A stretch of 64,000 bases of DNA from Shinella kummerowiae (GTDB lineage: Bacteria > Pseudomonadota > Alphaproteobacteria > Rhizobiales > Rhizobiaceae). Numbering within the stretch: the stretch's first letter is position 1; every line of letters starts with the position of its first letter. The stretch is from positions 1-64,000 of the forward strand of contig NZ_WUMK01000015.1 of the NCBI RefSeq assembly GCF_009827055.1. Reading direction: 5' to 3'. Below are positions 1 through 64,000 of this stretch, piece by piece. The notes beneath the pieces were generated by a model. The model did not search any database, had not been told where the DNA came from, and saw only the letters and a program-made list of their open reading frames with translations. The position numbers and the translations under genes are program-made.

Positions 1-6
1 TCGTGA

Positions 7-12
7 CCTCCC
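7..12 (-). promoter_or_regulatory. Ribosome binding site of a gene starting just outside the window
   Basis: On the minus strand this reads GGGAGG followed by six bases up to the window edge. That is the right spacing for a start codon immediately beyond position 1. It lies downstream of the smoE-like binding-protein gene, so the next gene is most likely a permease of the same ABC operon. The gene itself is not visible. Confidence 0.5.
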
Positions 13-141
13 TTTTCGCCGGCAGCTCCCCGCGCCGGGCAGGCATCGCATCCCCATCGGACCGAGCCCAAGTGCTATTGTCACACGTTTTCCCCGCTCC
101 GGCTGCCAGACTGACCGCGCCGGATGCAGACCCCATCTATC

Positions 142-169
142 GGCTGCCCGGAACGCGTCCCGGGCAGCC
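142..169 (-). terminator. Intercistronic stem-loop after smoE
   Basis: A perfect 10-bp stem (GGCTGCCCGG pairing with CCGGGCAGCC) with an 8-nt loop begins 20 nt after the smoE stop. No T-tract follows and a ribosome binding site lies further downstream. It is therefore more likely an attenuator or mRNA-stabilising hairpin than a full terminator. Such hairpins are common after periplasmic binding-protein genes, where they keep binding protein in excess over permease. Confidence 0.55.
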
Positions 170-189
170 CGTCCTTGGGGAGGAGGTTT

Positions 190-1503
190 TTACTTGATGT
201 AGCCGGCGCGGGTCATTTCACGCGTGGTGACCTGCTGTGCCTGGGCGAGTGCATCGTCGACCGTCATCTGGCCGGCAAGTGCTGCCGAGAAGAGCTGGCC
301 GACCGTCGTGCCGAGACCCTGGAATTCCGGGATGGCCACGAACTGCACGCCGACATAGGGCACCGGCTTGACGGCCGGGTTCTTCGGATCGGCCGCATCG
401 ATCGAGTCGAGCGTCATCTTGGCGAACGGAGCCGCCTTCTGGTACTCGGCGTTTTCATAGAGCGACTTGCGCGTGCCCGGGGGCACGTTCGCCCAGCCTT
501 CCTTCTCGGCGACGAGTGCCGCATATTCCTTGCTGGTTGCCCAGCCAATGAACTTCTCGGCCGCTTCGGTCTTCTGCGACCCTGCCGGGATGGCGAGGTT
601 CCAGGCCCAGAGCCAGTTGCCGCGCTTGCCGAGACCGGTATCGGGTGCGAGCGCATAACCGACCTTGTCGGCAACCGTCGATTCCTTCGGGTTCGATACG
701 AAGGACGCAGCGACCGTGGCGTCGATCCACATGCCGCAATTGCCCTGCTGGAAGAGCGCCAGGTTCTCGTTGAAGCCGTTCGAGGACGCGCCCTGCGGGC
801 CGGCGTCGTTCATCAGCTTGACGTAGAAATCGAGCGTGTTCTTCCATTCCGGCTGATCGAACTGCGGCGTCCACTTCTCGTCGAACCAGCGGGCGCCGAA
901 GGCGTTTGCGGTGGCGGTCAGGAAGGCCATGTTCTCGCCCCAGCCGGCCTTGCCGCGCAGGCAGATGCCGTTGATGCCGGCGGCACGGTCGGTCATCTTG
1001 CGGGCGGCGTCCGCGATGAACTCCCAGGTCGGGGCGTCGGGCATGGTGAGCCCGGCCTTTTCCATCAGGTCCTTGCGGTACATGACCATCGAGCTTTCGC
1101 CGTAGAACGGTGCAGCGTAGAGCTTGCCGTCTTCCCCGGTGAGGCCCGAACGAATGGCCGGCAGGAGATCGTCGACGTCGTAGTCGGCGCCGAGATTGTC
1201 GAGCGGCACGAGCCAGCCCTGTTTGGCCCAGATCGGAACTTCATAGGTCCCGATCGTCATGATGTCGTACTGGCCGCCCTTCGTCGCGACGTCGGTCGTG
1301 ACGCGTTCGCGCAGCACGTTTTCCTCGAGCGTCACCCACTCGAGCTGAATGTCCGGGTTCTTCGTGGTGAAGGCTTCCGTCAGCCCCTGCATGCGCACCA
1401 TGTCGCCATTGTTGACCGTCGCGATGGTGAGCGTTTCGGCGTTGGCGATTCCGCACAGGAGAGCAGCCGAGCAGGTGCCCAGCAGAAGGGTTCTCAAATT
1501 CAT
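190..1503 (-). CDS. smoE: Polyol (sorbitol/mannitol) ABC transporter substrate-binding protein
   Basis: A periplasmic binding protein of 437 aa, family 1 (sugar type). From the second of two tandem ATG codons it has a classic Sec signal (MNLRTLLLGTCSAALL, cut after GIANA); GGGAGG lies 6 nt upstream of that ATG. The mature start TLTIATVNNGDMVRMQ, the VTLEENVLRERVTTD stretch and the TIGTYEVPIWAKQGWLVPLDNL region resemble rhizobial and Rhodobacter SmoE, which delivers sorbitol or mannitol to SmoFGK. The SorC-type regulator gene lies directly upstream on the same strand, separated by 180 bp (1504-1683) that should hold the operon promoter. Permease genes are expected beyond the left edge. Family is certain; the exact polyol is inferred. 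Confidence 0.85.
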   Translation of the reverse strand: MNLRTLLLGTCSAALLCGIANAETLTIATVNNGDMVRMQGLTEAFTTKNPDIQLEWVTLEENVLRERVTTDVATKGGQYDIMTIGTYEVPIWAKQGWLVPLDNLGADYDVDDLLPAIRSGLTGEDGKLYAAPFYGESSMVMYRKDLMEKAGLTMPDAPTWEFIADAARKMTDRAAGINGICLRGKAGWGENMAFLTATANAFGARWFDEKWTPQFDQPEWKNTLDFYVKLMNDAGPQGASSNGFNENLALFQQGNCGMWIDATVAASFVSNPKESTVADKVGYALAPDTGLGKRGNWLWAWNLAIPAGSQKTEAAEKFIGWATSKEYAALVAEKEGWANVPPGTRKSLYENAEYQKAAPFAKMTLDSIDAADPKNPAVKPVPYVGVQFVAIPEFQGLGTTVGQLFSAALAGQMTVDDALAQAQQVTTREMTRAGYIK

Positions 1504-1683
1504 CATCTTCCTCCCAGAAGGGTTTTGAGCATTTGCTTCGCTCATGGGCAATTACCCACATATTGCCGTGTGAAGTCAACGACCAATCGTTGCTGCATCG
1601 CACAAAGCGAGGCAGCAGACTTTGAATCTGCTAGGAAATTTCTGTGTGGTGGTGGGGCTCCGGCCGGGCGGGAGGAGCCTGCG

Positions 1684-2637
1684 TCAGGCCGAAAGCAGGT
1701 ACCGGGCCGTCGACTCGTCGGTGATGACACCGTTGATCATGCCGCCGCGAAGGGCGGCAAGGAGGGCGAGATGTTTGCGTTTACCCTTGGCGAGGCCGAT
1801 GACCGTCGTCGTCTCGCGCGGCGGCAGCGGAACCGAAGCGACACGCTCGTTGATGCTGTTGTCGAGCAGCCTGCCGTTGCGGTCGAACATCCAGCCGCAG
1901 ATCTCGCCCGCGGCTCCCTCCTCCATCAGCCGCGCCATTTCCTCCGGATCGAGGAAGCCGTCGAGGCAGAGCGGCGCATCCGCGCCGAGTTCGCCGATAC
2001 CGACGAAGGCGACGTCGGCCTCGCGGCCAAGCCGCAGGGTCGACTGCACGAGGCTCTGCTTGTGCAGGAGGTCGCGTTCCTCCGTGGAGGAGACGAGAAC
2101 CGGCAGTGGCATGGGGTAATGCCGCGCCTTCACGGCATCGGCCATGGAGAAGATGACGTTGTAATAGGCGGCCGAACCGTCAGGACCGATATTGCCGGTC
2201 AGCGACATGATGCGGTGCTGCGGACATTCCATGGTGGGCAGCTGGTCGATCGCCGCTTTCAGCGTGCGCCCCGTCCCGACGGCGAGTACGATCGGTTCGC
2301 TCTTCTTCAGCCAGCGTTCGATTTCCGCCGCACCCGCTTCGGCGATGCCGATCGTCGTCGAACTGGAGCCCGGGTCGCTCGGCACGATATCGACATGCAC
2401 GAGCGAAAACTTCTTGCGCAGCGCCTCGCCCAGCTCGAGGCATTCGGCGATCGGGTGGTCGAGGCGCACCTTTATCAGCCGCTCGGCGACGGCGAGCGAA
2501 ACCAGGCGTTGTGCCGACTGGCGCGAAATGCCCATGGCGGAGGCGATCTCGTCCTGCGTGCGGCCGGCGACGTAATAGAGCCAGCCGGCCCTCGCCGCAT
2601 CATCCAGCCGCCCGGCTGTTTCCGTCCGCTTCGCCAT
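1684..2637 (-). CDS. SorC/DeoR-type sugar-binding transcriptional regulator
   Basis: A regulator of 317 aa. The N-terminal helix-turn-helix is obvious: LYYVAGRTQDEIASAMGISR, then QSAQRLVSLAVAERL, typical of the SorC family. It is followed by a sugar-phosphate-isomerase-like effector domain (VLAVGTGRTLKAAIDQLP, then SLTGNIGPDGSAAYYN). I chose the ATG with GGGGA about 7 nt upstream; a longer frame starts 48 nt earlier without a good ribosome site. Its position upstream of and co-oriented with the smoE-like gene suggests that it controls the polyol operon, as SmoC does in Rhodobacter. The ligand is not deducible from sequence. Confidence 0.85.
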   Translation of the reverse strand: MAKRTETAGRLDDAARAGWLYYVAGRTQDEIASAMGISRQSAQRLVSLAVAERLIKVRLDHPIAECLELGEALRKKFSLVHVDIVPSDPGSSSTTIGIAEAGAAEIERWLKKSEPIVLAVGTGRTLKAAIDQLPTMECPQHRIMSLTGNIGPDGSAAYYNVIFSMADAVKARHYPMPLPVLVSSTEERDLLHKQSLVQSTLRLGREADVAFVGIGELGADAPLCLDGFLDPEEMARLMEEGAAGEICGWMFDRNGRLLDNSINERVASVPLPPRETTTVIGLAKGKRKHLALLAALRGGMINGVITDESTARYLLSA

Positions 2638-2819
2638 CGTATTCCCCGCTTGTTTCACCCGATTTGCTGCATCTTTTCGGGTCATCTGTCAAACGCCACA
2701 TGATGCCGCGACAAGAACAGCCTCTGATGCCCGGCCCCGTCACCGACTTGAAAACATAACCAAAAATCTCATGTTTTTCGACGCTGAACCGCCTGAGAAA
2801 CCGGCATTTCTTTTAAGTT

Positions 2820-2835
2820 TTTACCGTTTGATAAA
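2820..2835. promoter_or_regulatory. Possible RutR-like operator upstream of preT
   Basis: The 16-mer TTTACCGTTTGATAAA fits the RutR consensus TTGACCA-NN-TGGTCAA at 10 of 14 defined positions by eye. It lies about 60 bp upstream of preT. The octamer TTACCGTT occurs inside it (2821-2828) and again at 2850-2857, so two half-sites are present. The match is weak alone, but a better site lies next to the rutR-like gene. The rest of the 256-bp divergent region 2638-2893 is AT-rich promoter-like DNA. Confidence 0.3.
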
Positions 2836-2893
2836 AAAATAAACCTGAGTTACCGTTCTGTCATTCAAAAGCCCACGCGAATGGGAGAATAAC

Positions 2894-4255
2894 ATGGGAA
2901 CGACGCAATCTGGGATCCATCGGGGGCGTCTTGCGCCTGCCGAATACGAAACGAACTTTTCCGATCTTCACCCGCGCCTCGACGATCATGAGGCGCTGGT
3001 CGCAGCCGACCGCTGCTACTTCTGTCATGACGCGCCGTGCATGACGGCCTGTCCCACCTCCATCGACATTCCGCTGTTCATCCGCCAGATCTCGACGGGC
3101 AATCCGATCGGCTCGGCGAAGACGATCTTCGACCAGAACATTTTAGGCGGCATGTGCGCCCGCGTCTGTCCCACCGAAACGCTGTGCGAACAGGCCTGCG
3201 TGCGCAACACCGCCGAGCACCGCCCCGTGGAAATCGGCCGCCTGCAACGCTACGCGACAGACGTCGCGATGACGGAGAACAAACATTTCTACGAGCGCGC
3301 CGAGCGTACCGGCAAGGCCGTCGCCGTTGTCGGCGCCGGCCCGGCAGGCCTTGCCAGCGCCCATCGCCTTGCCATGAACGGCCATGACGTCGTGGTCTTC
3401 GATGCCCGCGAAAAGGCCGGCGGCCTCAACGAATACGGCATCGCCACCTACAAGACGGTCGACGATTTCGCCCAGAAGGAAGTCGATTACGTGCTGGCGA
3501 TCGGCGGCATCGAGGTGAAGAACGGCCTGAAACTTGGCCGCGACTTCACGCTCGCCGACCTTACCGCCAATTTCGACGCCGTCTTCCTCGGCATGGGCCT
3601 TGCCGGCGTCAACGCACTGCGCGCCGAAGGCGAAACCTTGCCGGGAGTGGTTGATGCCGTCGATTTCATCGCGGAACTACGCCAGGCCGAGGACAAAGCC
3701 GCCATCCCGGTCGGCCGCCGTGTCGTCGTCATCGGCGGCGGCATGACGGCAATCGACGCCGCCGTGCAGGCCAAACTGCTCGGCGCAGAGGAAGTGACGA
3801 TCTGCTACCGCCGCGGCAAGGAGCATATGAACGCCTCGCCGTTCGAGCAGGATCTTGCCGCTTCCAAGGGCGTGATGATCCGCCACTGGCTGCAGCCGAA
3901 GCGCGTCATCGCCAAGGATGGGCATGTTGCCGGCATCGAGGTGGAATATACCGAGATGCGCGATGGCACGTTGACCGGCACCGGCGAGACCGGTGTGCTG
4001 GCAGCTGACCAGGTCTTCAAGGCGATCGGGCAGAGTTTCGAGGCCTCGGGCCTCGGTTCGCTTGCCATGTCCGGCGGCCGGATCGTCATCGATTCCGAAG
4101 GTCGCACCTCGGTCCCCAATGTCTGGGCGGGTGGCGACTGCGTGAAGGCCGGCGAGGACCTGACGGTCACCTCCGTCGCCCAGGGGCGCGATGCCGCCGA
4201 TTCCATCAACCGCATGCTGGCTGCCGGTGCGCAGCCCGCCGTCGCCGTCGCTTGA
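2894..4255 (+). CDS. preT: NAD-dependent dihydropyrimidine dehydrogenase, PreT subunit
   Basis: A protein of 453 aa, the flavin/NAD half of bacterial dihydropyrimidine dehydrogenase, which reduces uracil and thymine in the first step of reductive pyrimidine breakdown. N-terminal Fe-S cysteines are C41, C44, C49, C53 and C88, C92, C98, C102 (motifs CYFCHDAPCMTAC and CARVCPTETLCEQAC), as in GltD-like proteins. FAD binding is shown by VAVVGAGPAGLAS (about residues 143-155). The NAD(P)-binding GxGxxG is VVVIGGGMTAIDAA (about 277-290), and a C-terminal WAGGDCVKAGEDLTVT completes the fold. The ATG is preceded by GGGAGAATAAC. preA follows after 12 bp, so the two are surely co-translated. Substrate assignment rests on preA and the distal dihydropyrimidinase genes. 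Confidence 0.93.
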   Translation: MGTTQSGIHRGRLAPAEYETNFSDLHPRLDDHEALVAADRCYFCHDAPCMTACPTSIDIPLFIRQISTGNPIGSAKTIFDQNILGGMCARVCPTETLCEQACVRNTAEHRPVEIGRLQRYATDVAMTENKHFYERAERTGKAVAVVGAGPAGLASAHRLAMNGHDVVVFDAREKAGGLNEYGIATYKTVDDFAQKEVDYVLAIGGIEVKNGLKLGRDFTLADLTANFDAVFLGMGLAGVNALRAEGETLPGVVDAVDFIAELRQAEDKAAIPVGRRVVVIGGGMTAIDAAVQAKLLGAEEVTICYRRGKEHMNASPFEQDLAASKGVMIRHWLQPKRVIAKDGHVAGIEVEYTEMRDGTLTGTGETGVLAADQVFKAIGQSFEASGLGSLAMSGGRIVIDSEGRTSVPNVWAGGDCVKAGEDLTVTSVAQGRDAADSINRMLAAGAQPAVAVA

Positions 4256-4267
4256 GGGAGATGAGAC

Positions 4268-5581
4268 ATGGCTGATCTTCGCAACAATTTCGTCGGCATC
4301 AAATCGCCCAATCCGTTCTGGCTCGCCTCTGCACCGCCGACCGACAAGGCCTACAATGTCGAGCGCGCCTTCAAGGCGGGCTGGGGCGGCGTGGTCTGGA
4401 AGACGCTCGGCGAGGAAGGCCCGCCGGTCGTCAACGTCAACGGCCCGCGCTACGGCGCGATCTGGGGCGCCGACCGCCGGCTTCTCGGCTTGAACAACAT
4501 CGAATTGATCACCGACCGCGACCTCTACACCAACCTGCGCGAAATGAAGCAGGTCAAGATGAACTGGCCGGACAGGGCGCTGATCGCCTCGATCATGGTG
4601 CCCTGCGAGGAGGAGAGCTGGAAGGCGATCCTGCCGCTGGTAGAGGAGACCGGCGCCGACGGCATCGAGCTCAACTTCGGCTGTCCGCACGGCATGTCCG
4701 AGCGCGGCATGGGTGCCGCCGTCGGTCAGGTGCCGGAATATATCGAAATGGTCGTGCGCTGGTGCAAGCAATACACGCGCATGCCCGTCATTACCAAGCT
4801 GACGCCTAATATCACCGACATTCGCAAGCCCGCCCGCGCCGCCAAGGCCGGCGGCACCGATGCCGTGTCGCTGATCAACACGATCAACTCGATTGTTTCC
4901 GTCGATCTCGACAGTTTTGCCCCGAACCCGACGGTCGGCGGCAAGGGCACGCATGGCGGCTATTGCGGCCCGGCGGTGAAGCCCATCGCCCTCAACATGG
5001 TGGCCGAGATCGCCCGCGACCCGGAAACCCACGGCCTGCCGATCTCCGGCATCGGCGGCATCACCACCTGGCGCGATGCCGCGGAATTCCTGGTGCTCGG
5101 CGCCGGCAACGTGCAGGTCTGCACGGCCGCCATGACCTACGGCTTCAAGATCGTGCAGGAAATGATCACCGGCCTGTCCGACTGGATGGACGCCAAGGGC
5201 CATCGCGACCTTGACGACATCTGCGGCCGCGCCGTGCCGAATGTCACCGACTGGCAGTATCTCAACCTCAACTACATCGCCAAGGCGCATATCGACCAGG
5301 ATGCCTGCATCAAATGCGGCCGCTGCCACATTGCCTGCGAGGACACCTCGCACCAGGCGATCACGCAGTTCGTCGATGGCCTGCGCCATTTCGAGGTGAT
5401 GGAAGACGAATGCGTCGGCTGCAATCTCTGCGTCAACGTCTGCCCGGTGGAGAACTGCATCACCATGGTCGGCCTCGAACCCGGCGTGCTGGACCAGCGC
5501 ACCGGCAAGCCCGTCGATCCGAACTACGCCAACTGGACGACGCACCCCAACAATCCGATGGCGAAGCAGGCTGCGGAGTAA
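4268..5581 (+). CDS. preA: NAD-dependent dihydropyrimidine dehydrogenase, PreA subunit
   Basis: A protein of 437 aa, the FMN/Fe-S catalytic half. The TIM-barrel dihydroorotate-dehydrogenase-like domain includes the active-site loop NFGCPHGMSERGMG; C139 and H141 correspond to the catalytic Cys-Pro-His of mammalian DPD. FMN-binding stretches GIGGITTWRDAAEF and VCTAAM follow. Two C-terminal 4Fe-4S ferredoxin motifs are CIKCGRCHIAC (from about residue 348) and CVGCNLCVNVCP (from about 382). The ribosome site GGGAGATGAGAC overlaps the end of preT. With PreT it would make 5,6-dihydrouracil or dihydrothymine, the substrates of the dihydropyrimidinase encoded at 13.4 kb. Confidence 0.94.
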   Translation: MADLRNNFVGIKSPNPFWLASAPPTDKAYNVERAFKAGWGGVVWKTLGEEGPPVVNVNGPRYGAIWGADRRLLGLNNIELITDRDLYTNLREMKQVKMNWPDRALIASIMVPCEEESWKAILPLVEETGADGIELNFGCPHGMSERGMGAAVGQVPEYIEMVVRWCKQYTRMPVITKLTPNITDIRKPARAAKAGGTDAVSLINTINSIVSVDLDSFAPNPTVGGKGTHGGYCGPAVKPIALNMVAEIARDPETHGLPISGIGGITTWRDAAEFLVLGAGNVQVCTAAMTYGFKIVQEMITGLSDWMDAKGHRDLDDICGRAVPNVTDWQYLNLNYIAKAHIDQDACIKCGRCHIACEDTSHQAITQFVDGLRHFEVMEDECVGCNLCVNVCPVENCITMVGLEPGVLDQRTGKPVDPNYANWTTHPNNPMAKQAAE

Positions 5582-5596
5582 CCTTCTCTGGCAAAA

Positions 5597-5627
5597 TCGA
5601 TCGCAGGGCTTCGCGTTCTGCGATCGA
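5597..5627. terminator. Stem-loop between convergent preA and a DMT exporter gene
   Basis: A perfect 10-bp stem, TCGATCGCAG pairing with CTGCGATCGA, with an 11-nt loop, lies 15 nt after the preA stop and 25 nt before the end of the opposing gene. No strong T-tract flanks it on either side. It could act as a bidirectional terminator or mRNA end-stabiliser. Confidence 0.5.
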
Positions 5628-5652
5628 ACTTTGGGTGAGGACGGTAAGGAAG

Positions 5653-6549
5653 TCAGCGTTTTCTCAAGATCGGGAAGACCATTCCAAATGTTATGCTGGC
5701 AATTGCGATGATCTGGGAAGGCGTCAATGTTTCACCCAGCACCGCCATGCCTGCCACCGCCGTCGCCACCGGAATGCACGGCATGAACAGCGAAGCCTGT
5801 TGCGGGCCTAGTTGGCGAACCACGTAGGTGTAGAGCACCACCGCGACCGCACCGGCGAGAAAACCCTGGATCACCAATTGCGTGGCGATCTCGGCCATGG
5901 ATGCCGTTGCCAGTCCGCTCGGCGCCAGAGCGTGCAGCAAGGGAAGCGGCAGGCAGGAGAAGAGGACAACGGCGATCGTCGTGGTCACCGCATCGAGCGA
6001 CCAGAGCCTCACCAGCACCGCATAGACCGCAAACATGATCCCCGATCCAGCGAACAGCAGATCGCCGCGCAGCGTGTCGCCTGCGACGGCACCCGCATGA
6101 AACACGAACAGCAGTAACCCCGCGATGACCGCGGCAATGCCGACCTTGCGCGCGCCGGATACCTTGTCCTTGAACACGATGCGCGAGAACACGAAGGAGA
6201 AGAACAGGATGGAGGCGGGCGACAGCGCGGCGGCATGGCTCGCCGGTGCATATGTCAGCCCCTGATTGATGATCAGCGGATAGGGCAAGCCCGTCAGCAG
6301 GGCCAGAAGAATGGCCTTGCGCCAGCCGAGCGCCCTCAGCTTTCCGGTGCCGGCCGTCCACAACACCGGCAAGAAGACGAAGGCAGCACCGAGAAAGCGC
6401 AGGCTCACAATATCGGCCGCCGTCAGGTGTTCGCGCAGGCTGTAGCGGGCGGCAACGAACTGGATAGTGGTGATCGCGACGAACACAATTCCCGCCAGAA
6501 TGGCCAGCCGCTTGCTGCCGGCATTGTCTCCGATCATCGCGATATGCAC
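5653..6549 (-). CDS. DMT-superfamily (EamA) transporter
   Basis: An inner-membrane protein of 298 aa with about ten hydrophobic segments and the internally repeated EamA layout, for example the first segment LAILAGIVFVAITTIQFVAA and the paired GMVFPIL end. Members are mostly metabolite or amino-acid exporters. I chose a GTG start (VHIAMIGDNAG) because GGGAGG lies 5 nt upstream; the ATG four codons later and a longer upstream frame have poorer ribosome sites. It is divergent from an Lrp/AsnC regulator across 128 bp, a common pairing in which the regulator controls the exporter. Substrate unknown. Confidence 0.85.
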   Translation of the reverse strand: MHIAMIGDNAGSKRLAILAGIVFVAITTIQFVAARYSLREHLTAADIVSLRFLGAAFVFLPVLWTAGTGKLRALGWRKAILLALLTGLPYPLIINQGLTYAPASHAAALSPASILFFSFVFSRIVFKDKVSGARKVGIAAVIAGLLLFVFHAGAVAGDTLRGDLLFAGSGIMFAVYAVLVRLWSLDAVTTTIAVVLFSCLPLPLLHALAPSGLATASMAEIATQLVIQGFLAGAVAVVLYTYVVRQLGPQQASLFMPCIPVATAVAGMAVLGETLTPSQIIAIASITFGMVFPILRKR

Positions 6550-6677
6550 GTATGCCTCCCTCGTGGCGGGACGGGCCTCGCCCGTGACAATCACATGCTA
6601 TTGCTCAATCATGCGCGCCTAAATATATTGAATTTCCGCATTTAAAGTGAAAATCACCATTCTTTGGATGATATAGC

Positions 6678-7151
6678 GTGAATCATGAACTTGCCGATCT
6701 CGACGCGATCGACCGCACCCTGCTGAGGCTCCTTCAGGAAGACGGACGGCGCACCACGCTCGAACTGGCCAATCGGGTCGGCCTGTCGCCGACGGGTGCC
6801 AGCCAGCGCGTCAAGCGCCTGTTTCGCGAGGGTTATGTAAAAGCCGTCAGGGCGATCCTTGACCCAAAAAAGATCGGCCGGGGCACGGTGGTGTTCATAC
6901 AGGTCCGCCTCGACCACACCGCACCGCATATTTTCGAGCGGTTTTCCGATGCGATCTCGAAGGCGCCCGAAGTGCTGGAATGCCACATGGTCATCGGCGG
7001 CTTTGACTATCTCGTCAAAGCGAGAATTGCCGACATGTCGCTGTTTCAGGACTTTCTGGAGCGGGTGATCCTGCCTTTGCCCGGCGTAAGAGAAACCCAC
7101 ACCTATGCATCGGTAGGGGATGTAAAGCCCGACGCCGTGCTGCCGATTTAG
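6678..7151 (+). CDS. Lrp/AsnC-family transcriptional regulator
   Basis: A regulator of 157 aa. Residues 8-65 form an AsnC-type helix-turn-helix (LDAIDRTLLRLLQEDGRR, then LELANRVGLSPTGASQRVKRL). Residues 70-150 form the RAM ligand-binding domain (RGTVVFIQVRLDHTAP, VLECHMVIGGFDYLVKARI, LPGVRETHTYASV). The frame opens with GTG; the nearest ATG upstream runs into a stop at once. It is transcribed away from the EamA exporter gene and probably regulates it in response to an amino acid. Confidence 0.9.
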   Translation: MNHELADLDAIDRTLLRLLQEDGRRTTLELANRVGLSPTGASQRVKRLFREGYVKAVRAILDPKKIGRGTVVFIQVRLDHTAPHIFERFSDAISKAPEVLECHMVIGGFDYLVKARIADMSLFQDFLERVILPLPGVRETHTYASVGDVKPDAVLPI

Positions 7152-7206
7152 TCATCGAGAGGTTGTGCGGATTTGCTGCGGTCCGGCCGAGACGCGCGAG
7201 CCGGAA

Positions 7207-7360
7207 CTCACCCGAAGAAATTAAAGCTCTGCCCCGCGCTATAGGCCAGCAGCGCCAGCCCCGCGAAATACACGATCGTCAGCACGACCAGCCCCGTCGC
7301 GTTGCGAGATGCCGGCGGCAAGCAGCAGCATGGCGACGCCGGGGGAGCGTGGCAGTGTGA
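7207..7360 (-). pseudogene. Fragment duplicating the 3' end of exoD
   Basis: Positions 7207-7255 are identical over 49 bp to 7954-8002, which hold the stop codon and last codons of the intact exoD gene. Similarity continues to about 7360 with substitutions and a deletion of roughly 20-25 bp. On the minus strand the fragment still reads the C-terminus SAGQSFNFFG and the stop, but the rest of the gene is absent. With the intact copy it brackets the small secreted-protein gene at 7424-7858. The 7152-7423 stretch otherwise shows nothing recognisable. Confidence 0.8.
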
Positions 7361-7423
7361 GCGGTAATCGCGCCAGACCTTTACCCACTGCCATTCGAGA
7401 GCGTTATGCCCCCGCGTTGGCTT

Positions 7424-7858
7424 TCATCGTTCTTTTCGCACGCTGTTACAGCTTATATTTAAGTATTCTGGCACAATTAAACGTTCACCTGTACCGCGTA
7501 CAGCCATTCTGTAAGCTGAAAAGCCATAGGCATCGGCCATCAATTTATTTGGAATCAATATAATTGGAGCCCGATTTTCCGAGCGATCGGTTTCAACGAA
7601 GTGTCTGGCATCTTCCATGACCGGAAAAACGACAGCCGACCCTTCATCGCCGTAAAGTCCTTTCAGGGTATATTTGTTTTCCTCATTCTCCGCCGGATGA
7701 AGTTCAAAACTCATGGGAGGCCCAGACACCGACACGCATACCTTGTTGCTGTCACACGCGCTGATGGGGTGGCAGGACCAAGGCGGCCCCCCTGGCATCT
7801 CCATGGCCAAAGCAGGAGATGTAAAAACAACAAAAAGCATCAAGGGATTCGGTCTCAA
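7424..7858 (-). CDS. Small secreted protein of unknown function
   Basis: About 144 aa. A TTG start gives a credible signal peptide (RPNPLMLFVVFTSPALA, cut before MEMPGG), with AAGGGATG as a weak ribosome site upstream; a longer ATG frame begins at 7900. The mature part has a Cys pair in WSCHPISACDSNKVCVSV, then a lipocalin-like mix of short beta stretches (MSFELHPAENEENKYTLKGL, APIILIPNKLMADAYGFSAY). That pattern recalls small periplasmic proteins but I do not recognise a family. The region is more AT-rich than its neighbours and lies between two copies of the exoD 3' end, which suggests recent insertion. Confidence 0.6.
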   Translation of the reverse strand: MRPNPLMLFVVFTSPALAMEMPGGPPWSCHPISACDSNKVCVSVSGPPMSFELHPAENEENKYTLKGLYGDEGSAVVFPVMEDARHFVETDRSENRAPIILIPNKLMADAYGFSAYRMAVRGTGERLIVPEYLNISCNSVRKER

Positions 7859-7954
7859 AAACGCGCATCCCTTGGAGCAGGTGTTGGTGAAAGATGGCAT
7901 TCGACTTGCCAGGACTTGTTGAACTCCGGCAGGGAACAGGTCGGCATGGAACTC

Positions 7955-8593
7955 TCACCCGAAGAAATTAAAGCTCTGCCCCGCGCTATAGGCCAGCAGC
8001 GCTAACCCCGCGAAATAGACGATCGTCAGAACCACCATCACATACCCCCCAAGCACCACCAGCCCGTCGCGCTGCGAAATGCCGGCGGCGAGCAGCAGGA
8101 TGGCGACGCCGGGCAGTGTGTTGGAGAAGGGAATGAGGCCAAGCGGCGCCATGAGGAGAATGCCGGCACCCATCAGCACAAGGCCGTTGACGCGGTTCAT
8201 GAGGGCGCCGCCGGTCAGGCCCGTTAGCCGCGGCTTGAAGAACCGGTCGAACTTGCGCAGGAACGTGACGCCGCGTTCCAGCACCGGCCGGAGCTTGCCG
8301 CTTTCCAGCCGCCGGTCGGCGACCTTTTGCGGCAGCCAGGGCAACCGGTTGAGCGTGATCGCCGCGCTGATCAGCACGATGCCGGCGCCGAACACCGTCG
8401 AGACGCCCGGAATGGACACGGGAAAGAGGAATGGCAGCGAGAGGAAGGCGCAAAGCAACAGCAGGCCGCTTTCGCCCATCATCGCCAGAAGATCGCGCAG
8501 CGTGATGTGCTCGCCCTTGATCGAGTGAATGATGTCCTCGAGCAATTCGCTCGTCTTGCGGTCCGTATCCTTGAAGCCGATGGCCGTCGTCAT
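7955..8593 (-). CDS. exoD: ExoD-family exopolysaccharide synthesis protein
   Basis: An integral membrane protein of 212 aa of the ExoD family. ExoD of Sinorhizobium affects exopolysaccharide production and alkaline tolerance; its biochemical role is unknown. Recognisable features are the soluble N-terminus TSELLEDIIHSIKGEHITLRD, the paired segment SGLLLLCAFLSLPFLFPVSIPG, and a second half repeating the theme (LVLMGAGILLMAPLGLIPFSN, LPGVAILLLAAGISQRDG). The ATG follows AGAGGACACTTC. The 3' end is the source of the duplicated fragment at 7207-7360. Confidence 0.88.
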   Translation of the reverse strand: MTTAIGFKDTDRKTSELLEDIIHSIKGEHITLRDLLAMMGESGLLLLCAFLSLPFLFPVSIPGVSTVFGAGIVLISAAITLNRLPWLPQKVADRRLESGKLRPVLERGVTFLRKFDRFFKPRLTGLTGGALMNRVNGLVLMGAGILLMAPLGLIPFSNTLPGVAILLLAAGISQRDGLVVLGGYVMVVLTIVYFAGLALLAYSAGQSFNFFG

Positions 8594-8703
8594 GAAGTGT
8601 CCTCTCAAGTGCCGCCGGCATATGGGCGGAGATTGCGGCATTCCTGTGGGGTGGCGCATCGCTCCCCACCGGTCTATGACCGCATCGCGCAGCAGACAAT
8701 AGG

Positions 8704-9642
8704 GTGATTTTCTTGACGAAGCGTATGCCGGCCCGCGCGGCCCTTTCCGTTCATGCCAGGGGCCGCGAAAAACTCAAGGGCCACCTCGCGATGCTGCTCT
8801 TCGCGGTGCTGATCGCCGGTTCCTTCTCCTTCGGCGGGCTGGCCGCGCGCTACATGGAGGCCGAGCCGCTGACGCTCTGGCGCTACATATTGACGATCGT
8901 CGTCATGGCCGCGCTCGCCTTCGGCGCCTTCAAGGTGCCGGCCGTCTGGCCGAAAGAGATCTGGCGCTTCCTTTTGCTTGGCGGCCTCATTGCCATCTAC
9001 ATGTTGACCATGTTCACCGCGCTCGAATTCACGAGCCCCATCGCAACCGGCGCCGTCTTCACCCTGATGCCACTGTTGAGCGCCGGCTTCGCGCTGCCCG
9101 TGCTCGGCCAGAAGACCCGGCCCGGCGTGCTCGCCGGCCTGATCATCGCCGCAGCCGGCGCGGTCTGGGTGATCTTTCGTGGCAATATCGGTGCCATCCT
9201 GTCCTTCGACATCGGCACCGGCGAGATGATCTTTTTCGCAGGCGTCATCTGCCACGCCCTCTACGTGCCGCTGATCCGCCGCTTCGACCGCGGCGAACCG
9301 GCCGTCGCATTCGGCTTCTGGGTGACGGTCGGCGCGGCGCTCTGGCTCGTGCCGCCCGGCATTCGCGGCCTGATCGAGACGGATTTCTCTGCCCTGCCGC
9401 TGGCCGTCTACGCCGCCGTCGCCTATCTCGCCGTCGTCACCACGGCCTTTACCTTCCTGCTGTTGCAATATGCCTCGATGCGCCTGCCTGCCTCGAAGGT
9501 GCTCGGCTACGGCTATCTGACCCCGAGCTTCATCATTCTGCTGGAAGGCCTGCTTGGCCACGGCTGGGCGAGCCTGCCGGTGCTTGCTGGTGCGCTTGTC
9601 ACAGCCTGCGGCCTCGCGCTGATGGCTTTTCTGCCAGACTGA
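8704..9642 (+). CDS. DMT-superfamily (EamA) transporter
   Basis: An inner-membrane protein of up to 312 aa with about ten predicted segments, such as HLAMLLFAVLIAGSFSFGGL, LLGGLIAIYMLTMFTALEF and VVTTAFTFLLLQYASMRL, and the EamA signature near the end (LTPSFIILLEGLLGHGW). The frame opens at GTG 8704. A TTG at 8713, with AGGGTGA 4-5 nt upstream, and an ATG at 8725 are equally possible starts. It is a different subtype from the DMT protein at 5.6 kb. It is divergent from exoD across 110 bp. Substrate unknown. Confidence 0.82.
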   Translation: MIFLTKRMPARAALSVHARGREKLKGHLAMLLFAVLIAGSFSFGGLAARYMEAEPLTLWRYILTIVVMAALAFGAFKVPAVWPKEIWRFLLLGGLIAIYMLTMFTALEFTSPIATGAVFTLMPLLSAGFALPVLGQKTRPGVLAGLIIAAAGAVWVIFRGNIGAILSFDIGTGEMIFFAGVICHALYVPLIRRFDRGEPAVAFGFWVTVGAALWLVPPGIRGLIETDFSALPLAVYAAVAYLAVVTTAFTFLLLQYASMRLPASKVLGYGYLTPSFIILLEGLLGHGWASLPVLAGALVTACGLALMAFLPD

Positions 9643-9720
9643 TTTTTTTCGGAACGATCCGTCACCTCGTGCGTTGCGGCCCCGTTGGGGCGCACGGTGA
9701 GTATCGACGGAGCGCATATT

Positions 9721-10944
9721 TTGAAGCGATTTGAAATCATAGACGGCATGCGGGGCTATTTCCTCGTCTTCATGCTGATCAACCACCTGATTTTTGTCGG
9801 GGGCTACTGGATGATGGAGGTCAACCATCGCCAGTTCGCCTTTGTCGAGGACGCGCAGGGCTTCGTCTTCCTCTCCGGCCTGCTGATCGGCATGGTCTAT
9901 GCGCGCAAGATGCTGAAGTCGGGCTATGAAACCGGCCGGCAACTCCTGCGCAACCGCGCTTTCGAGCTCTACCGGTATGCGATGGGCACGGTGATGGCGG
10001 TTCTCATCGTCCAGATGGTCCTGCCCGATGCCTACAAGCTCTGGTACAACTGGCTCGGTTACACGAATTTCGACGAGCCTTTGCGGCTGGCGGCCATCGC
10101 TACCTTCCTGTTCCAACCGACCTTCATGGACATCCTGCCGCAATATATCGTCTACATGCTCTTTGCGCCGCCGCTCGTCTGGCTGTGCCTGCGCGGAAAG
10201 TGGGCGCATGTGCTGGCCGGCTCGCTGATCGTCTGGATGGCGGCGCAGCTCGGCCTGCAACGCTTCGTCACCGATCCCCTGAACAGCCTCTTCACCGGCT
10301 CGGACGGACAGGGCATCCGCGCGAGCTTCAACATGCTCGGCTGGCAGATCGTCTTCTTCTCCGCGATGGTGATCGGCGCGCTGACCGCTCAGGACAAGAT
10401 CGACTGGGGACGCATTTTTGCGCCGGAAAAGACGCTGCTGCCGAAGGCGGCGCTCGCCATCTGCCTGTTCTTCCTGCCGCTGCGCATCATCACCGCCTGG
10501 GATCTGCTGCCGCAATCGGTGCTCGACAAGTTCGCGACGATGGAAATCCGCGCGGATTTCGGTCCGGTCTATCTGATAAACTTTGCCGCCGTCGCAACCG
10601 GTCTCACCTGGCTGCTGATCGCCGGGCCGAAACACCACAATATGTGGGTGCGCAGGCTGGCAAACGGCGTCACCACCGTCTTCACGCTGCGCTTCCTGCG
10701 CCTGCTCGGTCGTCATTCGCTGCAGGTCTATGTCTGGCACGTCGCCATCGTCTATGCGGTCTATTATGCCGATGGGCGCACGGCGGAACTGTCGCAGCTC
10801 ACCAAGACCACCATTGCCGTCGTCTGCATCGCACTGCTGGCCCTACCCGCACTCTGGCGCGAACGGGAACAGATCGTCGCCAGCCTGTTCGGCCAGCCGA
10901 AGGCCGAACCGGTGAAAGGAAAAACGACGCCGGCTACTCGCTGA
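9721..10944 (+). CDS. OpgC-domain membrane acyltransferase
   Basis: An inner-membrane protein of 407 aa from a TTG start (KRFEIIDGMRGYFLVFMLIN) with GGAG about 9 nt upstream; longer TTG and GTG starts exist at 9685 and 9697. The family signature is the N-terminal R-G-x-F-L with N-H-L in the first segment, then GFVFLSGLLIGMVYARK and LPQYIVYMLFAPPLVW. OpgC of Rhizobiaceae and Brucella transfers succinyl groups to periplasmic cyclic glucans. This protein may do so or may acylate another surface glycan. Its 3' end overlaps the convergent rutR-like gene by 11 bp. Confidence 0.8.
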   Translation: MKRFEIIDGMRGYFLVFMLINHLIFVGGYWMMEVNHRQFAFVEDAQGFVFLSGLLIGMVYARKMLKSGYETGRQLLRNRAFELYRYAMGTVMAVLIVQMVLPDAYKLWYNWLGYTNFDEPLRLAAIATFLFQPTFMDILPQYIVYMLFAPPLVWLCLRGKWAHVLAGSLIVWMAAQLGLQRFVTDPLNSLFTGSDGQGIRASFNMLGWQIVFFSAMVIGALTAQDKIDWGRIFAPEKTLLPKAALAICLFFLPLRIITAWDLLPQSVLDKFATMEIRADFGPVYLINFAAVATGLTWLLIAGPKHHNMWVRRLANGVTTVFTLRFLRLLGRHSLQVYVWHVAIVYAVYYADGRTAELSQLTKTTIAVVCIALLALPALWREREQIVASLFGQPKAEPVKGKTTPATR

Positions 10945-11575
10945 CGTGGAGACCACTGAGGAAGAGCTGTTCGAGGAAGCGCGCCGCATCCTCGAACCGC
11001 CCTTCGCCGGCTTGATCCTGTCCGAGCACCGCGCGCACCTGTACGTCGAAGTCGGCATAGTGCTGGGTCGTCGACCAGATCGAGAAGATCAGGTGGTAGG
11101 GGTCGCATTTGGCGATCTTGCCCGCCTTCGCCCAGGCACGGATGACCTCCGCCTTCTCATCCACCAATGACTTCAGCGGCCCTTTCAGCTCATCCTCGAT
11201 GTTCGGCGCCCCTTGCAGGATTTCATTGGCGAACAGCCGGCTTTCGCGCGGAAAATCGCGCGCCATTTCCAGCTTGCGGCGAATGTAACTGCGGATTTCC
11301 GACACCGGATTGCCCTCCGCATCGAACTCGCGCAGCGGGTCGAGCCAGGTATCGAGCACGCGGGTGATCAGAGAGCGGTGCATCGCCTCCTTGGTGCGGA
11401 AATAGTAGAGCAGGTTCGGCTTGGACATGCCGGCCACCTCGGCGATCTGGTCGACTGTGGCGCCGCGGAAGCCATGCAGTGAAAACACCTCCAGCGCCGC
11501 CTCGAGGATCTGCTCCTCCTTCGCCTCCTGGATGCGCGTACGCCGTTGAGTCCTCGCCGCCCTCGGTAGTGCCAT
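10934..11575 (-). CDS. rutR: TetR-family regulator of pyrimidine catabolism, RutR-like
   Basis: A regulator of 213 aa. The N-terminal TetR helix-turn-helix is clear (AALEVFSLHGFRGATVDQIA, then MSKPNLLYYFRTKEAMH). The C-terminal domain matches RutR in length and in features such as LREFDAEGNPVSEIRSYIRR, SRLFANEILQGAPN and FSIWSTTQHYADFDVQVRAV. RutR binds uracil or thymine and controls pyrimidine degradation and uptake. The ATG follows GAGGGGGCGAC. It diverges from the N-carbamoyl hydrolase gene across 275 bp holding a RutR-type dyad. Identification as RutR is strong by sequence pattern and context; direct uracil binding is inferred. Confidence 0.85.
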   Translation of the reverse strand: MALPRAARTQRRTRIQEAKEEQILEAALEVFSLHGFRGATVDQIAEVAGMSKPNLLYYFRTKEAMHRSLITRVLDTWLDPLREFDAEGNPVSEIRSYIRRKLEMARDFPRESRLFANEILQGAPNIEDELKGPLKSLVDEKAEVIRAWAKAGKIAKCDPYHLIFSIWSTTQHYADFDVQVRAVLGQDQAGEGRFEDAARFLEQLFLSGLHVSE

Positions 11576-11710
11576 GTCGCCCCCTCGGCCTTGACCGTTG
11601 GACCGGAAAAGTGCCGCCAAATTCACCAGTTTAAACAGCCGCCATTTTCTTGGGCGCACCCGAATGCTTTTTGGTTTTTCGGCTTGAGTGCCGCTACGGA
11701 AGCTGTAATG

Positions 11711-11726
11711 TTTACCAACCGGTCAA
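11711..11726. promoter_or_regulatory. Candidate RutR operator
   Basis: TTTACCAACCGGTCAA fits the published RutR consensus TTGACCA-NN-TGGTCAA at 12 of 14 defined positions by eye. It sits in the divergent region between the rutR-like gene and the N-carbamoyl hydrolase gene, about 125 bp before the latter. It may mediate both autoregulation and control of the hydrolase-hydantoinase operon. A lone half-site TTGACC lies at about 11591. Confidence 0.5.
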
Positions 11727-11850
11727 ATTATCAGACAGTTATCAAGTAAAGGCAACTGCTCTGATCGGAAGGCGCAAAACAAACAATCGCGCCGCCAGCC
11801 GGTGGGAACAAATCGAGGCTGCAAGAGCCTGAAGACGTGGGAGCATAGAC

Positions 11851-13101
11851 ATGGCCGCACCTGGCGAAAACATGCGTGTCAACGCGGACCGCCTGTGGGA
11901 TTCCCTCATGGACATGGCGAAGATCGGCCCCGGCATTGCCGGCGGCAACAATCGCCAGACGCTGACCGATTCCGACGCCGAAGGCCGCCGCCTCTTCCAG
12001 ACCTGGTGCGACGCCGCAAGCCTCACCATGGGCGTCGACACGATGGGCAACATGTTCATGACGCGCGCGGGCACCGACCCGGATGCGCTGCCCGTCTATG
12101 TCGGCTCGCATCTCGATACCCAGCCGACCGGCGGCAAATATGACGGCGTGCTCGGCGTGCTGGCCGGCCTCGAAGTCATCCGCTCGATGAACGATCTCGG
12201 CATAAGGACGAAGCACCCCATCGTCGTCACCAACTGGACGAATGAGGAAGGCGCCCGCTTCGCCCCCGCCATGCTCGCCTCCGGCGTCTTCGCCGGCGTG
12301 CATACTCAAGACTATGCCTATGGCCGCAAGGACCCGGACGGCAAGACGTTTGGCGACGAGTTGAAGCGCATTGGCTGGGTCGGCGACGAAGAGGTCGGCG
12401 CGCGCAAGATGCACGCCTATTTCGAATATCATATCGAACAGGGGCCGATCCTTGAGGCAGAGGAAAAGCAGATCGGCGTCGTCACCCACTGCCAGGGCCT
12501 GTGGTGGCTGGAATTCACGCTGACCGGCCGCGAGGCGCATACCGGCTCGACGCCGATGGCGATGCGCGTCAATGCCGGGCTTGCCATGTCGCGCATCCTG
12601 GAGATGGTGCAGACCGTCGCCATGGAAAACCAGCCGGGCGCCGTTGGCGGTGTCGGCCAGGTGTTTTTCTCGCCGAATTCGCGCAACGTGCTGCCCGGAA
12701 AAGTCGTCTTCACCGTCGACATCCGATCGCCAGACCAGGCCAAGCTCGACGGCATGCGCGCCCGCATCGAAGCGGAAGCGCCGAAAATCTGCGCGACGCT
12801 CGGCGTCGGCTGCTCCGTCGAGGCGGTCGGCCATTTCGACCCGATCACCTTCGATCCGACATTGGTCGCGACCGTGCGCAAGGCTGCCGAAGACCTCGGC
12901 TACAGCCATATGAACCTCATCTCCGGCGCCGGCCACGACGCCTGCTGGGCCGCCAAGGTGGCACCCGCCACGATGATCATGTGCCCCTGCGTCGGCGGCC
13001 TTTCGCACAACGAGGCGGAGGACATTTCGAAGGAATGGGCCGCCGCCGGCGCCGATGTGCTGCTGCATGCGGTGATCGAGACGGCGGGGATTGCGGAGTG
13101 A
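11851..13101 (+). CDS. pydC: Zn-dependent N-carbamoyl-beta-alanine amidohydrolase (M20 family)
   Basis: A protein of 416 aa of the M20/HyuC amidase family. Metal and active-site motifs in order are GSHLDTQPTGGKYDGVLGV, NEEGARFAPAM, FEYHIEQGPILEAE, then the dimerisation domain. Near the end come SGAGHDACWAAKVAP and the last metal His in GGLSHNEAED. Family members hydrolyse N-carbamoyl amino acids, ureidopropionate or allantoate. Next to dihydropyrimidinase and under a RutR-like regulator, the best call is beta-ureidopropionase, releasing beta-alanine, CO2 and ammonia. Start ATG follows GGGAGCATAGAC. Allantoate amidohydrolase is the main alternative. Confidence 0.85.
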   Translation: MAAPGENMRVNADRLWDSLMDMAKIGPGIAGGNNRQTLTDSDAEGRRLFQTWCDAASLTMGVDTMGNMFMTRAGTDPDALPVYVGSHLDTQPTGGKYDGVLGVLAGLEVIRSMNDLGIRTKHPIVVTNWTNEEGARFAPAMLASGVFAGVHTQDYAYGRKDPDGKTFGDELKRIGWVGDEEVGARKMHAYFEYHIEQGPILEAEEKQIGVVTHCQGLWWLEFTLTGREAHTGSTPMAMRVNAGLAMSRILEMVQTVAMENQPGAVGGVGQVFFSPNSRNVLPGKVVFTVDIRSPDQAKLDGMRARIEAEAPKICATLGVGCSVEAVGHFDPITFDPTLVATVRKAAEDLGYSHMNLISGAGHDACWAAKVAPATMIMCPCVGGLSHNEAEDISKEWAAAGADVLLHAVIETAGIAE

Positions 13102-13361
13102 GAGTCTATAGAAAAGCCTGCGGGAGAGAAGCCACTCCCAGAGACGGCTACTATTTGGCGTTCCCTCCCGGTGAAAACATTACCCCAGCTAGTGAGCGCT
13201 TCAAAACCGTAGAAGAACTAGCACTGTTCCTACTGAAGAACCCTAAGTGGAAAGTTTGGCTAGCAGCAAACTCTCTGCATAAAGACGGGCAACTTAGTTC
13301 GGAAATAATAATCGAAGGCAGATTGGATCGTGACGCCCTGATATCACAGGGGTTGTTATAG
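13098..13361 (+). CDS. Small hypothetical protein between pydC and hydA
   Basis: A frame of 87 aa starting with GTG that overlaps the pydC stop by 4 bp, with GGGGA about 8 nt upstream, so it looks translationally coupled. The protein reads RVYRKACGREATPRDGYYLA, then PGENITPASERFKTVEELAL, KWKVWLAANSLHKDGQLSSE and ends RLDRDALISQGLL. It has no signal peptide or membrane segment. I recognise no family. Codons such as CTA, GTA, ATA, AGA and TTA are frequent, unlike the GC-ending codons of both neighbours, which suggests acquired DNA. hydA follows after 17 bp with its own ribosome site. Confidence 0.6.
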   Translation: MRVYRKACGREATPRDGYYLAFPPGENITPASERFKTVEELALFLLKNPKWKVWLAANSLHKDGQLSSEIIIEGRLDRDALISQGLL

Positions 13362-13378
13362 AACTCGGGAGTGACATC

Positions 13379-14833
13379 ATGAGCACAGTCATCAAAGGCG
13401 GAACCATTGTCACCGCCGACCTGACCTACAAGGCGGACGTCAAGATCGACGGCGGGAAGATCGTCGAGATCGGCCCCAATCTCTCGGGCGACGACGTGCT
13501 GGATGCGGCAGGCTGTTATGTCATGCCGGGCGGCATCGATCCGCATGTGCATCTGGAAATGCCCTTCATGGGCACCTATTCGGCCGATGATTTCGAGAGC
13601 GGCACGCGCGCCGGACTTGCCGGCGGCACGACCATGGTGGTCGATTTCTGCCTGCCCGATCCCGGCCAGTCGCTGCTCGACGCGCTGAAGCGCTGGGACA
13701 ACAAGTCGACCCGCGCCAACTGCGACTATTCCTTCCACATGTCCGTCACCTGGTGGGGCGAGCAGGTGTTCGACGAGATGAAGGCGATCGTCGAGGAAAA
13801 GGGCATCAACACCTTCAAGCACTTCATGGCCTACAAGGGCGCGCTGATGGTGAACGACGACGAGATGTTCGCCTCGTTCCAGCGTTGCGCCGCCCTCGGC
13901 GCCCTCCCCCTTGTGCATGCGGAAAACGGCGATGTCGTCGCCGCCATGCAGACGAAGCTGATGGACGAGGGCAACAACGGTCCCGAAGGACACGCCTATT
14001 CGCGCCCGCCCTCCGTCGAAGGCGAGGCGACGAACCGCGCCATCATCATCGCCGACATGGCGGGCAGCCCGCTCTATGTCGTGCACACCTCCTGCGAACA
14101 GGCGCATGAAGCCATCCGCCGCGCCCGCCAGAACGGCATGCGCGTCTATGGCGAGCCGTTGATCCAGCACCTGACGCTCGACGAAAGCGAATATTTCAAC
14201 AAGGATTGGGACCATTCCGCGCGCCGCGTCATGAGCCCGCCCTTCCGCAACAAGCAGCATCAGGATTCGCTCTGGGCCGGCCTTGCGAGCGGTTCGCTGC
14301 AGGTGGTCGCCACCGACCATTGCGCCTTCACCACCGACCAGAAGCGCACAGGTGCCGGCGATTTCCGCAAAATCCCCAATGGCACCGGCGGCCTCGAAGA
14401 CCGCATGCCGATGCTCTGGACCAACGGCGTCAACACCGGACGGCTGACGATGAACGAGTTCGTGGCCGTCACCTCCACCAACATCGCCAAGATCCTCAAT
14501 GTCTACCCCAAGAAGGGCGCGATCCTCGTCGGCGCCGATGCGGATATCGTCGTCTGGGACCCGAAGCGCGCAAAAACCATTTCCGCCAAGAGCCAGCAAT
14601 CCTCGATCGATTACAACGTCTTCGAAGGCAAGGAGGTGGTGGGCCTGCCGCGCTACACGCTGACGCGCGGCGTGGTCGCCATCGAGGAGAGCACGGTGAA
14701 GACGCGCGAGGGCCACGGCCAGTTCGTCAAGCGCGACCCCTTCACGGCGGTCAACAAGGCGCTGTCGACCTGGAAGGAAATCACCGCGCCGCGCAAGGTG
14801 GAGCGCAGCGGCATTCCGGCGAGCGGCGTCTGA
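13379..14833 (+). CDS. hydA: Dihydropyrimidinase / D-hydantoinase
   Basis: A cyclic amidohydrolase of 484 aa, amidohydrolase superfamily. Visible metal ligands are H56 and H58 (GGIDPHVHLEMP), the carbamylated lysine at about K153 (FKHFMAYKGAL), the His of LVHAENGDV, the His of VVHTSCEQAHEA, and the Asp of VATDHCAFTTDQK. It opens dihydrouracil or dihydrothymine to N-carbamoyl-beta-alanine (or its methyl derivative), linking PreTA upstream to the PydC-type hydrolase. The ATG follows CGGGAGTGACATC. Length matches bacterial dihydropyrimidinases, and the next gene overlaps its stop. Confidence 0.93.
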   Translation: MSTVIKGGTIVTADLTYKADVKIDGGKIVEIGPNLSGDDVLDAAGCYVMPGGIDPHVHLEMPFMGTYSADDFESGTRAGLAGGTTMVVDFCLPDPGQSLLDALKRWDNKSTRANCDYSFHMSVTWWGEQVFDEMKAIVEEKGINTFKHFMAYKGALMVNDDEMFASFQRCAALGALPLVHAENGDVVAAMQTKLMDEGNNGPEGHAYSRPPSVEGEATNRAIIIADMAGSPLYVVHTSCEQAHEAIRRARQNGMRVYGEPLIQHLTLDESEYFNKDWDHSARRVMSPPFRNKQHQDSLWAGLASGSLQVVATDHCAFTTDQKRTGAGDFRKIPNGTGGLEDRMPMLWTNGVNTGRLTMNEFVAVTSTNIAKILNVYPKKGAILVGADADIVVWDPKRAKTISAKSQQSSIDYNVFEGKEVVGLPRYTLTRGVVAIEESTVKTREGHGQFVKRDPFTAVNKALSTWKEITAPRKVERSGIPASGV

Positions 14834-15210
14834 TGCCTCCCGGTCGCCCCCTCCTCGCCCTTCTCCTTGGTATTGCACTCGCCGGACCGGCGGGGGCGGC
14901 AGCCGATATCATCGACGGCAGCTATGGAGACGAGGAAGGCTGCCGCTATGCGACCACCGGCGAATCCTCCGGTGCGGATTTCTTCTTCCTGCTGAACAGG
15001 GATGGCGTGACCACTGCGGCTTCCTACTGCGAATTCAAGGGCGAAGGTGAACAGGTGGGCGGCGCCACGAAGATTGCGGCCGAATGCCACGAAGAAGGCA
15101 TGGAAGAGGTCACGCCCTACGACCTGACGCTGACGCCGGACAATGGCGGCTACACGGTCAGCTTTCCGGATGGGACGCGCTGGGGGCCCATCATGCGGTG
15201 CAAGAAATGA
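14833..15210 (+). CDS. Small secreted protein of unknown function
   Basis: A frame of 125 aa whose ATG shares the final base of the hydA stop (TGATG), so it is translationally coupled. A signal peptide is clear (RPLLALLLGIALAGPAGA, cut near AAADI). The mature protein has four cysteines (EEGCRYA, SYCEFKG, AECHEEG, IMRCKK), probably two disulfides, and acidic, beta-rich text such as VTPYDLTLTPDNGG. I do not recognise the family. It could be a periplasmic accessory of the pyrimidine uptake system or unrelated. Confidence 0.7.
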   Translation: MPPGRPLLALLLGIALAGPAGAAADIIDGSYGDEEGCRYATTGESSGADFFFLLNRDGVTTAASYCEFKGEGEQVGGATKIAAECHEEGMEEVTPYDLTLTPDNGGYTVSFPDGTRWGPIMRCKK

Positions 15211-15230
15211 AGGTTGAGGGGCGCAGATAT

Positions 15231-15410
15231 ACCCCCCTCTGTCCTGCCGGACATCTCCCCCACAAGGGGGGAGATTGGCTGGAAGCGCTCTCTTTGCCTC
15301 CTGGGAAGCGAGCGGTTTTCCGCAAGCAGAGTGTTTGCGTTTGGGCACGACGGGGCCTTCTTCCGATCTCCCCCCTTGTGGGGGAGATGTCCGGCAGGAC
15401 AGAGGGGGGT
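15231..15410. repeat. Perfect 45-bp inverted repeat with 90-bp spacer
   Basis: Positions 15231-15275 and 15366-15410 are exact reverse complements over 45 bp. Each arm contains CTGTCCTGCCGGACATCTCC followed by an internal hairpin (CTCCCCCACAAGGGGGGAG). This type of unit recurs in rhizobial genomes as a REP-like intergenic element. It lies between the convergent secreted-protein and cupin genes and would form a very stable cruciform, so it may also terminate transcription both ways. The 90-bp spacer holds nothing recognisable. Confidence 0.85.
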
Positions 15411-15419
15411 GCCTTCGCC

Positions 15420-15833
15420 CTAGACCGAAACCAGCGCCTCGAGATGCGGCAGAAGCACCACGCTCTCCTGCTCGTGGGGGTCTGTCCGGGCAATGACCGC
15501 CGAAGCCGGCTGGTCGGAAAGATTGGCGGGCAGATGCGGCACGCCGGCGGGGATGTAGAACATCTCGCCCGCCTTGACGACGACGTGGTTTTCCAGCCGC
15601 TCGCCGTACCAGGTATGCGCCTCGCCGGAGAGCATGTAGATCGCCGTCTCGTGGCTCTCATGCATATGCGCCTTCGCCCGCCCGCCCGGAGGTATCGTCA
15701 GGAGATGCATGCAGATGCCCGACGCTCCCACGCTCTCGCGGGCAATACCCTCGAAATAGCTGAACCCCTGCTTGCCGTCATAGGTGCTGCCCGGCCGCAC
15801 CACCCGGCATTCCGCCTTCGTTTCCACTGCCAT
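15420..15833 (-). CDS. Cupin-domain protein
   Basis: A small single-domain cupin of 137 aa. The conserved beta-barrel motifs are LLTIPPGGRAKAHMHESHET (metal-binding His cluster) with AIYMLSGEAHTWYGERLENH, and then FYIPAGVPHLPANLS. The ATG follows a GGGGGATGGGGCG ribosome site; the longer upstream frame crosses the divergent promoter and lacks one. It is divergent from the NMT1-type ABC operon across 116 bp. Substrate unknown; cupins of this form are often metal-dependent isomerases, dioxygenases or sugar-binding proteins. Confidence 0.8.
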   Translation of the reverse strand: MAVETKAECRVVRPGSTYDGKQGFSYFEGIARESVGASGICMHLLTIPPGGRAKAHMHESHETAIYMLSGEAHTWYGERLENHVVVKAGEMFYIPAGVPHLPANLSDQPASAVIARTDPHEQESVVLLPHLEALVSV

Positions 15834-15949
15834 CGCCCCATCCCCCGAAAGAATTCCGTGCCCAAAGTGATACTGCAGACAATGCCGATTGCAATGCCGC
15901 GAAGGGACATGCAGTCTGCCGAAAACCGCGCCGTGCGGGGCGCCGAAAG

Positions 15950-16753
15950 ATGACCAGCATGCCCGTCTCCGATACCGTTGTTTCTGCAAAAGATCTCGGC
16001 CTTACCTTCCAGACCGCCGATGGCCCGGTCACGGCGCTGACCGGCGTCAACCTGACCGTCGAAAAGGGCGATTTCGTCTCCTTCATAGGCCCCTCCGGCT
16101 GCGGCAAGACCACCTTCCTGCGCGTCATCGCCGATCTGGAAAAACCGACCTCCGGCACGATCACCGTCAATGGCCTGTCGCCGGAGGACGCCCGCAAGCG
16201 TCGCGCCTATGGCTACGTCTTCCAGGCCGCAGCACTCTATCCCTGGCGCACGATCGAAAAGAACATCGCCCTGCCGCTGGAGATCATGGGCCACTCGCGT
16301 GACGAACAGAAGGCACGCGTCGCGCGCACGCTCGACCTCGTCAACCTCACCGGCTTCGGCAAAAAGTATCCCTGGCAGCTTTCCGGCGGCATGCAGCAGC
16401 GGGCCTCGATCGCCCGCGCGCTTGCCTTCGATGCCGACCTGCTCCTGATGGACGAGCCCTTCGGCGCGCTCGACGAGATCGTGCGCGACCATCTCAACGA
16501 ACAGCTTCTGAAACTCTGGGCGGCGACCCAGAAGACGATCTGCTTCGTCACCCACTCGATCCCCGAGGCCGTGTATCTCTCGACGAAGATCGTCGTCATG
16601 AGTCCTCGCCCCGGCCGCGTCACCGATATCATCGATTCGCCGCTGCCGAAGGACCGCCCGCTCGGCATCCGCGAAACGCCGGAATTCCTGGAGATCGCTC
16701 ACCGGGTGCGCGAGGGCCTGCGCGCCGGCCACAGCTATGAGGAGCACGCCTGA
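15950..16753 (+). CDS. ABC transporter ATP-binding protein (NitT/TauT, ThiZ-like)
   Basis: An ATPase of 267 aa. Walker A is GPSGCGKTTFL, the signature is LSGGMQQRASIARAL, Walker B is LLLMDEPFGALDE and the switch His lies in CFVTHSIPEAVYL. This is the nitrate/sulfonate/taurine/thiamine-precursor class. The start may be the first ATG or the one three codons later. It opens a five-gene operon with a small membrane protein, two permeases and an NMT1-type binding protein. The position after pydC-hydA suggests import of a pyrimidine or hydroxymethylpyrimidine-like compound; this is inference. Confidence 0.88.
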   Translation: MTSMPVSDTVVSAKDLGLTFQTADGPVTALTGVNLTVEKGDFVSFIGPSGCGKTTFLRVIADLEKPTSGTITVNGLSPEDARKRRAYGYVFQAAALYPWRTIEKNIALPLEIMGHSRDEQKARVARTLDLVNLTGFGKKYPWQLSGGMQQRASIARALAFDADLLLMDEPFGALDEIVRDHLNEQLLKLWAATQKTICFVTHSIPEAVYLSTKIVVMSPRPGRVTDIIDSPLPKDRPLGIRETPEFLEIAHRVREGLRAGHSYEEHA

Positions 16754-17088
16754 TGAAGCTCTCCTATATGCTCTGGCTGTTCGGCGCGACGGCCGTGTTC
16801 ATCGGTGCAGCCACGTCATCGCGCGCTTATGTCGGCACCACGAACATCCTTTATCTGCTGCTCTCCATGGCGCTCTACATCGTCGGCAACCTGATGATGC
16901 TGAAGCTGATGCGCGAGGGCGGGCTCGGCATTGCCATTTCGCTCTCCGCCATCACCCAGCTTCTGCTCATCAACGTCATCGCCTTCATCTTCTTCGGCGA
17001 GCGGCTGAGCAGCACCCAGCTTGCCGGCGTCGGCCTCGGCATTCTGGCCATGGGGCTGATGCTGCTGCCCACCACGGCGCGGAGCTGA
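16753..17088 (+). CDS. Small four-helix membrane protein (EamA/SMR-like)
   Basis: A very hydrophobic protein of 111 aa with about four membrane segments: LWLFGATAVFIGAATSS, YLLLSMALYIVGNLMMLKLM, GIAISLSAITQLLLINVIAF and AGVGLGILAMGLMLLP. The last two recall the EamA/small-multidrug-resistance fold, including the I-F-F-G-E-R-L turn typical of those proteins. The ATG overlaps the ATPase stop (ATGA), and the first permease begins 3 bp after its end. Such a gene inside a NitT/TauT-type ABC operon is unusual. It may be an extra transporter subunit or an independent half-size exporter. Confidence 0.78.
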   Translation: MKLSYMLWLFGATAVFIGAATSSRAYVGTTNILYLLLSMALYIVGNLMMLKLMREGGLGIAISLSAITQLLLINVIAFIFFGERLSSTQLAGVGLGILAMGLMLLPTTARS

Positions 17089-17091
17089 GCG

Positions 17092-17976
17092 ATGGGTGAG
17101 GCAAGCTTCTTCCGCGACCGCCTGCTTCCGATCAGCACTGTCCTGCTGGCCCTCATCGCGCTCTGGTATGCCTTCGTCGTTGTGCTGAACGCGCCCTTCG
17201 AGCGCGACACCGCCGCGCGCGCCGGAACGACGATCAGCTTCATGGAACTTCTGCCGAACACCATGGCGCAGGAACGCCCCGTGCTGCCGGCGCCGCACCA
17301 GGTTTTCGCCGAACTGTGGGATACGACCGTCAACAAGGCGATCACCTCGAAGCGCAGCCTTGTCTACCATGCCGGCATCACGCTCTCCGCGACGCTGATG
17401 GGCTTTGCCATGGGCACCGTGCTCGGCATCCTGCTTGCCATCGCCATCGTGCACAACCGCGCGATGGACCGGTCGCTGATGCCGTGGGTCATCGCCAGCC
17501 AGACGATCCCGATCCTCGCCATCGCCCCGATGATCATCGTCGTCTTGAACGCCGTCGGCATTTCCGGCCTGATGCCGAAGGCACTGATCTCGACCTATCT
17601 GTCCTTCTTTCCGGTCGTCGTCGGCATGGTGAAGGGGCTGCGCAGTCCCGAGCAGATCCAGCTCGACCTGATGCACACCTATCATGCCTCCTCGTCGCAG
17701 ACCTTCTGGAAACTGCGCTGGCCCGCCTCGATGCCCTACCTCTTCACCTCGCTGAAGGTGGCGATCGCCATCTCGCTTGTCGGCGCCATCGTCGGTGAGC
17801 TGCCGACGGGCGCCGTCGCCGGCCTCGGCGCGCGCCTGCTGGCCGGCTCCTACTACGGCCAGACGGTGCAGATCTGGGCGGCCCTCTTCATGGCCGCGGC
17901 CGTCGCTGCCCTGCTCGTCATCATCGTCGGCTTCGCCCACTCCCTCGTCCTCAAACGCATGGGGGCGCGGGCATGA
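17092..17976 (+). CDS. ABC transporter permease (NitT/TauT family)
   Basis: A permease of 294 aa with about six membrane segments. It has an N-terminal anchor (LPISTVLLALIALWYAFVVV) and a BPD_transp_1 core with the EAA-loop-like stretch DLMHTYHASSSQTFWKLRWP preceding ASMPYLFTSLKVAIAISLVG. A rather long periplasmic segment with APFERDTAARAG follows the first helix. Its stop overlaps the start of the second permease by 4 bp. The two permeases presumably form the heterodimeric channel driven by the ATPase at 15.95 kb. Confidence 0.87.
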   Translation: MGEASFFRDRLLPISTVLLALIALWYAFVVVLNAPFERDTAARAGTTISFMELLPNTMAQERPVLPAPHQVFAELWDTTVNKAITSKRSLVYHAGITLSATLMGFAMGTVLGILLAIAIVHNRAMDRSLMPWVIASQTIPILAIAPMIIVVLNAVGISGLMPKALISTYLSFFPVVVGMVKGLRSPEQIQLDLMHTYHASSSQTFWKLRWPASMPYLFTSLKVAIAISLVGAIVGELPTGAVAGLGARLLAGSYYGQTVQIWAALFMAAAVAALLVIIVGFAHSLVLKRMGARA

Positions 17977-18842
17977 ACCTTTCCATCCTCGCAGCCGCAA
18001 TCGTCTTCTGGCTCGCCGCCTGGGCCTTCAACGAATGGCTGGTGCGCCAGAAATTCGCGAACCCGGTGGCGGACCGCACTGCCCGCATCGCCGTCCCGCT
18101 GATTTTCGGTGCGACCATCCTCGTGCTCTGGGAAGGCATCGTGCGCGGTTTCAACGTGCCCTCCGTGCTGTTGCCGCCGCCGAGCATGATCTGGGCGCGG
18201 CTGATCAACTCCGTGCCGACGCTCTGGGCGGATTTCCGCCAGACCTTCCTGAAATCCGTGCTCGTCGGCTACGCGTTGGGCTGCGGGCTCGGCTTCCTCG
18301 TCGCGATCCTCATCGACCGCTCGCCGTTCCTGCAGAAGGGTTTGCTGCCGCTCGGCAATTTCGTCTCGGCGCTACCGGTCATCGGCGTGGCGCCCATCAT
18401 GGTCATGTGGTTCGGCTTCGACTGGCAGTCGAAGGTTGCCGTCGTCGTCATCATGACCTTCTTCCCCATGCTGGTGAACACGGTCTCCGGCCTTGCGGCG
18501 ACGAGCCACATGGAGCGCGACCTGATGCGCACCTACGCCGCCGACTGGTTCCAAACCCTCGTCAAGCTGCGTCTTCCCGCCGCCTGGCCCTTCATCTTCA
18601 ACGCGCTCAAGATAAACTCCACGCTCGCGCTGATCGGCGCGATTGTCGCCGAATTCTTCGGGACGCCCATCGTCGGCATGGGTTTCCGCATCTCCACGGA
18701 AGTGGGCCGCATGAATGTCGACATGGTTTGGGCCGAAATCGCGGTTGCCGCGGTGGCTGGCTCCGCCTTTTACGGGATCGTCGCGCTCATCGAGCGGGTC
18801 GTCACGTTCTGGCACCCGTCTGTCCGTGGTGGGCAGGCGTAA
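17973..18842 (+). CDS. ABC transporter permease (NitT/TauT family)
   Basis: A permease of 289 aa and the second channel subunit. It has an N-terminal helix (NLSILAAAIVFWLAAWAF), then a BPD_transp_1 core with VIGVAPIMVMWFGFDWQSKV and the EAA-type loop DLMRTYAADWFQTLVKLRLP. It overlaps the upstream permease by ATGA. The substrate-binding protein starts 25 bp after its stop. Together these genes form a complete importer. Confidence 0.87.
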   Translation: MNLSILAAAIVFWLAAWAFNEWLVRQKFANPVADRTARIAVPLIFGATILVLWEGIVRGFNVPSVLLPPPSMIWARLINSVPTLWADFRQTFLKSVLVGYALGCGLGFLVAILIDRSPFLQKGLLPLGNFVSALPVIGVAPIMVMWFGFDWQSKVAVVVIMTFFPMLVNTVSGLAATSHMERDLMRTYAADWFQTLVKLRLPAAWPFIFNALKINSTLALIGAIVAEFFGTPIVGMGFRISTEVGRMNVDMVWAEIAVAAVAGSAFYGIVALIERVVTFWHPSVRGGQA

Positions 18843-18867
18843 AATAAGAAAGAAAGAGGGAACTGAC

Positions 18868-19860
18868 ATGAAAACGAAGATCGCATCGCTGCTTCTGGCA
18901 AGCGCCTTCTCGCTTGCCGCGTTCCAGGCCGAGGCCGCCGACAAGGTGACGCTCCAGCTGAAATGGGTCACCCAGGCCCAGTTCGCCGGTTACTACGTCG
19001 CGAAAGACAAGGGCTACTACGAAGAAGAAGGCCTCGACGTCGAAATCAAGCCGGGCGGACCGGATATCGCCCCCGCGCAGGTTATCGCCGGCGGCGGTGC
19101 CGATGTCATCGTCGACTGGATGCCGTCTGCCCTTGCCACCCGCGAAAAGGGCGTGCCGCTCGTCAATATCGCCCAGCCGTTCAAATCGTCCGGCATGATG
19201 CTCACCTGTTTGAAGGAATCCGGCGTCACCGGCCCGGAAAACTTCAAGGGCAAAACGCTCGGCGTCTGGTTCTTCGGCAACGAATATCCGTTCCTCTCCT
19301 GGATGGCGCATCTGAAGATCCCGACGGATGGCGGGCCGGAGGGCGTGACGGTCCTGAAACAGGGCTTCAACGTCGATCCGCTGATCCAGAAGCAGGCCGC
19401 CTGCATCTCCACCATGACCTACAACGAGTACGGCCAGGTTCTCGATGCCGGCATCAAGGCCGAGGATCTCGTGACCTTCAAGTATGAGGACCAGGGCGTC
19501 GCCACACTCGAAGATGGTCTCTACGTGCTGGAAGACAAGCTCGCCGATCCGGCCTTCAAGGAGAAGATGGTCAAGTTCGTGCGCGCGTCCATGAAGGGCT
19601 GGAAATACGCTGAAGCGAACCCGGACGAAGCCGCTGGAATCGTTCTCGAAAACGACTCGACCGGCGCGCAGACCGAAGCGCACCAGAAGTTCATGATGGG
19701 CGAGGTCGCAAAGCTGACTGCCGGCTCCAACGGCGCCCTCGACGAGGCGGATTACAAGCGCACCGTGGCCTCGCTGCTCGCCGGCGGTTCCGACCCGGTC
19801 ATCTCCAAGGAGCCGGAAGGCGCCTGGACGCATGCCGTCACGGACGAAGCGCTGAAATAG
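18868..19860 (+). CDS. NMT1/ThiY-family substrate-binding protein
   Basis: A periplasmic protein of 330 aa. The signal peptide is KIASLLLASAFSLAAFQAEA, cut before ADKVTLQL. The N-terminal pattern LQLKWVTQAQFAGYYVAKDK is diagnostic of the NMT1/THI5-like family that binds thiamine pyrimidine precursors and related heterocycles. The ATG follows GAGGGAACTGAC; a longer frame runs back into the permease. Binding of a pyrimidine, riboflavin or HMP-type ligand is plausible. Adjacency to the pyrimidine catabolic genes favours a pyrimidine, but the ligand cannot be read from sequence. Confidence 0.85.
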   Translation: MKTKIASLLLASAFSLAAFQAEAADKVTLQLKWVTQAQFAGYYVAKDKGYYEEEGLDVEIKPGGPDIAPAQVIAGGGADVIVDWMPSALATREKGVPLVNIAQPFKSSGMMLTCLKESGVTGPENFKGKTLGVWFFGNEYPFLSWMAHLKIPTDGGPEGVTVLKQGFNVDPLIQKQAACISTMTYNEYGQVLDAGIKAEDLVTFKYEDQGVATLEDGLYVLEDKLADPAFKEKMVKFVRASMKGWKYAEANPDEAAGIVLENDSTGAQTEAHQKFMMGEVAKLTAGSNGALDEADYKRTVASLLAGGSDPVISKEPEGAWTHAVTDEALK

Positions 19861-19882
19861 TCCATTTCGTCAGAAATTGCGG

Positions 19883-19914
19883 CGTGCGGGACCCTGTCCC
19901 GCACGTTTTGTTTT
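19883..19914 (+). terminator. Rho-independent terminator of the ABC operon
   Basis: A 10-bp perfect stem, CGTGCGGGAC pairing with GTCCCGCACG around a CCT loop, is followed by TTTTGTTTT. It begins 22 nt after the binding-protein stop. The rest of the 299-bp gap before the next gene (19915-20159) holds an imperfect dyad around TTGCCCCTTGTAAGGGCAA and presumably the efflux promoter, but nothing else I can identify. Confidence 0.92.
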
Positions 19915-20159
19915 GGGCGGGACCTGCGACAGCACGCCGCGATTGCCATCGAAAAGCCAAACGCATAAAATAATGAGGCACCATTTCGTTGCCCCTTGTA
20001 AGGGCAATGGACGCTGATTACATAGTCGGCAACGTGGGAGCGAGGAGAGGCAGGGGAGCCACTCCGTGTCCGCCATATTGCTTGGGAATTCGGTCCGGTA
20101 GAACACAAAAAATATCCGGCCTGCAATCATAAAGTCATGCTTTTGAGAAAGTTCGGCCT

Positions 20160-21368
20160 ATGGCTTCTGGACACATGAAGGTTCTCTCTCTTTCCGTCGT
20201 CGCGTTCATGACGGCCGGCCCGATGACTGCTTTCGCCGCCGATGCGGCAACGGGCGAAGCCGATACGACCCAGCAGGTGCAGAACCTGCCCGCCATCGTC
20301 GTCACCGCCGCTGAAACCCGCACCATCATCGACCGGGTGATTGCGACCGGCACGGTCCAGGCGGTCGATGAAGTCTATGTCACACCGCTCGTCGACGGCC
20401 TGTCCATCCGCACGCTCGCCGCAGACGTCGGCGACACGGTCGAGGCCAACGGCACGCTCGCCACGCTCAACGACGATGCTCTTATCCTCGAGAAGAGCCA
20501 GACCGAAGCCTCGCTCGCCAAGGCTGAAGCGGCCCTTGCACAGATCAAGGCGCAGTTCGTCGAGGCAAAGGCCAATGCGGACGATGCCGTGCGCACGCGC
20601 GACCGCGCGCTGAAACTCGTCAAGTCCGGCTCTCAGTCGCAGGCCACCGCCGAGCAGGCTACGGCGGCAGCAGATGCGGCCCTTGCCCGCGTCAACTCCG
20701 CCGAACAGGCGATCGGCGTTTCGCAGGCCGATATCAAGGTCGCCCAATCGCAGATCGACGACATCAACTTGAAACTGGCCCGCACGGCGGTGAAGTCGCC
20801 GGTTGCCGGCATCGTCTCCGCCCGCACGGCCAAGGTTGGCGCGATCGCGAGCGGTGCCGCATCGCCACTCTTCACCGTCATCCAGGATGGCGCGATTGAG
20901 TTGAAGGCCGACGTTTCCGAGGACGGCATCCTCAAGCTCGCACCTGGCCAGAAGGCGACCATCACGCTTGCCGGCGGCGCTGCCGAAGTCACTGGCGAAA
21001 TCCGCCTCGTCGAGCCGACGCTCGACGCGCAGAGCCGTCTCGGCCGCGTCTTCATCCGCTTCGACGATCCCGGCAAAGCACGCGCCGGCATGTTCGCCAA
21101 TGCGGAGATCATCGTGGAGGAGAAGCAGGGCATCGTGCTCCCGCTCTCGGCCATCACGACGACGGACGGCAAGACGGTGGCCCGCAAGGTCGAGAACGGC
21201 GTGGTCACGCTGGTGCCGGTCGAAACCGGCGTTCAGGACGGCCAGGTTATCGAGATCGTCAGCGGCCTCAAGGAAGGCGATGAAGTCGTCGCCAAGGCCG
21301 GTGCCTATGTTCGCGATGGCGACAAGGTCAATCCAGTCAAGGCCGAACAGGCTTCGGCAACGAAATGA
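20160..21368 (+). CDS. RND efflux membrane-fusion (periplasmic adaptor) protein
   Basis: A periplasmic adaptor of 402 aa. The signal sequence (KVLSLSVVAFMTAGPMTAFA) precedes the lipoyl half DEVYVTPLVDGLSIRTLAAD with GDTVEANGTLATL. A long alpha-helical hairpin follows (about residues 115-200, with EKSQTEASLAKAEAALAQIK). The second lipoyl half is LARTAVKSPVAGIVSARTAK, then beta-barrel and membrane-proximal domains. It pairs with the RND pump 139 bp downstream. No outer-membrane channel gene is adjacent, so it probably uses a shared TolC. Confidence 0.9.
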   Translation: MASGHMKVLSLSVVAFMTAGPMTAFAADAATGEADTTQQVQNLPAIVVTAAETRTIIDRVIATGTVQAVDEVYVTPLVDGLSIRTLAADVGDTVEANGTLATLNDDALILEKSQTEASLAKAEAALAQIKAQFVEAKANADDAVRTRDRALKLVKSGSQSQATAEQATAAADAALARVNSAEQAIGVSQADIKVAQSQIDDINLKLARTAVKSPVAGIVSARTAKVGAIASGAASPLFTVIQDGAIELKADVSEDGILKLAPGQKATITLAGGAAEVTGEIRLVEPTLDAQSRLGRVFIRFDDPGKARAGMFANAEIIVEEKQGIVLPLSAITTTDGKTVARKVENGVVTLVPVETGVQDGQVIEIVSGLKEGDEVVAKAGAYVRDGDKVNPVKAEQASATK

Positions 21369-21374
21369 CGTGAA

Positions 21375-21412
21375 GGCTCCCAAGGGGAGCCGCCTCCGCA
21401 GCATGCGGAGGC
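21375..21412 (+). repeat. Two adjacent hairpins between the adaptor and RND genes
   Basis: The stem GGCTCCC-AAG-GGGGAGCC type (21375-21391) is directly followed by GCCTCCGCA-GCA-TGCGGAGGC (21392-21412), both perfect stems just after the adaptor stop. No T-tract follows. They may protect the adaptor mRNA end or set adaptor-to-pump stoichiometry. Confidence 0.6.
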
Positions 21413-21507
21413 GAATGCCGGGCTGGGGCGCCCGGTAGCATGACGGGTGATCCGGACGGGGCCGGAGCCTGAAGTACGTCTGGTCTCTTATCGAGGACTT
21501 TGGGGAC

Positions 21508-24500
21508 ATGAACTTTTCAGCTTGGTCCATTCGCAATCCGATTGCGCCGCTGCTCGCGTTTTTCCTGCTGATGTATGTCGGCATCCAATCCTTTTACGCG
21601 CTGCCCATCACGCGCTTCCCGAACATCGACGTCCCGGTCATCGCCATCAGCGTGACACAGAGCGGCGCCGCCCCGGCGGAACTGGAAGTGCAGGTCACCA
21701 AGGAGATCGAGGACGCCGTCGCCGGCATCGAAGGGGTGGACGACATCACCTCTACCGTGACGGACGGCAGCTCGGTCACTTCCGTGCTCTTCGAGATCGA
21801 AAAGCCGACGAACCAGGCGCTTCAGGACGTCAAGGATGCGATCGACCGCATCCGCAGCGACCTGCCGGCGTCAATCGAAGAGCCGGTCGTCACCAAGATC
21901 GACGTGGAAGGCCAGGCAATCCAGTCCTTCGCCGTCTTCTCGCCGAACATGACGTTGGAAGAACTGTCCTGGTTCGTCGACGACAAGGTCAAGCGCGCGC
22001 TGCAGGGCCGGCCCGGCATCGGCAAGATCGACCGCTTCGGCGGCGCCGACCGCGAGGTGCGCATCGACCTCAACGCCGACAAGCTCGACTCCTTCGGCAT
22101 TACTGCCGCCGACGTGAACCGTCAGATCCGCAGCATGAATGCGGATTCCGGTTCCGGCCGCGGCCAGATTGCCGGCGCCGAGCAGGCGATCCGTACCCTC
22201 GGCGACGCCCGCTCCGTCGAGAAACTGACGAACACGATGATCGCGCTGCCGAACAACCGCTTCGTGCGCCTTTCGGAACTCGGCACGGTCACCGACACCT
22301 ATGAGGAGCCGCGCTCCTTCTCACGTTTCAACGGCAACCCAGTGGTGACCTTCGCCGTCTTCCGCTCCAAGGGGGCCAGTGAAGTGACCGTCGCCGAATC
22401 GGTCGCCGAATCGCTGGAAAAGGTGCGCAAGCAATATCCTGACGTGTCGATCCAGTTGGTCGATGACGCGGTCTATTTCACCTACGGCAACTATGAAGCA
22501 GCACTCCACACGCTGCTCGAGGGCGCGCTTCTCGCCGTTGCCGTGGTCCTCCTCTTCCTGCGCAACTGGCGCGCGACGCTGATCTCCGCCGTCGCCCTGC
22601 CGCTGTCGGTTATCCCGACCTTCTTCGTGATGGACATGCTCGGCTTCTCGCTGAACCTGGTCTCGTTCCTCGCGCTGACGCTCGCGACGGGCATCCTCGT
22701 CGACGACGCCATCGTAGAAATCGAGAACATCGCGCGGCACATCCGCATGGGCAAGTCTCCCTACAAGGCGGCGATCGAGGCCGCCGACGAAATCGGCCTC
22801 GCCGTCATCGCCACGACCTTCACCATCATTGCCGTCTTCGTGCCGGTGTCGTTCATGCCGGGCATTCCTGGCCAGTACTTCATCCAGTTCGGCCTGACGG
22901 TGGCCGTCTCGGTGTTCTTCTCGCTCGCGGTGGCGCGCCTCATCACGCCGGTCATGGCGGCCTATCTCATGCGCTCGGGCGATGGGGACGGACATGGCGA
23001 GGAGAAGGAAGGCGTCTTCATGCGCTCCTATACCTGGCTCGTCAGCACGACGACGAACAAGTGGTATGCCCGCTACCTGACGCTGATCGCCGCCTTCGCC
23101 TTCCTGGTCGGTTCGGTCATGCTGCTTGCCACCGTTCCCGGCAGTTTCCTGCCGCCGGAAGACGCCTCGCGCGTCGTTCTCTCGGTGGAGCTGCCGCCGG
23201 ATGCCATGCTTGCGGATACCGATCGCACGACCACGCAGATCTACGAGCGGGTCAAGGACATCAACGGCGTCGAAAGCGTCTTCGTGCTCGGCGGCTCCTC
23301 GCCGAAGGGTGACCTGGAACTGCGCCGCGCCTCGATCACGGTCATCCTCGACAAGCTGGAACACTCGCTGACCTACAAGCTGGTGAACGATGTCATCGGC
23401 CGCATTCCGGTCATCGGCCAGTATCTGCCGAAGATGGAAGCGCACGGCCGTCTGCGGCCGCAGTGGGATATCGAGAAGGAAATCTTCGCGACCCTGCGCC
23501 AGATCCCGGACGTGCGCATCATCAAGCTCAACGACCGTGGCGAGCGCGACCTGGCGTTCAACCTGCTTTCCAACAACGAGGCGGATCTCAACAACACCGT
23601 CGCCGTGCTGGAATCCAAGCTGCGTGCCGATCCGGTCCTGTCCAATGTCAGCTCGGAAGGCTCGCTGCCGCGGCCGGAACTGCAGATCCGCCCGCGTGAC
23701 GAGCAGATGGCCCGCCTCGGCATCACCACGGCGCAGATCGCCGAAGTGGTGCGCGTCGCCACCATCGGCGATATCGACGCCCAGCTCAGCAAGGTCTCGC
23801 TGGATGACCGGCTGATCCCGATCCGCGTGCAGGTCGACCGCGGCTTCCGCACCGACCTTGCCGCCATCCGCAACCTGAAGATCCAGGCGGCGAGCGGCCA
23901 GGTCGTGCCGCTCTCCACCGTCGCGGATATCGACTATTCGGAAGGGCCGAGCTCGATCAAGCGGCACAACCGCAACCGTGTCATCTCGATCGGTTCCGAC
24001 CTCCAGCAGGGCGTTGCACTCGACACGGCAACCGGCCGTTTCAAGGAGATCGCCAACAGCATCGACATGCCGCCGACCGTGCAATTCAGCGAAAGCGGTG
24101 ATGCGGAAATCCAGGGCGAGATGCAGCAATCCTTCGGCAATGCCATGCTGCTCGGCCTGCTGCTCGTGCTGATGGTGCTGATCCTGCTCTTCAAGGACGT
24201 GATCCAGCCCTTCACCATCCTGCTCTCGCTGCCGCTCGCCATCGGCGGCGTGGCGGCGGGCCTGATCCTGACGCAGAACGCGCTTTCCATGCCCGTTCTG
24301 ATCGGCATCCTGATGCTGATGGGCATCGTGACGAAGAATGCGATCCTGCTCGTCGACTTCGCCATCGAGATGGTCAACCACGGCATGCACCGCGTGGAAG
24401 CGATGATCGAGGCGGGCCGCAAGCGCGCGCGACCGATCGTCATGACCTCGATTGCCATGTCGGCCGGCATGCTGCCGTCCGCGCTCGGCGTCGGCGAAGG

Positions 24501-24822
24501 CGGCTCGTTCCGCTCGCCCATGGCGATCGCGGTGATCGGCGGCATCATCGTCTCGACCGTTCTGTCGCTCGTCGTCGTGCCGTCGTTCTTCCTCATCATG
24601 GACGACCTGTCGCGCCTGCTCGGCTGGGTCTTCGGCCGCTTCGTCGGCAAGAAGGACGATGAACTGCTGGCGATGGAGCCGGAGGCACTGACCCGCCTTG
24701 CCGACCAGACGGCGCGCGACGTGTCCGACCTCGAAAAGCGCATCGAAACGCTCGAGAAGAAGAAGGGCGGCGAGCGCAACCACCTCAGTGTCGTGCACCA
24801 CTCGACACTCGCTGCCGAATAG
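21508..24822 (+). CDS. RND-family multidrug efflux inner-membrane pump
   Basis: A proton-driven pump of 1104 aa of the HAE1/AcrB type. It has the usual two repeats of one helix, a large periplasmic loop and five helices. The signatures are the N-terminal SIRNPIAPLLAFFLLMYVGI and the proton-relay pair in TLATGILVDDAIVEIENIAR. The second-half counterpart is LMGIVTKNAILLVDFAIEMV. A C-terminal coiled stretch (DVSDLEKRIETLEKKKGG) extends beyond the last helix. The ATG follows GAGGACTTTGGGGAC. Substrates are unknown. Confidence 0.93.
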   Translation: MNFSAWSIRNPIAPLLAFFLLMYVGIQSFYALPITRFPNIDVPVIAISVTQSGAAPAELEVQVTKEIEDAVAGIEGVDDITSTVTDGSSVTSVLFEIEKPTNQALQDVKDAIDRIRSDLPASIEEPVVTKIDVEGQAIQSFAVFSPNMTLEELSWFVDDKVKRALQGRPGIGKIDRFGGADREVRIDLNADKLDSFGITAADVNRQIRSMNADSGSGRGQIAGAEQAIRTLGDARSVEKLTNTMIALPNNRFVRLSELGTVTDTYEEPRSFSRFNGNPVVTFAVFRSKGASEVTVAESVAESLEKVRKQYPDVSIQLVDDAVYFTYGNYEAALHTLLEGALLAVAVVLLFLRNWRATLISAVALPLSVIPTFFVMDMLGFSLNLVSFLALTLATGILVDDAIVEIENIARHIRMGKSPYKAAIEAADEIGLAVIATTFTIIAVFVPVSFMPGIPGQYFIQFGLTVAVSVFFSLAVARLITPVMAAYLMRSGDGDGHGEEKEGVFMRSYTWLVSTTTNKWYARYLTLIAAFAFLVGSVMLLATVPGSFLPPEDASRVVLSVELPPDAMLADTDRTTTQIYERVKDINGVESVFVLGGSSPKGDLELRRASITVILDKLEHSLTYKLVNDVIGRIPVIGQYLPKMEAHGRLRPQWDIEKEIFATLRQIPDVRIIKLNDRGERDLAFNLLSNNEADLNNTVAVLESKLRADPVLSNVSSEGSLPRPELQIRPRDEQMARLGITTAQIAEVVRVATIGDIDAQLSKVSLDDRLIPIRVQVDRGFRTDLAAIRNLKIQAASGQVVPLSTVADIDYSEGPSSIKRHNRNRVISIGSDLQQGVALDTATGRFKEIANSIDMPPTVQFSESGDAEIQGEMQQSFGNAMLLGLLLVLMVLILLFKDVIQPFTILLSLPLAIGGVAAGLILTQNALSMPVLIGILMLMGIVTKNAILLVDFAIEMVNHGMHRVEAMIEAGRKRARPIVMTSIAMSAGMLPSALGVGEGGSFRSPMAIAVIGGIIVSTVLSLVVVPSFFLIMDDLSRLLGWVFGRFVGKKDDELLAMEPEALTRLADQTARDVSDLEKRIETLEKKKGGERNHLSVVHHSTLAAE

Positions 24823-24842
24823 GCAGCCGCGACCCCAGATCG

Positions 24843-24878
24843 AAAACGGCCGGTTCGTCGAAACGAACCGGCCGTTTT
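24843..24878 (+). terminator. Terminator after the RND pump gene
   Basis: A perfect 16-bp stem, AAAACGGCCGGTTCGT pairing with ACGAACCGGCCGTTTT around a CGAA tetraloop, begins 20 nt after the stop. The T-run is part of the stem, and A-runs on the other side make it symmetrical, so it could act in both directions. Confidence 0.88.
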
Positions 24879-24886
24879 CATGTTCA

Positions 24887-24900
24887 TTGATCGAAATCAA
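24887..24900. promoter_or_regulatory. FNR/FixK-type box upstream of the Crp/Fnr gene
   Basis: TTGATCGAAATCAA is an exact match to the TTGAT-N4-ATCAA consensus bound by FNR, FixK and FnrN regulators. It lies 77 bp before the start of a Crp/Fnr-family gene. Autoregulation or control by FixK/FnrN under low oxygen is likely. Confidence 0.7.
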
Positions 24901-24977
24901 TTCGCGCTTGCCCACCCTCGACTATCGTCCTGTCATCGAAGACCGAACGACGCCTGCGGGAGCATGGAGTGAGATCG

Positions 24978-25661
24978 ATGAACAGGCTGATGAAACCCGG
25001 TGCCCGGGAACGGGAAACCCTTCTGAATTCCGGACTGCTGTCGATGCTTGGGGTCGAAAGCGTCGCGGCCATGATGGAGATCGCTATCATCGGCAACCTG
25101 CCCGCGCGGCAGATCCTGTTTCGCGAGGGCGAGCCCGCCGACATGCTGCATTGCGTTCTGTCCGGCTACATCCGTCTCTACAAGCTAGATCCGGATGGCC
25201 GCGAGGCTGACGTCGAACTCTATGGCCCGGGTGATCTCGTCGGCGCCAGCGTGGTGCTCGATGGCGGACGCTATGCCGCAACCGCCCAGGCCGCGGAGCC
25301 CGCCCTCATCGCGCGTTTCGACCTGAAGCGCGTGCGCGACATCGCCAACCGCCGGCCGGATCTGGCGGTAGCGCTGACCGATGCCGTCTCCGCCCAGCTT
25401 GCCAAGGTTTTCGGCTGCCTCGCCAACGACCGGCTCCACACGGCGCCGCAACGTGTCGCCCGCTATCTGCTTGGCCATTGCCCACAGGATGGCAAGGCCG
25501 TCAGCTTCCGCCTGCCCTACCAGAAAAGCCTGCTTGCCGGAAAACTCGGCCTCGCCCCCGAAGCTCTTTCACGAGCCTTCTCGATGCTGCGCGACCATGG
25601 CGTCACCGTGCGCGGCCGCCTCGTCCACATCGGCGATCCCGAGGCGCTCCGGCGTCTCTGA
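24978..25661 (+). CDS. Crp/Fnr-family transcriptional regulator
   Basis: A regulator of 227 aa. The cyclic-nucleotide-like beta-roll spans residues 40-125 (ILFREGEPADMLHCVLSGYI, then GDLVGASVVLDGGRYAATAQ). The winged helix is at 155-227 (LPYQKSLLAGKLGLAPEALS). The recognition helix has E195-x-x-S198-R199, the FNR-type triad that reads TTGAT half-sites, matching the box upstream. The only cysteines are C59, C147 and C168, so there is no N-terminal 4Fe-4S cluster motif; it resembles NnrR/Dnr-like or FixK-like members. ATG was chosen for its GGAGTGAGATCG ribosome site; a GTG lies three codons earlier. It is convergent with ureF. Confidence 0.88.
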   Translation: MNRLMKPGARERETLLNSGLLSMLGVESVAAMMEIAIIGNLPARQILFREGEPADMLHCVLSGYIRLYKLDPDGREADVELYGPGDLVGASVVLDGGRYAATAQAAEPALIARFDLKRVRDIANRRPDLAVALTDAVSAQLAKVFGCLANDRLHTAPQRVARYLLGHCPQDGKAVSFRLPYQKSLLAGKLGLAPEALSRAFSMLRDHGVTVRGRLVHIGDPEALRRL

Positions 25662-25702
25662 TCACGGCCACCCTCCCCGCGCGAGCGCCGCAACCAGCGT
25701 GC

Positions 25703-26374
25703 TCACGAGCGAAACAGCCTGGTGGTCAGCGTCTCATGTTTGAGGCTGGCAATATCGGCTCGCACGGTGGCGGAGCCGAGGTCATCGAGCGTCGAGCGGG
25801 CGGCCGCGGCGGCGAACGCGAGGATCCGAGCCTCCAGCCCGGCAAGTGTTGCCACGCCGTCGCGCTGGCCGATGACGCTGCAGCGGATCGCAACGGAGAC
25901 AAGATTGGAGGCGACCGCATGGAGATAGGCCGCAAGCGCCGTCTCGGCGGCAATGCCATGCCCGCCTGAAACCGCACCGACCGCGATCGGATAGGCGGCC
26001 GCCTCGCCAAGCGTGGCCAGCACCGCATGCGGCCAACCTGCCGCGGCGGCAAGAAAAGCCTCGCCCTGCAGCATGGTCTCGCGATGGCGCTCCGCCGAGC
26101 CCGAGAGGGCTTCCGCAAGGGCCGCAACGGCGGCAAGCCGCTCAGCATCTTCGACGGAGCGGTGCGCTTCCGCAAAGAGCACCGCATCGTTCCAGAGCGC
26201 GCCGTGCGCCAAAAGGCTCGCGAGCCAATCTCGAAGAGTGCCCGCATCGCGGACATCGCCATCGGCCACCGCCTGCTCCAGCCCGCCGGAATAGGAGAAG
26301 GCCCCGACAGGAAAGGCCGGCGAGAGCCAGGTCATCAGCCGGACCAGCGCTTCGGGCGAGGCCGTCTCAGCCAT
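25703..26374 (-). CDS. ureF: Urease accessory protein UreF
   Basis: A protein of 223 aa. UreF helps UreG and UreD deliver nickel and CO2 to the UreABC apoenzyme. Family features are [20 protein letters not shown] near the N-terminus, [20 protein letters not shown] and, near the end, [20 protein letters not shown]. The ATG overlaps the last 8 bp of ureE. It is the last gene of the operon: only 41 bp separate its stop from a convergent Crp/Fnr gene, so the usual downstream ureG is absent. Confidence 0.93.
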
Positions 26375-26843
26375 GGTTATGGTTGTGATGCCCGTGGTCG
26401 TGACCGGCACTGTGATAGGCGCCCCGCACCGGATGGAATGGTTCGGAAACATCCCGAACCAGAGCGCCGAGTCCGACCAGCATGTCGCGGATCACGTGGT
26501 CACGCAGGATGAGGATGCGCCCCTCCTCGATCTGGGCCGTAAGATGTCGGTTGCCGAGATGCCAGGCGAGTTCGACGAGATGCAGGCGGTCTTTCGGCGC
26601 CACTTCGTAAAGCTCTTCCTCTGCGGCGATCACCTCGACAACCTCCCCCGTCTCGGTGAGCAACAGGTCACCGTGGGCAAGCTGCACCGGCGCCTTCAGG
26701 TCGAGCATCACCACGTCGTCATGCTGCATGTGCAGGAGCTTGCGGCGCACGTGGCGCTGATCGTGCGTCAGCACGACGACGTCGATGGGCGTGCGATCTC
26801 CGCCGGTACCGTGCGGCAGGATTTCCGTTGAGCGATAGGGCAA
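26367..26843 (-). CDS. ureE: Urease accessory protein UreE (nickel metallochaperone)
   Basis: A protein of 158 aa starting at TTG with GAGGTC 5 nt upstream. The N-terminal peptide-binding domain is followed by the nickel-binding domain ([36 protein letters not shown], then [12 protein letters not shown]). The His-rich tail [15 protein letters not shown] stores nickel. The tail ends within the ureF start. An upstream gene on the same strand, a GGDEF protein, separates it from ureC. Confidence 0.93.
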
Positions 26844-26947
26844 GGCGACCTCGGGTGTCGATGGATGAGTCCTGCCGAGAAAAGCATGTTTGCCTGGCCA
26901 AGGAAACCGTCGAAGCGATGGACTACGTCATTTGTCGTAGGCAAGAC

Positions 26948-27781
26948 TTAGCGCCGACGCCCGCCATTGGCGACCCGGCGGCTCGGCGCGAGCAGGCCGT
27001 CACCCTCATCCTCATGGGTCGCCCGGTCGCGGCCGAGCGACTTTGCAAGATAGAGCGCCCGGTCCGCCGCCTCGAACATCGCCTCGAACATCCGGTCCGC
27101 GGGCCGGTCGGCGATCCCCGCCGACAATGTGACGGCGACGACGCCATGGGCGGTCTCGACACGCCGTGCGGCGACCGATCGGCGCACCTCTTCGACTAGC
27201 AGGCCGCAGTCGCCACGGTCGTCGTTCTGGAAGAACACGGCGAATGCCGAGCCCCCAAAGCGCCCGACAAGATGCGGTGGCGAAAAGACCCGCGCCAGTT
27301 CCTCCGCGACAGCGACAAGGACCTCGTCGCCAGCCGCATGGCCATACCCGTCATTGACGGACTTGAAACGATCGATATCGAACAGCACGAAGAAACCGTT
27401 AACGCTGCGGCCCGCCAGTTCCTCGATGAAAGCCGGGCGGTTCAAAAGGCCGGACAACGGATCGAGCCGGCTCAACCGCTCGAATTCGGCGCGCGACAGC
27501 GAAATCTCATGGATCGCCATGCCAAGCAGCCAGGCCAAGAGCGCCAGGACGCTTGCCGAAATCAGCACTGTCGTCGACGCGCCGAAGTTGAGCGCAACGG
27601 GGAAAGAATGGGTCGAAAGGTTGAAATTCACGAGGATTGCCGCGCCCATGAGATAGGCCGCCGTGGCAAGCGTGATCGTCACCAGAACGGTGTTCAACAC
27701 GAACATGGAAATGTCGGCTCGCGTCTGGAACACACCCACCTCCCACTGGGCCCTTATCCATAGGGCCACCCTGCCTCGCAT
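26948..27781 (-). CDS. Membrane GGDEF-domain protein with degenerate active site
   Basis: A protein of 277 aa from an ATG with GGAGAGA just upstream; earlier in-frame starts reach 27802. Two membrane segments (about 25-52 and 65-92: FVLNTVLVTITLATAAYLMG, TVLISASVLALLAWLLGMA) precede a GGDEF fold (DPLSGLLNRPAFIEELAG, FVLFDIDRFKSVNDGYGHAA). The signature loop at 176-180 reads GGSAF rather than GGDEF, and the RxxD inhibitory site is missing (SPPH). It is probably not an active diguanylate cyclase; it may bind GTP or c-di-GMP, or act as a partner protein. It lies in line between ureC and ureE, with gaps of about 100 bp on both sides. Confidence 0.85.
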   Translation of the reverse strand: MRGRVALWIRAQWEVGVFQTRADISMFVLNTVLVTITLATAAYLMGAAILVNFNLSTHSFPVALNFGASTTVLISASVLALLAWLLGMAIHEISLSRAEFERLSRLDPLSGLLNRPAFIEELAGRSVNGFFVLFDIDRFKSVNDGYGHAAGDEVLVAVAEELARVFSPPHLVGRFGGSAFAVFFQNDDRGDCGLLVEEVRRSVAARRVETAHGVVAVTLSAGIADRPADRMFEAMFEAADRALYLAKSLGRDRATHEDEGDGLLAPSRRVANGGRRR

Positions 27782-27881
27782 CATTCTCTCCATCATCAGC
27801 AAAGGGACACTACGCCACTTTCTTTCAGACTCCGATAATGCGTTCGCTAGAAGTTTAACTGTCCCGTTTTGACGCGCGCCC

Positions 27882-29588
27882 TTAGAAGAGAAAATAGCGC
27901 TGCGCCATCGGCAGCACGGTTGCAGGCTCGCATGTCAGAAGCTCGCCATCGGCCCGCACCTCGTAGGTCTCCGGGTCCACCTCGATATGCGGCGTCAGGT
28001 CGTTCAGGATCATCGAGGCCTTGGAGATTGCGCGTGTGTTGCGCACCGGCAGCAGCTGCTTGGCGACGCCAAGGCGCTCCCGCAGGCCAAGATCGATCGC
28101 CGCCTGCGAGACGAAGGTGACGGACGAATTGGTGCGCATCTTGCCGAAGGCCCCGAACATCGGACGATAATGCACCGGCTGCGGCGTCGGGATCGAGGCG
28201 TTCGGGTCGCCCATCGGCGCCATGGTGATCGTTCCGCCAAGCAGCACCATATCGGGCTTCACTCCGAAGAAGGCCGGGTTCCACAGCACGAGATCCGCCC
28301 GCTTGCCCACTTCGATCGAGCCGATCTCGTGACTCAGTCCCTGGGCGATGGCGGGATTGATCGTGTATTTCGCGATATAGCGGCGGATGCGCAGATTGTC
28401 GTTGTCGCCCGTCTCGCCGGCAAGCCGGCCGCGCTGGCGCTTCATCTTGTCCGCCGTCTGCCAGGTGCGGATCGCCACCTCACCGACGCGTCCCATGGCC
28501 TGGCTGTCGGAGGAGATGATCGAGAAGGCGCCGATATCGTGCAGGATATCCTCCGCCGCGATCGTCTCCTTGCGGATGCGGCTTTCGGCAAAGGCGATGT
28601 CCTCGGGAATCGAGGAGGACAGGTGATGGCAGACCATCAGCATGTCGAGATGCTCGGCGATCGTATTGACCGTGTAGGGGCGCGTCGGATTCGTCGACGA
28701 TGGAATGACGTTCGAGTGGCCACAGACCTTGATGATATCCGGCGCATGTCCGCCGCCTGCCCCTTCCGTGTGGAAGGCATGGATCGTGCGGCCTTTGATG
28801 GCGTCTATCGTGTCCTCTACGAAGCCGCTTTCGTTGAGCGTATCCGTATGGATCATCACCTGCACATCGTATTCGTCGGCAACGGAAAGGCAGCAATCGA
28901 TCGCCGCCGGCGTCGTGCCCCAATCCTCGTGCAGTTTCAGCGACGAGGCGCCGGCCTTCACCATCTCGACGATCGGCGCAGGCAGCGAGGCATTGCCCTT
29001 GCCGGCGAGCGCCAGGTTCATCGGGAAGGCATCGAAACTCTCGATCATGCGCTCGATATGCCAGGCGCCCGTGCAGGTCGTCGCCAGCGTGCCATGCGCC
29101 GGGCCGGAACCGCCGCCGAGCATCGTGGTGATGCCGCTGACCAGCGCCTCCTCGATCTGCTGCGGGCAGATGTAATGGATATGCGCATCCATGCCGCCGG
29201 CCGTGAGGATCTTGCCTTCCCCCGCGATCACCTCCGTCGAGGGGCCGACGATGATGGTGACGCCCGGCTGCGTATCCGGGTTTCCGGCCTTGCCGAGCGC
29301 AGCGATACGCCCGTTCTTCAGGCCGACATCCGCCTTGAAGATCCCGCTATGGTCGATGATCAGCGCATTGGTGATGACGGTATCGACGGCACCTTCGGCA
29401 CGCGTCGCCTGGCTCTGTCCCATGCCGTCGCGGATGACCTTGCCGCCACCGAACTTCACCTCGTCGCCATAGGTGGTGAAATCCTTCTCCACCTCCGCGA
29501 AGAGTTCCGTATCGGCAAGACGCACCTTGTCTCCGGTGGTCGGGCCGAACATGCTGGCATAGGCGGCGCGGGACATTCTGTATGACAT
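27882..29588 (-). CDS. ureC: Urease alpha subunit
   Basis: The catalytic subunit of 568 aa, full family length, which hydrolyses urea to ammonia and carbamate. Nickel and active-site residues are in place: the HxH in [13 protein letters not shown], the carbamylated Lys of [12 protein letters not shown] with its following His, and the His of [13 protein letters not shown]. The flap runs [20 protein letters not shown] (catalytic His), and the Asp ligand is in [11 protein letters not shown]. The ATG follows CCGGGGAACCGCATC. The upstream neighbour is a GT29-like urease-operon protein and the downstream neighbour is a GGDEF protein. Confidence 0.96.
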
Positions 29589-29618
29589 GATGCGGTTCCC
29601 CGGGAGGCAGGTGTTGTT

Positions 29619-30239
29619 CTAGCTGTCGAGACGATCGAGATGGCCGGCGGCGATCAGCGCATTGACCCAGCGCCGCTCCGCGGCGAAGGGATGCCATTGC
29701 CAACCCTGGTGGCCGAAGCCGGCGATGGAAATGCGGTCACCCTGTTCGGCAACGTTTTCGAGGACATGGGCGATGGCGATGAGCCCGGAACTCGGCACCA
29801 CATAGGGCGTCGGGTCATAGGCCTTGAGCGCGGCATCGACCGCATGGTGAACGGAGGCCGGAATTCTTCCCAATTTCCGGCCGGTGGCCTCCGCGAAGGT
29901 TTCAAAACCGATCGTGTAGTCATCGCAGAAATCGTCGAGGTCCGGATGGCTTTGCGCAAGGACGCCACGCATTGCGGCAAACACCTCCGAGGTGCGCACG
30001 CACCAGATTTCCTGCGCCTGCCGCACGGTCTCGCTCGCCTTCCAGCGCCCGCCGGCCAGCATATCCAGCGCTGGCCGGCCGGTGTTGCAGGCCGCGATCA
30101 CATCCGTCTTGAAACCGCCGCGCCCCGCCGAACGGCAGAGGTTGAAGCGGATCACCATATTGGCGGAATCGATCACTCCGGCCAGCCCCTCCGGGATGTC
30201 GCCATTGCCGACGATGACGATCCTGCGCGACACCGGCAA
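29619..30239 (-). CDS. Urease operon accessory protein, sialyltransferase (GT29)-like
   Basis: A protein of 206 aa with no signal peptide. Rhizobial urease loci often carry this ORF under the name urease operon accessory protein. The sequence carries the layout of GT29 sialyl motifs. A motif-L-like block (IVIVGNGDIPEGLAGVIDSA, then NMVIRFN at about 27-33, followed by FKTDVIAACNTG) is followed by motif-S-like PSSGLIAI at 149-156. A final H-x4-E (H183, E188 in HPFAAE) matches motif VS. A CMP-sugar-dependent transferase fold is suggested; a role in urease maturation is unknown. It is 30 bp upstream of ureC and 4 bp downstream of an LprI-like gene. Confidence 0.75.
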   Translation of the reverse strand: MPVSRRIVIVGNGDIPEGLAGVIDSANMVIRFNLCRSAGRGGFKTDVIAACNTGRPALDMLAGGRWKASETVRQAQEIWCVRTSEVFAAMRGVLAQSHPDLDDFCDDYTIGFETFAEATGRKLGRIPASVHHAVDAALKAYDPTPYVVPSSGLIAIAHVLENVAEQGDRISIAGFGHQGWQWHPFAAERRWVNALIAAGHLDRLDS

Positions 30240-30243
30240 CCCC

Positions 30244-30675
30244 TCAGTTTTCCTGCTCGTAGACGGTCTTCAGTTCGGCCGTGCGCTTGCGCGTGAGATC
30301 GGCGAGGCAACCGGAAACCAGCATCGGCTCCATCGAACCGCCGCGCGCCTCGAACCCCGCCAGCTCGCACTGGCCGTCGCGATAGCCGATCCACGATCGC
30401 TGGGCGCGCTTCAGCGCATCGACGGCGCCGACATAGTGCTCGCCCATCTCCTTGGCCTGCACATCCATTTCACGGGCCGCCGCCATCGCCTTCTTGTAGA
30501 CGGCGTTGAGTTCCGTGTCGGCCGCCTGGTAGTCGCGACCGGCGCAGATGTTCATCTCGATTTGCGCCATGGCATTGTCGCAATCGACCTCCGGCTCGCC
30601 ATCCTGCGCCGAGGCGAAAGAGGCGGACATGAAAACCGCGGCGAAGGCGAGCAGAACACGGAGGGGAAAAACCAT
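30244..30675 (-). CDS. Secreted LprI-like (DUF1311) protein
   Basis: A protein of 143 aa with a signal peptide (FPLRVLLAFAAVFMSASFAS, cut near AQDGEP). The mature domain has the four-cysteine LprI/DUF1311 pattern: VDCDNAMAQIEMNICAGRDY, then AQRSWIGYRDGQCELAGFEA and a last Cys in LVSGCLADLTRKRTAEL. LprI proteins inhibit lysozyme in mycobacteria; the rhizobial role is unknown. The ATG lies 1 bp after ureB, so it is in the urease transcript although its product is periplasmic. Confidence 0.85.
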   Translation of the reverse strand: MVFPLRVLLAFAAVFMSASFASAQDGEPEVDCDNAMAQIEMNICAGRDYQAADTELNAVYKKAMAAAREMDVQAKEMGEHYVGAVDALKRAQRSWIGYRDGQCELAGFEARGGSMEPMLVSGCLADLTRKRTAELKTVYEQEN

Positions 30676-30676
30676 G

Positions 30677-30982
30677 TCAGAGTTTCCCCATCACACTCTG
30701 GCGGAAACCATAGACCTCCCGCTTGCCGGCGAAGGGAACGAGACGCACCGTCCGCGTCTGTCCCGGCTCGAAGCGTACGGCCGTGCCGGCCGGGATATCG
30801 AGCCGCAGGCCCCGCGTCGCCTCGCGGTCGAAGGAAAGCCCGGAATTCGTCTCATAGAAATGATAGTGGCTGCCGACCTGGATCGGCCGGTCGCCGGTGT
30901 TGGAAACGTCGAGCGTGGTGACCGGCAGGCCGGCATTCAGTTCGAGGTCGCCGGTGGCCGTGATGATTTCACCCGGGATCAT
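30677..30982 (-). CDS. ureB: Urease beta subunit
   Basis: A protein of 101 aa, full length for the separate beta subunit. Typical stretches are [58 protein letters not shown] and the end [12 protein letters not shown]. It packs with UreA and UreC in the (ABC)3 enzyme. It starts 7 bp after a DUF1272 zinc-binding gene. Confidence 0.96.
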
Positions 30983-30989
30983 GTCTTCC

Positions 30990-31244
30990 TCACGCAGCTT
31001 CCGCCGGCCCGCAGCCTTCGGCTTTCAGGACCCGCTTGGTGGATGGCGGATATTTCGCAAGCAGGACGGCAGGCCGCACCGGCCGGCGCGCGAAGTCGCC
31101 GCCGCAGTTCGGGCAGGTGCCGCCAAGAACCGTGGTCACGCAATCGGCGCAGAACGTACATTCGAAGGTGCAGATCATCGCCTCCCGGCTGTCCGGCGGC
31201 AGATCGCGATCGCAACATTCGCAGTTGGGTCGAAGGTCGAGCAT
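30990..31244 (-). CDS. DUF1272 zinc-ribbon protein
   Basis: A protein of 84 aa. Its cysteines form zinc-ligand pairs: [16 protein letters not shown], then [11 protein letters not shown] and [19 protein letters not shown]. This is the small DUF1272 family. The C-terminal part ([17 protein letters not shown]) is basic. The gene lies 4 bp after ureA and 7 bp before ureB, so it is firmly inside the urease operon. Its function is unknown; a metal-handling role alongside nickel insertion is only a guess. Confidence 0.85.
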
Positions 31245-31248
31245 GGTC

Positions 31249-31551
31249 CTACCTTATCGGTTCGTGCACGGTCACGAGTTTCGTGCCATCGGGAAACGTC
31301 GCTTCCACCTGGATGTCGTGGATCATTTCGGGGATGCCCTCCATGACCTGGTCGCGACTGATGACATGCGCACCCGCCTCCATCAGATCGGCAACGGACC
31401 GGCCGTCGCGCGCGCCTTCCACCACAAAGTCGGTGATGAGCGCGATGGCTTCGGGATGGTTGAGTTTCACGCCGCGCTCCAGCCGCTTGCGCGCCACGAT
31501 CGCCGCCATGGCGACCAGCAACTTGTCTTTTTCGCGGGGAGTGAGGTTCAT
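31249..31551 (-). CDS. ureA: Urease gamma subunit
   Basis: A protein of 100 aa, full length. It shows the family text [40 protein letters not shown], and [20 protein letters not shown] ending VTVHEPIR. It follows ureD after 21 bp, the standard ureDA start of rhizobial urease operons. Confidence 0.97.
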
Positions 31552-31572
31552 CGGCGATCCATCGCTTTGTTC

Positions 31573-32388
31573 TTACAGTGTCCAGACTTTCGGCACGCTC
31601 GCGCCATTACGCAAGTGCGAAATGACCGGGATGAGTTTTTTTCTGAGCGCGAACCCGTCGGCCGCAACGACGCGGGCAACGAGCTTGTCCTGCCAATGGC
31701 TGACCCAGCCCTCGGCCGCCTCCAGCAGCCGGCGCAACGGCTCCAGATGCGCCTCGGCATTGCCTCCACAGAACAGCACCGTCGCGAAGGCGCGCCCACC
31801 GGCAAGCACCGCCCGTTCCTCCGTTAAGCCAGCGACATCGCCGGTGAAGCACGCTTCCTCGGCATGAATCAGCTTGCCAGCGCGGCGGATGCGCCAGCGG
31901 TCGCGAAACAGCCCCGTCTCCATCCTTTCGCCCATGGCCTTGCGGCCGAGCAGGATGGCCTCGACGGCGAGGAAGGTCGCGTCATGGGCGAGGTCCACCT
32001 CCAGCCTGCGGCTCAGTGAGGAGCGGTCGAAAAGAATGGTTTCCTGCGGCAGCCAGTCCGCCCGCGCCCCGGCACCAACAGTAATTCGGGTCTCGACCGT
32101 CGCGGTGAAGGCGCTTGCCTTGTAGGCACGCTCACAGGCCTGGGTGGTCGCGGTCAGGTGCGTGCCGCTGGCGACATCGAAGGTCCAGTCGATATGATCG
32201 CCGCCCGTCAGGCCACCGGCCGTGTTGATGAGAACGGCCTCCATCGTGCCGTCGAAACTGCGCGGCAGGCGGATCTTGGCGCAGCCTTCCTGATAGAAGG
32301 TGTGGAGCCGGGTCCGGCCGCCGAACGGTTTCGTCGCAAGCCGGCCGGTTCCTCGGGCCCTTTGCGCCTTCTGTTGTGCTGCGGTCAC
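31573..32388 (-). CDS. ureD: Urease accessory protein UreD
   Basis: A protein of 271 aa starting at GTG with GGAGAGGGGACGC upstream. UreD scaffolds the UreDFG complex on apo-urease for nickel insertion. Family features are [51 protein letters not shown] and [20 protein letters not shown]. The last motif holds the W-L-P-Q-E-T-I box of the family. The esterase gene ends 23 bp upstream, so transcription probably enters from there or from urtA. Confidence 0.94.
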
Positions 32389-32411
32389 GCGTCCCCTCTC
32401 CTTGAAACCGC

Positions 32412-33449
32412 TCAGCCGGAGCGCTTTGTTGCGTCACCGGCCGTCAGCGGCGTTTCTTCCGGCGAGCGCGTGTTCTTGAAGAACTCCCACATGCGCCCCG
32501 TCGCGTCCCGCTCCGAAGTCACCTTGCCGTTCGCGTCGAAGGTACGAAACAGCACGCTGCGGGCCGGCCAGGCATGCGTGTTCTCCTTGAGCAGATAGGA
32601 ATTGATGCGCGCGCCGCCGGCACAGGTGTTGAACGAAAGCGCCGTCATCATCGCATCGACGATGACATTGCCCTTGCCCTCGCACTTGTCGAGCTCCGCC
32701 CAGCGTTGCAGCGCCGTCTCGCCGCCATATTGCCAATAGGGCTTGCCTCCGCCGGCAAACGGGTTGGTGACATCCTTCATGCCGGAAAAGGCGATGATGG
32801 AAATCGGATTGCCGGGTTTGCAGCTTGCGACATCCGGCTGCCAGACACCGTCGCGTTCCACCGGATAGCCGGCGCGCAGCCCCATGACGAAGCCGGCGGC
32901 AGCGAACTCCGGATGCCCGTTGCAGATATATTGCGACAACATGCGCCCGCCGCCCGAATATCCGGACGCGTAGATCCGGGTGGGATCGACGCAGAACGTG
33001 GACTTGACCGTCTTGATCGCGTCCGTGATGTAGCGTTCGTCGTCGTGCGTGCCGCCGTGCGTCACACCCGGCACGTTCCAGGCATGCGTGCCCTCGTACT
33101 GGCCGCCGAGACTGCCTTGCAGCGCGATGGAGACGAAACCCTCGTGCTCGGCAACGGCATCCCAGCCGCTGCGGCGAAACTGGCCGGCCGGGCCGGAATT
33201 GCTGCCGTGGAAATCGAAGACGACCGCAAGTTTGGTCTTGCCGTCATAAGCGGCCGGAATATGGGCCAGCGCCGGGCGCTCGATCCCGCCGGTCTTCACG
33301 GTGAACTCCATCGGACCGGGTTTCAGGGCCTGGCCACATCCTGCGGCAAAACCTGGCCCCGCCAGGCCGAGAAAGAGAAGAAGTCCCATCGCGGTTACGC
33401 GGACAGAACCTTCAGGCCGCACGCGGCCACGCAGACGAAGTGTATCCAT
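32412..33449 (-). CDS. Secreted polyhydroxybutyrate-depolymerase-like esterase (LpqC type)
   Basis: A protein of 345 aa of the alpha/beta-hydrolase fold. The signal sequence includes [18 protein letters not shown] with a long basic lead. The oxyanion region is [17 protein letters not shown]. The nucleophile elbow is [17 protein letters not shown] (Ser of GYSGG). An Asp follows in [15 protein letters not shown], and the catalytic His is in [13 protein letters not shown]. Cysteine pairs suit a periplasmic enzyme. Relatives are PHB depolymerases and feruloyl esterases. Its place between urtE and ureD is odd, with no evident link to urea. Confidence 0.82.
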
Positions 33450-33538
33450 CAAGACGCCTTGTAATAGCTGGTGTGTTACGGCTGGCGTTGTGGCCGACAT
33501 TTCGGACCGGGTGACGCATGACATCAGGGTTGCCGCCG

Positions 33539-34234
33539 TTATACTGTCAAATGCCGGCGCGCTTCCGGTGTGTCAAGCGTTTCGGCCGCACCCTCGTGAA
33601 CAATTTCTCCCCGGTCCATGATATAAACGTGATCGGCAAGCTCCCGGCAAAAATCAAGATATTGTTCTACAAGCAGAATTGCCATGCCCGTCGAATCCCG
33701 CAGGTATTTGATCGCCCGGCCGATATCCTTGATGATCGACGGCTGGATACCTTCGGTCGGCTCGTCGAGCACGAGGATTTTCGGCCGCGTGACCAGCGCC
33801 CGGCCGATCGCCAATTGTTGCTGCTGCCCGCCGGAAAGGTCGCCGCCCCGCCGGCCGAGCATGGTTTGCAGCACCGGAAAGAGGCTGAAGATTTCGTTCG
33901 GAATGAAGCGGTCCGAACGCTTCACCGGCGCATAACCGGATTCGAGATTCTCCTTCACCGTCAGCAACGGAAAGATCTCACGGCCCTGCGGCACATAGCC
34001 GATGCCCTGCCTGGCGCGGTTATAGGGCGCCAGGCCGTCGAGCTTCACGTCGTTGAAAACGACGCTACCGGAAGAGAGCGGATGTTGGCCGCTAATCGCG
34101 CGTAGCAGGCTCGACTTGCCGACGCCATTGCGGCCGAGCACGCAGGTGATCTTGCCCATCTCCGCGTTCAGCGAAATGCCGCGCAGCGCCTGTGCGGCAC
34201 CGTAATGGAGATTGGCTTTTTCGACGGTCAGCAT
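33539..34234 (-). CDS. urtE: Urea ABC transporter ATP-binding protein UrtE
   Basis: An ATPase of 231 aa of the LivF type. Walker A is GRNGVGKSSLLRAI, the signature is DLSGGQQQQLAIGRAL, and Walker B is ILVLDEPTEGIQPSI. The UrtE-typical LHYGAAQALRGISLNAEMGK is at the start. It is the last gene of urtABCDE, starting 4 bp after urtD. The esterase gene follows after 89 bp. Confidence 0.94.
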   Translation of the reverse strand: MLTVEKANLHYGAAQALRGISLNAEMGKITCVLGRNGVGKSSLLRAISGQHPLSSGSVVFNDVKLDGLAPYNRARQGIGYVPQGREIFPLLTVKENLESGYAPVKRSDRFIPNEIFSLFPVLQTMLGRRGGDLSGGQQQQLAIGRALVTRPKILVLDEPTEGIQPSIIKDIGRAIKYLRDSTGMAILLVEQYLDFCRELADHVYIMDRGEIVHEGAAETLDTPEARRHLTV

Positions 34235-34238
34235 GGCC

Positions 34239-35003
34239 TCATCTCCCCAGATAATTCTCGATGACCTTCTGGTCGGCGCTGACGAAGTCGATCGAGCCTT
34301 CCGCCAGAACAGAGCCCTCCGCGAGGCACGTCACCTTCACGCCGAGATCGCGGATGAAGCCCATGTCGTGTTCGACGACGACGACGGAGCGGGTTTTTGC
34401 GATCTCCTTCAGCAGGACCGCTGTTTCCGCAGTCTCCGCGTCCGTCATGCCGGCAACGGGTTCGTCGACCAGCAGGAGTTCCGGCTCCTGCGCGAGCAGC
34501 ATGCCGATCTCCAGCCATTGTTTCTGCCCGTGGCTGAGATTGGCCGCAAAATCGTCCTTGCGGTTGGTCAGGCGCACGGTCGAGAGAATCTCCTCGATAC
34601 GCGCCCTGTCCTCGGCCGTCAGACGATAGAACAGCGTGGAAAAGACACCACGCTTGCGGTTGAGCGCCAGTTCCAGATTGTCCCACACCGTGTGGCTTTC
34701 GAAGACCGTGGGTTTCTGGAATTTGCGACCGATGCCAAGCTGGGCAATCTCCGCCTCGTCCTTCTGCGTAAGATCGATCGAGCCCTTGAAGAACACTTCG
34801 CCCGAGTCCGGCCGCGTCTTGCCGGTGATGATATCCATCATCGTCGTCTTGCCGGCACCGTTCGGGCCGATGATGGCGCGCAGTTCGCCGGGCTCGATGA
34901 CGAAGGACAGCGAATTCAGGGCCTTGAAGCCATCGAAGGAGACGGAGACGCCGTCGAGATAGAGGATGCTGTTGGGTTTGGTATTACCAACGAGGGTGTT
35001 CAT
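34239..35003 (-). CDS. urtD: Urea ABC transporter ATP-binding protein UrtD
   Basis: An ATPase of 254 aa of the LivG type. Walker A is GPNGAGKTTMMDII, the signature is NLSHGQKQWLEIGMLLAQEP, and Walker B is LLLVDEPVAGMTDAE. The insertion with EILSTVRLTNRKDDFAANLS is usual for UrtD. I chose the ATG with GGAGTGA 6-8 nt upstream; a GTG nine bases earlier overlaps the urtC stop and is equally usable. Confidence 0.94.
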   Translation of the reverse strand: MNTLVGNTKPNSILYLDGVSVSFDGFKALNSLSFVIEPGELRAIIGPNGAGKTTMMDIITGKTRPDSGEVFFKGSIDLTQKDEAEIAQLGIGRKFQKPTVFESHTVWDNLELALNRKRGVFSTLFYRLTAEDRARIEEILSTVRLTNRKDDFAANLSHGQKQWLEIGMLLAQEPELLLVDEPVAGMTDAETAETAVLLKEIAKTRSVVVVEHDMGFIRDLGVKVTCLAEGSVLAEGSIDFVSADQKVIENYLGR

Positions 35004-35008
35004 GCCGG

Positions 35009-36175
35009 TCACTCCGCCGCCTGGGGTTCTGCCGCAGCCGCAAAGGTGCGCGCGTCTTCGGCCTCCCGCGCCTTGCGGTATTCCTTGCGCCGCTCGACGA
35101 ACTGCCGTGCCGTGCCAACAATGCCCTTGGGCAGGAAGAGTGTGACGAGTACGAAGAGGCCGCCAAGCGCGAAGAGCCAGAATTCCGGGAAAGCCGCAGT
35201 AAAGATGCTCTTTCCGCCATTGACGAGGATGGCGCCGACGATCGGCCCGATCAGTGTGCCGCGCCCGCCGACCGCCGCCCAGATGACGACTTCGATCGAG
35301 TTGGCCGGATCGAATTCACCCGGATTGATGATGCCGACCTGCGGCACATAGAGCGCGCCGGCAATGCCTGCCATCATGGCGGAAACAACGAAGGCGAAGA
35401 GCTTCATGTGTTCGACGCGGTAGCCGAGAAAGCGCGTGCGGCTTTCGGCATCGCGCACCCCGACGAGGATCTTGCCGTATTTAGAGCGCACGATGCCCGA
35501 GGTGATGATCAGCGAAAGGGCGAGCGCTATGGCCGAGGCCGCAAAGAGCGCGGAACGGGTGCCGTTTGCCTGGATATTGAAGCCCAGAATATCCTTGAAA
35601 TCGGTGAGGCCGTTGTTGCCGCCGAAGCCCATGTCGTTGCGGAAGAAGGCAAGCAGCAGGGCAAAGGTCATGGCCTGGGTGATGATCGACAGATAGACGC
35701 CGTTGACGCGCGAGCGGAAGGCGAACCAACCAAAGACGAAGGCGAGCAGGCCGGGCACGACGACCGCCATCAGGGCGGCGAACCAGAACATGTCGAAGCC
35801 GTACCAGAACCAGGGCAATTCCTTCCAGTTGAGGAAGACCATGAAGTCCGGCAATAGCGGGTTGCCGTAGGAGCCGCGCGCGCCGATCTGGCGCATCAGG
35901 TACATGCCCATGGCATAACCACCGAGCGCGAAGAACGCGGCGTGGCCGAGCGAGAGAATGCCGCAGAAGCCCCAGACGAGATCGAGCGCCAGCGCCAGCA
36001 GCGCATAGGTCAGGTACTTGCCGAACAGCGAGACGATATAGGTCGGCACGTGCAGCGGATGGTCCGATGTCGTCAGCAGGTTGAGCGCCGGAACGAGAGC
36101 AGCGAGCACCAGCAGAATCGCGACGGCGATGACGATGTTGCGCCCGAGCGCCTTGGCGAGAAACGACGTGATCAT
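35009..36175 (-). CDS. urtC: Urea ABC transporter permease UrtC
   Basis: A permease of 388 aa of the LivM class with about ten membrane segments. UrtC features are YALLALALDLVWGFCGILSL, GHAAFFALGGYAMGMYLMRQ, NNGLTDFKDILGFN and the end LFLPKGIVGTARQFVERRKE. It overlaps urtB by 4 bp (ATGA). It forms the channel with UrtB. Confidence 0.93.
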   Translation of the reverse strand: MITSFLAKALGRNIVIAVAILLVLAALVPALNLLTTSDHPLHVPTYIVSLFGKYLTYALLALALDLVWGFCGILSLGHAAFFALGGYAMGMYLMRQIGARGSYGNPLLPDFMVFLNWKELPWFWYGFDMFWFAALMAVVVPGLLAFVFGWFAFRSRVNGVYLSIITQAMTFALLLAFFRNDMGFGGNNGLTDFKDILGFNIQANGTRSALFAASAIALALSLIITSGIVRSKYGKILVGVRDAESRTRFLGYRVEHMKLFAFVVSAMMAGIAGALYVPQVGIINPGEFDPANSIEVVIWAAVGGRGTLIGPIVGAILVNGGKSIFTAAFPEFWLFALGGLFVLVTLFLPKGIVGTARQFVERRKEYRKAREAEDARTFAAAAEPQAAE

Positions 36176-37803
36176 GCTTCCACCGCCCGTCCCTTGAGTG
36201 CGAAGAGCCCGCGCGGCCGCTTCTGGATGAAGAGGATGATGAGCACGAGCACAAGGATCTTGCCGAGCACGGCACCGGCATAGGGCTCGAGGAACTTGTT
36301 GAGGATGCCAAGCGTGAAGGCGCCGACCAGCGTGCCCCAGAGATTGCCGACACCGCCGAAGACCACGACCATGAAGCTGTCGATGATGTAGCCCTGGCCA
36401 AGGTTCGGCGAGACGTTGTCGATTTGGCTCAGCGCCACGCCGGCAATGCCCGCAATGCCGGAGCCGAGCGCAAAGGTCAGCGCGTCGACCCAGGGCGTCC
36501 GGATACCCATCGAAGAGGCCATGCGGCGGTTCTGCGTGACAGCACGCATCTGCAGGCCCATCGGCGTCTTCTTCAGGAGGAAGAGCAGGAAGGCGAAGAC
36601 GGCGAGCGAGAAGACGATGATCCAGAGCCGGTTCCAGGTGACGGTGAGGCCGCCAAGTTCGAAGGCGCCGGACATCCAGGACGGGTTACCGACCTCCTGG
36701 TTCGTCGGGCCGAAGATCGAGCGCACGGCCTGCTGCAGGATCAGCGAAACGCCCCAGGTGGCGAGCAAGGTTTCGAGCGGCCGGCCATAGAGGAAGCGGA
36801 TGATGCCGCGCTCCATGACGAGACCGACTGCGCCAGTGACGAGGAAGGCAAGCGGCAGCGCGATCGCCAGCGACCAGGCGAAGGCGTCGGGATAGGAATT
36901 GCGGATGATCTCCTGCACCACGAAGGTGGTGTAGGCGCCGAGCATGACCATCTCGCCATGTGCCATGTTGATGATGCCCATCACGCCGAAGGTGATGGCA
37001 AGCCCGATTGCCGCGAGCAGCAGCACCGAGCCGAGCGACAGGCCGTACCAGATATTCTGGCCGGCGGCCCAGAGCGCAAGCTGGTCCTCGATCTGCTGGA
37101 TGCCGGTCTCGATATCCGGCCGCAGGCTTTCATCGGCAGAAGAGAGAGCGCCGGAAAGCAGCGACAGCGAATCCCGCCCGCCGGTCTGGACGACGGTGGC
37201 GATGGCGGCCTTCTTCTCCTCCACAGGCCGGTCGGACACGAGGACGGAAGCTGCGCGGGCTTTTTCGAGCACGGCCTTGACCGCGCTGTCCGTTTCACCG
37301 GCAAGCGCCGCATCGAGGCCTTCGAGAGAATCGGCGGATGGCGTGCGCAGGATTGTCTGCGCTGCCTGGAGGCGAACGCCTGCATCAGGGCTCATCAGCG
37401 TCAGGCCGCCGAGTGCGGCGCGGATCACGCGGCGCAGCCCGTTGTTGACCTTGACCTTTTCGAGCGCCGCCTTGGCTTCCTCGCCGGCCGCATCTCCCGT
37501 CAGGGCGTCGACGAGTTTGAAGTTGGAACCGGCCGGCTTGACGATGAAGACCATGCCGTCGGATTTGCGCTGGTAGAGATCCCCTTCGGACAATGCCTCA
37601 AGCGCCGGAACGATCTTCGGATCACCCGTCTTGGCGAGCGCCTCGACCTGTTTCTGGTTTTCCTGGAAACTGCCGCCGCCGAGCGCGTTGACCATGGTGC
37701 GCAGGTCGTCCGCCGCGCGCAGGTCCGTCGCGAGCACCGTCACCACCACGCAGAAGGCGATGAGCAGGCATTGCAGGAAACGATGGATGAGGCGCGTGGG
37801 CAT
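36172..37803 (-). CDS. urtB: Urea ABC transporter permease UrtB with long periplasmic N-terminus
   Basis: A permease of 543 aa of the LivH class. The ATG with CCGAGGACATGAG upstream opens a signal-like helix (CLLIAFCVVVTVLATDLRAA). About 220 residues of soluble, HEAT-like helical sequence follow (KTGDPKIVPALEALSEGDLY, then QAAQTILRTPSADSLEGL). Next comes the permease core of about 290 residues (GLSLGSVLLLAAIGLAITFG, NMAHGEMVMLGAYTTFVVQE). UrtB of proteobacteria commonly has this extension while LivH does not. The longer open frame that runs on to 38427 crosses a repeat and urtA and is not real. Confidence 0.9.
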   Translation of the reverse strand: MPTRLIHRFLQCLLIAFCVVVTVLATDLRAADDLRTMVNALGGGSFQENQKQVEALAKTGDPKIVPALEALSEGDLYQRKSDGMVFIVKPAGSNFKLVDALTGDAAGEEAKAALEKVKVNNGLRRVIRAALGGLTLMSPDAGVRLQAAQTILRTPSADSLEGLDAALAGETDSAVKAVLEKARAASVLVSDRPVEEKKAAIATVVQTGGRDSLSLLSGALSSADESLRPDIETGIQQIEDQLALWAAGQNIWYGLSLGSVLLLAAIGLAITFGVMGIINMAHGEMVMLGAYTTFVVQEIIRNSYPDAFAWSLAIALPLAFLVTGAVGLVMERGIIRFLYGRPLETLLATWGVSLILQQAVRSIFGPTNQEVGNPSWMSGAFELGGLTVTWNRLWIIVFSLAVFAFLLFLLKKTPMGLQMRAVTQNRRMASSMGIRTPWVDALTFALGSGIAGIAGVALSQIDNVSPNLGQGYIIDSFMVVVFGGVGNLWGTLVGAFTLGILNKFLEPYAGAVLGKILVLVLIILFIQKRPRGLFALKGRAVEA

Positions 37804-37880
37804 CTCATGTCCTCGGAGCGATAACGGAGAAAGGATTTGGTCCCGACGCAATACGCCGGGACGATGGTTTGTCAGCAAAG

Positions 37881-37998
37881 CCCCCTCATCCGGCCCTTCG
37901 GGCCACCTTCTCCCCGCGGGGGAGAAGGGAGTAGAAGGCGTTTGCGATCTTCCCCTTCTCCCCTGCGGGGAGAAGGTGCCGGCAGGCGGATGAGGGGG
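37881..37998. repeat. REP-like mosaic palindromic element
   Basis: The 118-bp element is bounded by inverted arms CCCCCTCATCCG (37881-37892) and CGGATGAGGGGG (37987-37998). It contains two CCTTCTCCCC...GGGGAGAAGG hairpins, the first at 37906-37928 and the second near 37953-37976. It is a widespread type of rhizobial intergenic repeat. It separates urtA from urtB (227-bp gap) and may reduce read-through so that UrtA exceeds the permease in amount. Confidence 0.8.
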
Positions 37999-38030
37999 CG
38001 TTCGCCACAACACCCGCCCTCGCTTCAGGA

Positions 38031-39323
38031 TCAGGACCCCTTGCCGCCGCACTTGCCGGTGGCGACGTTGAAATTGCCGCACGACATCGGCGCACGCCAA
38101 TCGGCGATCAGATCCTTCGAGTCGGGCAAGAAGTCCGACCATTCGTCGCCGACCACGAGGCCGGGGGTTTCCCAGACGGTCTCGAACTGGCCGTCGGCCT
38201 GGATTTCGCCGATCAGCACGGGCTTGGTGATGTGGTGGTTCGGCATCATGGTGGAGAGGCCGCCCGAGAGATTCGGCACGGAGACGCCGATCATCGCGTC
38301 GAGCACGGCGTCCGTATCCGTCGTGCCGGCCTTTTCTACGGCCTTCAGCCACATGTTGAAGCCGATGTAGTGCGCTTCCATCGGGTCGTTGGTGACGCGT
38401 TTTTCGTTCTTGGTGAAGGCCTTCCACGTCTTGATGAACTCGGCATTCGACGGGTTGTCGACGGACTGGAAGTAGTTCCAGGCAGCCAGGTGGCCGACGA
38501 GCGGCGTCGTATCGAGACCGGCCAGTTCCTCTTCGCCGACCGAGAAGGCGACAACCGGAATGTCTTCGGCCTTGACGCCCTGGTTGCCGAGTTCCTTGTA
38601 GAAGGGAACGTTGGCGTCGCCGTTGATGGTCGAGACGACGGCGGTCTTCTTGCCGGCCGAGCCGAACTTCTTGATGTCGGAGACGATCGTCTGCCAGTCG
38701 GAATGGCCGAACGGCGTGTAGTTGATCATGATGTCCTCGGGCTTCACGCCCTTGGAGATCAGATAGGCTTCGAGAATCTTGTTGGTCGTGCGCGGATAGA
38801 CATAGTCGGTGCCGGCGAGAACCCAGCGCTCGACGCCTTCGTTCTCGGCGAGATAATCGACGGCCGGGATTGCCTGCTGGTTCGGCGCAGCCCCGGTATA
38901 GAACACGTTGCGCTGGCTTTCTTCGCCCTCGTACTGGACGGGGTAGAAGAGGATGGAATTCAGCTCTTCGAAGACCGGCAGCACGGATTTGCGCGACACG
39001 GAGGTCCAGCAGCCGAACACGGCCGAGACCTTATTGACCGATACCAGTTCGCGTGCCTTTTCAGCAAAGAGCGGCCAGTCGGAGGCCGGGTCAACGACGA
39101 CGGCTTCGAGCTTCTTGCCGAGAAGACCGCCCTTCTTGTTCTGCTCATCGATGAGCATCAGCATGGCATCCTTGAGCGTCGTCTCGGAGATGGCCATAGT
39201 GCCGGAAAGCGAATGCAGGATGCCGACCTTGATCGTGTCGTCGGCTGCGAAAGCGCCGTGGAAGGCGGTTGTCGAGAGAATGGCTGCAAGCAATGCGCCG
39301 GTGGCGCGCGCCTTGATGGACAT
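38031..39323 (-). CDS. urtA: Urea ABC transporter substrate-binding protein UrtA
   Basis: A periplasmic protein of 430 aa. The signal peptide is ATGALLAAILSTTAFHGAFA, cut before ADDTIKVG. Diagnostic UrtA blocks are ILHSLSGTMAISETTLKDAM, AVFGCWTSVSRKSVLPVFEE, NSILFYPVQYEGEESQRNVF and GTDYVYPRTTNKILEAYL, ending with a Cys-containing CGNFNVATGKCGGKG. The ATG follows GAGGGGTTCCGAC. It opens the urea uptake/urease block and is divergent from the NCS1-kinase gene across 348 bp. Confidence 0.95.
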   Translation of the reverse strand: MSIKARATGALLAAILSTTAFHGAFAADDTIKVGILHSLSGTMAISETTLKDAMLMLIDEQNKKGGLLGKKLEAVVVDPASDWPLFAEKARELVSVNKVSAVFGCWTSVSRKSVLPVFEELNSILFYPVQYEGEESQRNVFYTGAAPNQQAIPAVDYLAENEGVERWVLAGTDYVYPRTTNKILEAYLISKGVKPEDIMINYTPFGHSDWQTIVSDIKKFGSAGKKTAVVSTINGDANVPFYKELGNQGVKAEDIPVVAFSVGEEELAGLDTTPLVGHLAAWNYFQSVDNPSNAEFIKTWKAFTKNEKRVTNDPMEAHYIGFNMWLKAVEKAGTTDTDAVLDAMIGVSVPNLSGGLSTMMPNHHITKPVLIGEIQADGQFETVWETPGLVVGDEWSDFLPDSKDLIADWRAPMSCGNFNVATGKCGGKGS

Positions 39324-39419
39324 GTCGGAACCCCTCTAGTTCTTTTTTTGACCGCAACGGGGCGGAAGCTTTTTTACCGTTGCTTAACAAACTATCGGAC
39401 AGCGATGCTGCGCTGCACA

Positions 39420-39436
39420 TACGTCATTCTACGTAG
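39420..39436. promoter_or_regulatory. Candidate operator dyad in the urtA/NCS1-kinase divergent region
   Basis: TACGT-CATTCT-ACGTA is an inverted repeat with 5-bp arms (39420-39435). It overlaps the 8-bp palindrome CTACGTAG (39429-39436). It lies about 100 bp upstream of urtA. It could be a binding site for the LuxR-type response regulator encoded at 43.0 kb, but no experimental motif supports this. The rest of 39324-39671 holds one REP-like palindrome and otherwise unassigned promoter DNA. Confidence 0.3.
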
Positions 39437-39534
39437 GTGCCGGGGGTAAGCGGGAAGCATTTGCCGCGACGCACCAATTTCGGGGGCACAGCATCTGTGT
39501 TACGAAGGGCCATTGTGTTGAATAACCGCCCTGT

Positions 39535-39585
39535 CCTCCGTCACCTGCGGCATGGATCCTCGGGTCAAGCCCGAGGATGACGGAG
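39535..39585. repeat. REP-like palindrome (alphaproteobacterial intergenic unit)
   Basis: ATCCTCGGG-TCAAG-CCCGAGGAT (39556-39578) is a perfect 9-bp stem. It is flanked by outer inverted arms CTCCGTCA (39535-39542) and TGACGGAG (39578-39585). This short palindrome is a common repeated unit in alphaproteobacterial intergenic DNA. Here it sits between the urtA promoter side and the kinase gene. Confidence 0.75.
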
Positions 39586-39671
39586 AGGGTGGGTTTAGGG
39601 CACGCCACAACGCACACCCAAAGGGCCGGATGGACAGGCCTTGAAACGTCACAGGGGAACAGCAGCAAAAA

Positions 39672-42600
39672 ATGGCCGCACGCCAGCGCATCATACCGAT
39701 CCGCCGCGAATACAATCGCTGGGTCGCCAACCAGACGCTGGAAGACTATGCGCTGCGTTTCACGGCCAAGAGCGCGCGGCGCTTTTCATCCGACCGCATC
39801 TCGCAGACCGCCATCGGCGCCATCTCCTTCCTCGCGCTCGAGGCGATCGGCGGCGCGATCACCATGTCCTATGGCACGACGAATGCCATCGTCGCGATCA
39901 TTGTCGCCAGCCTGATGATCCTGCTGGTCGGCCTGCCGATCAGCCGCTACGCCATCCGCCACGGCGTCGACATCGACCTTTTGACCCGCGGCGCGAGCTT
40001 CGGCTATATCGGCTCGACGCTGACCTCGCTGATTTATGCGAGCTTCACCTTCATCCTCTTCGCCATCGAAGCCTCCATCATGTCCGGCGCGCTGGAGCTG
40101 GCGCTCGGCATCCCATTGTGGATCGGCTACATCATCTCGTCCGTCGTGGTGATCCCCCTCGTCACGCACGGCGTGCAGCTCATTTCGCGCTTCCAGCTCA
40201 TCACCCAGCCGTTCTGGATCGTGCTCAACATCCTGCCTTTCGTCTTCATCGCCTTCGCGGACTGGGAAAAGGTCGGCGAATGGCTTGCCTATTCCGGCCT
40301 GCACCACGCCTCCGGCCCACCCGGCACCTATGCGCCCTTCAACCTGCTCGAGTTCGGCGCGGCCTCCGCCGTCATTTTCGCGCTGATGGCGCAGATTGGT
40401 GAGCAGGTCGATTTCCTGCGCTTCCTGCCGCCGGACGGGCAGCGCAAGCTGCATCATCGCATCGCCGTGTTCCTTGCCGGCTCCGGCTGGGTCATCGTTG
40501 GCGCGCCAAAACTGATTGCCGGGTCGTTCCTCGTGGTGCTGGCGCTATCGGCCGGCGTGCCCTCCACCCGGGCTGCCGATCCGGCGCAAATGTATTACAC
40601 CGCCTTCGGCTACATGCTGCCGTGGGATATGGCCGCCCTGTTGCTGATGGTCGCCTTCGTGGTGGTCTCGCAGCTCAAGATCAATGTGATGAACGCCTAT
40701 GCGGGTTCACTCGCCTGGTCGAACTTCTTCTCGCGCCTGACCCACAGCCATCCCGGCCGTGTCATCTGGCTCGTCTTCAACGTGGCGATCGCGCTGCTGC
40801 TGATGGAGCTCGGCATCTACCGGCTGCTGGAGGAAACGCTGGGCGTCTTCTCGATCGTCGCCATGGCCTGGCTCTGCACGATCTCGGCCGATCTCTTCCT
40901 CAACAAGCCGCTCGGCCTGTCGCCGCCGGGTATCGAGTTCAAGCGCGCCCATCTCTATGACATCAACCCGGTCGGCCTCGGCGCCATGACGCTCTCGGCG
41001 ATCATCGCGCTCACCGCCCATTTCGGCACCTTCGGCGAAATCCCCGCCTCGCTGGCGCCCTACATCGCCGCCGTCGTCGCCTTCATCGCCTCTCCCGCCA
41101 TCGCCTGGGCGACCGGCGGCAAATATTATCTGGCGCGAAAACCCCGGAAGAGCTGGGCACAGCAGCAGTCCATCACCTGTTCGATTTGCGAACACCCCTT
41201 TGAGCCGGAAGATATGGCGTGGTGCCCGGCCTATGCCGCGCCGATCTGCTCACTCTGCTGTTCGCTCGACAGCCGCTGCCACGACCTCTGCAAGCCGAAG
41301 GCCCGCTTCAACGCACAGGTGGCAGCTGTCGCAAAAACCATCCTGCCGGCACCGGTAACGGCGGCGCTCGGCACGCGCCTCGGCCGCTACGGCATTGCCA
41401 CGGCGCTTTCCATCACCAGCATGGGCATCATCCTTGCGATGATCGCCCATCAGGTCGGCACCGGCTCGCCGGAGACGGCCACCGTGGTGGAACGCACCAT
41501 CGCCATCGTGTTTTTCGTCTTTGCCGTGGTGGCCGGCATCGTCTGCTGGTTTTATGTGCTGGCACATGACAGCCGGGTCGTCGCCGAGGAAGAATCCTCG
41601 CGCCAGACCACACTGCTCCTCAAGGAAATCGCCGCGCACAAGAAGACCGACGCGGCCCTCCAGCAGGCAAAGGAAACGGCCGAGGCCGCCAACCGCGCCA
41701 AGAGCCGCTACGTCGTCGGCCTTAGCCACGAGCTGCGCACCCCACTCAATGCCGTGCTTGGCTACGCGCAGGTGCTGGAGCGCGACGAGAGCATCCCGCC
41801 GCAGCGTCAGGGCGCGATCCGCGTCATCAAGCGCAGCGCCGACCACCTCTCCGGGCTGATCGACGGCCTGCTGGATATTTCGAAGATCGAGGCCGGCAAG
41901 CTGCAGGTCTATTCGAACGAGATCAACATCCACGAATTCCTCGACCAGATCATCGAGATGTTCCGTCCGCAGGCCCAGGCGAAAGGCGTGGCCTTCGAGC
42001 ACAGCCGCTCCGCCAGTCTACCGCAATATGTGCGCACCGACGAGAAACGCTTGCGCCAGATCCTCGTCAACCTCATCTCCAATGCGATGAAGTTCACCGA
42101 TAGCGGCCGCATCTCGCTCGATGTCCTCTATCGCAGCCAGGTCGCGACCTTCACCGTCGCCGACAGCGGGCGGGGCATCCTCGAAAAGGACCTGCCGCGC
42201 ATTTTCGAACCCTTCCAGCGCGGCGATGCCGAACATGGCCGCATGCCGGGCCTCGGTCTTGGCCTGACCATCACCCGGCTGCTCACCCAGACCCTCGGCG
42301 GCGAAATTTCGGTGAAGAGTGAACGCGACAGGGGCACGGAGTTCAAGGTGCGCCTCATGCTCTCGGCGGTTGACCGCCCGACCGCGCCGAAGATATTGCA
42401 TATCAAGGGTTACAGCGGACCGCGGCGGACCATCCTCGTCGTGGACGACAATGCAGACCACCGCAATCTGATGGAGGAGGTGCTGCGTCCGCTCGACTTC
42501 ATCGTTCTGACGGCTCGAAGCGCCGCGGATTGCCTCTCCCTCATCGAGGGTGTGAAGCCCGACCTGTTCTTGATCGACATTTCCATGCCCGGCATGAGCG

Positions 42601-43043
42601 GCTGGGAACTGGTGGAACGGCTGCGCATTCTCGGGCAATCCAGCCCGATCATCATGCTCTCGGCCAATATCGGAGACGGCTCCGCTTCCGCCCAGAACGG
42701 CCACAACGACACGCTGGCAAAACCCTTCGACATCCGCCAGCTTGCCGACAAGCTTGCTTTGCATATGCGGCTCGATTGGGTCTACCAAGGCCAAACGGCA
42801 GCGAAGGAACCCGAAAAGGCAGCCATCATCATTCCGGCGGAGAGCCATGTGCAGGAATTGATACGGCTTGGCGAAATCGGTTATGTGCGCGGTATCGAGG
42901 CGAAGCTTGCCGAGATCGCCCGCACGCCCGAACACCAGCCGTTCACCGATGCGGTGCGCGCCTATGTGCAGGCTTTCGACCTTTCCGGTTACGATGCCTT
43001 CCTGAAGACCATGGACCCACAAGAGGACGCTGCCCGTGACTGA
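39672..43043 (+). CDS. NCS1 nucleobase transporter-hybrid histidine kinase fusion
   Basis: A membrane protein of 1123 aa. Residues about 24-480 are a full NCS1 (cytosine/purine/hydantoin permease) domain of about twelve helices (DRISQTAIGAISFLALEAIG, LLTRGASFGYIGSTLTS, QLKINVMNAYAGSLAWSNFF). Eight cysteines at 503, 506, 518, 526, 529, 530, 536 and 540 form a zinc-ribbon-like linker. Two more helices (about 574-593, 608-631) and a coiled coil lead to HisKA with H686 (SHELRTPLN). HATPase follows (G box GLGLGLTI near 860), then a receiver with D925, D926, phospho-acceptor D969 and K1017. The helical tail (about 1055-1120) is not an obvious Hpt. It probably senses a nitrogen compound and signals to the overlapping response regulator. 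Confidence 0.92.
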   Translation: MAARQRIIPIRREYNRWVANQTLEDYALRFTAKSARRFSSDRISQTAIGAISFLALEAIGGAITMSYGTTNAIVAIIVASLMILLVGLPISRYAIRHGVDIDLLTRGASFGYIGSTLTSLIYASFTFILFAIEASIMSGALELALGIPLWIGYIISSVVVIPLVTHGVQLISRFQLITQPFWIVLNILPFVFIAFADWEKVGEWLAYSGLHHASGPPGTYAPFNLLEFGAASAVIFALMAQIGEQVDFLRFLPPDGQRKLHHRIAVFLAGSGWVIVGAPKLIAGSFLVVLALSAGVPSTRAADPAQMYYTAFGYMLPWDMAALLLMVAFVVVSQLKINVMNAYAGSLAWSNFFSRLTHSHPGRVIWLVFNVAIALLLMELGIYRLLEETLGVFSIVAMAWLCTISADLFLNKPLGLSPPGIEFKRAHLYDINPVGLGAMTLSAIIALTAHFGTFGEIPASLAPYIAAVVAFIASPAIAWATGGKYYLARKPRKSWAQQQSITCSICEHPFEPEDMAWCPAYAAPICSLCCSLDSRCHDLCKPKARFNAQVAAVAKTILPAPVTAALGTRLGRYGIATALSITSMGIILAMIAHQVGTGSPETATVVERTIAIVFFVFAVVAGIVCWFYVLAHDSRVVAEEESSRQTTLLLKEIAAHKKTDAALQQAKETAEAANRAKSRYVVGLSHELRTPLNAVLGYAQVLERDESIPPQRQGAIRVIKRSADHLSGLIDGLLDISKIEAGKLQVYSNEINIHEFLDQIIEMFRPQAQAKGVAFEHSRSASLPQYVRTDEKRLRQILVNLISNAMKFTDSGRISLDVLYRSQVATFTVADSGRGILEKDLPRIFEPFQRGDAEHGRMPGLGLGLTITRLLTQTLGGEISVKSERDRGTEFKVRLMLSAVDRPTAPKILHIKGYSGPRRTILVVDDNADHRNLMEEVLRPLDFIVLTARSAADCLSLIEGVKPDLFLIDISMPGMSGWELVERLRILGQSSPIIMLSANIGDGSASAQNGHNDTLAKPFDIRQLADKLALHMRLDWVYQGQTAAKEPEKAAIIIPAESHVQELIRLGEIGYVRGIEAKLAEIARTPEHQPFTDAVRAYVQAFDLSGYDAFLKTMDPQEDAARD

Positions 43044-43959
43044 AACGGCCACTCCGCGCGATATCGTCCTCATTGTCGACGACTCCCCCGAAGCGCTTGG
43101 CTTTCTGACCGAAGCGCTGGAGCAATCCGGCTTTTCCGTGCTGATCGCCACCTCCGGCGCCTCGGCGCTGAACATTGTCGACCGCATCACGCCGGACATG
43201 ATCCTGCTCGACGCCGTCATGCCCGGCATGGACGGGTTCGAGACCTGCCAGCGCCTGAAGGCCAACCCGGCGGCAAGCCCCGTGCCCGTCGTCTTCATGA
43301 CCGGGCTGACCGAGACAGAACATGTCGTGCGGGCGCTCGAGGCCGGCGGCGTCGACTACCTCACCAAACCGATCAACATCGATGAGCTGCGTGCCCGCAT
43401 CCGCGTGCATCTCACCAATGCCCGCTCCGCCCAGAGCGCCCGCGTGGCATTGGACGCGGCGGGCCGGCACCTGCTGGCCGTGAGTGGCGAGGGCAAAATC
43501 CGCTGGTCGACGCCGCAGGCGACACGCCTCGTCAATGCCGCAACCGGCAGCGATGAAGGCCTCGACGCGGTATCGGCGCATATCCGCACCTGGATGAAGA
43601 CCCGCGAGCGGCCGGGCATGGCGCGCGACACCACGTTCACCATCCGGCAGGCGGGCCAGGCGAGCCTGCAACTCTCCTTTCTCGGTGCGATCGGTGCGGA
43701 CGAGTATCTTTTCCGCCTGACCGCGGAGAACCGGCTGTCCGACGACGAGATCCTGCGCCAGCATTTTTCGCTGACCCAGCGCGAATCCGAAGTGCTGCTG
43801 TGGATCGCCAAGGGCAAGGCAAACCGCGATATCGGCGAAATCCTGGGGCTGAGTTCACGCACCGTCACCAAGCATCTCGAACAGATCTACGTGAAGCTCG
43901 GCGTCGAGAACCGCGCATCCGCGGCCGTAAAGGCAGCCCACGTCCTCCACGAAGTCTGA
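43036..43959 (+). CDS. LuxR-type response regulator partner of the NCS1 kinase
   Basis: A regulator of 307 aa. The receiver (residues 9-125) has D15, D16, phospho-acceptor D59 (ILLDAVMPGMDG) and K111. A middle region of about 110 residues (LLAVSGEGKIRWSTPQATRL) looks like a degenerate PAS-type sensor. The C-terminal LuxR helix-turn-helix is FSLTQRESEVLLWIAKGKAN with EILGLSSRTVTKHLEQIYVK. The GTG start overlaps the kinase stop by 8 bp, so the two are co-translated. The divergent urtABCDE-ure block is the obvious target; this is inferred from position only. Confidence 0.9.
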   Translation: MTETATPRDIVLIVDDSPEALGFLTEALEQSGFSVLIATSGASALNIVDRITPDMILLDAVMPGMDGFETCQRLKANPAASPVPVVFMTGLTETEHVVRALEAGGVDYLTKPINIDELRARIRVHLTNARSAQSARVALDAAGRHLLAVSGEGKIRWSTPQATRLVNAATGSDEGLDAVSAHIRTWMKTRERPGMARDTTFTIRQAGQASLQLSFLGAIGADEYLFRLTAENRLSDDEILRQHFSLTQRESEVLLWIAKGKANRDIGEILGLSSRTVTKHLEQIYVKLGVENRASAAVKAAHVLHEV

Positions 43960-43970
43960 TCCCCGGCAAC

Positions 43971-43997
43971 AAAAAAGCCCGGCACGAAGCCGGGCTT
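43971..43997 (-). terminator. Rho-independent terminator of the liv operon
   Basis: On the minus strand, AAGCCCGGC-TTCGT-GCCGGGCTT is followed by a run of T. It lies 53 nt after the livK-type stop and just past the convergent response-regulator gene, so it may also stop read-through from that side. Confidence 0.9.
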
Positions 43998-44049
43998 GAG
44001 GTCAAGCGGCCGGGCGGCGTCGATGCACCGCCCGTTCCGTAAACAAGGA

Positions 44050-45168
44050 CTACTCGTTCTGGAAGTAGGTGTACTTGCCGTCTTCACCCTTCTTCCAGGT
44101 GTAAAGAACGTAGTCCGGACGGGTGATGTCGCCCTTTTCGTCGAAGCCGAGTTCGCCGATCGCGGTCTTGAACGGACCCTTGGCCTTGATGGCTTCGGCA
44201 ACGGCCTGCGGGTCGACGCCGCCAGCAGCCTTGGCGCCTTCAGCGATGACCTGAACGGCAGCGTAGGCGTAGAGCGTGTAGGCTTCCGGCTCGAAGCCGG
44301 CTGCGCGGAACTTCTCGACGATGTCCTTGGCAGCTTCGTTCTTGCGCGGATCCGGAGCAAACGTCATCAGCGTGCCATCAACGGCGTCGCCGGCGATGGA
44401 AGCCAGTTCGTTCGAGACGATACCGTCGCCCGAGATGAACTGAGCCTTCAGGCCCTGGTCGGCAGCCTGGCGCTCGATGAGGCCAAACTCGGTGTGCAGG
44501 CCGCCCCAGTAGACGACCGATACGCCGGCTTCCTTCATCTTGGCGATGAGAGCGGAGAAGTCCTTGTCGCCGACGTTGACGCCTTCATAGATGGCTTCGG
44601 TGATGCCAGCTTCGTTCGTCGCCTTCTTGGTTTCGTCTGCAAGGCCCTGACCATACGGGGTCTTGTCATGCAGGATGGCAACCTTGGCGTCCTTGAAGTT
44701 GGCAGCGATGAAGGAGCCCGCTACCGCGCCCTGCTGATCGTCACGACCGCAGGTACGGAAGGTGTTCCACAGGCCGCGCTCGGTGTAGGTCGGGTTGGTC
44801 GAGGCCGGAGAAATCTGCAGGATGCCGTTTTCGGCATAGATTTCCGACGCCGGGATGGAAACGCCCGAGTTGAAGTGACCGACCACGAACTTCACGCCGT
44901 CAGCAACGAACTTGTTGGCAACGGATACGCCCTGCTTCGGGTCGGACACGTCGTCGCCCAGCACAACCTTGATCTGTTCGCCGTTGATGCCGCCTGCTGC
45001 GTTGATGTCGGCAGCAGCCTGCTCGGCACCCTTCTGCAGCTGCGCGCCGAAGGCAGCGTTCGGACCGGTCAGCGGGCCGCCGACGCCGATCAATACGTCG
45101 GCCCAGGCGCTGCCGCTGAATGCGACCATTGCAGCCAAAGCAACGGCCGACATGAGAGACTTCTTCAT
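44050..45168 (-). CDS. livK: Branched-chain amino-acid-type ABC substrate-binding protein
   Basis: A periplasmic protein of 372 aa. The signal peptide is [21 protein letters not shown], cut before ADVLIG. The Leu/Ile/Val-binding fold opens [20 protein letters not shown], with [20 protein letters not shown] and [20 protein letters not shown]. The ATG has GGGAGTAATAAT upstream; a longer frame begins at 45204. It is the last gene of a liv operon whose permeases and ATPases lie upstream. Ligand class (hydrophobic amino acid versus amide) is not certain. Confidence 0.9.
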
Positions 45169-45280
45169 ATTATTACTCCCAAATTTATAGCGGGTTCGTT
45201 TCAACCGGTCGCAACACCCGCATTCATTGCGCCGATATCGCTATGCCCGCAGCCGAGGACCGGCTGCGGCGTTCCCTTTG

Positions 45281-45625
45281 TTATTTCGACTTCCAGGAAA
45301 AAGGCGACGCCTTTTCATAGAGCCAATAGTAGTTGTTGGTCATTTGCCGCGTGCGGTAGTAGCGGTAACCGAGCGTAGCAAACAACAAAAGCACGACCGT
45401 GTCCACGACATAGTACTGGAATGTCAGCATGCTGCCGTGGAACAAAGCGTGGTGGATGAAACGGATCGCGACGCCGAGAAGCAGGATGTAAATCAACAGC
45501 GTCGTGTAGCTCTGCCAGTTCTCCGCCACGCTCTTGCCCGTGCGCCAAGCCGTCCAGCCGCCCATGATGACGGTGATGAACAGGAACTGCCAGATGGATG
45601 GTTCTTCGTAGAGAATTCCCTGCAT
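45281..45625 (-). CDS. DUF6867-type small membrane protein in the liv operon
   Basis: A protein of 114 aa with three membrane segments: SIWQFLFITVIMGGWTAWRT, YTTLLIYILLLGVAIRFIHH and YYVVDTVVLLLFATLGYRYY, ending in a basic, aromatic tail (TRQMTNNYYWLYEKASPFSW). This family sits between livF and livK in many rhizobial loci. It lies 103 bp after livF and 112 bp before livK. Its function is unknown; an accessory to the permease is plausible. Confidence 0.8.
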   Translation of the reverse strand: MQGILYEEPSIWQFLFITVIMGGWTAWRTGKSVAENWQSYTTLLIYILLLGVAIRFIHHALFHGSMLTFQYYVVDTVVLLLFATLGYRYYRTRQMTNNYYWLYEKASPFSWKSK

Positions 45626-45728
45626 TTTCTTATCTCCCCTACAGCGCTGCGCGTCATGCCATGATGCGCAAAGGTCGCTGTAACTTCTTACATCTGCACA
45701 GGGTCCCAGAGAATCCTGTGCGCCCGCC

Positions 45729-46454
45729 TTAGTGGCGCCCGCCTTCGAGATAGGCGGCGCGCACTTCCGGGTTGGCCAGAAGTTCCTTGCCAGAACCGCT
45801 CATCGTCACCTGACCGTTGACCATCACATAGGCCCGGTGGGAGAGTTTGAGGGCGGCGAACGCGTTCTGCTCGACGAGGAACACGGTCAGCCCTTGTTCC
45901 TCGTTCAGCACCTTGATGGCATCGAAGATCTGCCTGATGATCAGCGGCGCAAGACCGAGCGACGGTTCGTCGAGCAGAAGCAGCTTCGGACGGGCCATCA
46001 GCGCGCGGCCGATGGACAGCATCTGCTGTTCGCCGCCCGAAAGCGTGCCGCCGCGCTGGGCCTGGCGTTCCTTGAGGCGCGGGAAGAGCGTGAAGATCTT
46101 TTCCACGTCCTCGTCGAAGTACTTCAGATTGTCGAGGCTCGCGCCCATCTGAAGGTTCTCGTACACGGTCATGCGCGGAAAAATACGGCGACCTTCCGGC
46201 GATTGGGCAATGCGGCGGCGCGCGATCAGATGCGTCGGCAGGCGCGTGATGTCCTCGCCATCGAAGGTGATGGTGCCGGTGCGGGCCTGCGGGCTGCCGC
46301 AGATCGTCATCATCAGGGTCGACTTGCCCGCGCCGTTCGCGCCGATGAGACTGACGATCTCGCCCTTCTTCACATCGACGTTGACGCCGCCGAGTGCGCG
46401 GATATTGCCGTAATAGGTTTCCACGCCCTGAACGCTGAGAAGCGTATCGCTCAT
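45729..46454 (-). CDS. livF: Branched-chain amino-acid ABC transporter ATP-binding protein LivF
   Basis: An ATPase of 241 aa. Walker A is GANGAGKSTLMMTI, the signature is LSGGEQQMLSIGRALMARPK, and Walker B is LLLDEPSLGLAPLI. LivF-type opening text is VQGVETYYGNIRALGGVNVD. Its ATG overlaps the livG stop by 4 bp (ATGA). Confidence 0.94.
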   Translation of the reverse strand: MSDTLLSVQGVETYYGNIRALGGVNVDVKKGEIVSLIGANGAGKSTLMMTICGSPQARTGTITFDGEDITRLPTHLIARRRIAQSPEGRRIFPRMTVYENLQMGASLDNLKYFDEDVEKIFTLFPRLKERQAQRGGTLSGGEQQMLSIGRALMARPKLLLLDEPSLGLAPLIIRQIFDAIKVLNEEQGLTVFLVEQNAFAALKLSHRAYVMVNGQVTMSGSGKELLANPEVRAAYLEGGRH

Positions 46455-47347
46455 GAGTGCGCCCCTCCCTGCGGACCTTCGCCCTCTGCGATAACCTCGA
46501 TTTCCTCGATCACCTCTTCGACCTCATCATCTTCAACACCGAGATAGGCCGCAATAACCTTCGGATCGTTCTTCACATGGTCCGGCGTGCCGTCGGAAAT
46601 CTTCTGCCCGTATTCGAGCACGACCACATGGTCGGAGATTTCCATGACGACCGACATGTCGTGCTCGATGAGCAGGATCGACGCGCCGCTGTCCTTGCGG
46701 ATGGAGCGCAGGAGTTCGTTGAGCGCCAGCGATTCACGCGGGTTGAGACCGGCTGCCGGTTCGTCGAGGCAGAGGAATTCCGGCCCCGTGCACATGGCGC
46801 GGGCGATTTCCAGACGGCGTTGCGCGCCGTAAGGCAGGTCGCCCGCCGGGTCGTCGGCACGCTCGATGAGGTTGGCCTTTTCCAGCCAGTACTTGGCGAT
46901 GTCGATCGATTCGGCCGCTGCCTTCTTGTAGGTGGGCAGGCCGAGCAGGCCGAGGATCGTATAGCCGGAGGCCTTCATCAGCGCATTGTGCTGGGCGACG
47001 AGCAGGTTTTCCAGAACCGTCAGGCCCGAGAAGAGCCGGATGTTCTGGAAGGTACGCGCCACCTTCGCATCGCGATTGACCTCGAAGTCGGTCATGCGCT
47101 CGAGCAGGAACTCCTTGCCGGCCTTCTGGCGCATGGTGATCATGCCCATGGTCGGCTTGTAGAAGCCGGTCACGCAGTTGAACACCGTGGTCTTGCCGGC
47201 ACCGTTCGGACCGATCAGCGCGGTGATATCGCCGCGATAGGCTTCGAAGGAGAGGTCGTTGATGGCCATGAGACCACCGAAGCGCATCGACAGATGCTCG
47301 ACTTTCAGGATGGGATCTTTCGTCATCGTATTCGTTCCGGGCGCCAT
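46451..47347 (-). CDS. livG: Branched-chain amino-acid ABC transporter ATP-binding protein LivG
   Basis: An ATPase of 298 aa. Walker A is GPNGAGKTTVFNCV, the signature region is GDLPYGAQRRLEIARAM, and Walker B is FLCLDEPAAGLNPRE. It has an acidic C-terminal tail (EDDEVEEVIEEIEVIAEGEG) not found in typical LivG. Its ATG shares a base with the livM stop (TGATG); an alternative ATG lies seven codons in. Confidence 0.93.
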   Translation of the reverse strand: MAPGTNTMTKDPILKVEHLSMRFGGLMAINDLSFEAYRGDITALIGPNGAGKTTVFNCVTGFYKPTMGMITMRQKAGKEFLLERMTDFEVNRDAKVARTFQNIRLFSGLTVLENLLVAQHNALMKASGYTILGLLGLPTYKKAAAESIDIAKYWLEKANLIERADDPAGDLPYGAQRRLEIARAMCTGPEFLCLDEPAAGLNPRESLALNELLRSIRKDSGASILLIEHDMSVVMEISDHVVVLEYGQKISDGTPDHVKNDPKVIAAYLGVEDDEVEEVIEEIEVIAEGEGPQGGAHS

Positions 47348-48738
47348 CAGCCGTGCCCTTCCTTGGTAAAGCTGCCGGAGACGTTCTTGCGTTCCTTGAG
47401 GAAGGCCGTCGGTTCACGGCTTCCGACGAAGCCGCGCGGCTTCAGCACCATGACGACGACCATCGCCAGACCGAAGATCAGCATGCGGTAGAGTTCCGGG
47501 GTGAAGTCCGGGCCGAAGATGCTCTTCAGGAAGGTCATCTCACGCAGCAACTCGGTACCGCCGACCATGACGACCGCCGCAACGGCGATGCCGATGAGCG
47601 AGCCCATGCCGCCGAGAACGACGATGGCAAGGATGATTGCCGATTCGAGGAAGACGAAGCTTTCCGGCGAGACGAAGCCCTGGCGCACGGCGAAGAACGA
47701 GCCGGCAAAACCGCCGAACATTGCGCCGATGGCAAAGGCCGTCAGCTTGGTCGTCACCGTGTTGATGCCGAGCGAACGGCAGGCGATCTCGTCTTCGCGC
47801 AGCGCTTCCCACGCACGGCCGATCGGCATGCGGCGCAGGCGGATCGTCACGTAGGCGGTGAGCAGAGCAAGCGCCAGGATGAGATAGAACAGGAAGATCT
47901 TGTAATAGGCCGATGACATCGGCAGTTCGAAGACCTTGGCGAAGTTGTTCGGCGCGCTGACGTCGAAGGACCAGATGCCGAAGACCGAAGCCTTCGGAAT
48001 GCCGGAAACGCCGAACGTTCCCTTGGTCACTTCCGTCCAGTTTATCAGGACCAGGCGGATGATTTCCCCGAAGGCGAGCGTGACGATGGCGAGGTAATCG
48101 CCCTTGAGACGCAGCACAGGGAAGCCGAGGATCATGCCCCAGAAGGCGGCGAGGATACCGGCAAGCGGCAGCAGCACCCAGAAGGACAGGCCGAAATACT
48201 GCGACAGCAGCGCGTAGGAATAGGCGCCAACCGCGTAGAAGGCGACATAGCCGAGGTCGAGCAGGCCGGCGAGGCCGACGACGATGTTCAGACCCCAGGC
48301 CAGCATCACATAGATGAGGATCTGGATGCCGAAATTGTCGACCCATTTCAGCGAGCCCTGCACGCCAAAGAGCACGACCATGAGGGGCGGATAGAAGATC
48401 AGCGCAACGATCGCGATCTTGCTGAAGTTACGCTTGAAGAAGCTCTCTTCTGTCTCGGTGGACGCCGTTGCCGAAGCGGCGGCCTTGCGGGCAGCCAGCC
48501 AGGGACGCAGATAGGCGACCGAAAGGAAGCGGCCGACGGCAGCCACGATCACGAAGACCGCGAGCAGACCCCAGCGCTGGTTCAGAACAAGCTCGTTGCG
48601 GATGTTCTGCGTGGTCTCGAGACCGACGAAGAGAACGAAGAGGCCGAGCGAGATGACGCCGGCATAAAAGCCCTCGCGCAGAGCCCGCGCCGTCAGATTA
48701 CCGCCGGCGCTCTCATGAGTATTGGAAATGTTGGCCAT
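47347..48738 (-). CDS. livM: Branched-chain amino-acid ABC transporter permease LivM
   Basis: A permease of 463 aa. About 100 N-terminal residues with two or three extra helices precede the conserved LivM core (LAWGLNIVVGLAGLLDLGYV, AFYAVGAYSYALLSQYF, RLKGDYLAIVTLAFGEIIRL, RAWEALREDEIACRSLGIN). The long N-terminus is typical of rhizobial LivM. It starts 4 bp after livH. Confidence 0.93.
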   Translation of the reverse strand: MANISNTHESAGGNLTARALREGFYAGVISLGLFVLFVGLETTQNIRNELVLNQRWGLLAVFVIVAAVGRFLSVAYLRPWLAARKAAASATASTETEESFFKRNFSKIAIVALIFYPPLMVVLFGVQGSLKWVDNFGIQILIYVMLAWGLNIVVGLAGLLDLGYVAFYAVGAYSYALLSQYFGLSFWVLLPLAGILAAFWGMILGFPVLRLKGDYLAIVTLAFGEIIRLVLINWTEVTKGTFGVSGIPKASVFGIWSFDVSAPNNFAKVFELPMSSAYYKIFLFYLILALALLTAYVTIRLRRMPIGRAWEALREDEIACRSLGINTVTTKLTAFAIGAMFGGFAGSFFAVRQGFVSPESFVFLESAIILAIVVLGGMGSLIGIAVAAVVMVGGTELLREMTFLKSIFGPDFTPELYRMLIFGLAMVVVMVLKPRGFVGSREPTAFLKERKNVSGSFTKEGHG

Positions 48739-48742
48739 TTAA

Positions 48743-49645
48743 TCAAACCTTCTCGACTTCCGGTCGTCCAAGAATACCGGACGGCTTGAAGATCAGGACG
48801 ATGGCGAGGATGGAGAACGTCGCAACGTCCTTGTAGTCGATGGTGAAGTAGGCGGACCACAGGCTCTCGATGAGGCCGATGAGCATGCCGCCGAGAACGG
48901 CGCCCGGCAGCGAGCCGATACCGCCCAGAACCGCAGCCGTGAAGGCCTTGACGCCCGGCACGAAGCCGTCGGTGAAGACGGTCACGCCGTAATACATCAG
49001 GTACATCGTACCGGCGACGGCCGCGAGCGAAGCACCCATGACGAAGGTCACGGAGATGGTGCGGTCGACGTCGATGCCGAGCAGCGCCGCCATCTTGCGG
49101 TCCTGCTCCGTCGCGCGCTGGGCGCGGCCAAGGGCCGTCTTATTGACGATGTACCAGAAGATCGTCAGCAGGCTGACCGTCAGGATCATGATGATGATCT
49201 GCTTCAGCGAGATCGAGATGCCGAAGACGTTGTAGACGGACGAGACCAGCGGCGGGATCGGCTTGTTGCGCGGACCCTGCGTGACCTGGATGAAGTTCGA
49301 TAGCGCGATCGACATGCCGATTGCGGTGATCAACGGCGCGAGGCGGAAAGAACCGCGCAACGGCCGGTAGGCCACCTTCTCGATCGTCCAGTTCCACAGC
49401 GACGCCGTCAGCATGGCCGCAGCAATCATGACCAGCAGCAGAAGCACAACCGGAAGGCCGGCAAAGATGCTGGTGAGCAGAAGGAAGACGATGAGAGCGG
49501 CAAATCCACCCAGCATGAAGATATCGCCATGGGCGAAATTGATCATGCCGATGATGCCGTAAACCATGGTGTAGCCGATGGCTATCAAACCATAAATAGA
49601 TCCAAGCGTCAGCCCGTTGACGAGCTGCTGGACGAAGTACTCCAT
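48743..49645 (-). CDS. livH: Branched-chain amino-acid ABC transporter permease LivH
   Basis: A permease of 300 aa from an ATG with GGGGGATTATATAT upstream. The conserved core is VQQLVNGLTLGSIYGLIAIG, TMVYGIIGMINFAHGDIFML, ALGRAQRATEQDRKMAALLG and AVLGGIGSLPGAVLGGMLIG. It is the first gene of the operon; promoter DNA lies in the 287-bp gap 49646-49932. Confidence 0.94.
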   Translation of the reverse strand: MEYFVQQLVNGLTLGSIYGLIAIGYTMVYGIIGMINFAHGDIFMLGGFAALIVFLLLTSIFAGLPVVLLLLVMIAAAMLTASLWNWTIEKVAYRPLRGSFRLAPLITAIGMSIALSNFIQVTQGPRNKPIPPLVSSVYNVFGISISLKQIIIMILTVSLLTIFWYIVNKTALGRAQRATEQDRKMAALLGIDVDRTISVTFVMGASLAAVAGTMYLMYYGVTVFTDGFVPGVKAFTAAVLGGIGSLPGAVLGGMLIGLIESLWSAYFTIDYKDVATFSILAIVLIFKPSGILGRPEVEKV

Positions 49646-49796
49646 ATATATAATCCCCCGGATGCGGTTCCTGATCGGCCACATCTCTTGTTCTTGACGC
49701 TCATTTTTGAGCTTGTTTAGACAAGGAGATTCCATACCGCTTTCGAGACAAAAGGGAAGCCAAAAAAGGCCCGATCGACAATTTCTTTAGCAAGAA

Positions 49797-49819
49797 GCGT
49801 TAAATGACGTAATTAACGC
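49797..49819. promoter_or_regulatory. 23-bp palindrome upstream of livH
   Basis: GCGTTAA (49797-49803) and TTAACGC (49813-49819) are exact inverted arms around ATGACGTAA. It lies about 150 bp upstream of livH. A second, shorter dyad, GTGCA-N6-TGCAC, is at 49859-49874. Either may be an operator for an amino-acid-responsive regulator; none is encoded next to this operon. Confidence 0.35.
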
Positions 49820-49884
49820 CAGCGAAACCAAAAAAACGGCAGGAAAATCCGCACTTTTGTGCAAAATAATGCACGAAAGCTGCA

Positions 49885-49917
49885 AAACGCGGTGTCTCGA
49901 TAAGACACACCGCGTTT
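49885..49917 (-). terminator. Terminator after the dimethylglycine dehydrogenase-like gene
   Basis: On the minus strand an 11-bp stem, AAACGCGGTGT pairing with ACACCGCGTTT, closes over a loop that can itself pair (GTGTCT with AGACAC). It ends in a short T-run and begins 15 nt after the stop. It separates the demethylation gene from the liv operon promoter. Confidence 0.8.
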
Positions 49918-49932
49918 CGTATGTGTATCAAA

Positions 49933-52359
49933 TCACCCGCGCATTTTCGCGCCGGTCGCGTCGAAGAGCGGCTCCGGCTGCAAGCGGGCCGCCAGCACCT
50001 CGCCGAGCAGCTCGATCGACCAGCCCGCCTCGATGTCCGCGATCTCCTTCGGCACGTAGCCGACCGCAACCGAGACGCCGGCCGCATGAGCATACCCGCC
50101 CGAGGTCACCCAGCCACGCACCGCGCCGTCCAGATAGATCGGCTCGTCGCCGATGACGTCGGCGTCCTTCGCCTCGAGGATGAAGGTCCGCAGCCGCAGT
50201 TCGCCGCCTGATTCGCGTTCGGCCTTAACCGCAGCCTTGCCGATGAAGTCCGCGCCCTTGCCGACGGCGACGAAACGCTCCAGCCCCGCCTCGAGCGGGC
50301 CGTAGAGTGGGCGGTATTCCCGCGACCAGCTGCCGTAGGATTTTTCGAGGCGCAATGCATTGAGCGCCCTGAGACCGAAGAGCTTGATGTCGAATTCGGC
50401 GCCGGCCTCCATGATGAGATCGTAGAGATAGCGCTGGTACTGCGGCTTCATCCAGATCTCGTAGCCGAGATCACCCGTGTAGCTGACACGTCCGACGATC
50501 GCCGGCGCCATGCCAAGATCCATCTTCCGCACCGTCATGAAGGGGAAGGCCGCGGTCGAAAGATCCTGATGGGTCAGCTTTTGCAGAACATCGCGCGCCT
50601 TCGGACCGGCAATCGCCAGGCCGACGAGGCCGAGGTTCAGCGCTTCGAGCGTCACCGATCCATCCTTCGGCAGATGCGTCTCGAACCAGCGCATATGATA
50701 GTCTTCGGCGATGCCGGAGCCGATGAGCAGGAAGCCCCCCTCGCCCAGCTTCGCCAGCGTGAAATCGCCGATCAGCTTGCCGTCGTCCTTCAGCATCGGC
50801 GCCAGCGTCATGCGGCCGGCTGCCGGCATGCGGCAGGTGAGCAGCTGATCGAGCCATGCTTCCGCGCCTTCCCCCTTCACCGCATATTTGGCAAAGCCGG
50901 AGGTCTCCATAAGGCCGACGCTGTCGCGAACCGCCCGGGCTTCCGCGCCGACGGTCTCGAAGTCCGTGGAACGGCGCCAGGAGAACTGGTCCTCGACCCC
51001 TTCCGGCGCAAACCACAGCGGCGCCTCCAGACCGTAGGACGCGCCGAAGACGGCACCGGCCGCCTTCAACTTGTCATAGATCGGCGTCGTCAGCAGCGGC
51101 CGGCCGGCCGGCAGCTCCTCATTCGGATAACGGATCGAGAAGCGGCGGGAATAGTTCTCGCGCACCTTGGCATTGGTATAGCCGAGTGTCGCGAAATCGC
51201 CGTAGCGGGACACGTCCATGGCGAAGACGTCGAAGCCCGGATCGCCGTGGATCATCCAGTTGGCGAGCGCGAGGCCCACGCCGCCGCCCTGGCTGAAGCC
51301 GGCCATCACCGCGCAGGCCGACCAGTAATTCGTCATGCCGCGTACCGGTCCGACCAGCGGGTTGCCGTCCGGCGAGAAGGTGAAGGGACCGTTGATGATC
51401 TTCTTGATGCCGGCCTTGTTGAAGGCCGGGAAGTGGCGGAAGCCGACTTCCAGCTCCGGCGTGATGCGCTCGATATCCTCGTCCAGCAGCTCGTGGCCGA
51501 AATCCCAGGGCGTGTTCAGCGGCGACCACGGGCGGCAGGCCTTTTCATAGGTGCCCATCAGCATGCCATTGCGCTCCTGGCGGAGATAGATTTCCCCGTC
51601 GAAGTCGACGCAATGCATCAGCTCCTTGCCGCGCGTCTGGTTGAACTCGATGACTTCGGGCATGTCCTCGGTGATGAGATACATGTGCTCCATGGCAAGC
51701 ACCGGCAGTTCGAGCCCGACCATGCGGCCGACCTCACGCGCCCAAAGTCCACCGCAATTGACGACATGCTCGGCGATGATCTCGCCCTTGTTGGTGATGA
51801 CCCGCCAGCTGCCGTCCTCGCGCTGCACGAGATCTTCCACTTTGGTGTGAAGATAGATGTCGGCACCGTTCTTCTTGGCCGATTTCGCATAGGCATGCGT
51901 CGTGCCGTAGGGATCGAGATGCCCCTCGACCGGATCGAAAACGGCACCGACGAACTGGTCGGGGTCGAGCAGCGGCATCAGCTCATGCGCCTCCTTCGGC
52001 GTCAGGAGATGCGCATCGAGCCCCATGTAACGACCCTTGGCGAGGATCGACTTCATCCAGTCGAAACGGTCCTTGGTCGAGGCCAGCATCATGCCGGAGG
52101 TCATGTGCAGGCCGATATCCTGGCCGGAATAGTCCTGAATCTCCTTGTAGAGCTCCACCGTGTATTTCTGCAGCTTGGCGACGTTGGGGTCGCCATTGAT
52201 CGTGTGCATGCCGCCGGCCGCATGCCAGGTCGAGCCGGAGGTCAGCTCCGAGCGCTCGACGAGCACGACATCGGTCCAGCCGAATTTCGTAAGATGATAC
52301 AGGACGGAACAGCCGACGACGCCGCCTCCGATGACGACGACCCTTGCATGGCTCTTCAT
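49933..52359 (-). CDS. Dimethylglycine dehydrogenase-like FAD/folate oxidoreductase
   Basis: A protein of 808 aa. The N-terminal FAD-binding DAO domain (about 1-370) starts VVVIGGGVVGCSVLYHLTKF with the His-containing covalent-flavin-type motif SGSTWHAAGGMHTINGD. An FAO_M linker (about 375-430) follows, then a GcvT-like folate-binding domain (about 430-800: YAVKGEGAEAWLDQLLTCRM, VSYTGDLGYEIWMKPQYQ, FGLRALNALRLEKSYGSWSR). The layout is that of dimethylglycine or sarcosine dehydrogenases, which pass the methyl carbon to tetrahydrofolate. It lies 184 bp downstream of soxBDAG, fitting a betaine-to-glycine route. Exact substrate is inferred. Confidence 0.85.
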   Translation of the reverse strand: MKSHARVVVIGGGVVGCSVLYHLTKFGWTDVVLVERSELTSGSTWHAAGGMHTINGDPNVAKLQKYTVELYKEIQDYSGQDIGLHMTSGMMLASTKDRFDWMKSILAKGRYMGLDAHLLTPKEAHELMPLLDPDQFVGAVFDPVEGHLDPYGTTHAYAKSAKKNGADIYLHTKVEDLVQREDGSWRVITNKGEIIAEHVVNCGGLWAREVGRMVGLELPVLAMEHMYLITEDMPEVIEFNQTRGKELMHCVDFDGEIYLRQERNGMLMGTYEKACRPWSPLNTPWDFGHELLDEDIERITPELEVGFRHFPAFNKAGIKKIINGPFTFSPDGNPLVGPVRGMTNYWSACAVMAGFSQGGGVGLALANWMIHGDPGFDVFAMDVSRYGDFATLGYTNAKVRENYSRRFSIRYPNEELPAGRPLLTTPIYDKLKAAGAVFGASYGLEAPLWFAPEGVEDQFSWRRSTDFETVGAEARAVRDSVGLMETSGFAKYAVKGEGAEAWLDQLLTCRMPAAGRMTLAPMLKDDGKLIGDFTLAKLGEGGFLLIGSGIAEDYHMRWFETHLPKDGSVTLEALNLGLVGLAIAGPKARDVLQKLTHQDLSTAAFPFMTVRKMDLGMAPAIVGRVSYTGDLGYEIWMKPQYQRYLYDLIMEAGAEFDIKLFGLRALNALRLEKSYGSWSREYRPLYGPLEAGLERFVAVGKGADFIGKAAVKAERESGGELRLRTFILEAKDADVIGDEPIYLDGAVRGWVTSGGYAHAAGVSVAVGYVPKEIADIEAGWSIELLGEVLAARLQPEPLFDATGAKMRG

Positions 52360-52516
52360 GAATAACTCCGGCTTTCGGCGGGTTGAAGGGAACTGTGTGC
52401 TGCAGACGAAACGCAGCCTATTTTGTCCCCCGGAGCCCCCACAAGCCCGTGGTGCGAAACCTCATGTCGCTTTGCCGATTTCGGGTGTCGGTGTTGGGGT
52501 CGCAGCGCGGCGAAAA

Positions 52517-52534
52517 GCCGGATCCGGATCCGGC
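52517..52534 (-). terminator. Palindromic terminator after the sox operon
   Basis: GCCGGATCCGGATCCGGC is a perfect 18-bp palindrome followed on the minus strand by TTTT. It lies 9 nt past the soxG stop. The rest of the 184-bp gap down to the dehydrogenase gene holds no other feature I can support. Confidence 0.65.
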
Positions 52535-52543
52535 GCATCCGTG

Positions 52544-53098
52544 TCAGCGCGTCGCGAAATCCACGGACAGTTCATGGCTGCGCGCCATGGTCTTGAGATC
52601 ATCGACCAGCGCCTCGGCGAAGCTGCGCATCACGACGAGATCGAAGCTGTCCGCAGCGGTGCGGGCAAGATTGACCGACAGATGGTTGCACAGCACGTTC
52701 GCCGCCCGACCGACGGGGAACACATCCGCATGGAGATCGATGGCAATGCCGTTGGCCAGGATGCGTGCGGCGTCGGGGCCAGCGAGCGTCAAGGCGACGC
52801 GGCCATGGCTCTGGTCGATGACGAAGGCGAAATCGCCCAGTCGGACGGACAATTCCGCGCAGAGCGTTTCCGGCGCATGCACCTCGGACAGGATCAGCCA
52901 TTCGCCAGGCCCCGAAAACCGCGCCTCGAACTCCCCGTTCGCAACGAGAATGCCCGCCGCCTCCGCCGTCTGGCCGGGTGCCGCCAGCACGACGGCAATC
53001 GCCGTTGCACGGTGGACGGCGAGATGGTTGGCACGCCGCTCGGAAATCGCGCCGATCGTACCGTCGAGCGCGTGCACTGCTTGATAGTCGTAAGCCAT
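52544..53098 (-). CDS. soxG: Sarcosine oxidase gamma subunit
   Basis: A protein of 184 aa of the heterotetrameric enzyme. Family text includes LAAPGQTAEAAGILVANGEF, GPGEWLILSEVHAPETLCAE, VIDQSHGRVALTLAGPDAAR and DSFDLVVMRSFAEALVDDL. The ATG has GAGGTGACAACG upstream; an in-frame GTG three codons earlier touches the soxA stop. Confidence 0.9.
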   Translation of the reverse strand: MAYDYQAVHALDGTIGAISERRANHLAVHRATAIAVVLAAPGQTAEAAGILVANGEFEARFSGPGEWLILSEVHAPETLCAELSVRLGDFAFVIDQSHGRVALTLAGPDAARILANGIAIDLHADVFPVGRAANVLCNHLSVNLARTAADSFDLVVMRSFAEALVDDLKTMARSHELSVDFATR

Positions 53099-53108
53099 CG
53101 TTGTCACC

Positions 53109-56066
53109 TCACGCCATCAGCTTGCGGTTTTCCGGATCGACGAAGACCGGGTTGCAGACCTCCGCCATGGTCTCGACGCCGCGCAGCTGATCCCAGACCA
53201 CGATCTTTTCGCCGTAGCGCTCGCGCCCTGACTTCAGGAAGGCGAGTGCGATATGGCCACCGAGCGTCGGCGAGAAGCAGGCGGAGCTGACCCAGCCCTG
53301 GTCATTCAGCGTCGACGGTTTTGCGCCATCCTTCAGCAGATGCGCTCCCGCGCGAAAATCCTTGTCCGCCTCCAGCGCCTTCAGGCCGACAAGCTGCGCA
53401 CGGTCCGCCGCCGTCAGGCCGAAGCGCGTGGACAGCCGCTTGCCGATGAAATCGTGCTTTGCGCTGCCCATCATGCGCCCGAGGCCCGCATCGTCCGGCG
53501 TCACGCGACCGTCGAGTTCGGCGTGGGTGACATGTCCCTTCTCGATGCGCAGCACGTTCAGCGCCTCTACACCGTAGGCGCAGAGGCCGTGCGGCTGCCC
53601 TGCCCGCATCAACGCATCCGCCGCCGCCTCGCCATGGCCCGCCGGCACCGCCAACTCATAGGCAAGCTCGCCGGAGAAGGAGATACGGAACAGCCGCGCC
53701 TTCAGATTGCCCTTCAACCGCACCTCGCGGGCAGCAAGGAAGGGGACGGCTGCATCGGAAAGGTCGTCTTCGACAACGGCCTGCAGGATGGTGCGCGCCT
53801 TCGGCCCGGCAATCGACATCTGCGCCCACTGGTCCGAAACGGAGAGGAAGCGCACGCGCAGGTCCGGCCAAAGCACCTGCGTGGCAAACTCCATATGCGA
53901 GAGCACGCCGCCCGCCATGGCCGTTGTCGTGGTGACAAGGAAATGTGCCTCGCCAAGCCGGCTCACCGTACCGTCGTCATAGACCATACCGTCCTCGCGC
54001 AGCATCAGCCCATACCGAGCCTTGCCGATCGGCAGCTTCAGCACGGGATTGCAGTAGAGCCTGTTGAGGAACTCGGCGGCATCCGGCCCGAAGACCTCGA
54101 TCTTGCCGAGCGTGGAGACATCGCAGAGGCCGGCGTTTTCCCGCACGGTGCGCACTTCGCGGTCGACGCTGTCGCGCCAGGTCTTTTCGCCTTCCTTGGG
54201 GAACCAGGAGGAGCGATACCAGAGCCCGGCATCGATGAAGACAGCGCCGTTTCGCGCCGCCCAACCGTGCAGCGGCGAACGGCGCGTTGGCATGGCGTGT
54301 TCATCCACGGACGTGCCGGCAAGCGCGCCGAAGGAGACCGGCGTGTAGAACGGCCGAAAGGTCGTAGTGCCGACATCGGCGGGGCTGACGCCGCGCATCG
54401 CGGCAAGAATGCCGATGGCATTGATGTTGCCGAGCTTGCCTTGGTCCGTCGCCATGCCGCCCGTCGTGTATCGCTTGGCGTGCTCGACATGGCCAAAGCC
54501 TTCGCGCACGGCAAGACCCAGATCCTTGGTGTGCACGTCGTTCTGGAAGTCGACGAAGGCTTTCGATTTTGCGCCCGGCACGTGCCACAGCGCGGTGAAG
54601 GAGGGATCGACTTCCTCACCGACCGCCGGGCGGTCGAAACCGGCAACCGAGTGCCCAAGCGCCTCGACAACCGCCGACGCCTTGCGCGCGCCGTCCTCGA
54701 CGCATTCGGACAGACGGTAATGTCCCGCTGCGGCACCGGCTATCACCAGGCCCGCCCCCACCTCGGGTGCCATAAAGGCCTGAAGGGCTTCCGACCAGAC
54801 GGGCTTGCCGCCACGCTGGCAGGCGAGATGGATAACCGGGCTCCAACCGCCGGACATGGCGACGGCGTCGCAGGCGAGCAATTCTTCAAAGCCGCCGCGA
54901 TCGGTGACGATCGCGCGAAGACGCTGACGTCCCTTCGTGTCGACGACGGATCCGCCGCGAATGAGCCGGACGCCGTCCGGCGCCGTATCGGCAGCATTCG
55001 TCCGCGTGTCGATGACCGCGGCAATCTCAATGCCCTGCGATGTCAGGTCCCGCGCCGTGCGATAGCCGGAAGAGCCGTTGGTGAACACGGCAACCGACTT
55101 GCCCACAGCGACGCCGAAACGGTTGGCATAGGCGCTGACGGCGCTGGCCGTCATGACGCCCGGCCGGTCGTTGCCGCCGAAGACCAGCGGCCGCTCCTCC
55201 GCACCCGTCGCGAGAACAGCGTGTTTTGCCACGATGCGCCACAGCCGCTCGACGGGCCTTGCGGCGTCGACGACCGCGCTATGCTTCTGCACGCGTTCGA
55301 CCGCGCCGAAGACATTGTCATCGTACCAGCCAAAGACCGTCGTGCGCGCCAGCAGTGTGACATTCGGATTGGCCTGCAACTCCTCGATCACGCGGCGGGC
55401 AAAGACGACGGGTGGTTCGCCATCGAGCCGCGTCGTCTCCGACAGCAGCGCACCGCCGAGGGCAAAATCCTGCTCGGCGAGGATGACGCGCAGGCCCGAA
55501 CGGGCGGCGACCAGGGCGGCGGCAAGGCCGGCCGGACCGGACCCGACGACGAGCAGATCGCAATGCGCCCAGCTCTTTTCGTAACCATCGGGATCGCGCG
55601 GCAGATCCGTACGTCCGAGGCCGGCGGCGTGGCGGATCAGCGGCTCGTAGACCTTTTCCCAGAAGGCGGCGGGCCACATGAAGGTCTTGTAGTAGAAGCC
55701 GGCCGAGAGGAAACGCGACATCAGGTTGTTCACCGCGCCGATATCCCAGGACAGGCTCGGCCAGCGGTTCTGGCTCGTCGCGGTGAGGCCGTCATACAGT
55801 TCGGCGACGGTTGCCTTGGTATTGGGATCGCGACGCGCGCCGCTGCCGACGGTCACGAGCGCGTTCGGCTCCGCCGGACCGGCGGTCACGATACCGCGCG
55901 GACGATGGTACTTGAAACTGCGGCCGACGAGCAGCCTGTCATTGGCAAGCAGTGCCGAAGCGAGCGTATCGCCGGCATGTCCCGAAAGCCTCGCCCCATC
56001 GAACGAGAACGGCACCGTCTGGCTGCGATCGACGAGGCCACCGGCGGCGAGACGAAAGGCCGTCAT
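53109..56066 (-). CDS. soxA: Sarcosine oxidase alpha subunit
   Basis: A protein of 985 aa. It has an N-terminal 2Fe-2S-ferredoxin-like fold that lacks a cluster (VPFSFDGARLSGHAGDTLAS, RSFKYHRPRGIVTAG). A large NAD-binding domain follows (LLVVGSGPAGLAAALVAARS, about 170-560). A GcvT-type folate domain forms the C-terminal 380 residues (ENAGLCDVSTLGKIEVFGPD, FSGELAYELAVPAGHGEAAA, YGVEALNVLRIEKGHVTH). SoxBDAG oxidises sarcosine to glycine, H2O2 and 5,10-methylene-tetrahydrofolate or formaldehyde. The ATG overlaps the soxD stop (ATGA). Confidence 0.94.
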   Translation of the reverse strand: MTAFRLAAGGLVDRSQTVPFSFDGARLSGHAGDTLASALLANDRLLVGRSFKYHRPRGIVTAGPAEPNALVTVGSGARRDPNTKATVAELYDGLTATSQNRWPSLSWDIGAVNNLMSRFLSAGFYYKTFMWPAAFWEKVYEPLIRHAAGLGRTDLPRDPDGYEKSWAHCDLLVVGSGPAGLAAALVAARSGLRVILAEQDFALGGALLSETTRLDGEPPVVFARRVIEELQANPNVTLLARTTVFGWYDDNVFGAVERVQKHSAVVDAARPVERLWRIVAKHAVLATGAEERPLVFGGNDRPGVMTASAVSAYANRFGVAVGKSVAVFTNGSSGYRTARDLTSQGIEIAAVIDTRTNAADTAPDGVRLIRGGSVVDTKGRQRLRAIVTDRGGFEELLACDAVAMSGGWSPVIHLACQRGGKPVWSEALQAFMAPEVGAGLVIAGAAAGHYRLSECVEDGARKASAVVEALGHSVAGFDRPAVGEEVDPSFTALWHVPGAKSKAFVDFQNDVHTKDLGLAVREGFGHVEHAKRYTTGGMATDQGKLGNINAIGILAAMRGVSPADVGTTTFRPFYTPVSFGALAGTSVDEHAMPTRRSPLHGWAARNGAVFIDAGLWYRSSWFPKEGEKTWRDSVDREVRTVRENAGLCDVSTLGKIEVFGPDAAEFLNRLYCNPVLKLPIGKARYGLMLREDGMVYDDGTVSRLGEAHFLVTTTTAMAGGVLSHMEFATQVLWPDLRVRFLSVSDQWAQMSIAGPKARTILQAVVEDDLSDAAVPFLAAREVRLKGNLKARLFRISFSGELAYELAVPAGHGEAAADALMRAGQPHGLCAYGVEALNVLRIEKGHVTHAELDGRVTPDDAGLGRMMGSAKHDFIGKRLSTRFGLTAADRAQLVGLKALEADKDFRAGAHLLKDGAKPSTLNDQGWVSSACFSPTLGGHIALAFLKSGRERYGEKIVVWDQLRGVETMAEVCNPVFVDPENRKLMA

Positions 56067-56338
56067 CTGGCGCCTCCCTGCTCCAGGGACGCATCGCTCA
56101 CGGAAAACACCTCGTGGGTGAAATTGTCTCGCTCCACCACCAGCCAGCGCCGGCATCCGGCGATATGCTGCCAATGCTCGCGAATGCGCCCGCGCGGATT
56201 GGCACGGACATGCATATAGTCATTCCAGACCTCGTCGGCAGCCATCGGCGCAGGCCGAACAGGCGTCGCGTCGCCGCGCACGGAAAACTCTTGCCTCGGA
56301 CGCGTGCCGCAATGCGGACAGGGAATCAGGCTTGCCAT
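56063..56338 (-). CDS. soxD: Sarcosine oxidase delta subunit
   Basis: A protein of 91 aa. The zinc-binding N-terminus IPCPHCGTRPRQEFSVRGD supplies C and H ligands, and the family tail GCRRWLVVERDNFTHEVFSV is present. It lies 7 bp after soxB and overlaps soxA by 4 bp. Length matches the family. Confidence 0.93.
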   Translation of the reverse strand: MASLIPCPHCGTRPRQEFSVRGDATPVRPAPMAADEVWNDYMHVRANPRGRIREHWQHIAGCRRWLVVERDNFTHEVFSVSDASLEQGGAR

Positions 56339-56345
56339 CGCTCAC

Positions 56346-57596
56346 TCAATGCAGGTTGGGCTGGGTGCCGACACCCGCCTCGTCGATCGGGAAACCGCGC
56401 TCGAAACGATCGAGCCGGAGCGCGCGCGCCACATGGTGGCTCTCGCCCTTGGCGATCAGATACGCAAAACAGAAACCGGAAGCCGGCGTCGCCTTGAAGC
56501 CGCCATAACACCAGCCGCAGTTGAGATAGAGGTTATCAATCGGCGTGCGGTCGATGATCGGCGAGCCATCCATCGACATGTCCATGACGCCGCCCCAGGC
56601 CCGCAGCACCCGCACGCGGGAAAGGCCGGGGATCATCGTCACCCCCTCCTCCATGACATGCTCGGCCGTCGCGAGATTGCCGCGCTGGGCATAGGAGGAA
56701 TAGCCGTCGATCTCCGCGCCGAAAACGAGGCCGCCCTTGTCCGACTGGGAGATATAGAAGTGCCCCGCACCGTAGGTGATGACGTGGTCGATGCAGGGTT
56801 TCAGCCCTTCCGTCACGAAGGCTTGCAGCACATGGCTCTCGATCGGCAGCTTCAGTCCGGCCATCTCGCCGACGCGGGACGTGTTGCCGGCCGCCGCCAG
56901 CGCCAGCTTGTTGCAGCCGATGAAACCCTTCGTCGTTTCGACGCCGGTGACCACGCCGCTTTCGCGGCGAATGCCGGTGACCTCGCAATTCTGGATGAGA
57001 TCGACGCCAAGCCTGTCGGCGCCACGCGCAAACCCCCAGGCGACGGCATCGTGCCGAGCCGTGCCGGCACGCTTTTGCAACAACCCGCCGATAATCGGGA
57101 AGCGCGCATGGTCAAAATTGAGGAAGGGCAGCATCTTCTTCAGCGTGTCGCGATCGAGCTGTTCGGCCGCCACCCCTTCCATCATCATCGCATTGCCGCG
57201 ACGCGTATAATGATCGCGCTGGCTGTCGTTGTGATAGAGGCTGATAATCCCACGCTGCGACAGCATGACATTGTAGTTGAGCTCCTGCTCCAGCCCTTCC
57301 CAAAGCTTCAGCGAGAACTCGTAGAAGGGCTCGTTGCCGGGCAGCATGTAGTTCGAGCGCACGATCGTGGTGTTGCGCCCGACATTGCCGGAGCCGAGAT
57401 AGCCCTTCTCCACCACCGCGATGTTGCGGACGCCGAATTCCTTGGCAAGATAGTAGGCTGTCGCAAGGCCATGCCCGCCGCCACCGACGATGATCACGTC
57501 GTAATGCGGCTTCGGCTGCGGCTCCCGCCAGGCGGGTTTCCAGCCGAGGTTTCCGGCAAGGGCTTGTTTGAAGATCGAAAAGGCGGAGTAGCGCAT
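56346..57596 (-). CDS. soxB: Sarcosine oxidase beta subunit
   Basis: A protein of 416 aa, the usual length, with the ATG preceded by GGGAACCCGC. The FAD-binding DAO domain starts DVIIVGGGGHGLATAYYLAK, followed by VEKGYLGSGNVGRNTTIVRS (flavin contact region). Near the end are NLYLNCGWCYGGFKATPASG and FERGFPIDEAGVG. It holds FAD and the sarcosine oxidation site. It is the first gene of soxBDAG and is divergent from cysQ across 158 bp. Confidence 0.94.
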   Translation of the reverse strand: MRYSAFSIFKQALAGNLGWKPAWREPQPKPHYDVIIVGGGGHGLATAYYLAKEFGVRNIAVVEKGYLGSGNVGRNTTIVRSNYMLPGNEPFYEFSLKLWEGLEQELNYNVMLSQRGIISLYHNDSQRDHYTRRGNAMMMEGVAAEQLDRDTLKKMLPFLNFDHARFPIIGGLLQKRAGTARHDAVAWGFARGADRLGVDLIQNCEVTGIRRESGVVTGVETTKGFIGCNKLALAAAGNTSRVGEMAGLKLPIESHVLQAFVTEGLKPCIDHVITYGAGHFYISQSDKGGLVFGAEIDGYSSYAQRGNLATAEHVMEEGVTMIPGLSRVRVLRAWGGVMDMSMDGSPIIDRTPIDNLYLNCGWCYGGFKATPASGFCFAYLIAKGESHHVARALRLDRFERGFPIDEAGVGTQPNLH

Positions 57597-57754
57597 GCGG
57601 GTTCCCGGATCAGTCGCCACACATTCGCATATGCAGCACAAACGGCAAGACGCAAGAGCGTCGCAACGGGCCGCATGCGGAACTCTTTCCACCGCTATGG
57701 TCCGCGCTTGTGGGCAATTGCTTTCCCGTCGCGCGGCGTCTAAGCCATGAGGCC

Positions 57755-58582
57755 ATGCAGATAGACCTCGCAGACTTGGCCAAGGTGATGGAAAGCGCCG
57801 CGCTGGCCGCCGGCCGCGCCATCATGACCATCCATAGCGGCGGCCCGGCCGTGCAGTACAAACCCGACAGTTCGCCGGTCACGGAAGCGGACGAAGAAGC
57901 TGAACGGCTGATTCTCTCTGCCTTGAAACAGCATTTCCCAACGATACCGATCGTCGCCGAAGAAGCGGTCTCGGCGGGCGATATCCCGGATATTTCCGGC
58001 GGGCTTTTCTTCCTTGTCGATCCACTCGACGGAACGAAGGAGTTCGTCGCCGGCCGCAACGAGTTCACCGTCAACATCGCCCTCATCCGCGACGGCAGTC
58101 CGGTTGCCGGCATCGTTCTCGCCCCGGCATTGTCGATCGGCTTCCTGGCAGCGGAAGATCATGCCGAGCGTTTCTCGGTAACGGGTGGCCACGTGATCGG
58201 CGACCGCAAGACGATTGGCTGTCGCGGGCCGGGCACGCCGCCGACTGCTGTGGCCAGCCGCTCGCATGACACGCCGGAGACCGCGCGCTTCCTCGAAGAC
58301 CATGGCATCGGCGCCTGCACCGCCATCGGTTCCTCGTTAAAGTTCTGCCTCGTCGCCGAGGGCCTTGCCGATGTCTATCCCCGCTTCAGCCGCACGATGG
58401 AATGGGACACGGCAGCGGGCGATGCCGTGCTGCGCGCGGCAGGCGGCGAAACGCGCATGCTGGATGGAAGGCCACTGCTTTACGGCAAGCGCAACCAGGC
58501 GCACGACGCGGATTTCGCCAATCCGAACTTCATCGCCGCAAGCCGGGGTTGGAGTAAGACGTCAGAATCGATCACAAAATAA
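57755..58582 (+). CDS. cysQ: 3'(2'),5'-bisphosphate nucleotidase CysQ
   Basis: A protein of 275 aa of the inositol-monophosphatase fold, which removes the 3'-phosphate of PAP from sulfate assimilation. Metal motifs are VTEADEEAERLILSAL, IVAEEAVSAG, FLVDPLDGTKEFV and, near the C-terminus, RTMEWDTAAGDAVLRAAGGE. The ATG was chosen for family length with AGG just upstream; a longer GTG frame starts at 57710. The link to its neighbours is not functional. The 194-bp gap after it (58583-58776) shows only promoter-like AT-richer DNA before kpsE. Confidence 0.9.
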   Translation: MQIDLADLAKVMESAALAAGRAIMTIHSGGPAVQYKPDSSPVTEADEEAERLILSALKQHFPTIPIVAEEAVSAGDIPDISGGLFFLVDPLDGTKEFVAGRNEFTVNIALIRDGSPVAGIVLAPALSIGFLAAEDHAERFSVTGGHVIGDRKTIGCRGPGTPPTAVASRSHDTPETARFLEDHGIGACTAIGSSLKFCLVAEGLADVYPRFSRTMEWDTAAGDAVLRAAGGETRMLDGRPLLYGKRNQAHDADFANPNFIAASRGWSKTSESITK

Positions 58583-58776
58583 CCAGATTGCTGGACGAGG
58601 AGTGCCCGGCGACAAAAGGACCGCTTCAACCCGATCGACAACCATGCTACCACTCGGCATGACCGTTTGCCCTTGTTCATGCACGGCATTTTAGTTGTTT
58701 GTAAGGGTAAAGTCGAATAATCTGCCGCCACCTATGCGTAGGCGACCTACCAGTTTGCTTTTGAGAGAGTAGCGAC

Positions 58777-60180
58777 GTGAAAGACGAGAAAGCGCCCGCT
58801 GCGGCAGAAAATCCTGACGCCAAGGCAAGCAGCCTGATGGACATCGCCAAGCAGCGCGCCAAGCAGCGCGCCGCTCAGCAGAAAGTGGTCGCAATCAAGC
58901 AGGCTGCCGCGGCCCGGCACCGTCCCGATCCGGAACTCGATGACGAGGAAAATCTCGGCAAGCGTGCCGACTCGCGACCAGCGCTGCCGAAGGACATTGT
59001 CAAGACCATCCTGACGCTGCCCGAAATGCCGAAGAGGAAACGGAAGCTTCCCTGGCCCAAAATTTCTTTCGTTGCAGCCGCGATTCTTCCGGCATTCTTG
59101 ACGGGCCTGTATTACCTTTTCATCGCAAGTCCCCAATATGTTGTAGAGACACAGTTTTCGGTCCGCGGCTCCAGCGAAAACTCCTTCAACGCACTTGGTC
59201 TTTCAGCTCTCGTTGGAAACTCGGCGCAGTCCGGCGACTCTTACATCGTCGCCGACTATATTCATTCGGCGCAGATCCTGCCCGACATCCTGGAACAGAC
59301 GAACGTCGACATCCGGGAAATCTACTCACGCCCGTCGATCGACTTCCTGTACCGAGAAAACAAGGACGGAGCACTGGACGAATTCCGGGACTATTGGCGG
59401 GACATGGTCAATGTCAGTTTCAACTCGACGACGGGCAACGTGACCATGCAGGTCTATGCCTTCTCTCCGTCGGACGCCAAGCAGGTCGCGGATTCTGTTC
59501 TCACTGTTTCCGAGAATCTGGTGAATACGCTCTCCGAGAAATCGCGCCGACAGTTCATCGAAGTGGTCAACCAACAGGTTGCCCGTTCGGAAGAACGCCT
59601 GCGTAACATTCGCAAGCAGATTACCGACCTGCGCATCACGGAACAGGCCGTCGATCCGACGGCCGTCGCAACAATGGAAGCGACGATCATCAGTACACTC
59701 GAGCAGGAACTCGCCTCGCTCAGGACGCGATACAAGGCGCTTGTCGATTCGATCAGTGCCGACGCACCTTCGGCCCGCGTCATCGAGCGGCAGATCAGTG
59801 CGCTTGAAGACCAACTTGTCGAGCAGAAGAGACGGATTACCGGCGAGGCAGCCCCGACGGATTCCAGCAGCAAGACCACCCGCAGCGGCGCAGAAAGCGG
59901 GCGTGCACTGCCCGAAATGCTCGACCGTTTCACGGAACTCAGCGTCGAGCAGGAGTTCGCGGTCAAGGCTTACACCGCTTCGCTTGCCTCGCTTGAAACG
60001 GCGATGCAGGAAGCGCAGAAGCAGGAGCGCTATTTCGCAGTCTACGTGGTACCCAGGGAACCGGAAATCGCGCTTTACCCGCTGGGCATGTTGAACACCG
60101 TAATCGTACTGATTGCATCCATCGGTCTCTGGATCATCGGGTACTTCACGTTCCGGTCCGTCAAGGACCATTCAATCTGA
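58777..60180 (+). CDS. kpsE: Capsular polysaccharide export inner-membrane protein KpsE-like
   Basis: A protein of 467 aa starting at GTG with GAGAGAGTAGCGAC upstream. A long basic, charged cytoplasmic N-terminus (about 85 residues) leads to the first membrane helix (ISFVAAAILPAFLTGLYYLF). A periplasmic domain opens SPQYVVETQFSVRGSSENSF, with coiled-coil stretches between about 255 and 360 (ARSEERLRNIRKQITDLRIT). The second helix is near the C-terminus (LGMLNTVIVLIASIGLWIIG). This is the KpsE/polysaccharide co-polymerase layout (RkpR in Sinorhizobium). It couples the KpsMT transporter to the outer-membrane exporter. Confidence 0.88.
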   Translation: MKDEKAPAAAENPDAKASSLMDIAKQRAKQRAAQQKVVAIKQAAAARHRPDPELDDEENLGKRADSRPALPKDIVKTILTLPEMPKRKRKLPWPKISFVAAAILPAFLTGLYYLFIASPQYVVETQFSVRGSSENSFNALGLSALVGNSAQSGDSYIVADYIHSAQILPDILEQTNVDIREIYSRPSIDFLYRENKDGALDEFRDYWRDMVNVSFNSTTGNVTMQVYAFSPSDAKQVADSVLTVSENLVNTLSEKSRRQFIEVVNQQVARSEERLRNIRKQITDLRITEQAVDPTAVATMEATIISTLEQELASLRTRYKALVDSISADAPSARVIERQISALEDQLVEQKRRITGEAAPTDSSSKTTRSGAESGRALPEMLDRFTELSVEQEFAVKAYTASLASLETAMQEAQKQERYFAVYVVPREPEIALYPLGMLNTVIVLIASIGLWIIGYFTFRSVKDHSI

Positions 60181-60190
60181 TCGTGGCGCC

Positions 60191-60985
60191 ATGAGCATCT
60201 TCGCTGAAAAACCTCTGAGCTACGCGCTAAAGGAAAATGCCAGGGTCATTTCAGCTCTTGTGGTGAGAAGTGCCGTTACGCGGTTCAGCAAGAGCCGGTT
60301 CGGCTTCATCTGGATCCTGGCAGAACCGGCCGCCTATGTGGGGATCTTTTTGGCGATCCACACTTTCATGAAGGCGCACATCCCGTTTGGTGACAACGCG
60401 GCCCTGTTCATTCTTGCCGGCGTGTTTGGATTCCGGATGACACGCGGAATCTCCCGCAAAACAGAACGCGCGATCGTCAGCAATCAGCCGATGCTGACCT
60501 ACCCTCTCATCCGGCCGCTCGATACGATCATCGCGACGTTTCTGCTCGAGGCGACGATCTGGCTCATGATCTGCGGCCTATTCATGGGCGGTCTCGCCTA
60601 CAGTATGGACCGATCGATTGTTGTGTATCCCGTTGATTTCATGGAATGCCTACTAGCCATTCTTTTCTTCGCGTTTTCTTTTGCAACGTTCAATGCGGCG
60701 GTGGGTGCCTTGATTCCTCGCTATGACACGTTCCTGAGTATGATAAGCATGCCGTTAATGCTACTCTCAGGCGTATTCTACATGCCGACGCAGTTTTCGC
60801 CAGAGGTTCAGGCCATTTTGTGGTGGAATCCATTTCTGCATTGCGTGGAGTGGTTTCGCACCTCCACCTATATCGACTATGCACCGCTGCTAAACAAAGG
60901 CTATCTTCTCGGGCTAGCGACCGGTCTGCTGGCTATCGGCCTCACGTTGGAGCGCGTCTTCAGGCCACGGATCATTAGCGCATGA
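60191..60985 (+). CDS. kpsM: Capsular polysaccharide ABC transporter permease KpsM-like
   Basis: A protein of 264 aa of the ABC2 class with six membrane helices. It has FSKSRFGFIWILAEPAAYVG near the N-terminus, as in KpsM/RkpS, and MTRGISRKTERAIVSNQPML as the cytoplasmic loop. The C-terminal AILWWNPFLHCVEWFRTSTY motif is diagnostic of capsule and LPS exporters. It begins 10 bp after kpsE with a weak ribosome site and overlaps kpsT by 4 bp. Confidence 0.9.
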   Translation: MSIFAEKPLSYALKENARVISALVVRSAVTRFSKSRFGFIWILAEPAAYVGIFLAIHTFMKAHIPFGDNAALFILAGVFGFRMTRGISRKTERAIVSNQPMLTYPLIRPLDTIIATFLLEATIWLMICGLFMGGLAYSMDRSIVVYPVDFMECLLAILFFAFSFATFNAAVGALIPRYDTFLSMISMPLMLLSGVFYMPTQFSPEVQAILWWNPFLHCVEWFRTSTYIDYAPLLNKGYLLGLATGLLAIGLTLERVFRPRIISA

Positions 60986-61674
60986 TAATATTTGACAATG
61001 TGAGTAAAGCTTTTCCGCGTCCCGGCGGAGGAAAAAAGATCATTCTGGACAAGTTCAGTGCAGCGTTTCGCCCGGGTATCAATGTAGGCATCCTCGGACG
61101 CAACGGTGCTGGCAAATCTACGCTGATGAACCTCATATCCGGTGGCGACCTGCCGGATTCCGGACATATCATCCGCGAAGGGAAAATCTCCTGGCCGCTC
61201 GGCTTCAATGGTGGTGTGCACGGCAAACTAACCGGCGCCCAAAACACGCGATTCATCGCCGACATCTACGGCAAGAGCCGCCGCAAGGTGCTTGATTTCG
61301 TGGCCGAATTCTCCGAACTCGGCCCCTACCTCGACATGCCGGTGCGGACCTATTCGGCCGGCATGAAAGCGCGTCTTGCCTTTGGAATTTGCATGGCGAT
61401 CGAGTTCGAATACTATCTTATCGATGAAGTGATCGCCGTCGGCGATTCAACTTTCAAGAAAAAATGCAAGGAAGTCTTCGATCAGCGCCGCGAAAACGCG
61501 ACCCTTCTTCTCGTTTCACACTCCGCCGGCCTGCTGCGCTCGTTCTGCGATATCGGCGGTGTCATGAATGACGGCCACCTAACATTCTACAACGATATCG
61601 AAGAAGCGATCGAGGTTCACGAGGAAATCCTGCGAACCTCCCGGCCCACATCGAGGCGACGCCGGTCAGCCTGA
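60982..61674 (+). CDS. kpsT: Capsular polysaccharide ABC transporter ATPase KpsT-like
   Basis: An ATPase of 230 aa. Walker A is GRNGAGKSTLMNLI. The signature region is VRTYSAGMKARLAFGICMAI, and Walker B is YYLIDEVIAVGDSTF. The LGFNGGVHGKLTGAQNTRFI stretch is typical of polysaccharide-export ATPases (RkpT). It energises export of K-antigen across the inner membrane. Confidence 0.92.
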   Translation: MIIFDNVSKAFPRPGGGKKIILDKFSAAFRPGINVGILGRNGAGKSTLMNLISGGDLPDSGHIIREGKISWPLGFNGGVHGKLTGAQNTRFIADIYGKSRRKVLDFVAEFSELGPYLDMPVRTYSAGMKARLAFGICMAIEFEYYLIDEVIAVGDSTFKKKCKEVFDQRRENATLLLVSHSAGLLRSFCDIGGVMNDGHLTFYNDIEEAIEVHEEILRTSRPTSRRRRSA

Positions 61675-61799
61675 CCCCGCTCTGCCAAGGTCTGGACACG
61701 CGCGCTTCAGACATGCAAAAAAATCAATAGACTGATGCCCGAGCAGCGAATCGGAGACATCGCAACCTGCATCAGGCAATAAAGTAGACAAGAGCTGGC

Positions 61800-63230
61800 T
61801 TAGCCGGCAGATGCTTCACCCGAACATTGCACCCAAGCTTGCTGATCGCTGGTATCCGACAGAGGCAGCAAAACGCCTGTCGTACGGCCGGCCGTCTCCA
61901 TCGAGCGCAGCTTCCCGAGAAGGGAATTCGTGGCCACCTCCATCCCTTCATAGGCATAGAAGTCACCCGGCTCGAGACATTGTTCGGCGACCCAGTTCAG
62001 ATAGTCCCGCCGCAGGGCCGCCGGGGCCACATGGCCGCTCGACCAGAAGCCATCCAGATCAATGCCCTTGGCCACGCAGAAAGCAAGCGAAGGGTGACGG
62101 TAGAACGCCTTTCCGAGAACAGCGAGAGGAACACCATGCACCAGCGCAGATAGGCCGGAGGTGCTGTTGATCGTCACCATGCCCGCGGAATGCCGCGTCA
62201 GAAGGCCGAGCGAACCATTGTCGAGAATATGCACGCGGTCGGCCACGTTGTTCAGCACACCCACCTGGCGGATGAACTGCTTGTCTTGACTATGCCCACG
62301 CTCCATAGGATGAATCTTGAAAACCAGCTGATGCGTCGGCGGCGCATTTCGCGCAAAGGAAACGATCGCCTTCAGAATGAGCTTTTGGTTGTTCCAGCCA
62401 CCGGCCGCGGCAGCCAGTTGGCTATCGTCATGCACCTGCAGGGGAACGAGATAATACTTTTTGTCGTGATGCTCGAGCAGTCGTTCCATGCTGCGGTAAT
62501 TGCGACCGAGATTGCGGAACTTCAGATAGTAGTTCTTGATCCAGTAGAACATTTCGGTCACGAGCGACCGCTTGGGCTTATGAAAAAGCTTGCGTTCGCT
62601 CAAGGTCGAAAAAACGCCACGCACCGCAAAATAGGTGAAAGCATAGGTCGCCATCGCACCGAAGGACGACGGATAGGTCGTATTCTTCGGACGGTCGCGT
62701 CGCTGTGCGGCCTCATCCTCCGGCGGCAAGAGCCCGGCAATCGGCGAAAGCCAATTGTTTCCGCCAAGCTCCATCGTCACGAAACCGGGGCGAATATAGC
62801 CTTCTTCCAGGCACAACACGGGAACAGCGTTCAAGGCGCATTGTTCGATCGCGATCTTGTGCACGTCGCGTTCGCAGCCGAACAGGATGACATAGTCGAA
62901 CCCGTGCTCGGCTACGATCCCGGTGAACCAGTCGCGCCAGGCATCTGCCGTCCCGGAAAAATGAAGAATGTTGCTGCCGCGGGCAAAAAGCCGGTCACCT
63001 GCATTGAAGCTGACACGCCAAGCGTCAAAGCCACTCTCATTCAGGAGAGTCTGTACCTTGCGAAAGAAAGGTCCGACCGGGCCCTGCAGCAACAGCACAC
63101 GCGGCGCGCTCTTCGACGGGAACCGCTTGGAGAGCTTGCGACGCAACGCCAGATTGACGAGTCGCGCGCCCTTTGCCGAGGCATTCCCATCGGCATCCGC
63201 GCTCAGATGTTTTTCATGCTGTTCGGTCAT
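61800..63230 (-). CDS. kpsS: Capsular polysaccharide biosynthesis protein KpsS-like
   Basis: A protein of 476 aa with no signal peptide. KpsS family text: RVLLLQGPVGPFFRKVQTLL, VLCLEEGYIRPGFVTMELGG, HQLVFKIHPMERGHSQDK and LLTRHSAGMVTINSTSGLSA with VHGVPLAVLGKAFYRHP. KpsS adds the first beta-Kdo to the lipid anchor of group-2-like capsules and works with KpsC. The ATG was chosen by family length; the upstream ribosome site is weak. It is convergent with kpsT; the 125-bp gap between them has only short imperfect dyads. A 180-bp gap separates it from kpsC. Confidence 0.87.
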   Translation of the reverse strand: MTEQHEKHLSADADGNASAKGARLVNLALRRKLSKRFPSKSAPRVLLLQGPVGPFFRKVQTLLNESGFDAWRVSFNAGDRLFARGSNILHFSGTADAWRDWFTGIVAEHGFDYVILFGCERDVHKIAIEQCALNAVPVLCLEEGYIRPGFVTMELGGNNWLSPIAGLLPPEDEAAQRRDRPKNTTYPSSFGAMATYAFTYFAVRGVFSTLSERKLFHKPKRSLVTEMFYWIKNYYLKFRNLGRNYRSMERLLEHHDKKYYLVPLQVHDDSQLAAAAGGWNNQKLILKAIVSFARNAPPTHQLVFKIHPMERGHSQDKQFIRQVGVLNNVADRVHILDNGSLGLLTRHSAGMVTINSTSGLSALVHGVPLAVLGKAFYRHPSLAFCVAKGIDLDGFWSSGHVAPAALRRDYLNWVAEQCLEPGDFYAYEGMEVATNSLLGKLRSMETAGRTTGVLLPLSDTSDQQAWVQCSGEASAG

Positions 63231-63410
63231 GACAGGCTGGCTTAACCTAAAGGATAGCGCTGACGCTGAATGCGCTTGGTATTCGCATAAAGCAGCGATT
63301 TTAGCAACGGCATCGACAACACCTCCCCCCACAAATTGCCAATCTGGCAACCGAAAATCGCAAACTGCAGCAGCTATGCCACGCAACCGCGGTACTTGTT
63401 CACCCACCGC

Positions 63411-64000
63411 CTATCGCAACCGCGAGTCGCGAAGTAAAACACCGACTCGGTTTACCTGCTGCGCCACACCCAGAAGCATCCTTTGCAGGAGGCCTGCCTT
63501 TCTCAAGGCACCGACAGAAATCTCCTCAACGAGGTCCTCCGGGCGGCAGGGCAGGCCACTGAGAGGATGGACATAGAATGGGTAGAGAATGAGGCTTGCA
63601 GCAACAAGCGTGTCCAGATCAATCCGGCGCGTGCGGCGCGGTATTACAAGACGATCATCGGTGAGGCCCCAGCCGGCATAGAAGGGTGCGCCATGCACGC
63701 CGACGGCCTTGCCTCTGAGGAGCGCCTCGAAACCGGCAAGCGACGTCATCGTCTCGACACGGTCGGCCCAGGCGATCCATTGCAGGATGTCACCGCTTGT
63801 GACGATCATATCCGCCGCAGCCGGCTCTGCGCCACCGTCCCGCACGCCGGAAACCACATCGGGATGCGCTTTGTAGACGATGAAGGCATCCGGAAAAAGC
63901 GCCCGCACCGCCGCCACGAGCGCCGCGTTGGAGCGCACAGCGGGCGAGCCATAGCGGATTGAGGCATCCTTCTCGACCTGACCAGGCACAAGGATTTTCA
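63411..64000 (-). CDS. kpsC: Capsular polysaccharide biosynthesis protein KpsC-like (partial)
   Basis: The C-terminal 196 codons of a gene that continues past the right edge. Diagnostic text is KILVPGQVEKDASIRYGSPA, VYKAHPDVVSGVRDGG, DRVETMTSLAGFEALLRGKA and VHGAPFYAGWGLTDDRLVIP, matching the second glycosyltransferase module of KpsC (RkpZ/LpsZ in Sinorhizobium). KpsC is a dual Kdo transferase that builds the poly-Kdo linker of the capsule. The frame is open to the window end; the start is not visible. Confidence 0.9.
   Translation of the reverse strand, partial: KILVPGQVEKDASIRYGSPAVRSNAALVAAVRALFPDAFIVYKAHPDVVSGVRDGGAEPAAADMIVTSGDILQWIAWADRVETMTSLAGFEALLRGKAVGVHGAPFYAGWGLTDDRLVIPRRTRRIDLDTLVAASLILYPFYVHPLSGLPCRPEDLVEEISVGALRKAGLLQRMLLGVAQQVNRVGVLLRDSRLR

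Follow-up and report, generated by a model that had tools for sequence, protein, structure and literature searches.

A single gene of Shinella kummerowiae joins a transporter-like membrane domain to a hybrid histidine kinase and diverges from genes for urea uptake and urease, which raises the questions of what kind of transporter the membrane domain is, what it might sense and which genes its signal would reach. The window analysed is a stretch of 64,000 nucleotides from a host genome of 6.34 Mb, and the nearest named relatives of the kinase are Shinella proteins with 94–97% identity over residues 1–643.

Architecture of the fused kinase and its partner

The kinase gene (39672..43043, + strand) is a single open reading frame of 1123 aa with an ATG start. 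An NCS1-type membrane domain (approximately residues 20–490; 39729..41141, +) is followed by a module of eight cysteines, possibly metal-binding (C503–C540; 41178..41291, +), and by two further hydrophobic segments, recognized by hydropathy at residues 573–638 (41388..41585, +), that lie between this module and the kinase. A weaker hydrophobic segment precedes these two in the same hydropathy analysis. Pfam placed a HisKA domain with the phospho-acceptor H686 at residues 677–742 (41700..41897, +), HATPase_c at residues 789–897 (42036..42362, +) and a receiver (Response_reg) carrying D969 at residues 921–1028 (42432..42755, +). These were the only matches within the 1123-aa kinase at E 0.01, with no PAS domain among them. 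H686 is present in 59/59 and D969 in 56/59 diverse fused sequences, which identifies a hybrid kinase. The frame, its eight cysteines and its HisKA, HATPase and receiver residues, as given in a preliminary description of this DNA, were all confirmed from the ORF, from Pfam and by reading the residues directly. A structure prediction from 68 sequences, all at least 83% identical, was poor (pLDDT 47), and a search of viral contigs yielded no more diverse homologues.

The gene for a LuxR-type response regulator of 307 aa (43036..43959, +; GTG start) overlaps the kinase stop by 8 bp, the ORF coordinates agreeing with the overlap described before. The regulator consists of a receiver (residues 11–123, likely D59) and a GerE helix-turn-helix (residues 245–300), and its Pfam scores for Response_reg (3.4e-30) and GerE (2.3e-18) identify it as NarL/LuxR-type. 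A partner regulator was found at 123 of 139 loci by a simple ORF test, and variants that lack both the receiver and the LuxR partner occur at L191, L192 and L202.

Direct reading of the translation places the cysteines at positions 503, 506, 518, 526, 529, 530, 536 and 540. All eight are invariant in 59/59 diverse fused sequences, the window included, and in 80/80 close ones; the count excludes sequences shorter than 850 aa, such as L119 and L203, which are disrupted. Among eight free-standing relatives, C503 is kept in all eight, C506, C526 and C529 in five, C518 in two, and C530, C536 and C540 in one. The relative from Methylovirgula has the complete set and ends shortly afterwards. Since free-standing relatives retain cysteines, one of them all eight, the module seems to predate the fusion to the kinase. 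Assignment of the module to a named domain was rejected, the similarities to zinc fingers being just short and weak.

Kinship of the membrane domain

The preliminary description had assigned a full NCS1 permease domain to the N-terminal half of the protein. When the membrane domain of the window was compared with Pfam, PF02133 included, zero matches were obtained even at E 10, and no convincing match was found in the PDB, weak matches to G proteins being taken as chance. Kinship was established through a free-standing relative located beside a Klebsiella urease operon, which is 40.8% identical to the membrane domain by tblastn and itself matches PF02133 with an E of 1.1e-9 (38.1 bits; cut-off 23.5), and through profile–profile comparison with hhalign, in which 41 fused domains aligned to NCS1 proteins of relatives over 384 columns (probability 97.6, E 3.1e-12). 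The same fused-domain profile compared with an SSF/SLC5 set gave a probability of 0.2 and an E of 0.3; Pfam recognized no SSF domain in the kinase, and PF00474 had zero matches in the host genome. Because of the difference between the two profile E values, the membrane domain is, on profile comparison, a remote member of NCS1 and not of SLC5, the latter assignment being ruled out by its E value together with the lack of a Pfam SSF match. Thus the NCS1 kinship proposed earlier stands, while a direct Pfam match to support a full domain does not exist. Databases label the relatives 'cytosine/allantoin permease'.

Residues of Mhp1, placed by the chain numbering of its structure record, were then read across to the fused domains. 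The likeness to Mhp1 and its family (PF02133), besides the 384 aligned columns, includes N318, which corresponds to N341 and is Asn in 59/59 diverse fused sequences. W117 corresponds to L129 in the window and to Phe in 54/59, W220 to L238 (Leu in 58/59), Q121 to E133 (Glu in 58/59, the remaining one being a gap), and S312/T313 align to K336/I337. We take W117 and W220 to be the stacking tryptophans that form the aromatic substrate bracket of Mhp1, and S312 and T313 are presumably the hydroxyl residues of its sodium site; with K336/I337 in their place, the Mhp1-type sodium site is therefore not kept. That neither the tryptophans nor these hydroxyl residues are retained would argue against a classical nucleobase/sodium carrier.

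Pocket residues are common to the fused domains and the free-standing permeases, which suggests transport competence. Residues that divide formamidase-type from urt/urease-type kinases (positions 402 and 139, for example) differ between the two groups but may simply track clades, and they are therefore given no meaning for specificity.

Gene neighbourhood and a candidate operator

Divergent from the kinase lie urtA, encoding the binding protein of a urea ABC transporter (38031..39323, − strand; TIGR03407, 568 bits, cut-off 492.75), the permease genes urtB (36172..37803, −; likely start 37803; TIGR03409) and urtC (35009..36175, −; TIGR03408) and the ATPase genes urtD (34239..35012, −; TIGR03411) and urtE (33539..34234, −; TIGR03410), and each of the five products exceeds its NCBIfam cut-off. 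A urease block, ureD-A-B-C-(GGDEF)-E-F (25703..32388, −), was delineated from tblastn matches to UreC, UreB, UreA, UreD and UreE, from ORFs, and from Pfam matches to UreF and GGDEF. The divergent urtABCDE/urease arrangement reported initially is thus verified. An extracellular-depolymerase-like gene, below cut-off, lies between urtABCDE and the urease genes.

Among 398 sampled Pseudomonadota genomes, 63 contain a match to the 643-aa query at E 1e-3 (in some cases through distant permeases alone) and 52 match the free-standing relative at E 1e-60; all 57 listed places at the latter threshold sit in open frames of at least 894 aa and are fused genes. From 56 regions picked for diversity, 53 contain the fused gene, and urt-type, urease or formamidase genes were found by tblastn in 51 of these (formamidase in 39/53), the two exceptions being L196, a 4.8-kb contig, and L203, with a truncated fused gene. 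The kinase diverges from a true urtABCDE in Rhizobiaceae and a few others, from UrtA-like (36–41% identity) BCDE genes with formamidase at most other loci and on a Klebsiella IncFIB plasmid, and from ureA (e.g. in Mitsuaria) or lies downstream of urease in the remaining arrangements; at L311 it diverges from formamidase and a gene of the AmiS/UreI family. Within the 82 close loci (L039–L120, where L042 and L120 are one record counted twice), urtA is in reach at 73, and nine, one of them on a 7.3-kb contig, are without urtA in the stretch fetched. The neighbourhood is conserved, and so the loss of adjacency named in the preliminary description as evidence against its reading was not encountered. 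Of nine annotated regions around free-standing relatives, three (two from Klebsiella) contain urease, four contain formamidase or amidase, and two contain neither.

Pattern scans, relatives and control genomes identified a candidate operator, TACGTCATTCTACGTA (39420..39435, no strand assigned), 97 bp before urtA. In up to 450 bp upstream of the kinase, the pattern TACGYN6RCGTA was present at 27 of 59 non-redundant loci against 0.06 in mononucleotide shuffles, and at 35 against 1.84 when up to one mismatch was allowed. Across 66 loci (1.298 Mb), 39 of the 41 exact sites are followed within 700 bp by UrtA, FmdA or the kinase, and the other two, both in L245, are by annotation 96 bp before a formamidase and 142 bp before an aliphatic amidase. 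The operator precedes urtA in 71 of the 73 close loci, at 91–100 bp in 66 of them; L060 and L073 are without it, and two sites occur elsewhere in these loci. At L115, L118, L187 and L189, where the kinase does not adjoin urtA (in close relatives it can be kilobases away), the operator remains with urtA, and at L158, L165 and L166 it lies 88–116 bp before formamidase. The host genome contains five exact sites, of which the other four fall inside stop-free frames of 299–625 codons. In the stretches fetched, 26 of 60 representative kinase loci show no exact operator; most loci linked to urease belong here, as do all three variants that lack the receiver. Betaproteobacterial loci with urease adjoining the kinase are also among them, apart from two in which a remote urtA is preceded by a site. 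A further exact operator was seen in L067, with no urtA in reach.

For comparison, 40 genomes in which no fused kinase was found (G311 having weak permease matches only) provided 28 UrtA genes in 26 genomes, of which 27 were usable with tblastn starts, L308 having just 25 bases upstream. The operator precedes urtA in 0/27 of these, a one-mismatch match lying farther up in three. A sigma-54-type site (at least 10/12) was present before urtA in 23/27 (shuffle mean 0.26), whereas none was found before kinase-associated urtA at 72 close and 40 other loci (0/112), where the operator lies within 250 bp of urtA in 70/72 and 27/40, respectively. There is phylogenetic redundancy among the close loci and among several control genomes, which come from one genus, so that the counts lack independence; the pattern is nevertheless repeated on plasmids and in members of distant classes. 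In genomes with the kinase, urtA thus usually appears to carry a likely operator in place of the nitrogen-starvation (sigma-54-type) site. Upstream of the kinase itself, a sigma-54-type site of at least 10/12 was seen at 20/60 representative loci (shuffles 0.53), and since 8/60 also reach this score when read on the opposite strand and the window has a score of 7, a sigma-54 promoter ahead of the kinase may exist only as a tendency.

A −10-like GATAGT (39391..39396, −), largely conserved in 69 aligned promoters, begins 23 bp past the operator of the window, and an inverted repeat, GCAACGG...CCGTTGC (39354..39383, −), lies in the leader before urtA. A sigma-70 consensus scan at urtA returned no promoter and no −35/−10 pair. 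Activators often sit approximately 34 bp upstream of a −10 box, and the operator, whose centre is approximately 34 bp above the −10-like box, would be suitably placed for an activator.

Taken at the level of sequence, these distributions strongly imply that the LuxR partner controls urtABCDE and amide genes via the palindrome. The kinase pair had been described as a switch for urt and ure together. The urt part is upheld by the neighbourhood and by an operator that is present with the kinase and absent without it; control of urease would be only indirect, because the ure genes lie downstream on the urt strand and the urease block contains one imperfect operator match, before ureE.

A predicted urea and amide transceptor

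The protein is probably a transceptor for urea or short-chain amides whose LuxR partner relays its control to urtABCDE and to amide genes. The NCS1-type domain would bind, and perhaps transport, urea or a short-chain amide (formamide, for example), and the ligand-driven movement would be passed through the eight-cysteine module and the two hydrophobic segments to HisKA/HATPase. Phosphate would then move from H686 to the co-translated regulator (D59), and the fused receiver (D969) would serve as a sink or an intermediate. The phosphorylated regulator would bind TACGTCA-NN-TGACGTA before urtA, or in relatives before formamidase, aliphatic amidase or a free-standing permease, and would activate a sigma-70-type urtA promoter. 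Such substrate-specific control would replace the sigma-54-type, presumably NtrC-dependent, urtA promoter of kinase-lacking relatives. Earlier, the ligand had been proposed as urea or any urea-yielding nitrogen compound; because of the urea and short-chain-amide neighbours and the replacement of both Mhp1 tryptophans, this range can be narrowed, urea- or formamide-like ligands fitting better than uracil or allantoin, and sensing of the ligand is the predicted part of that proposal. A urtABCDE set adjoining formamidase is suggested to carry formamide in the available portion of PMC13209695.

A different division of labour would have the NCS1 domain act mainly as a transporter that tunes the kinase, as in CbrA, the signal being cytoplasmic (nitrogen or carbon state, or metal or redox state via the cysteine module). 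According to the accessible part of PMC7096432, removal of the SLC5 domain leaves the CbrA kinase functional, and histidine does not change its activities significantly, a warning that here, too, the sensor is not necessarily the NCS1 domain; the invariant cysteines of the linker and the transport competence suggested by the shared pocket residues are in keeping with this. We nevertheless consider it unlikely, given that the neighbours and operator-bearing genes are specific to urea and amides rather than general nitrogen or carbon genes, and that kinase-free members of the transporter subfamily mostly sit with the same pathways (7/9 regions). Kinship to NCS1 and the database labels would also accord with a nucleobase, allantoin or hydantoin sensed as a urea precursor, as would hydantoinase/oxoprolinase genes that precede a distant relative (26%) in Paracoccus and, at one Shinella locus, occur approximately 3 kb past the kinase. 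However, this Shinella pair contains the only purine, allantoin or hydantoin genes seen in seven annotated fused-gene regions, formamidase was matched in 39/53 regions, W117 and W220 are replaced by Phe/Leu and Leu, and Q121 faces an invariant Glu, which, with the roles we take these residues to have in Mhp1, makes such a ligand very doubtful.

Sequence does not reveal the sign of control, and with an operator near the promoter the regulator, or its phosphorylated form, could instead repress urtA until the ligand lifts repression. This is improbable in view of the operator position, which is one often taken by activators, and of the missing consensus −35/−10 pair; in addition, CrbR, the LuxR-type partner of an SLC5 kinase, activates its targets in the sections available of PMC5715377. 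That the palindrome belongs to another regulator, which the kinase pair merely adjoins, might be argued from the 26/60 representative loci that are without an exact site, but is scarcely credible beside the co-occurrence of site and kinase (71/73 against 0/27), which extends to distant classes and the Klebsiella plasmid.

In the full-text literature covered, which excludes most subscription journals, no NCS1-type histidine kinase or urea two-component system of this kind was present among the matches listed. With rather less assurance than for the transceptor itself, we favour the view that these proteins form an apparently undescribed NCS1/eight-cysteine class dedicated, in many Pseudomonadota, to the sensing of urea and short-chain amides, that their transporter domains constitute a new urea/amide-carrier subfamily within NCS1, that urtA was taken from NtrC/sigma-54 by clean promoter replacement, and that the system also resides on Klebsiella plasmids beside a urea transporter linked to urinary-tract lineages. 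NCS1 would then join SLC5 and Amt as transporter folds known in kinase transceptors, with regulator, candidate operator and target genes as one testable package, and 'cytosine/allantoin permease' genes beside ureases would be predicted to encode urea/amide carriers. The Klebsiella urt/formamidase cluster, from lineages studied for urinary-tract tropism, is described without a sensor in the portion consulted of PMC13060141, the main text of which has 0 occurrences of 'histidine kinase' and 'two-component'; the present pair would supply its likely regulator.

Comparable arrangements are known, as far as the available excerpts of the sources describe them. Pseudomonas CbrA/CbrB is likewise a transceptor fused to a histidine kinase, but CbrA has an SLC5 domain, STAC and PAS and transports histidine (PMC13022988, PMC7096432), and the Kuenenia ammonium sensor/transducer likewise has a nitrogen-compound transporter domain on a histidine kinase, in that case Amt for ammonium rather than NCS1 (PMC5764959). 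CrbS/CrbR (acetate) and RpuS/RpuR (pyruvate) share with the present system a transporter domain on a hybrid kinase and a LuxR-type regulator, and an imperfect inverted repeat is needed at CrbR-activated promoters (PMC5715377, PMC9100948). Unlike these SLC5/STAC kinases, the proteins described here have an NCS1-type domain, no PAS domain that could be found, an eight-cysteine module in the place of the STAC linker, urea and amide genes as neighbours and a different repeat. RpuS/R controls the symporter MctP in the excerpts of PMC9100948; similarly, at L312 the kinase and a paralogous free-standing permease diverge around a single exact operator, which lies approximately 104 bp before the alignment-predicted start of the permease.

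An inverted repeat in the urtA leader

An inverted repeat conserved among the close relatives was located in the leader of urtA, at 39354-39383 of the window on the (-) strand. Across the 69 urtA promoters of the close relatives, the best stem was GCAACGG/CCGTTGC in 31 and GCAACAG/CTGTTGC in 13, and the two versions of the stem represent a compensatory change. The leader-repeat pattern was present in 48 of these 69 promoters vs none of the 27 urtA leaders from genomes that lack the kinase. A comparison with Rfam returned no match for this inverted repeat.

Possible kinase promoters and variant kinases

Sigma-54-like sites were found upstream of the fused transporter-kinase gene itself in 20 of 60 representative loci; when the reverse strand was scanned, 8 of the 60 scored as well. 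The sites suggest that in certain clades it may now be the sensor gene that is under nitrogen control.

Four loci (L191, L192, L202 and L311) encode shorter variants of the fused kinase, of about 880 aa, and the receiver was shown to be absent from the first three. At L202 the next gene encodes a receiver-kinase-type protein. Formamidase is encoded nearby in all four loci, with an AmiS/UreI-family gene additionally present at L311. The kinase match in Sinorhizobium meliloti Ak57 pSymA (L119) is split into two pieces, and genome G050 gave partial kinase matches only. The copies at L119 and L203 are disrupted or truncated.

Klebsiella plasmids, an Acinetobacter locus and neighbouring genes

Klebsiella accounted for 342 of the 543 plasmid records with a match. 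In the one plasmid examined, an IncFIB plasmid of Klebsiella pneumoniae, the system adjoins urtABCDE and formamidase, and an exact match to the candidate operator is present. In an Acinetobacter baumannii locus from an unannotated record, one exact operator lies between the divergent fused kinase and a free-standing, kinase-less permease.

Within the urease block of the window, a diguanylate cyclase (GGDEF) gene (26948-27802, (-) strand) is situated between ureC and ureE. Just past it, approximately 80 bp before the ureE frame, is an operator-like site with one mismatch, TACGTCATTTGTCGTA (26924-26939). Between urtE and ureD lies a gene resembling extracellular PHB/PHA depolymerases (32412-33524, (-) strand), scoring below the family cut-off. 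Directly after the regulator gene, a second ABC cluster, of the branched-chain amino-acid type, occupies 44050-49735 on the (-) strand.
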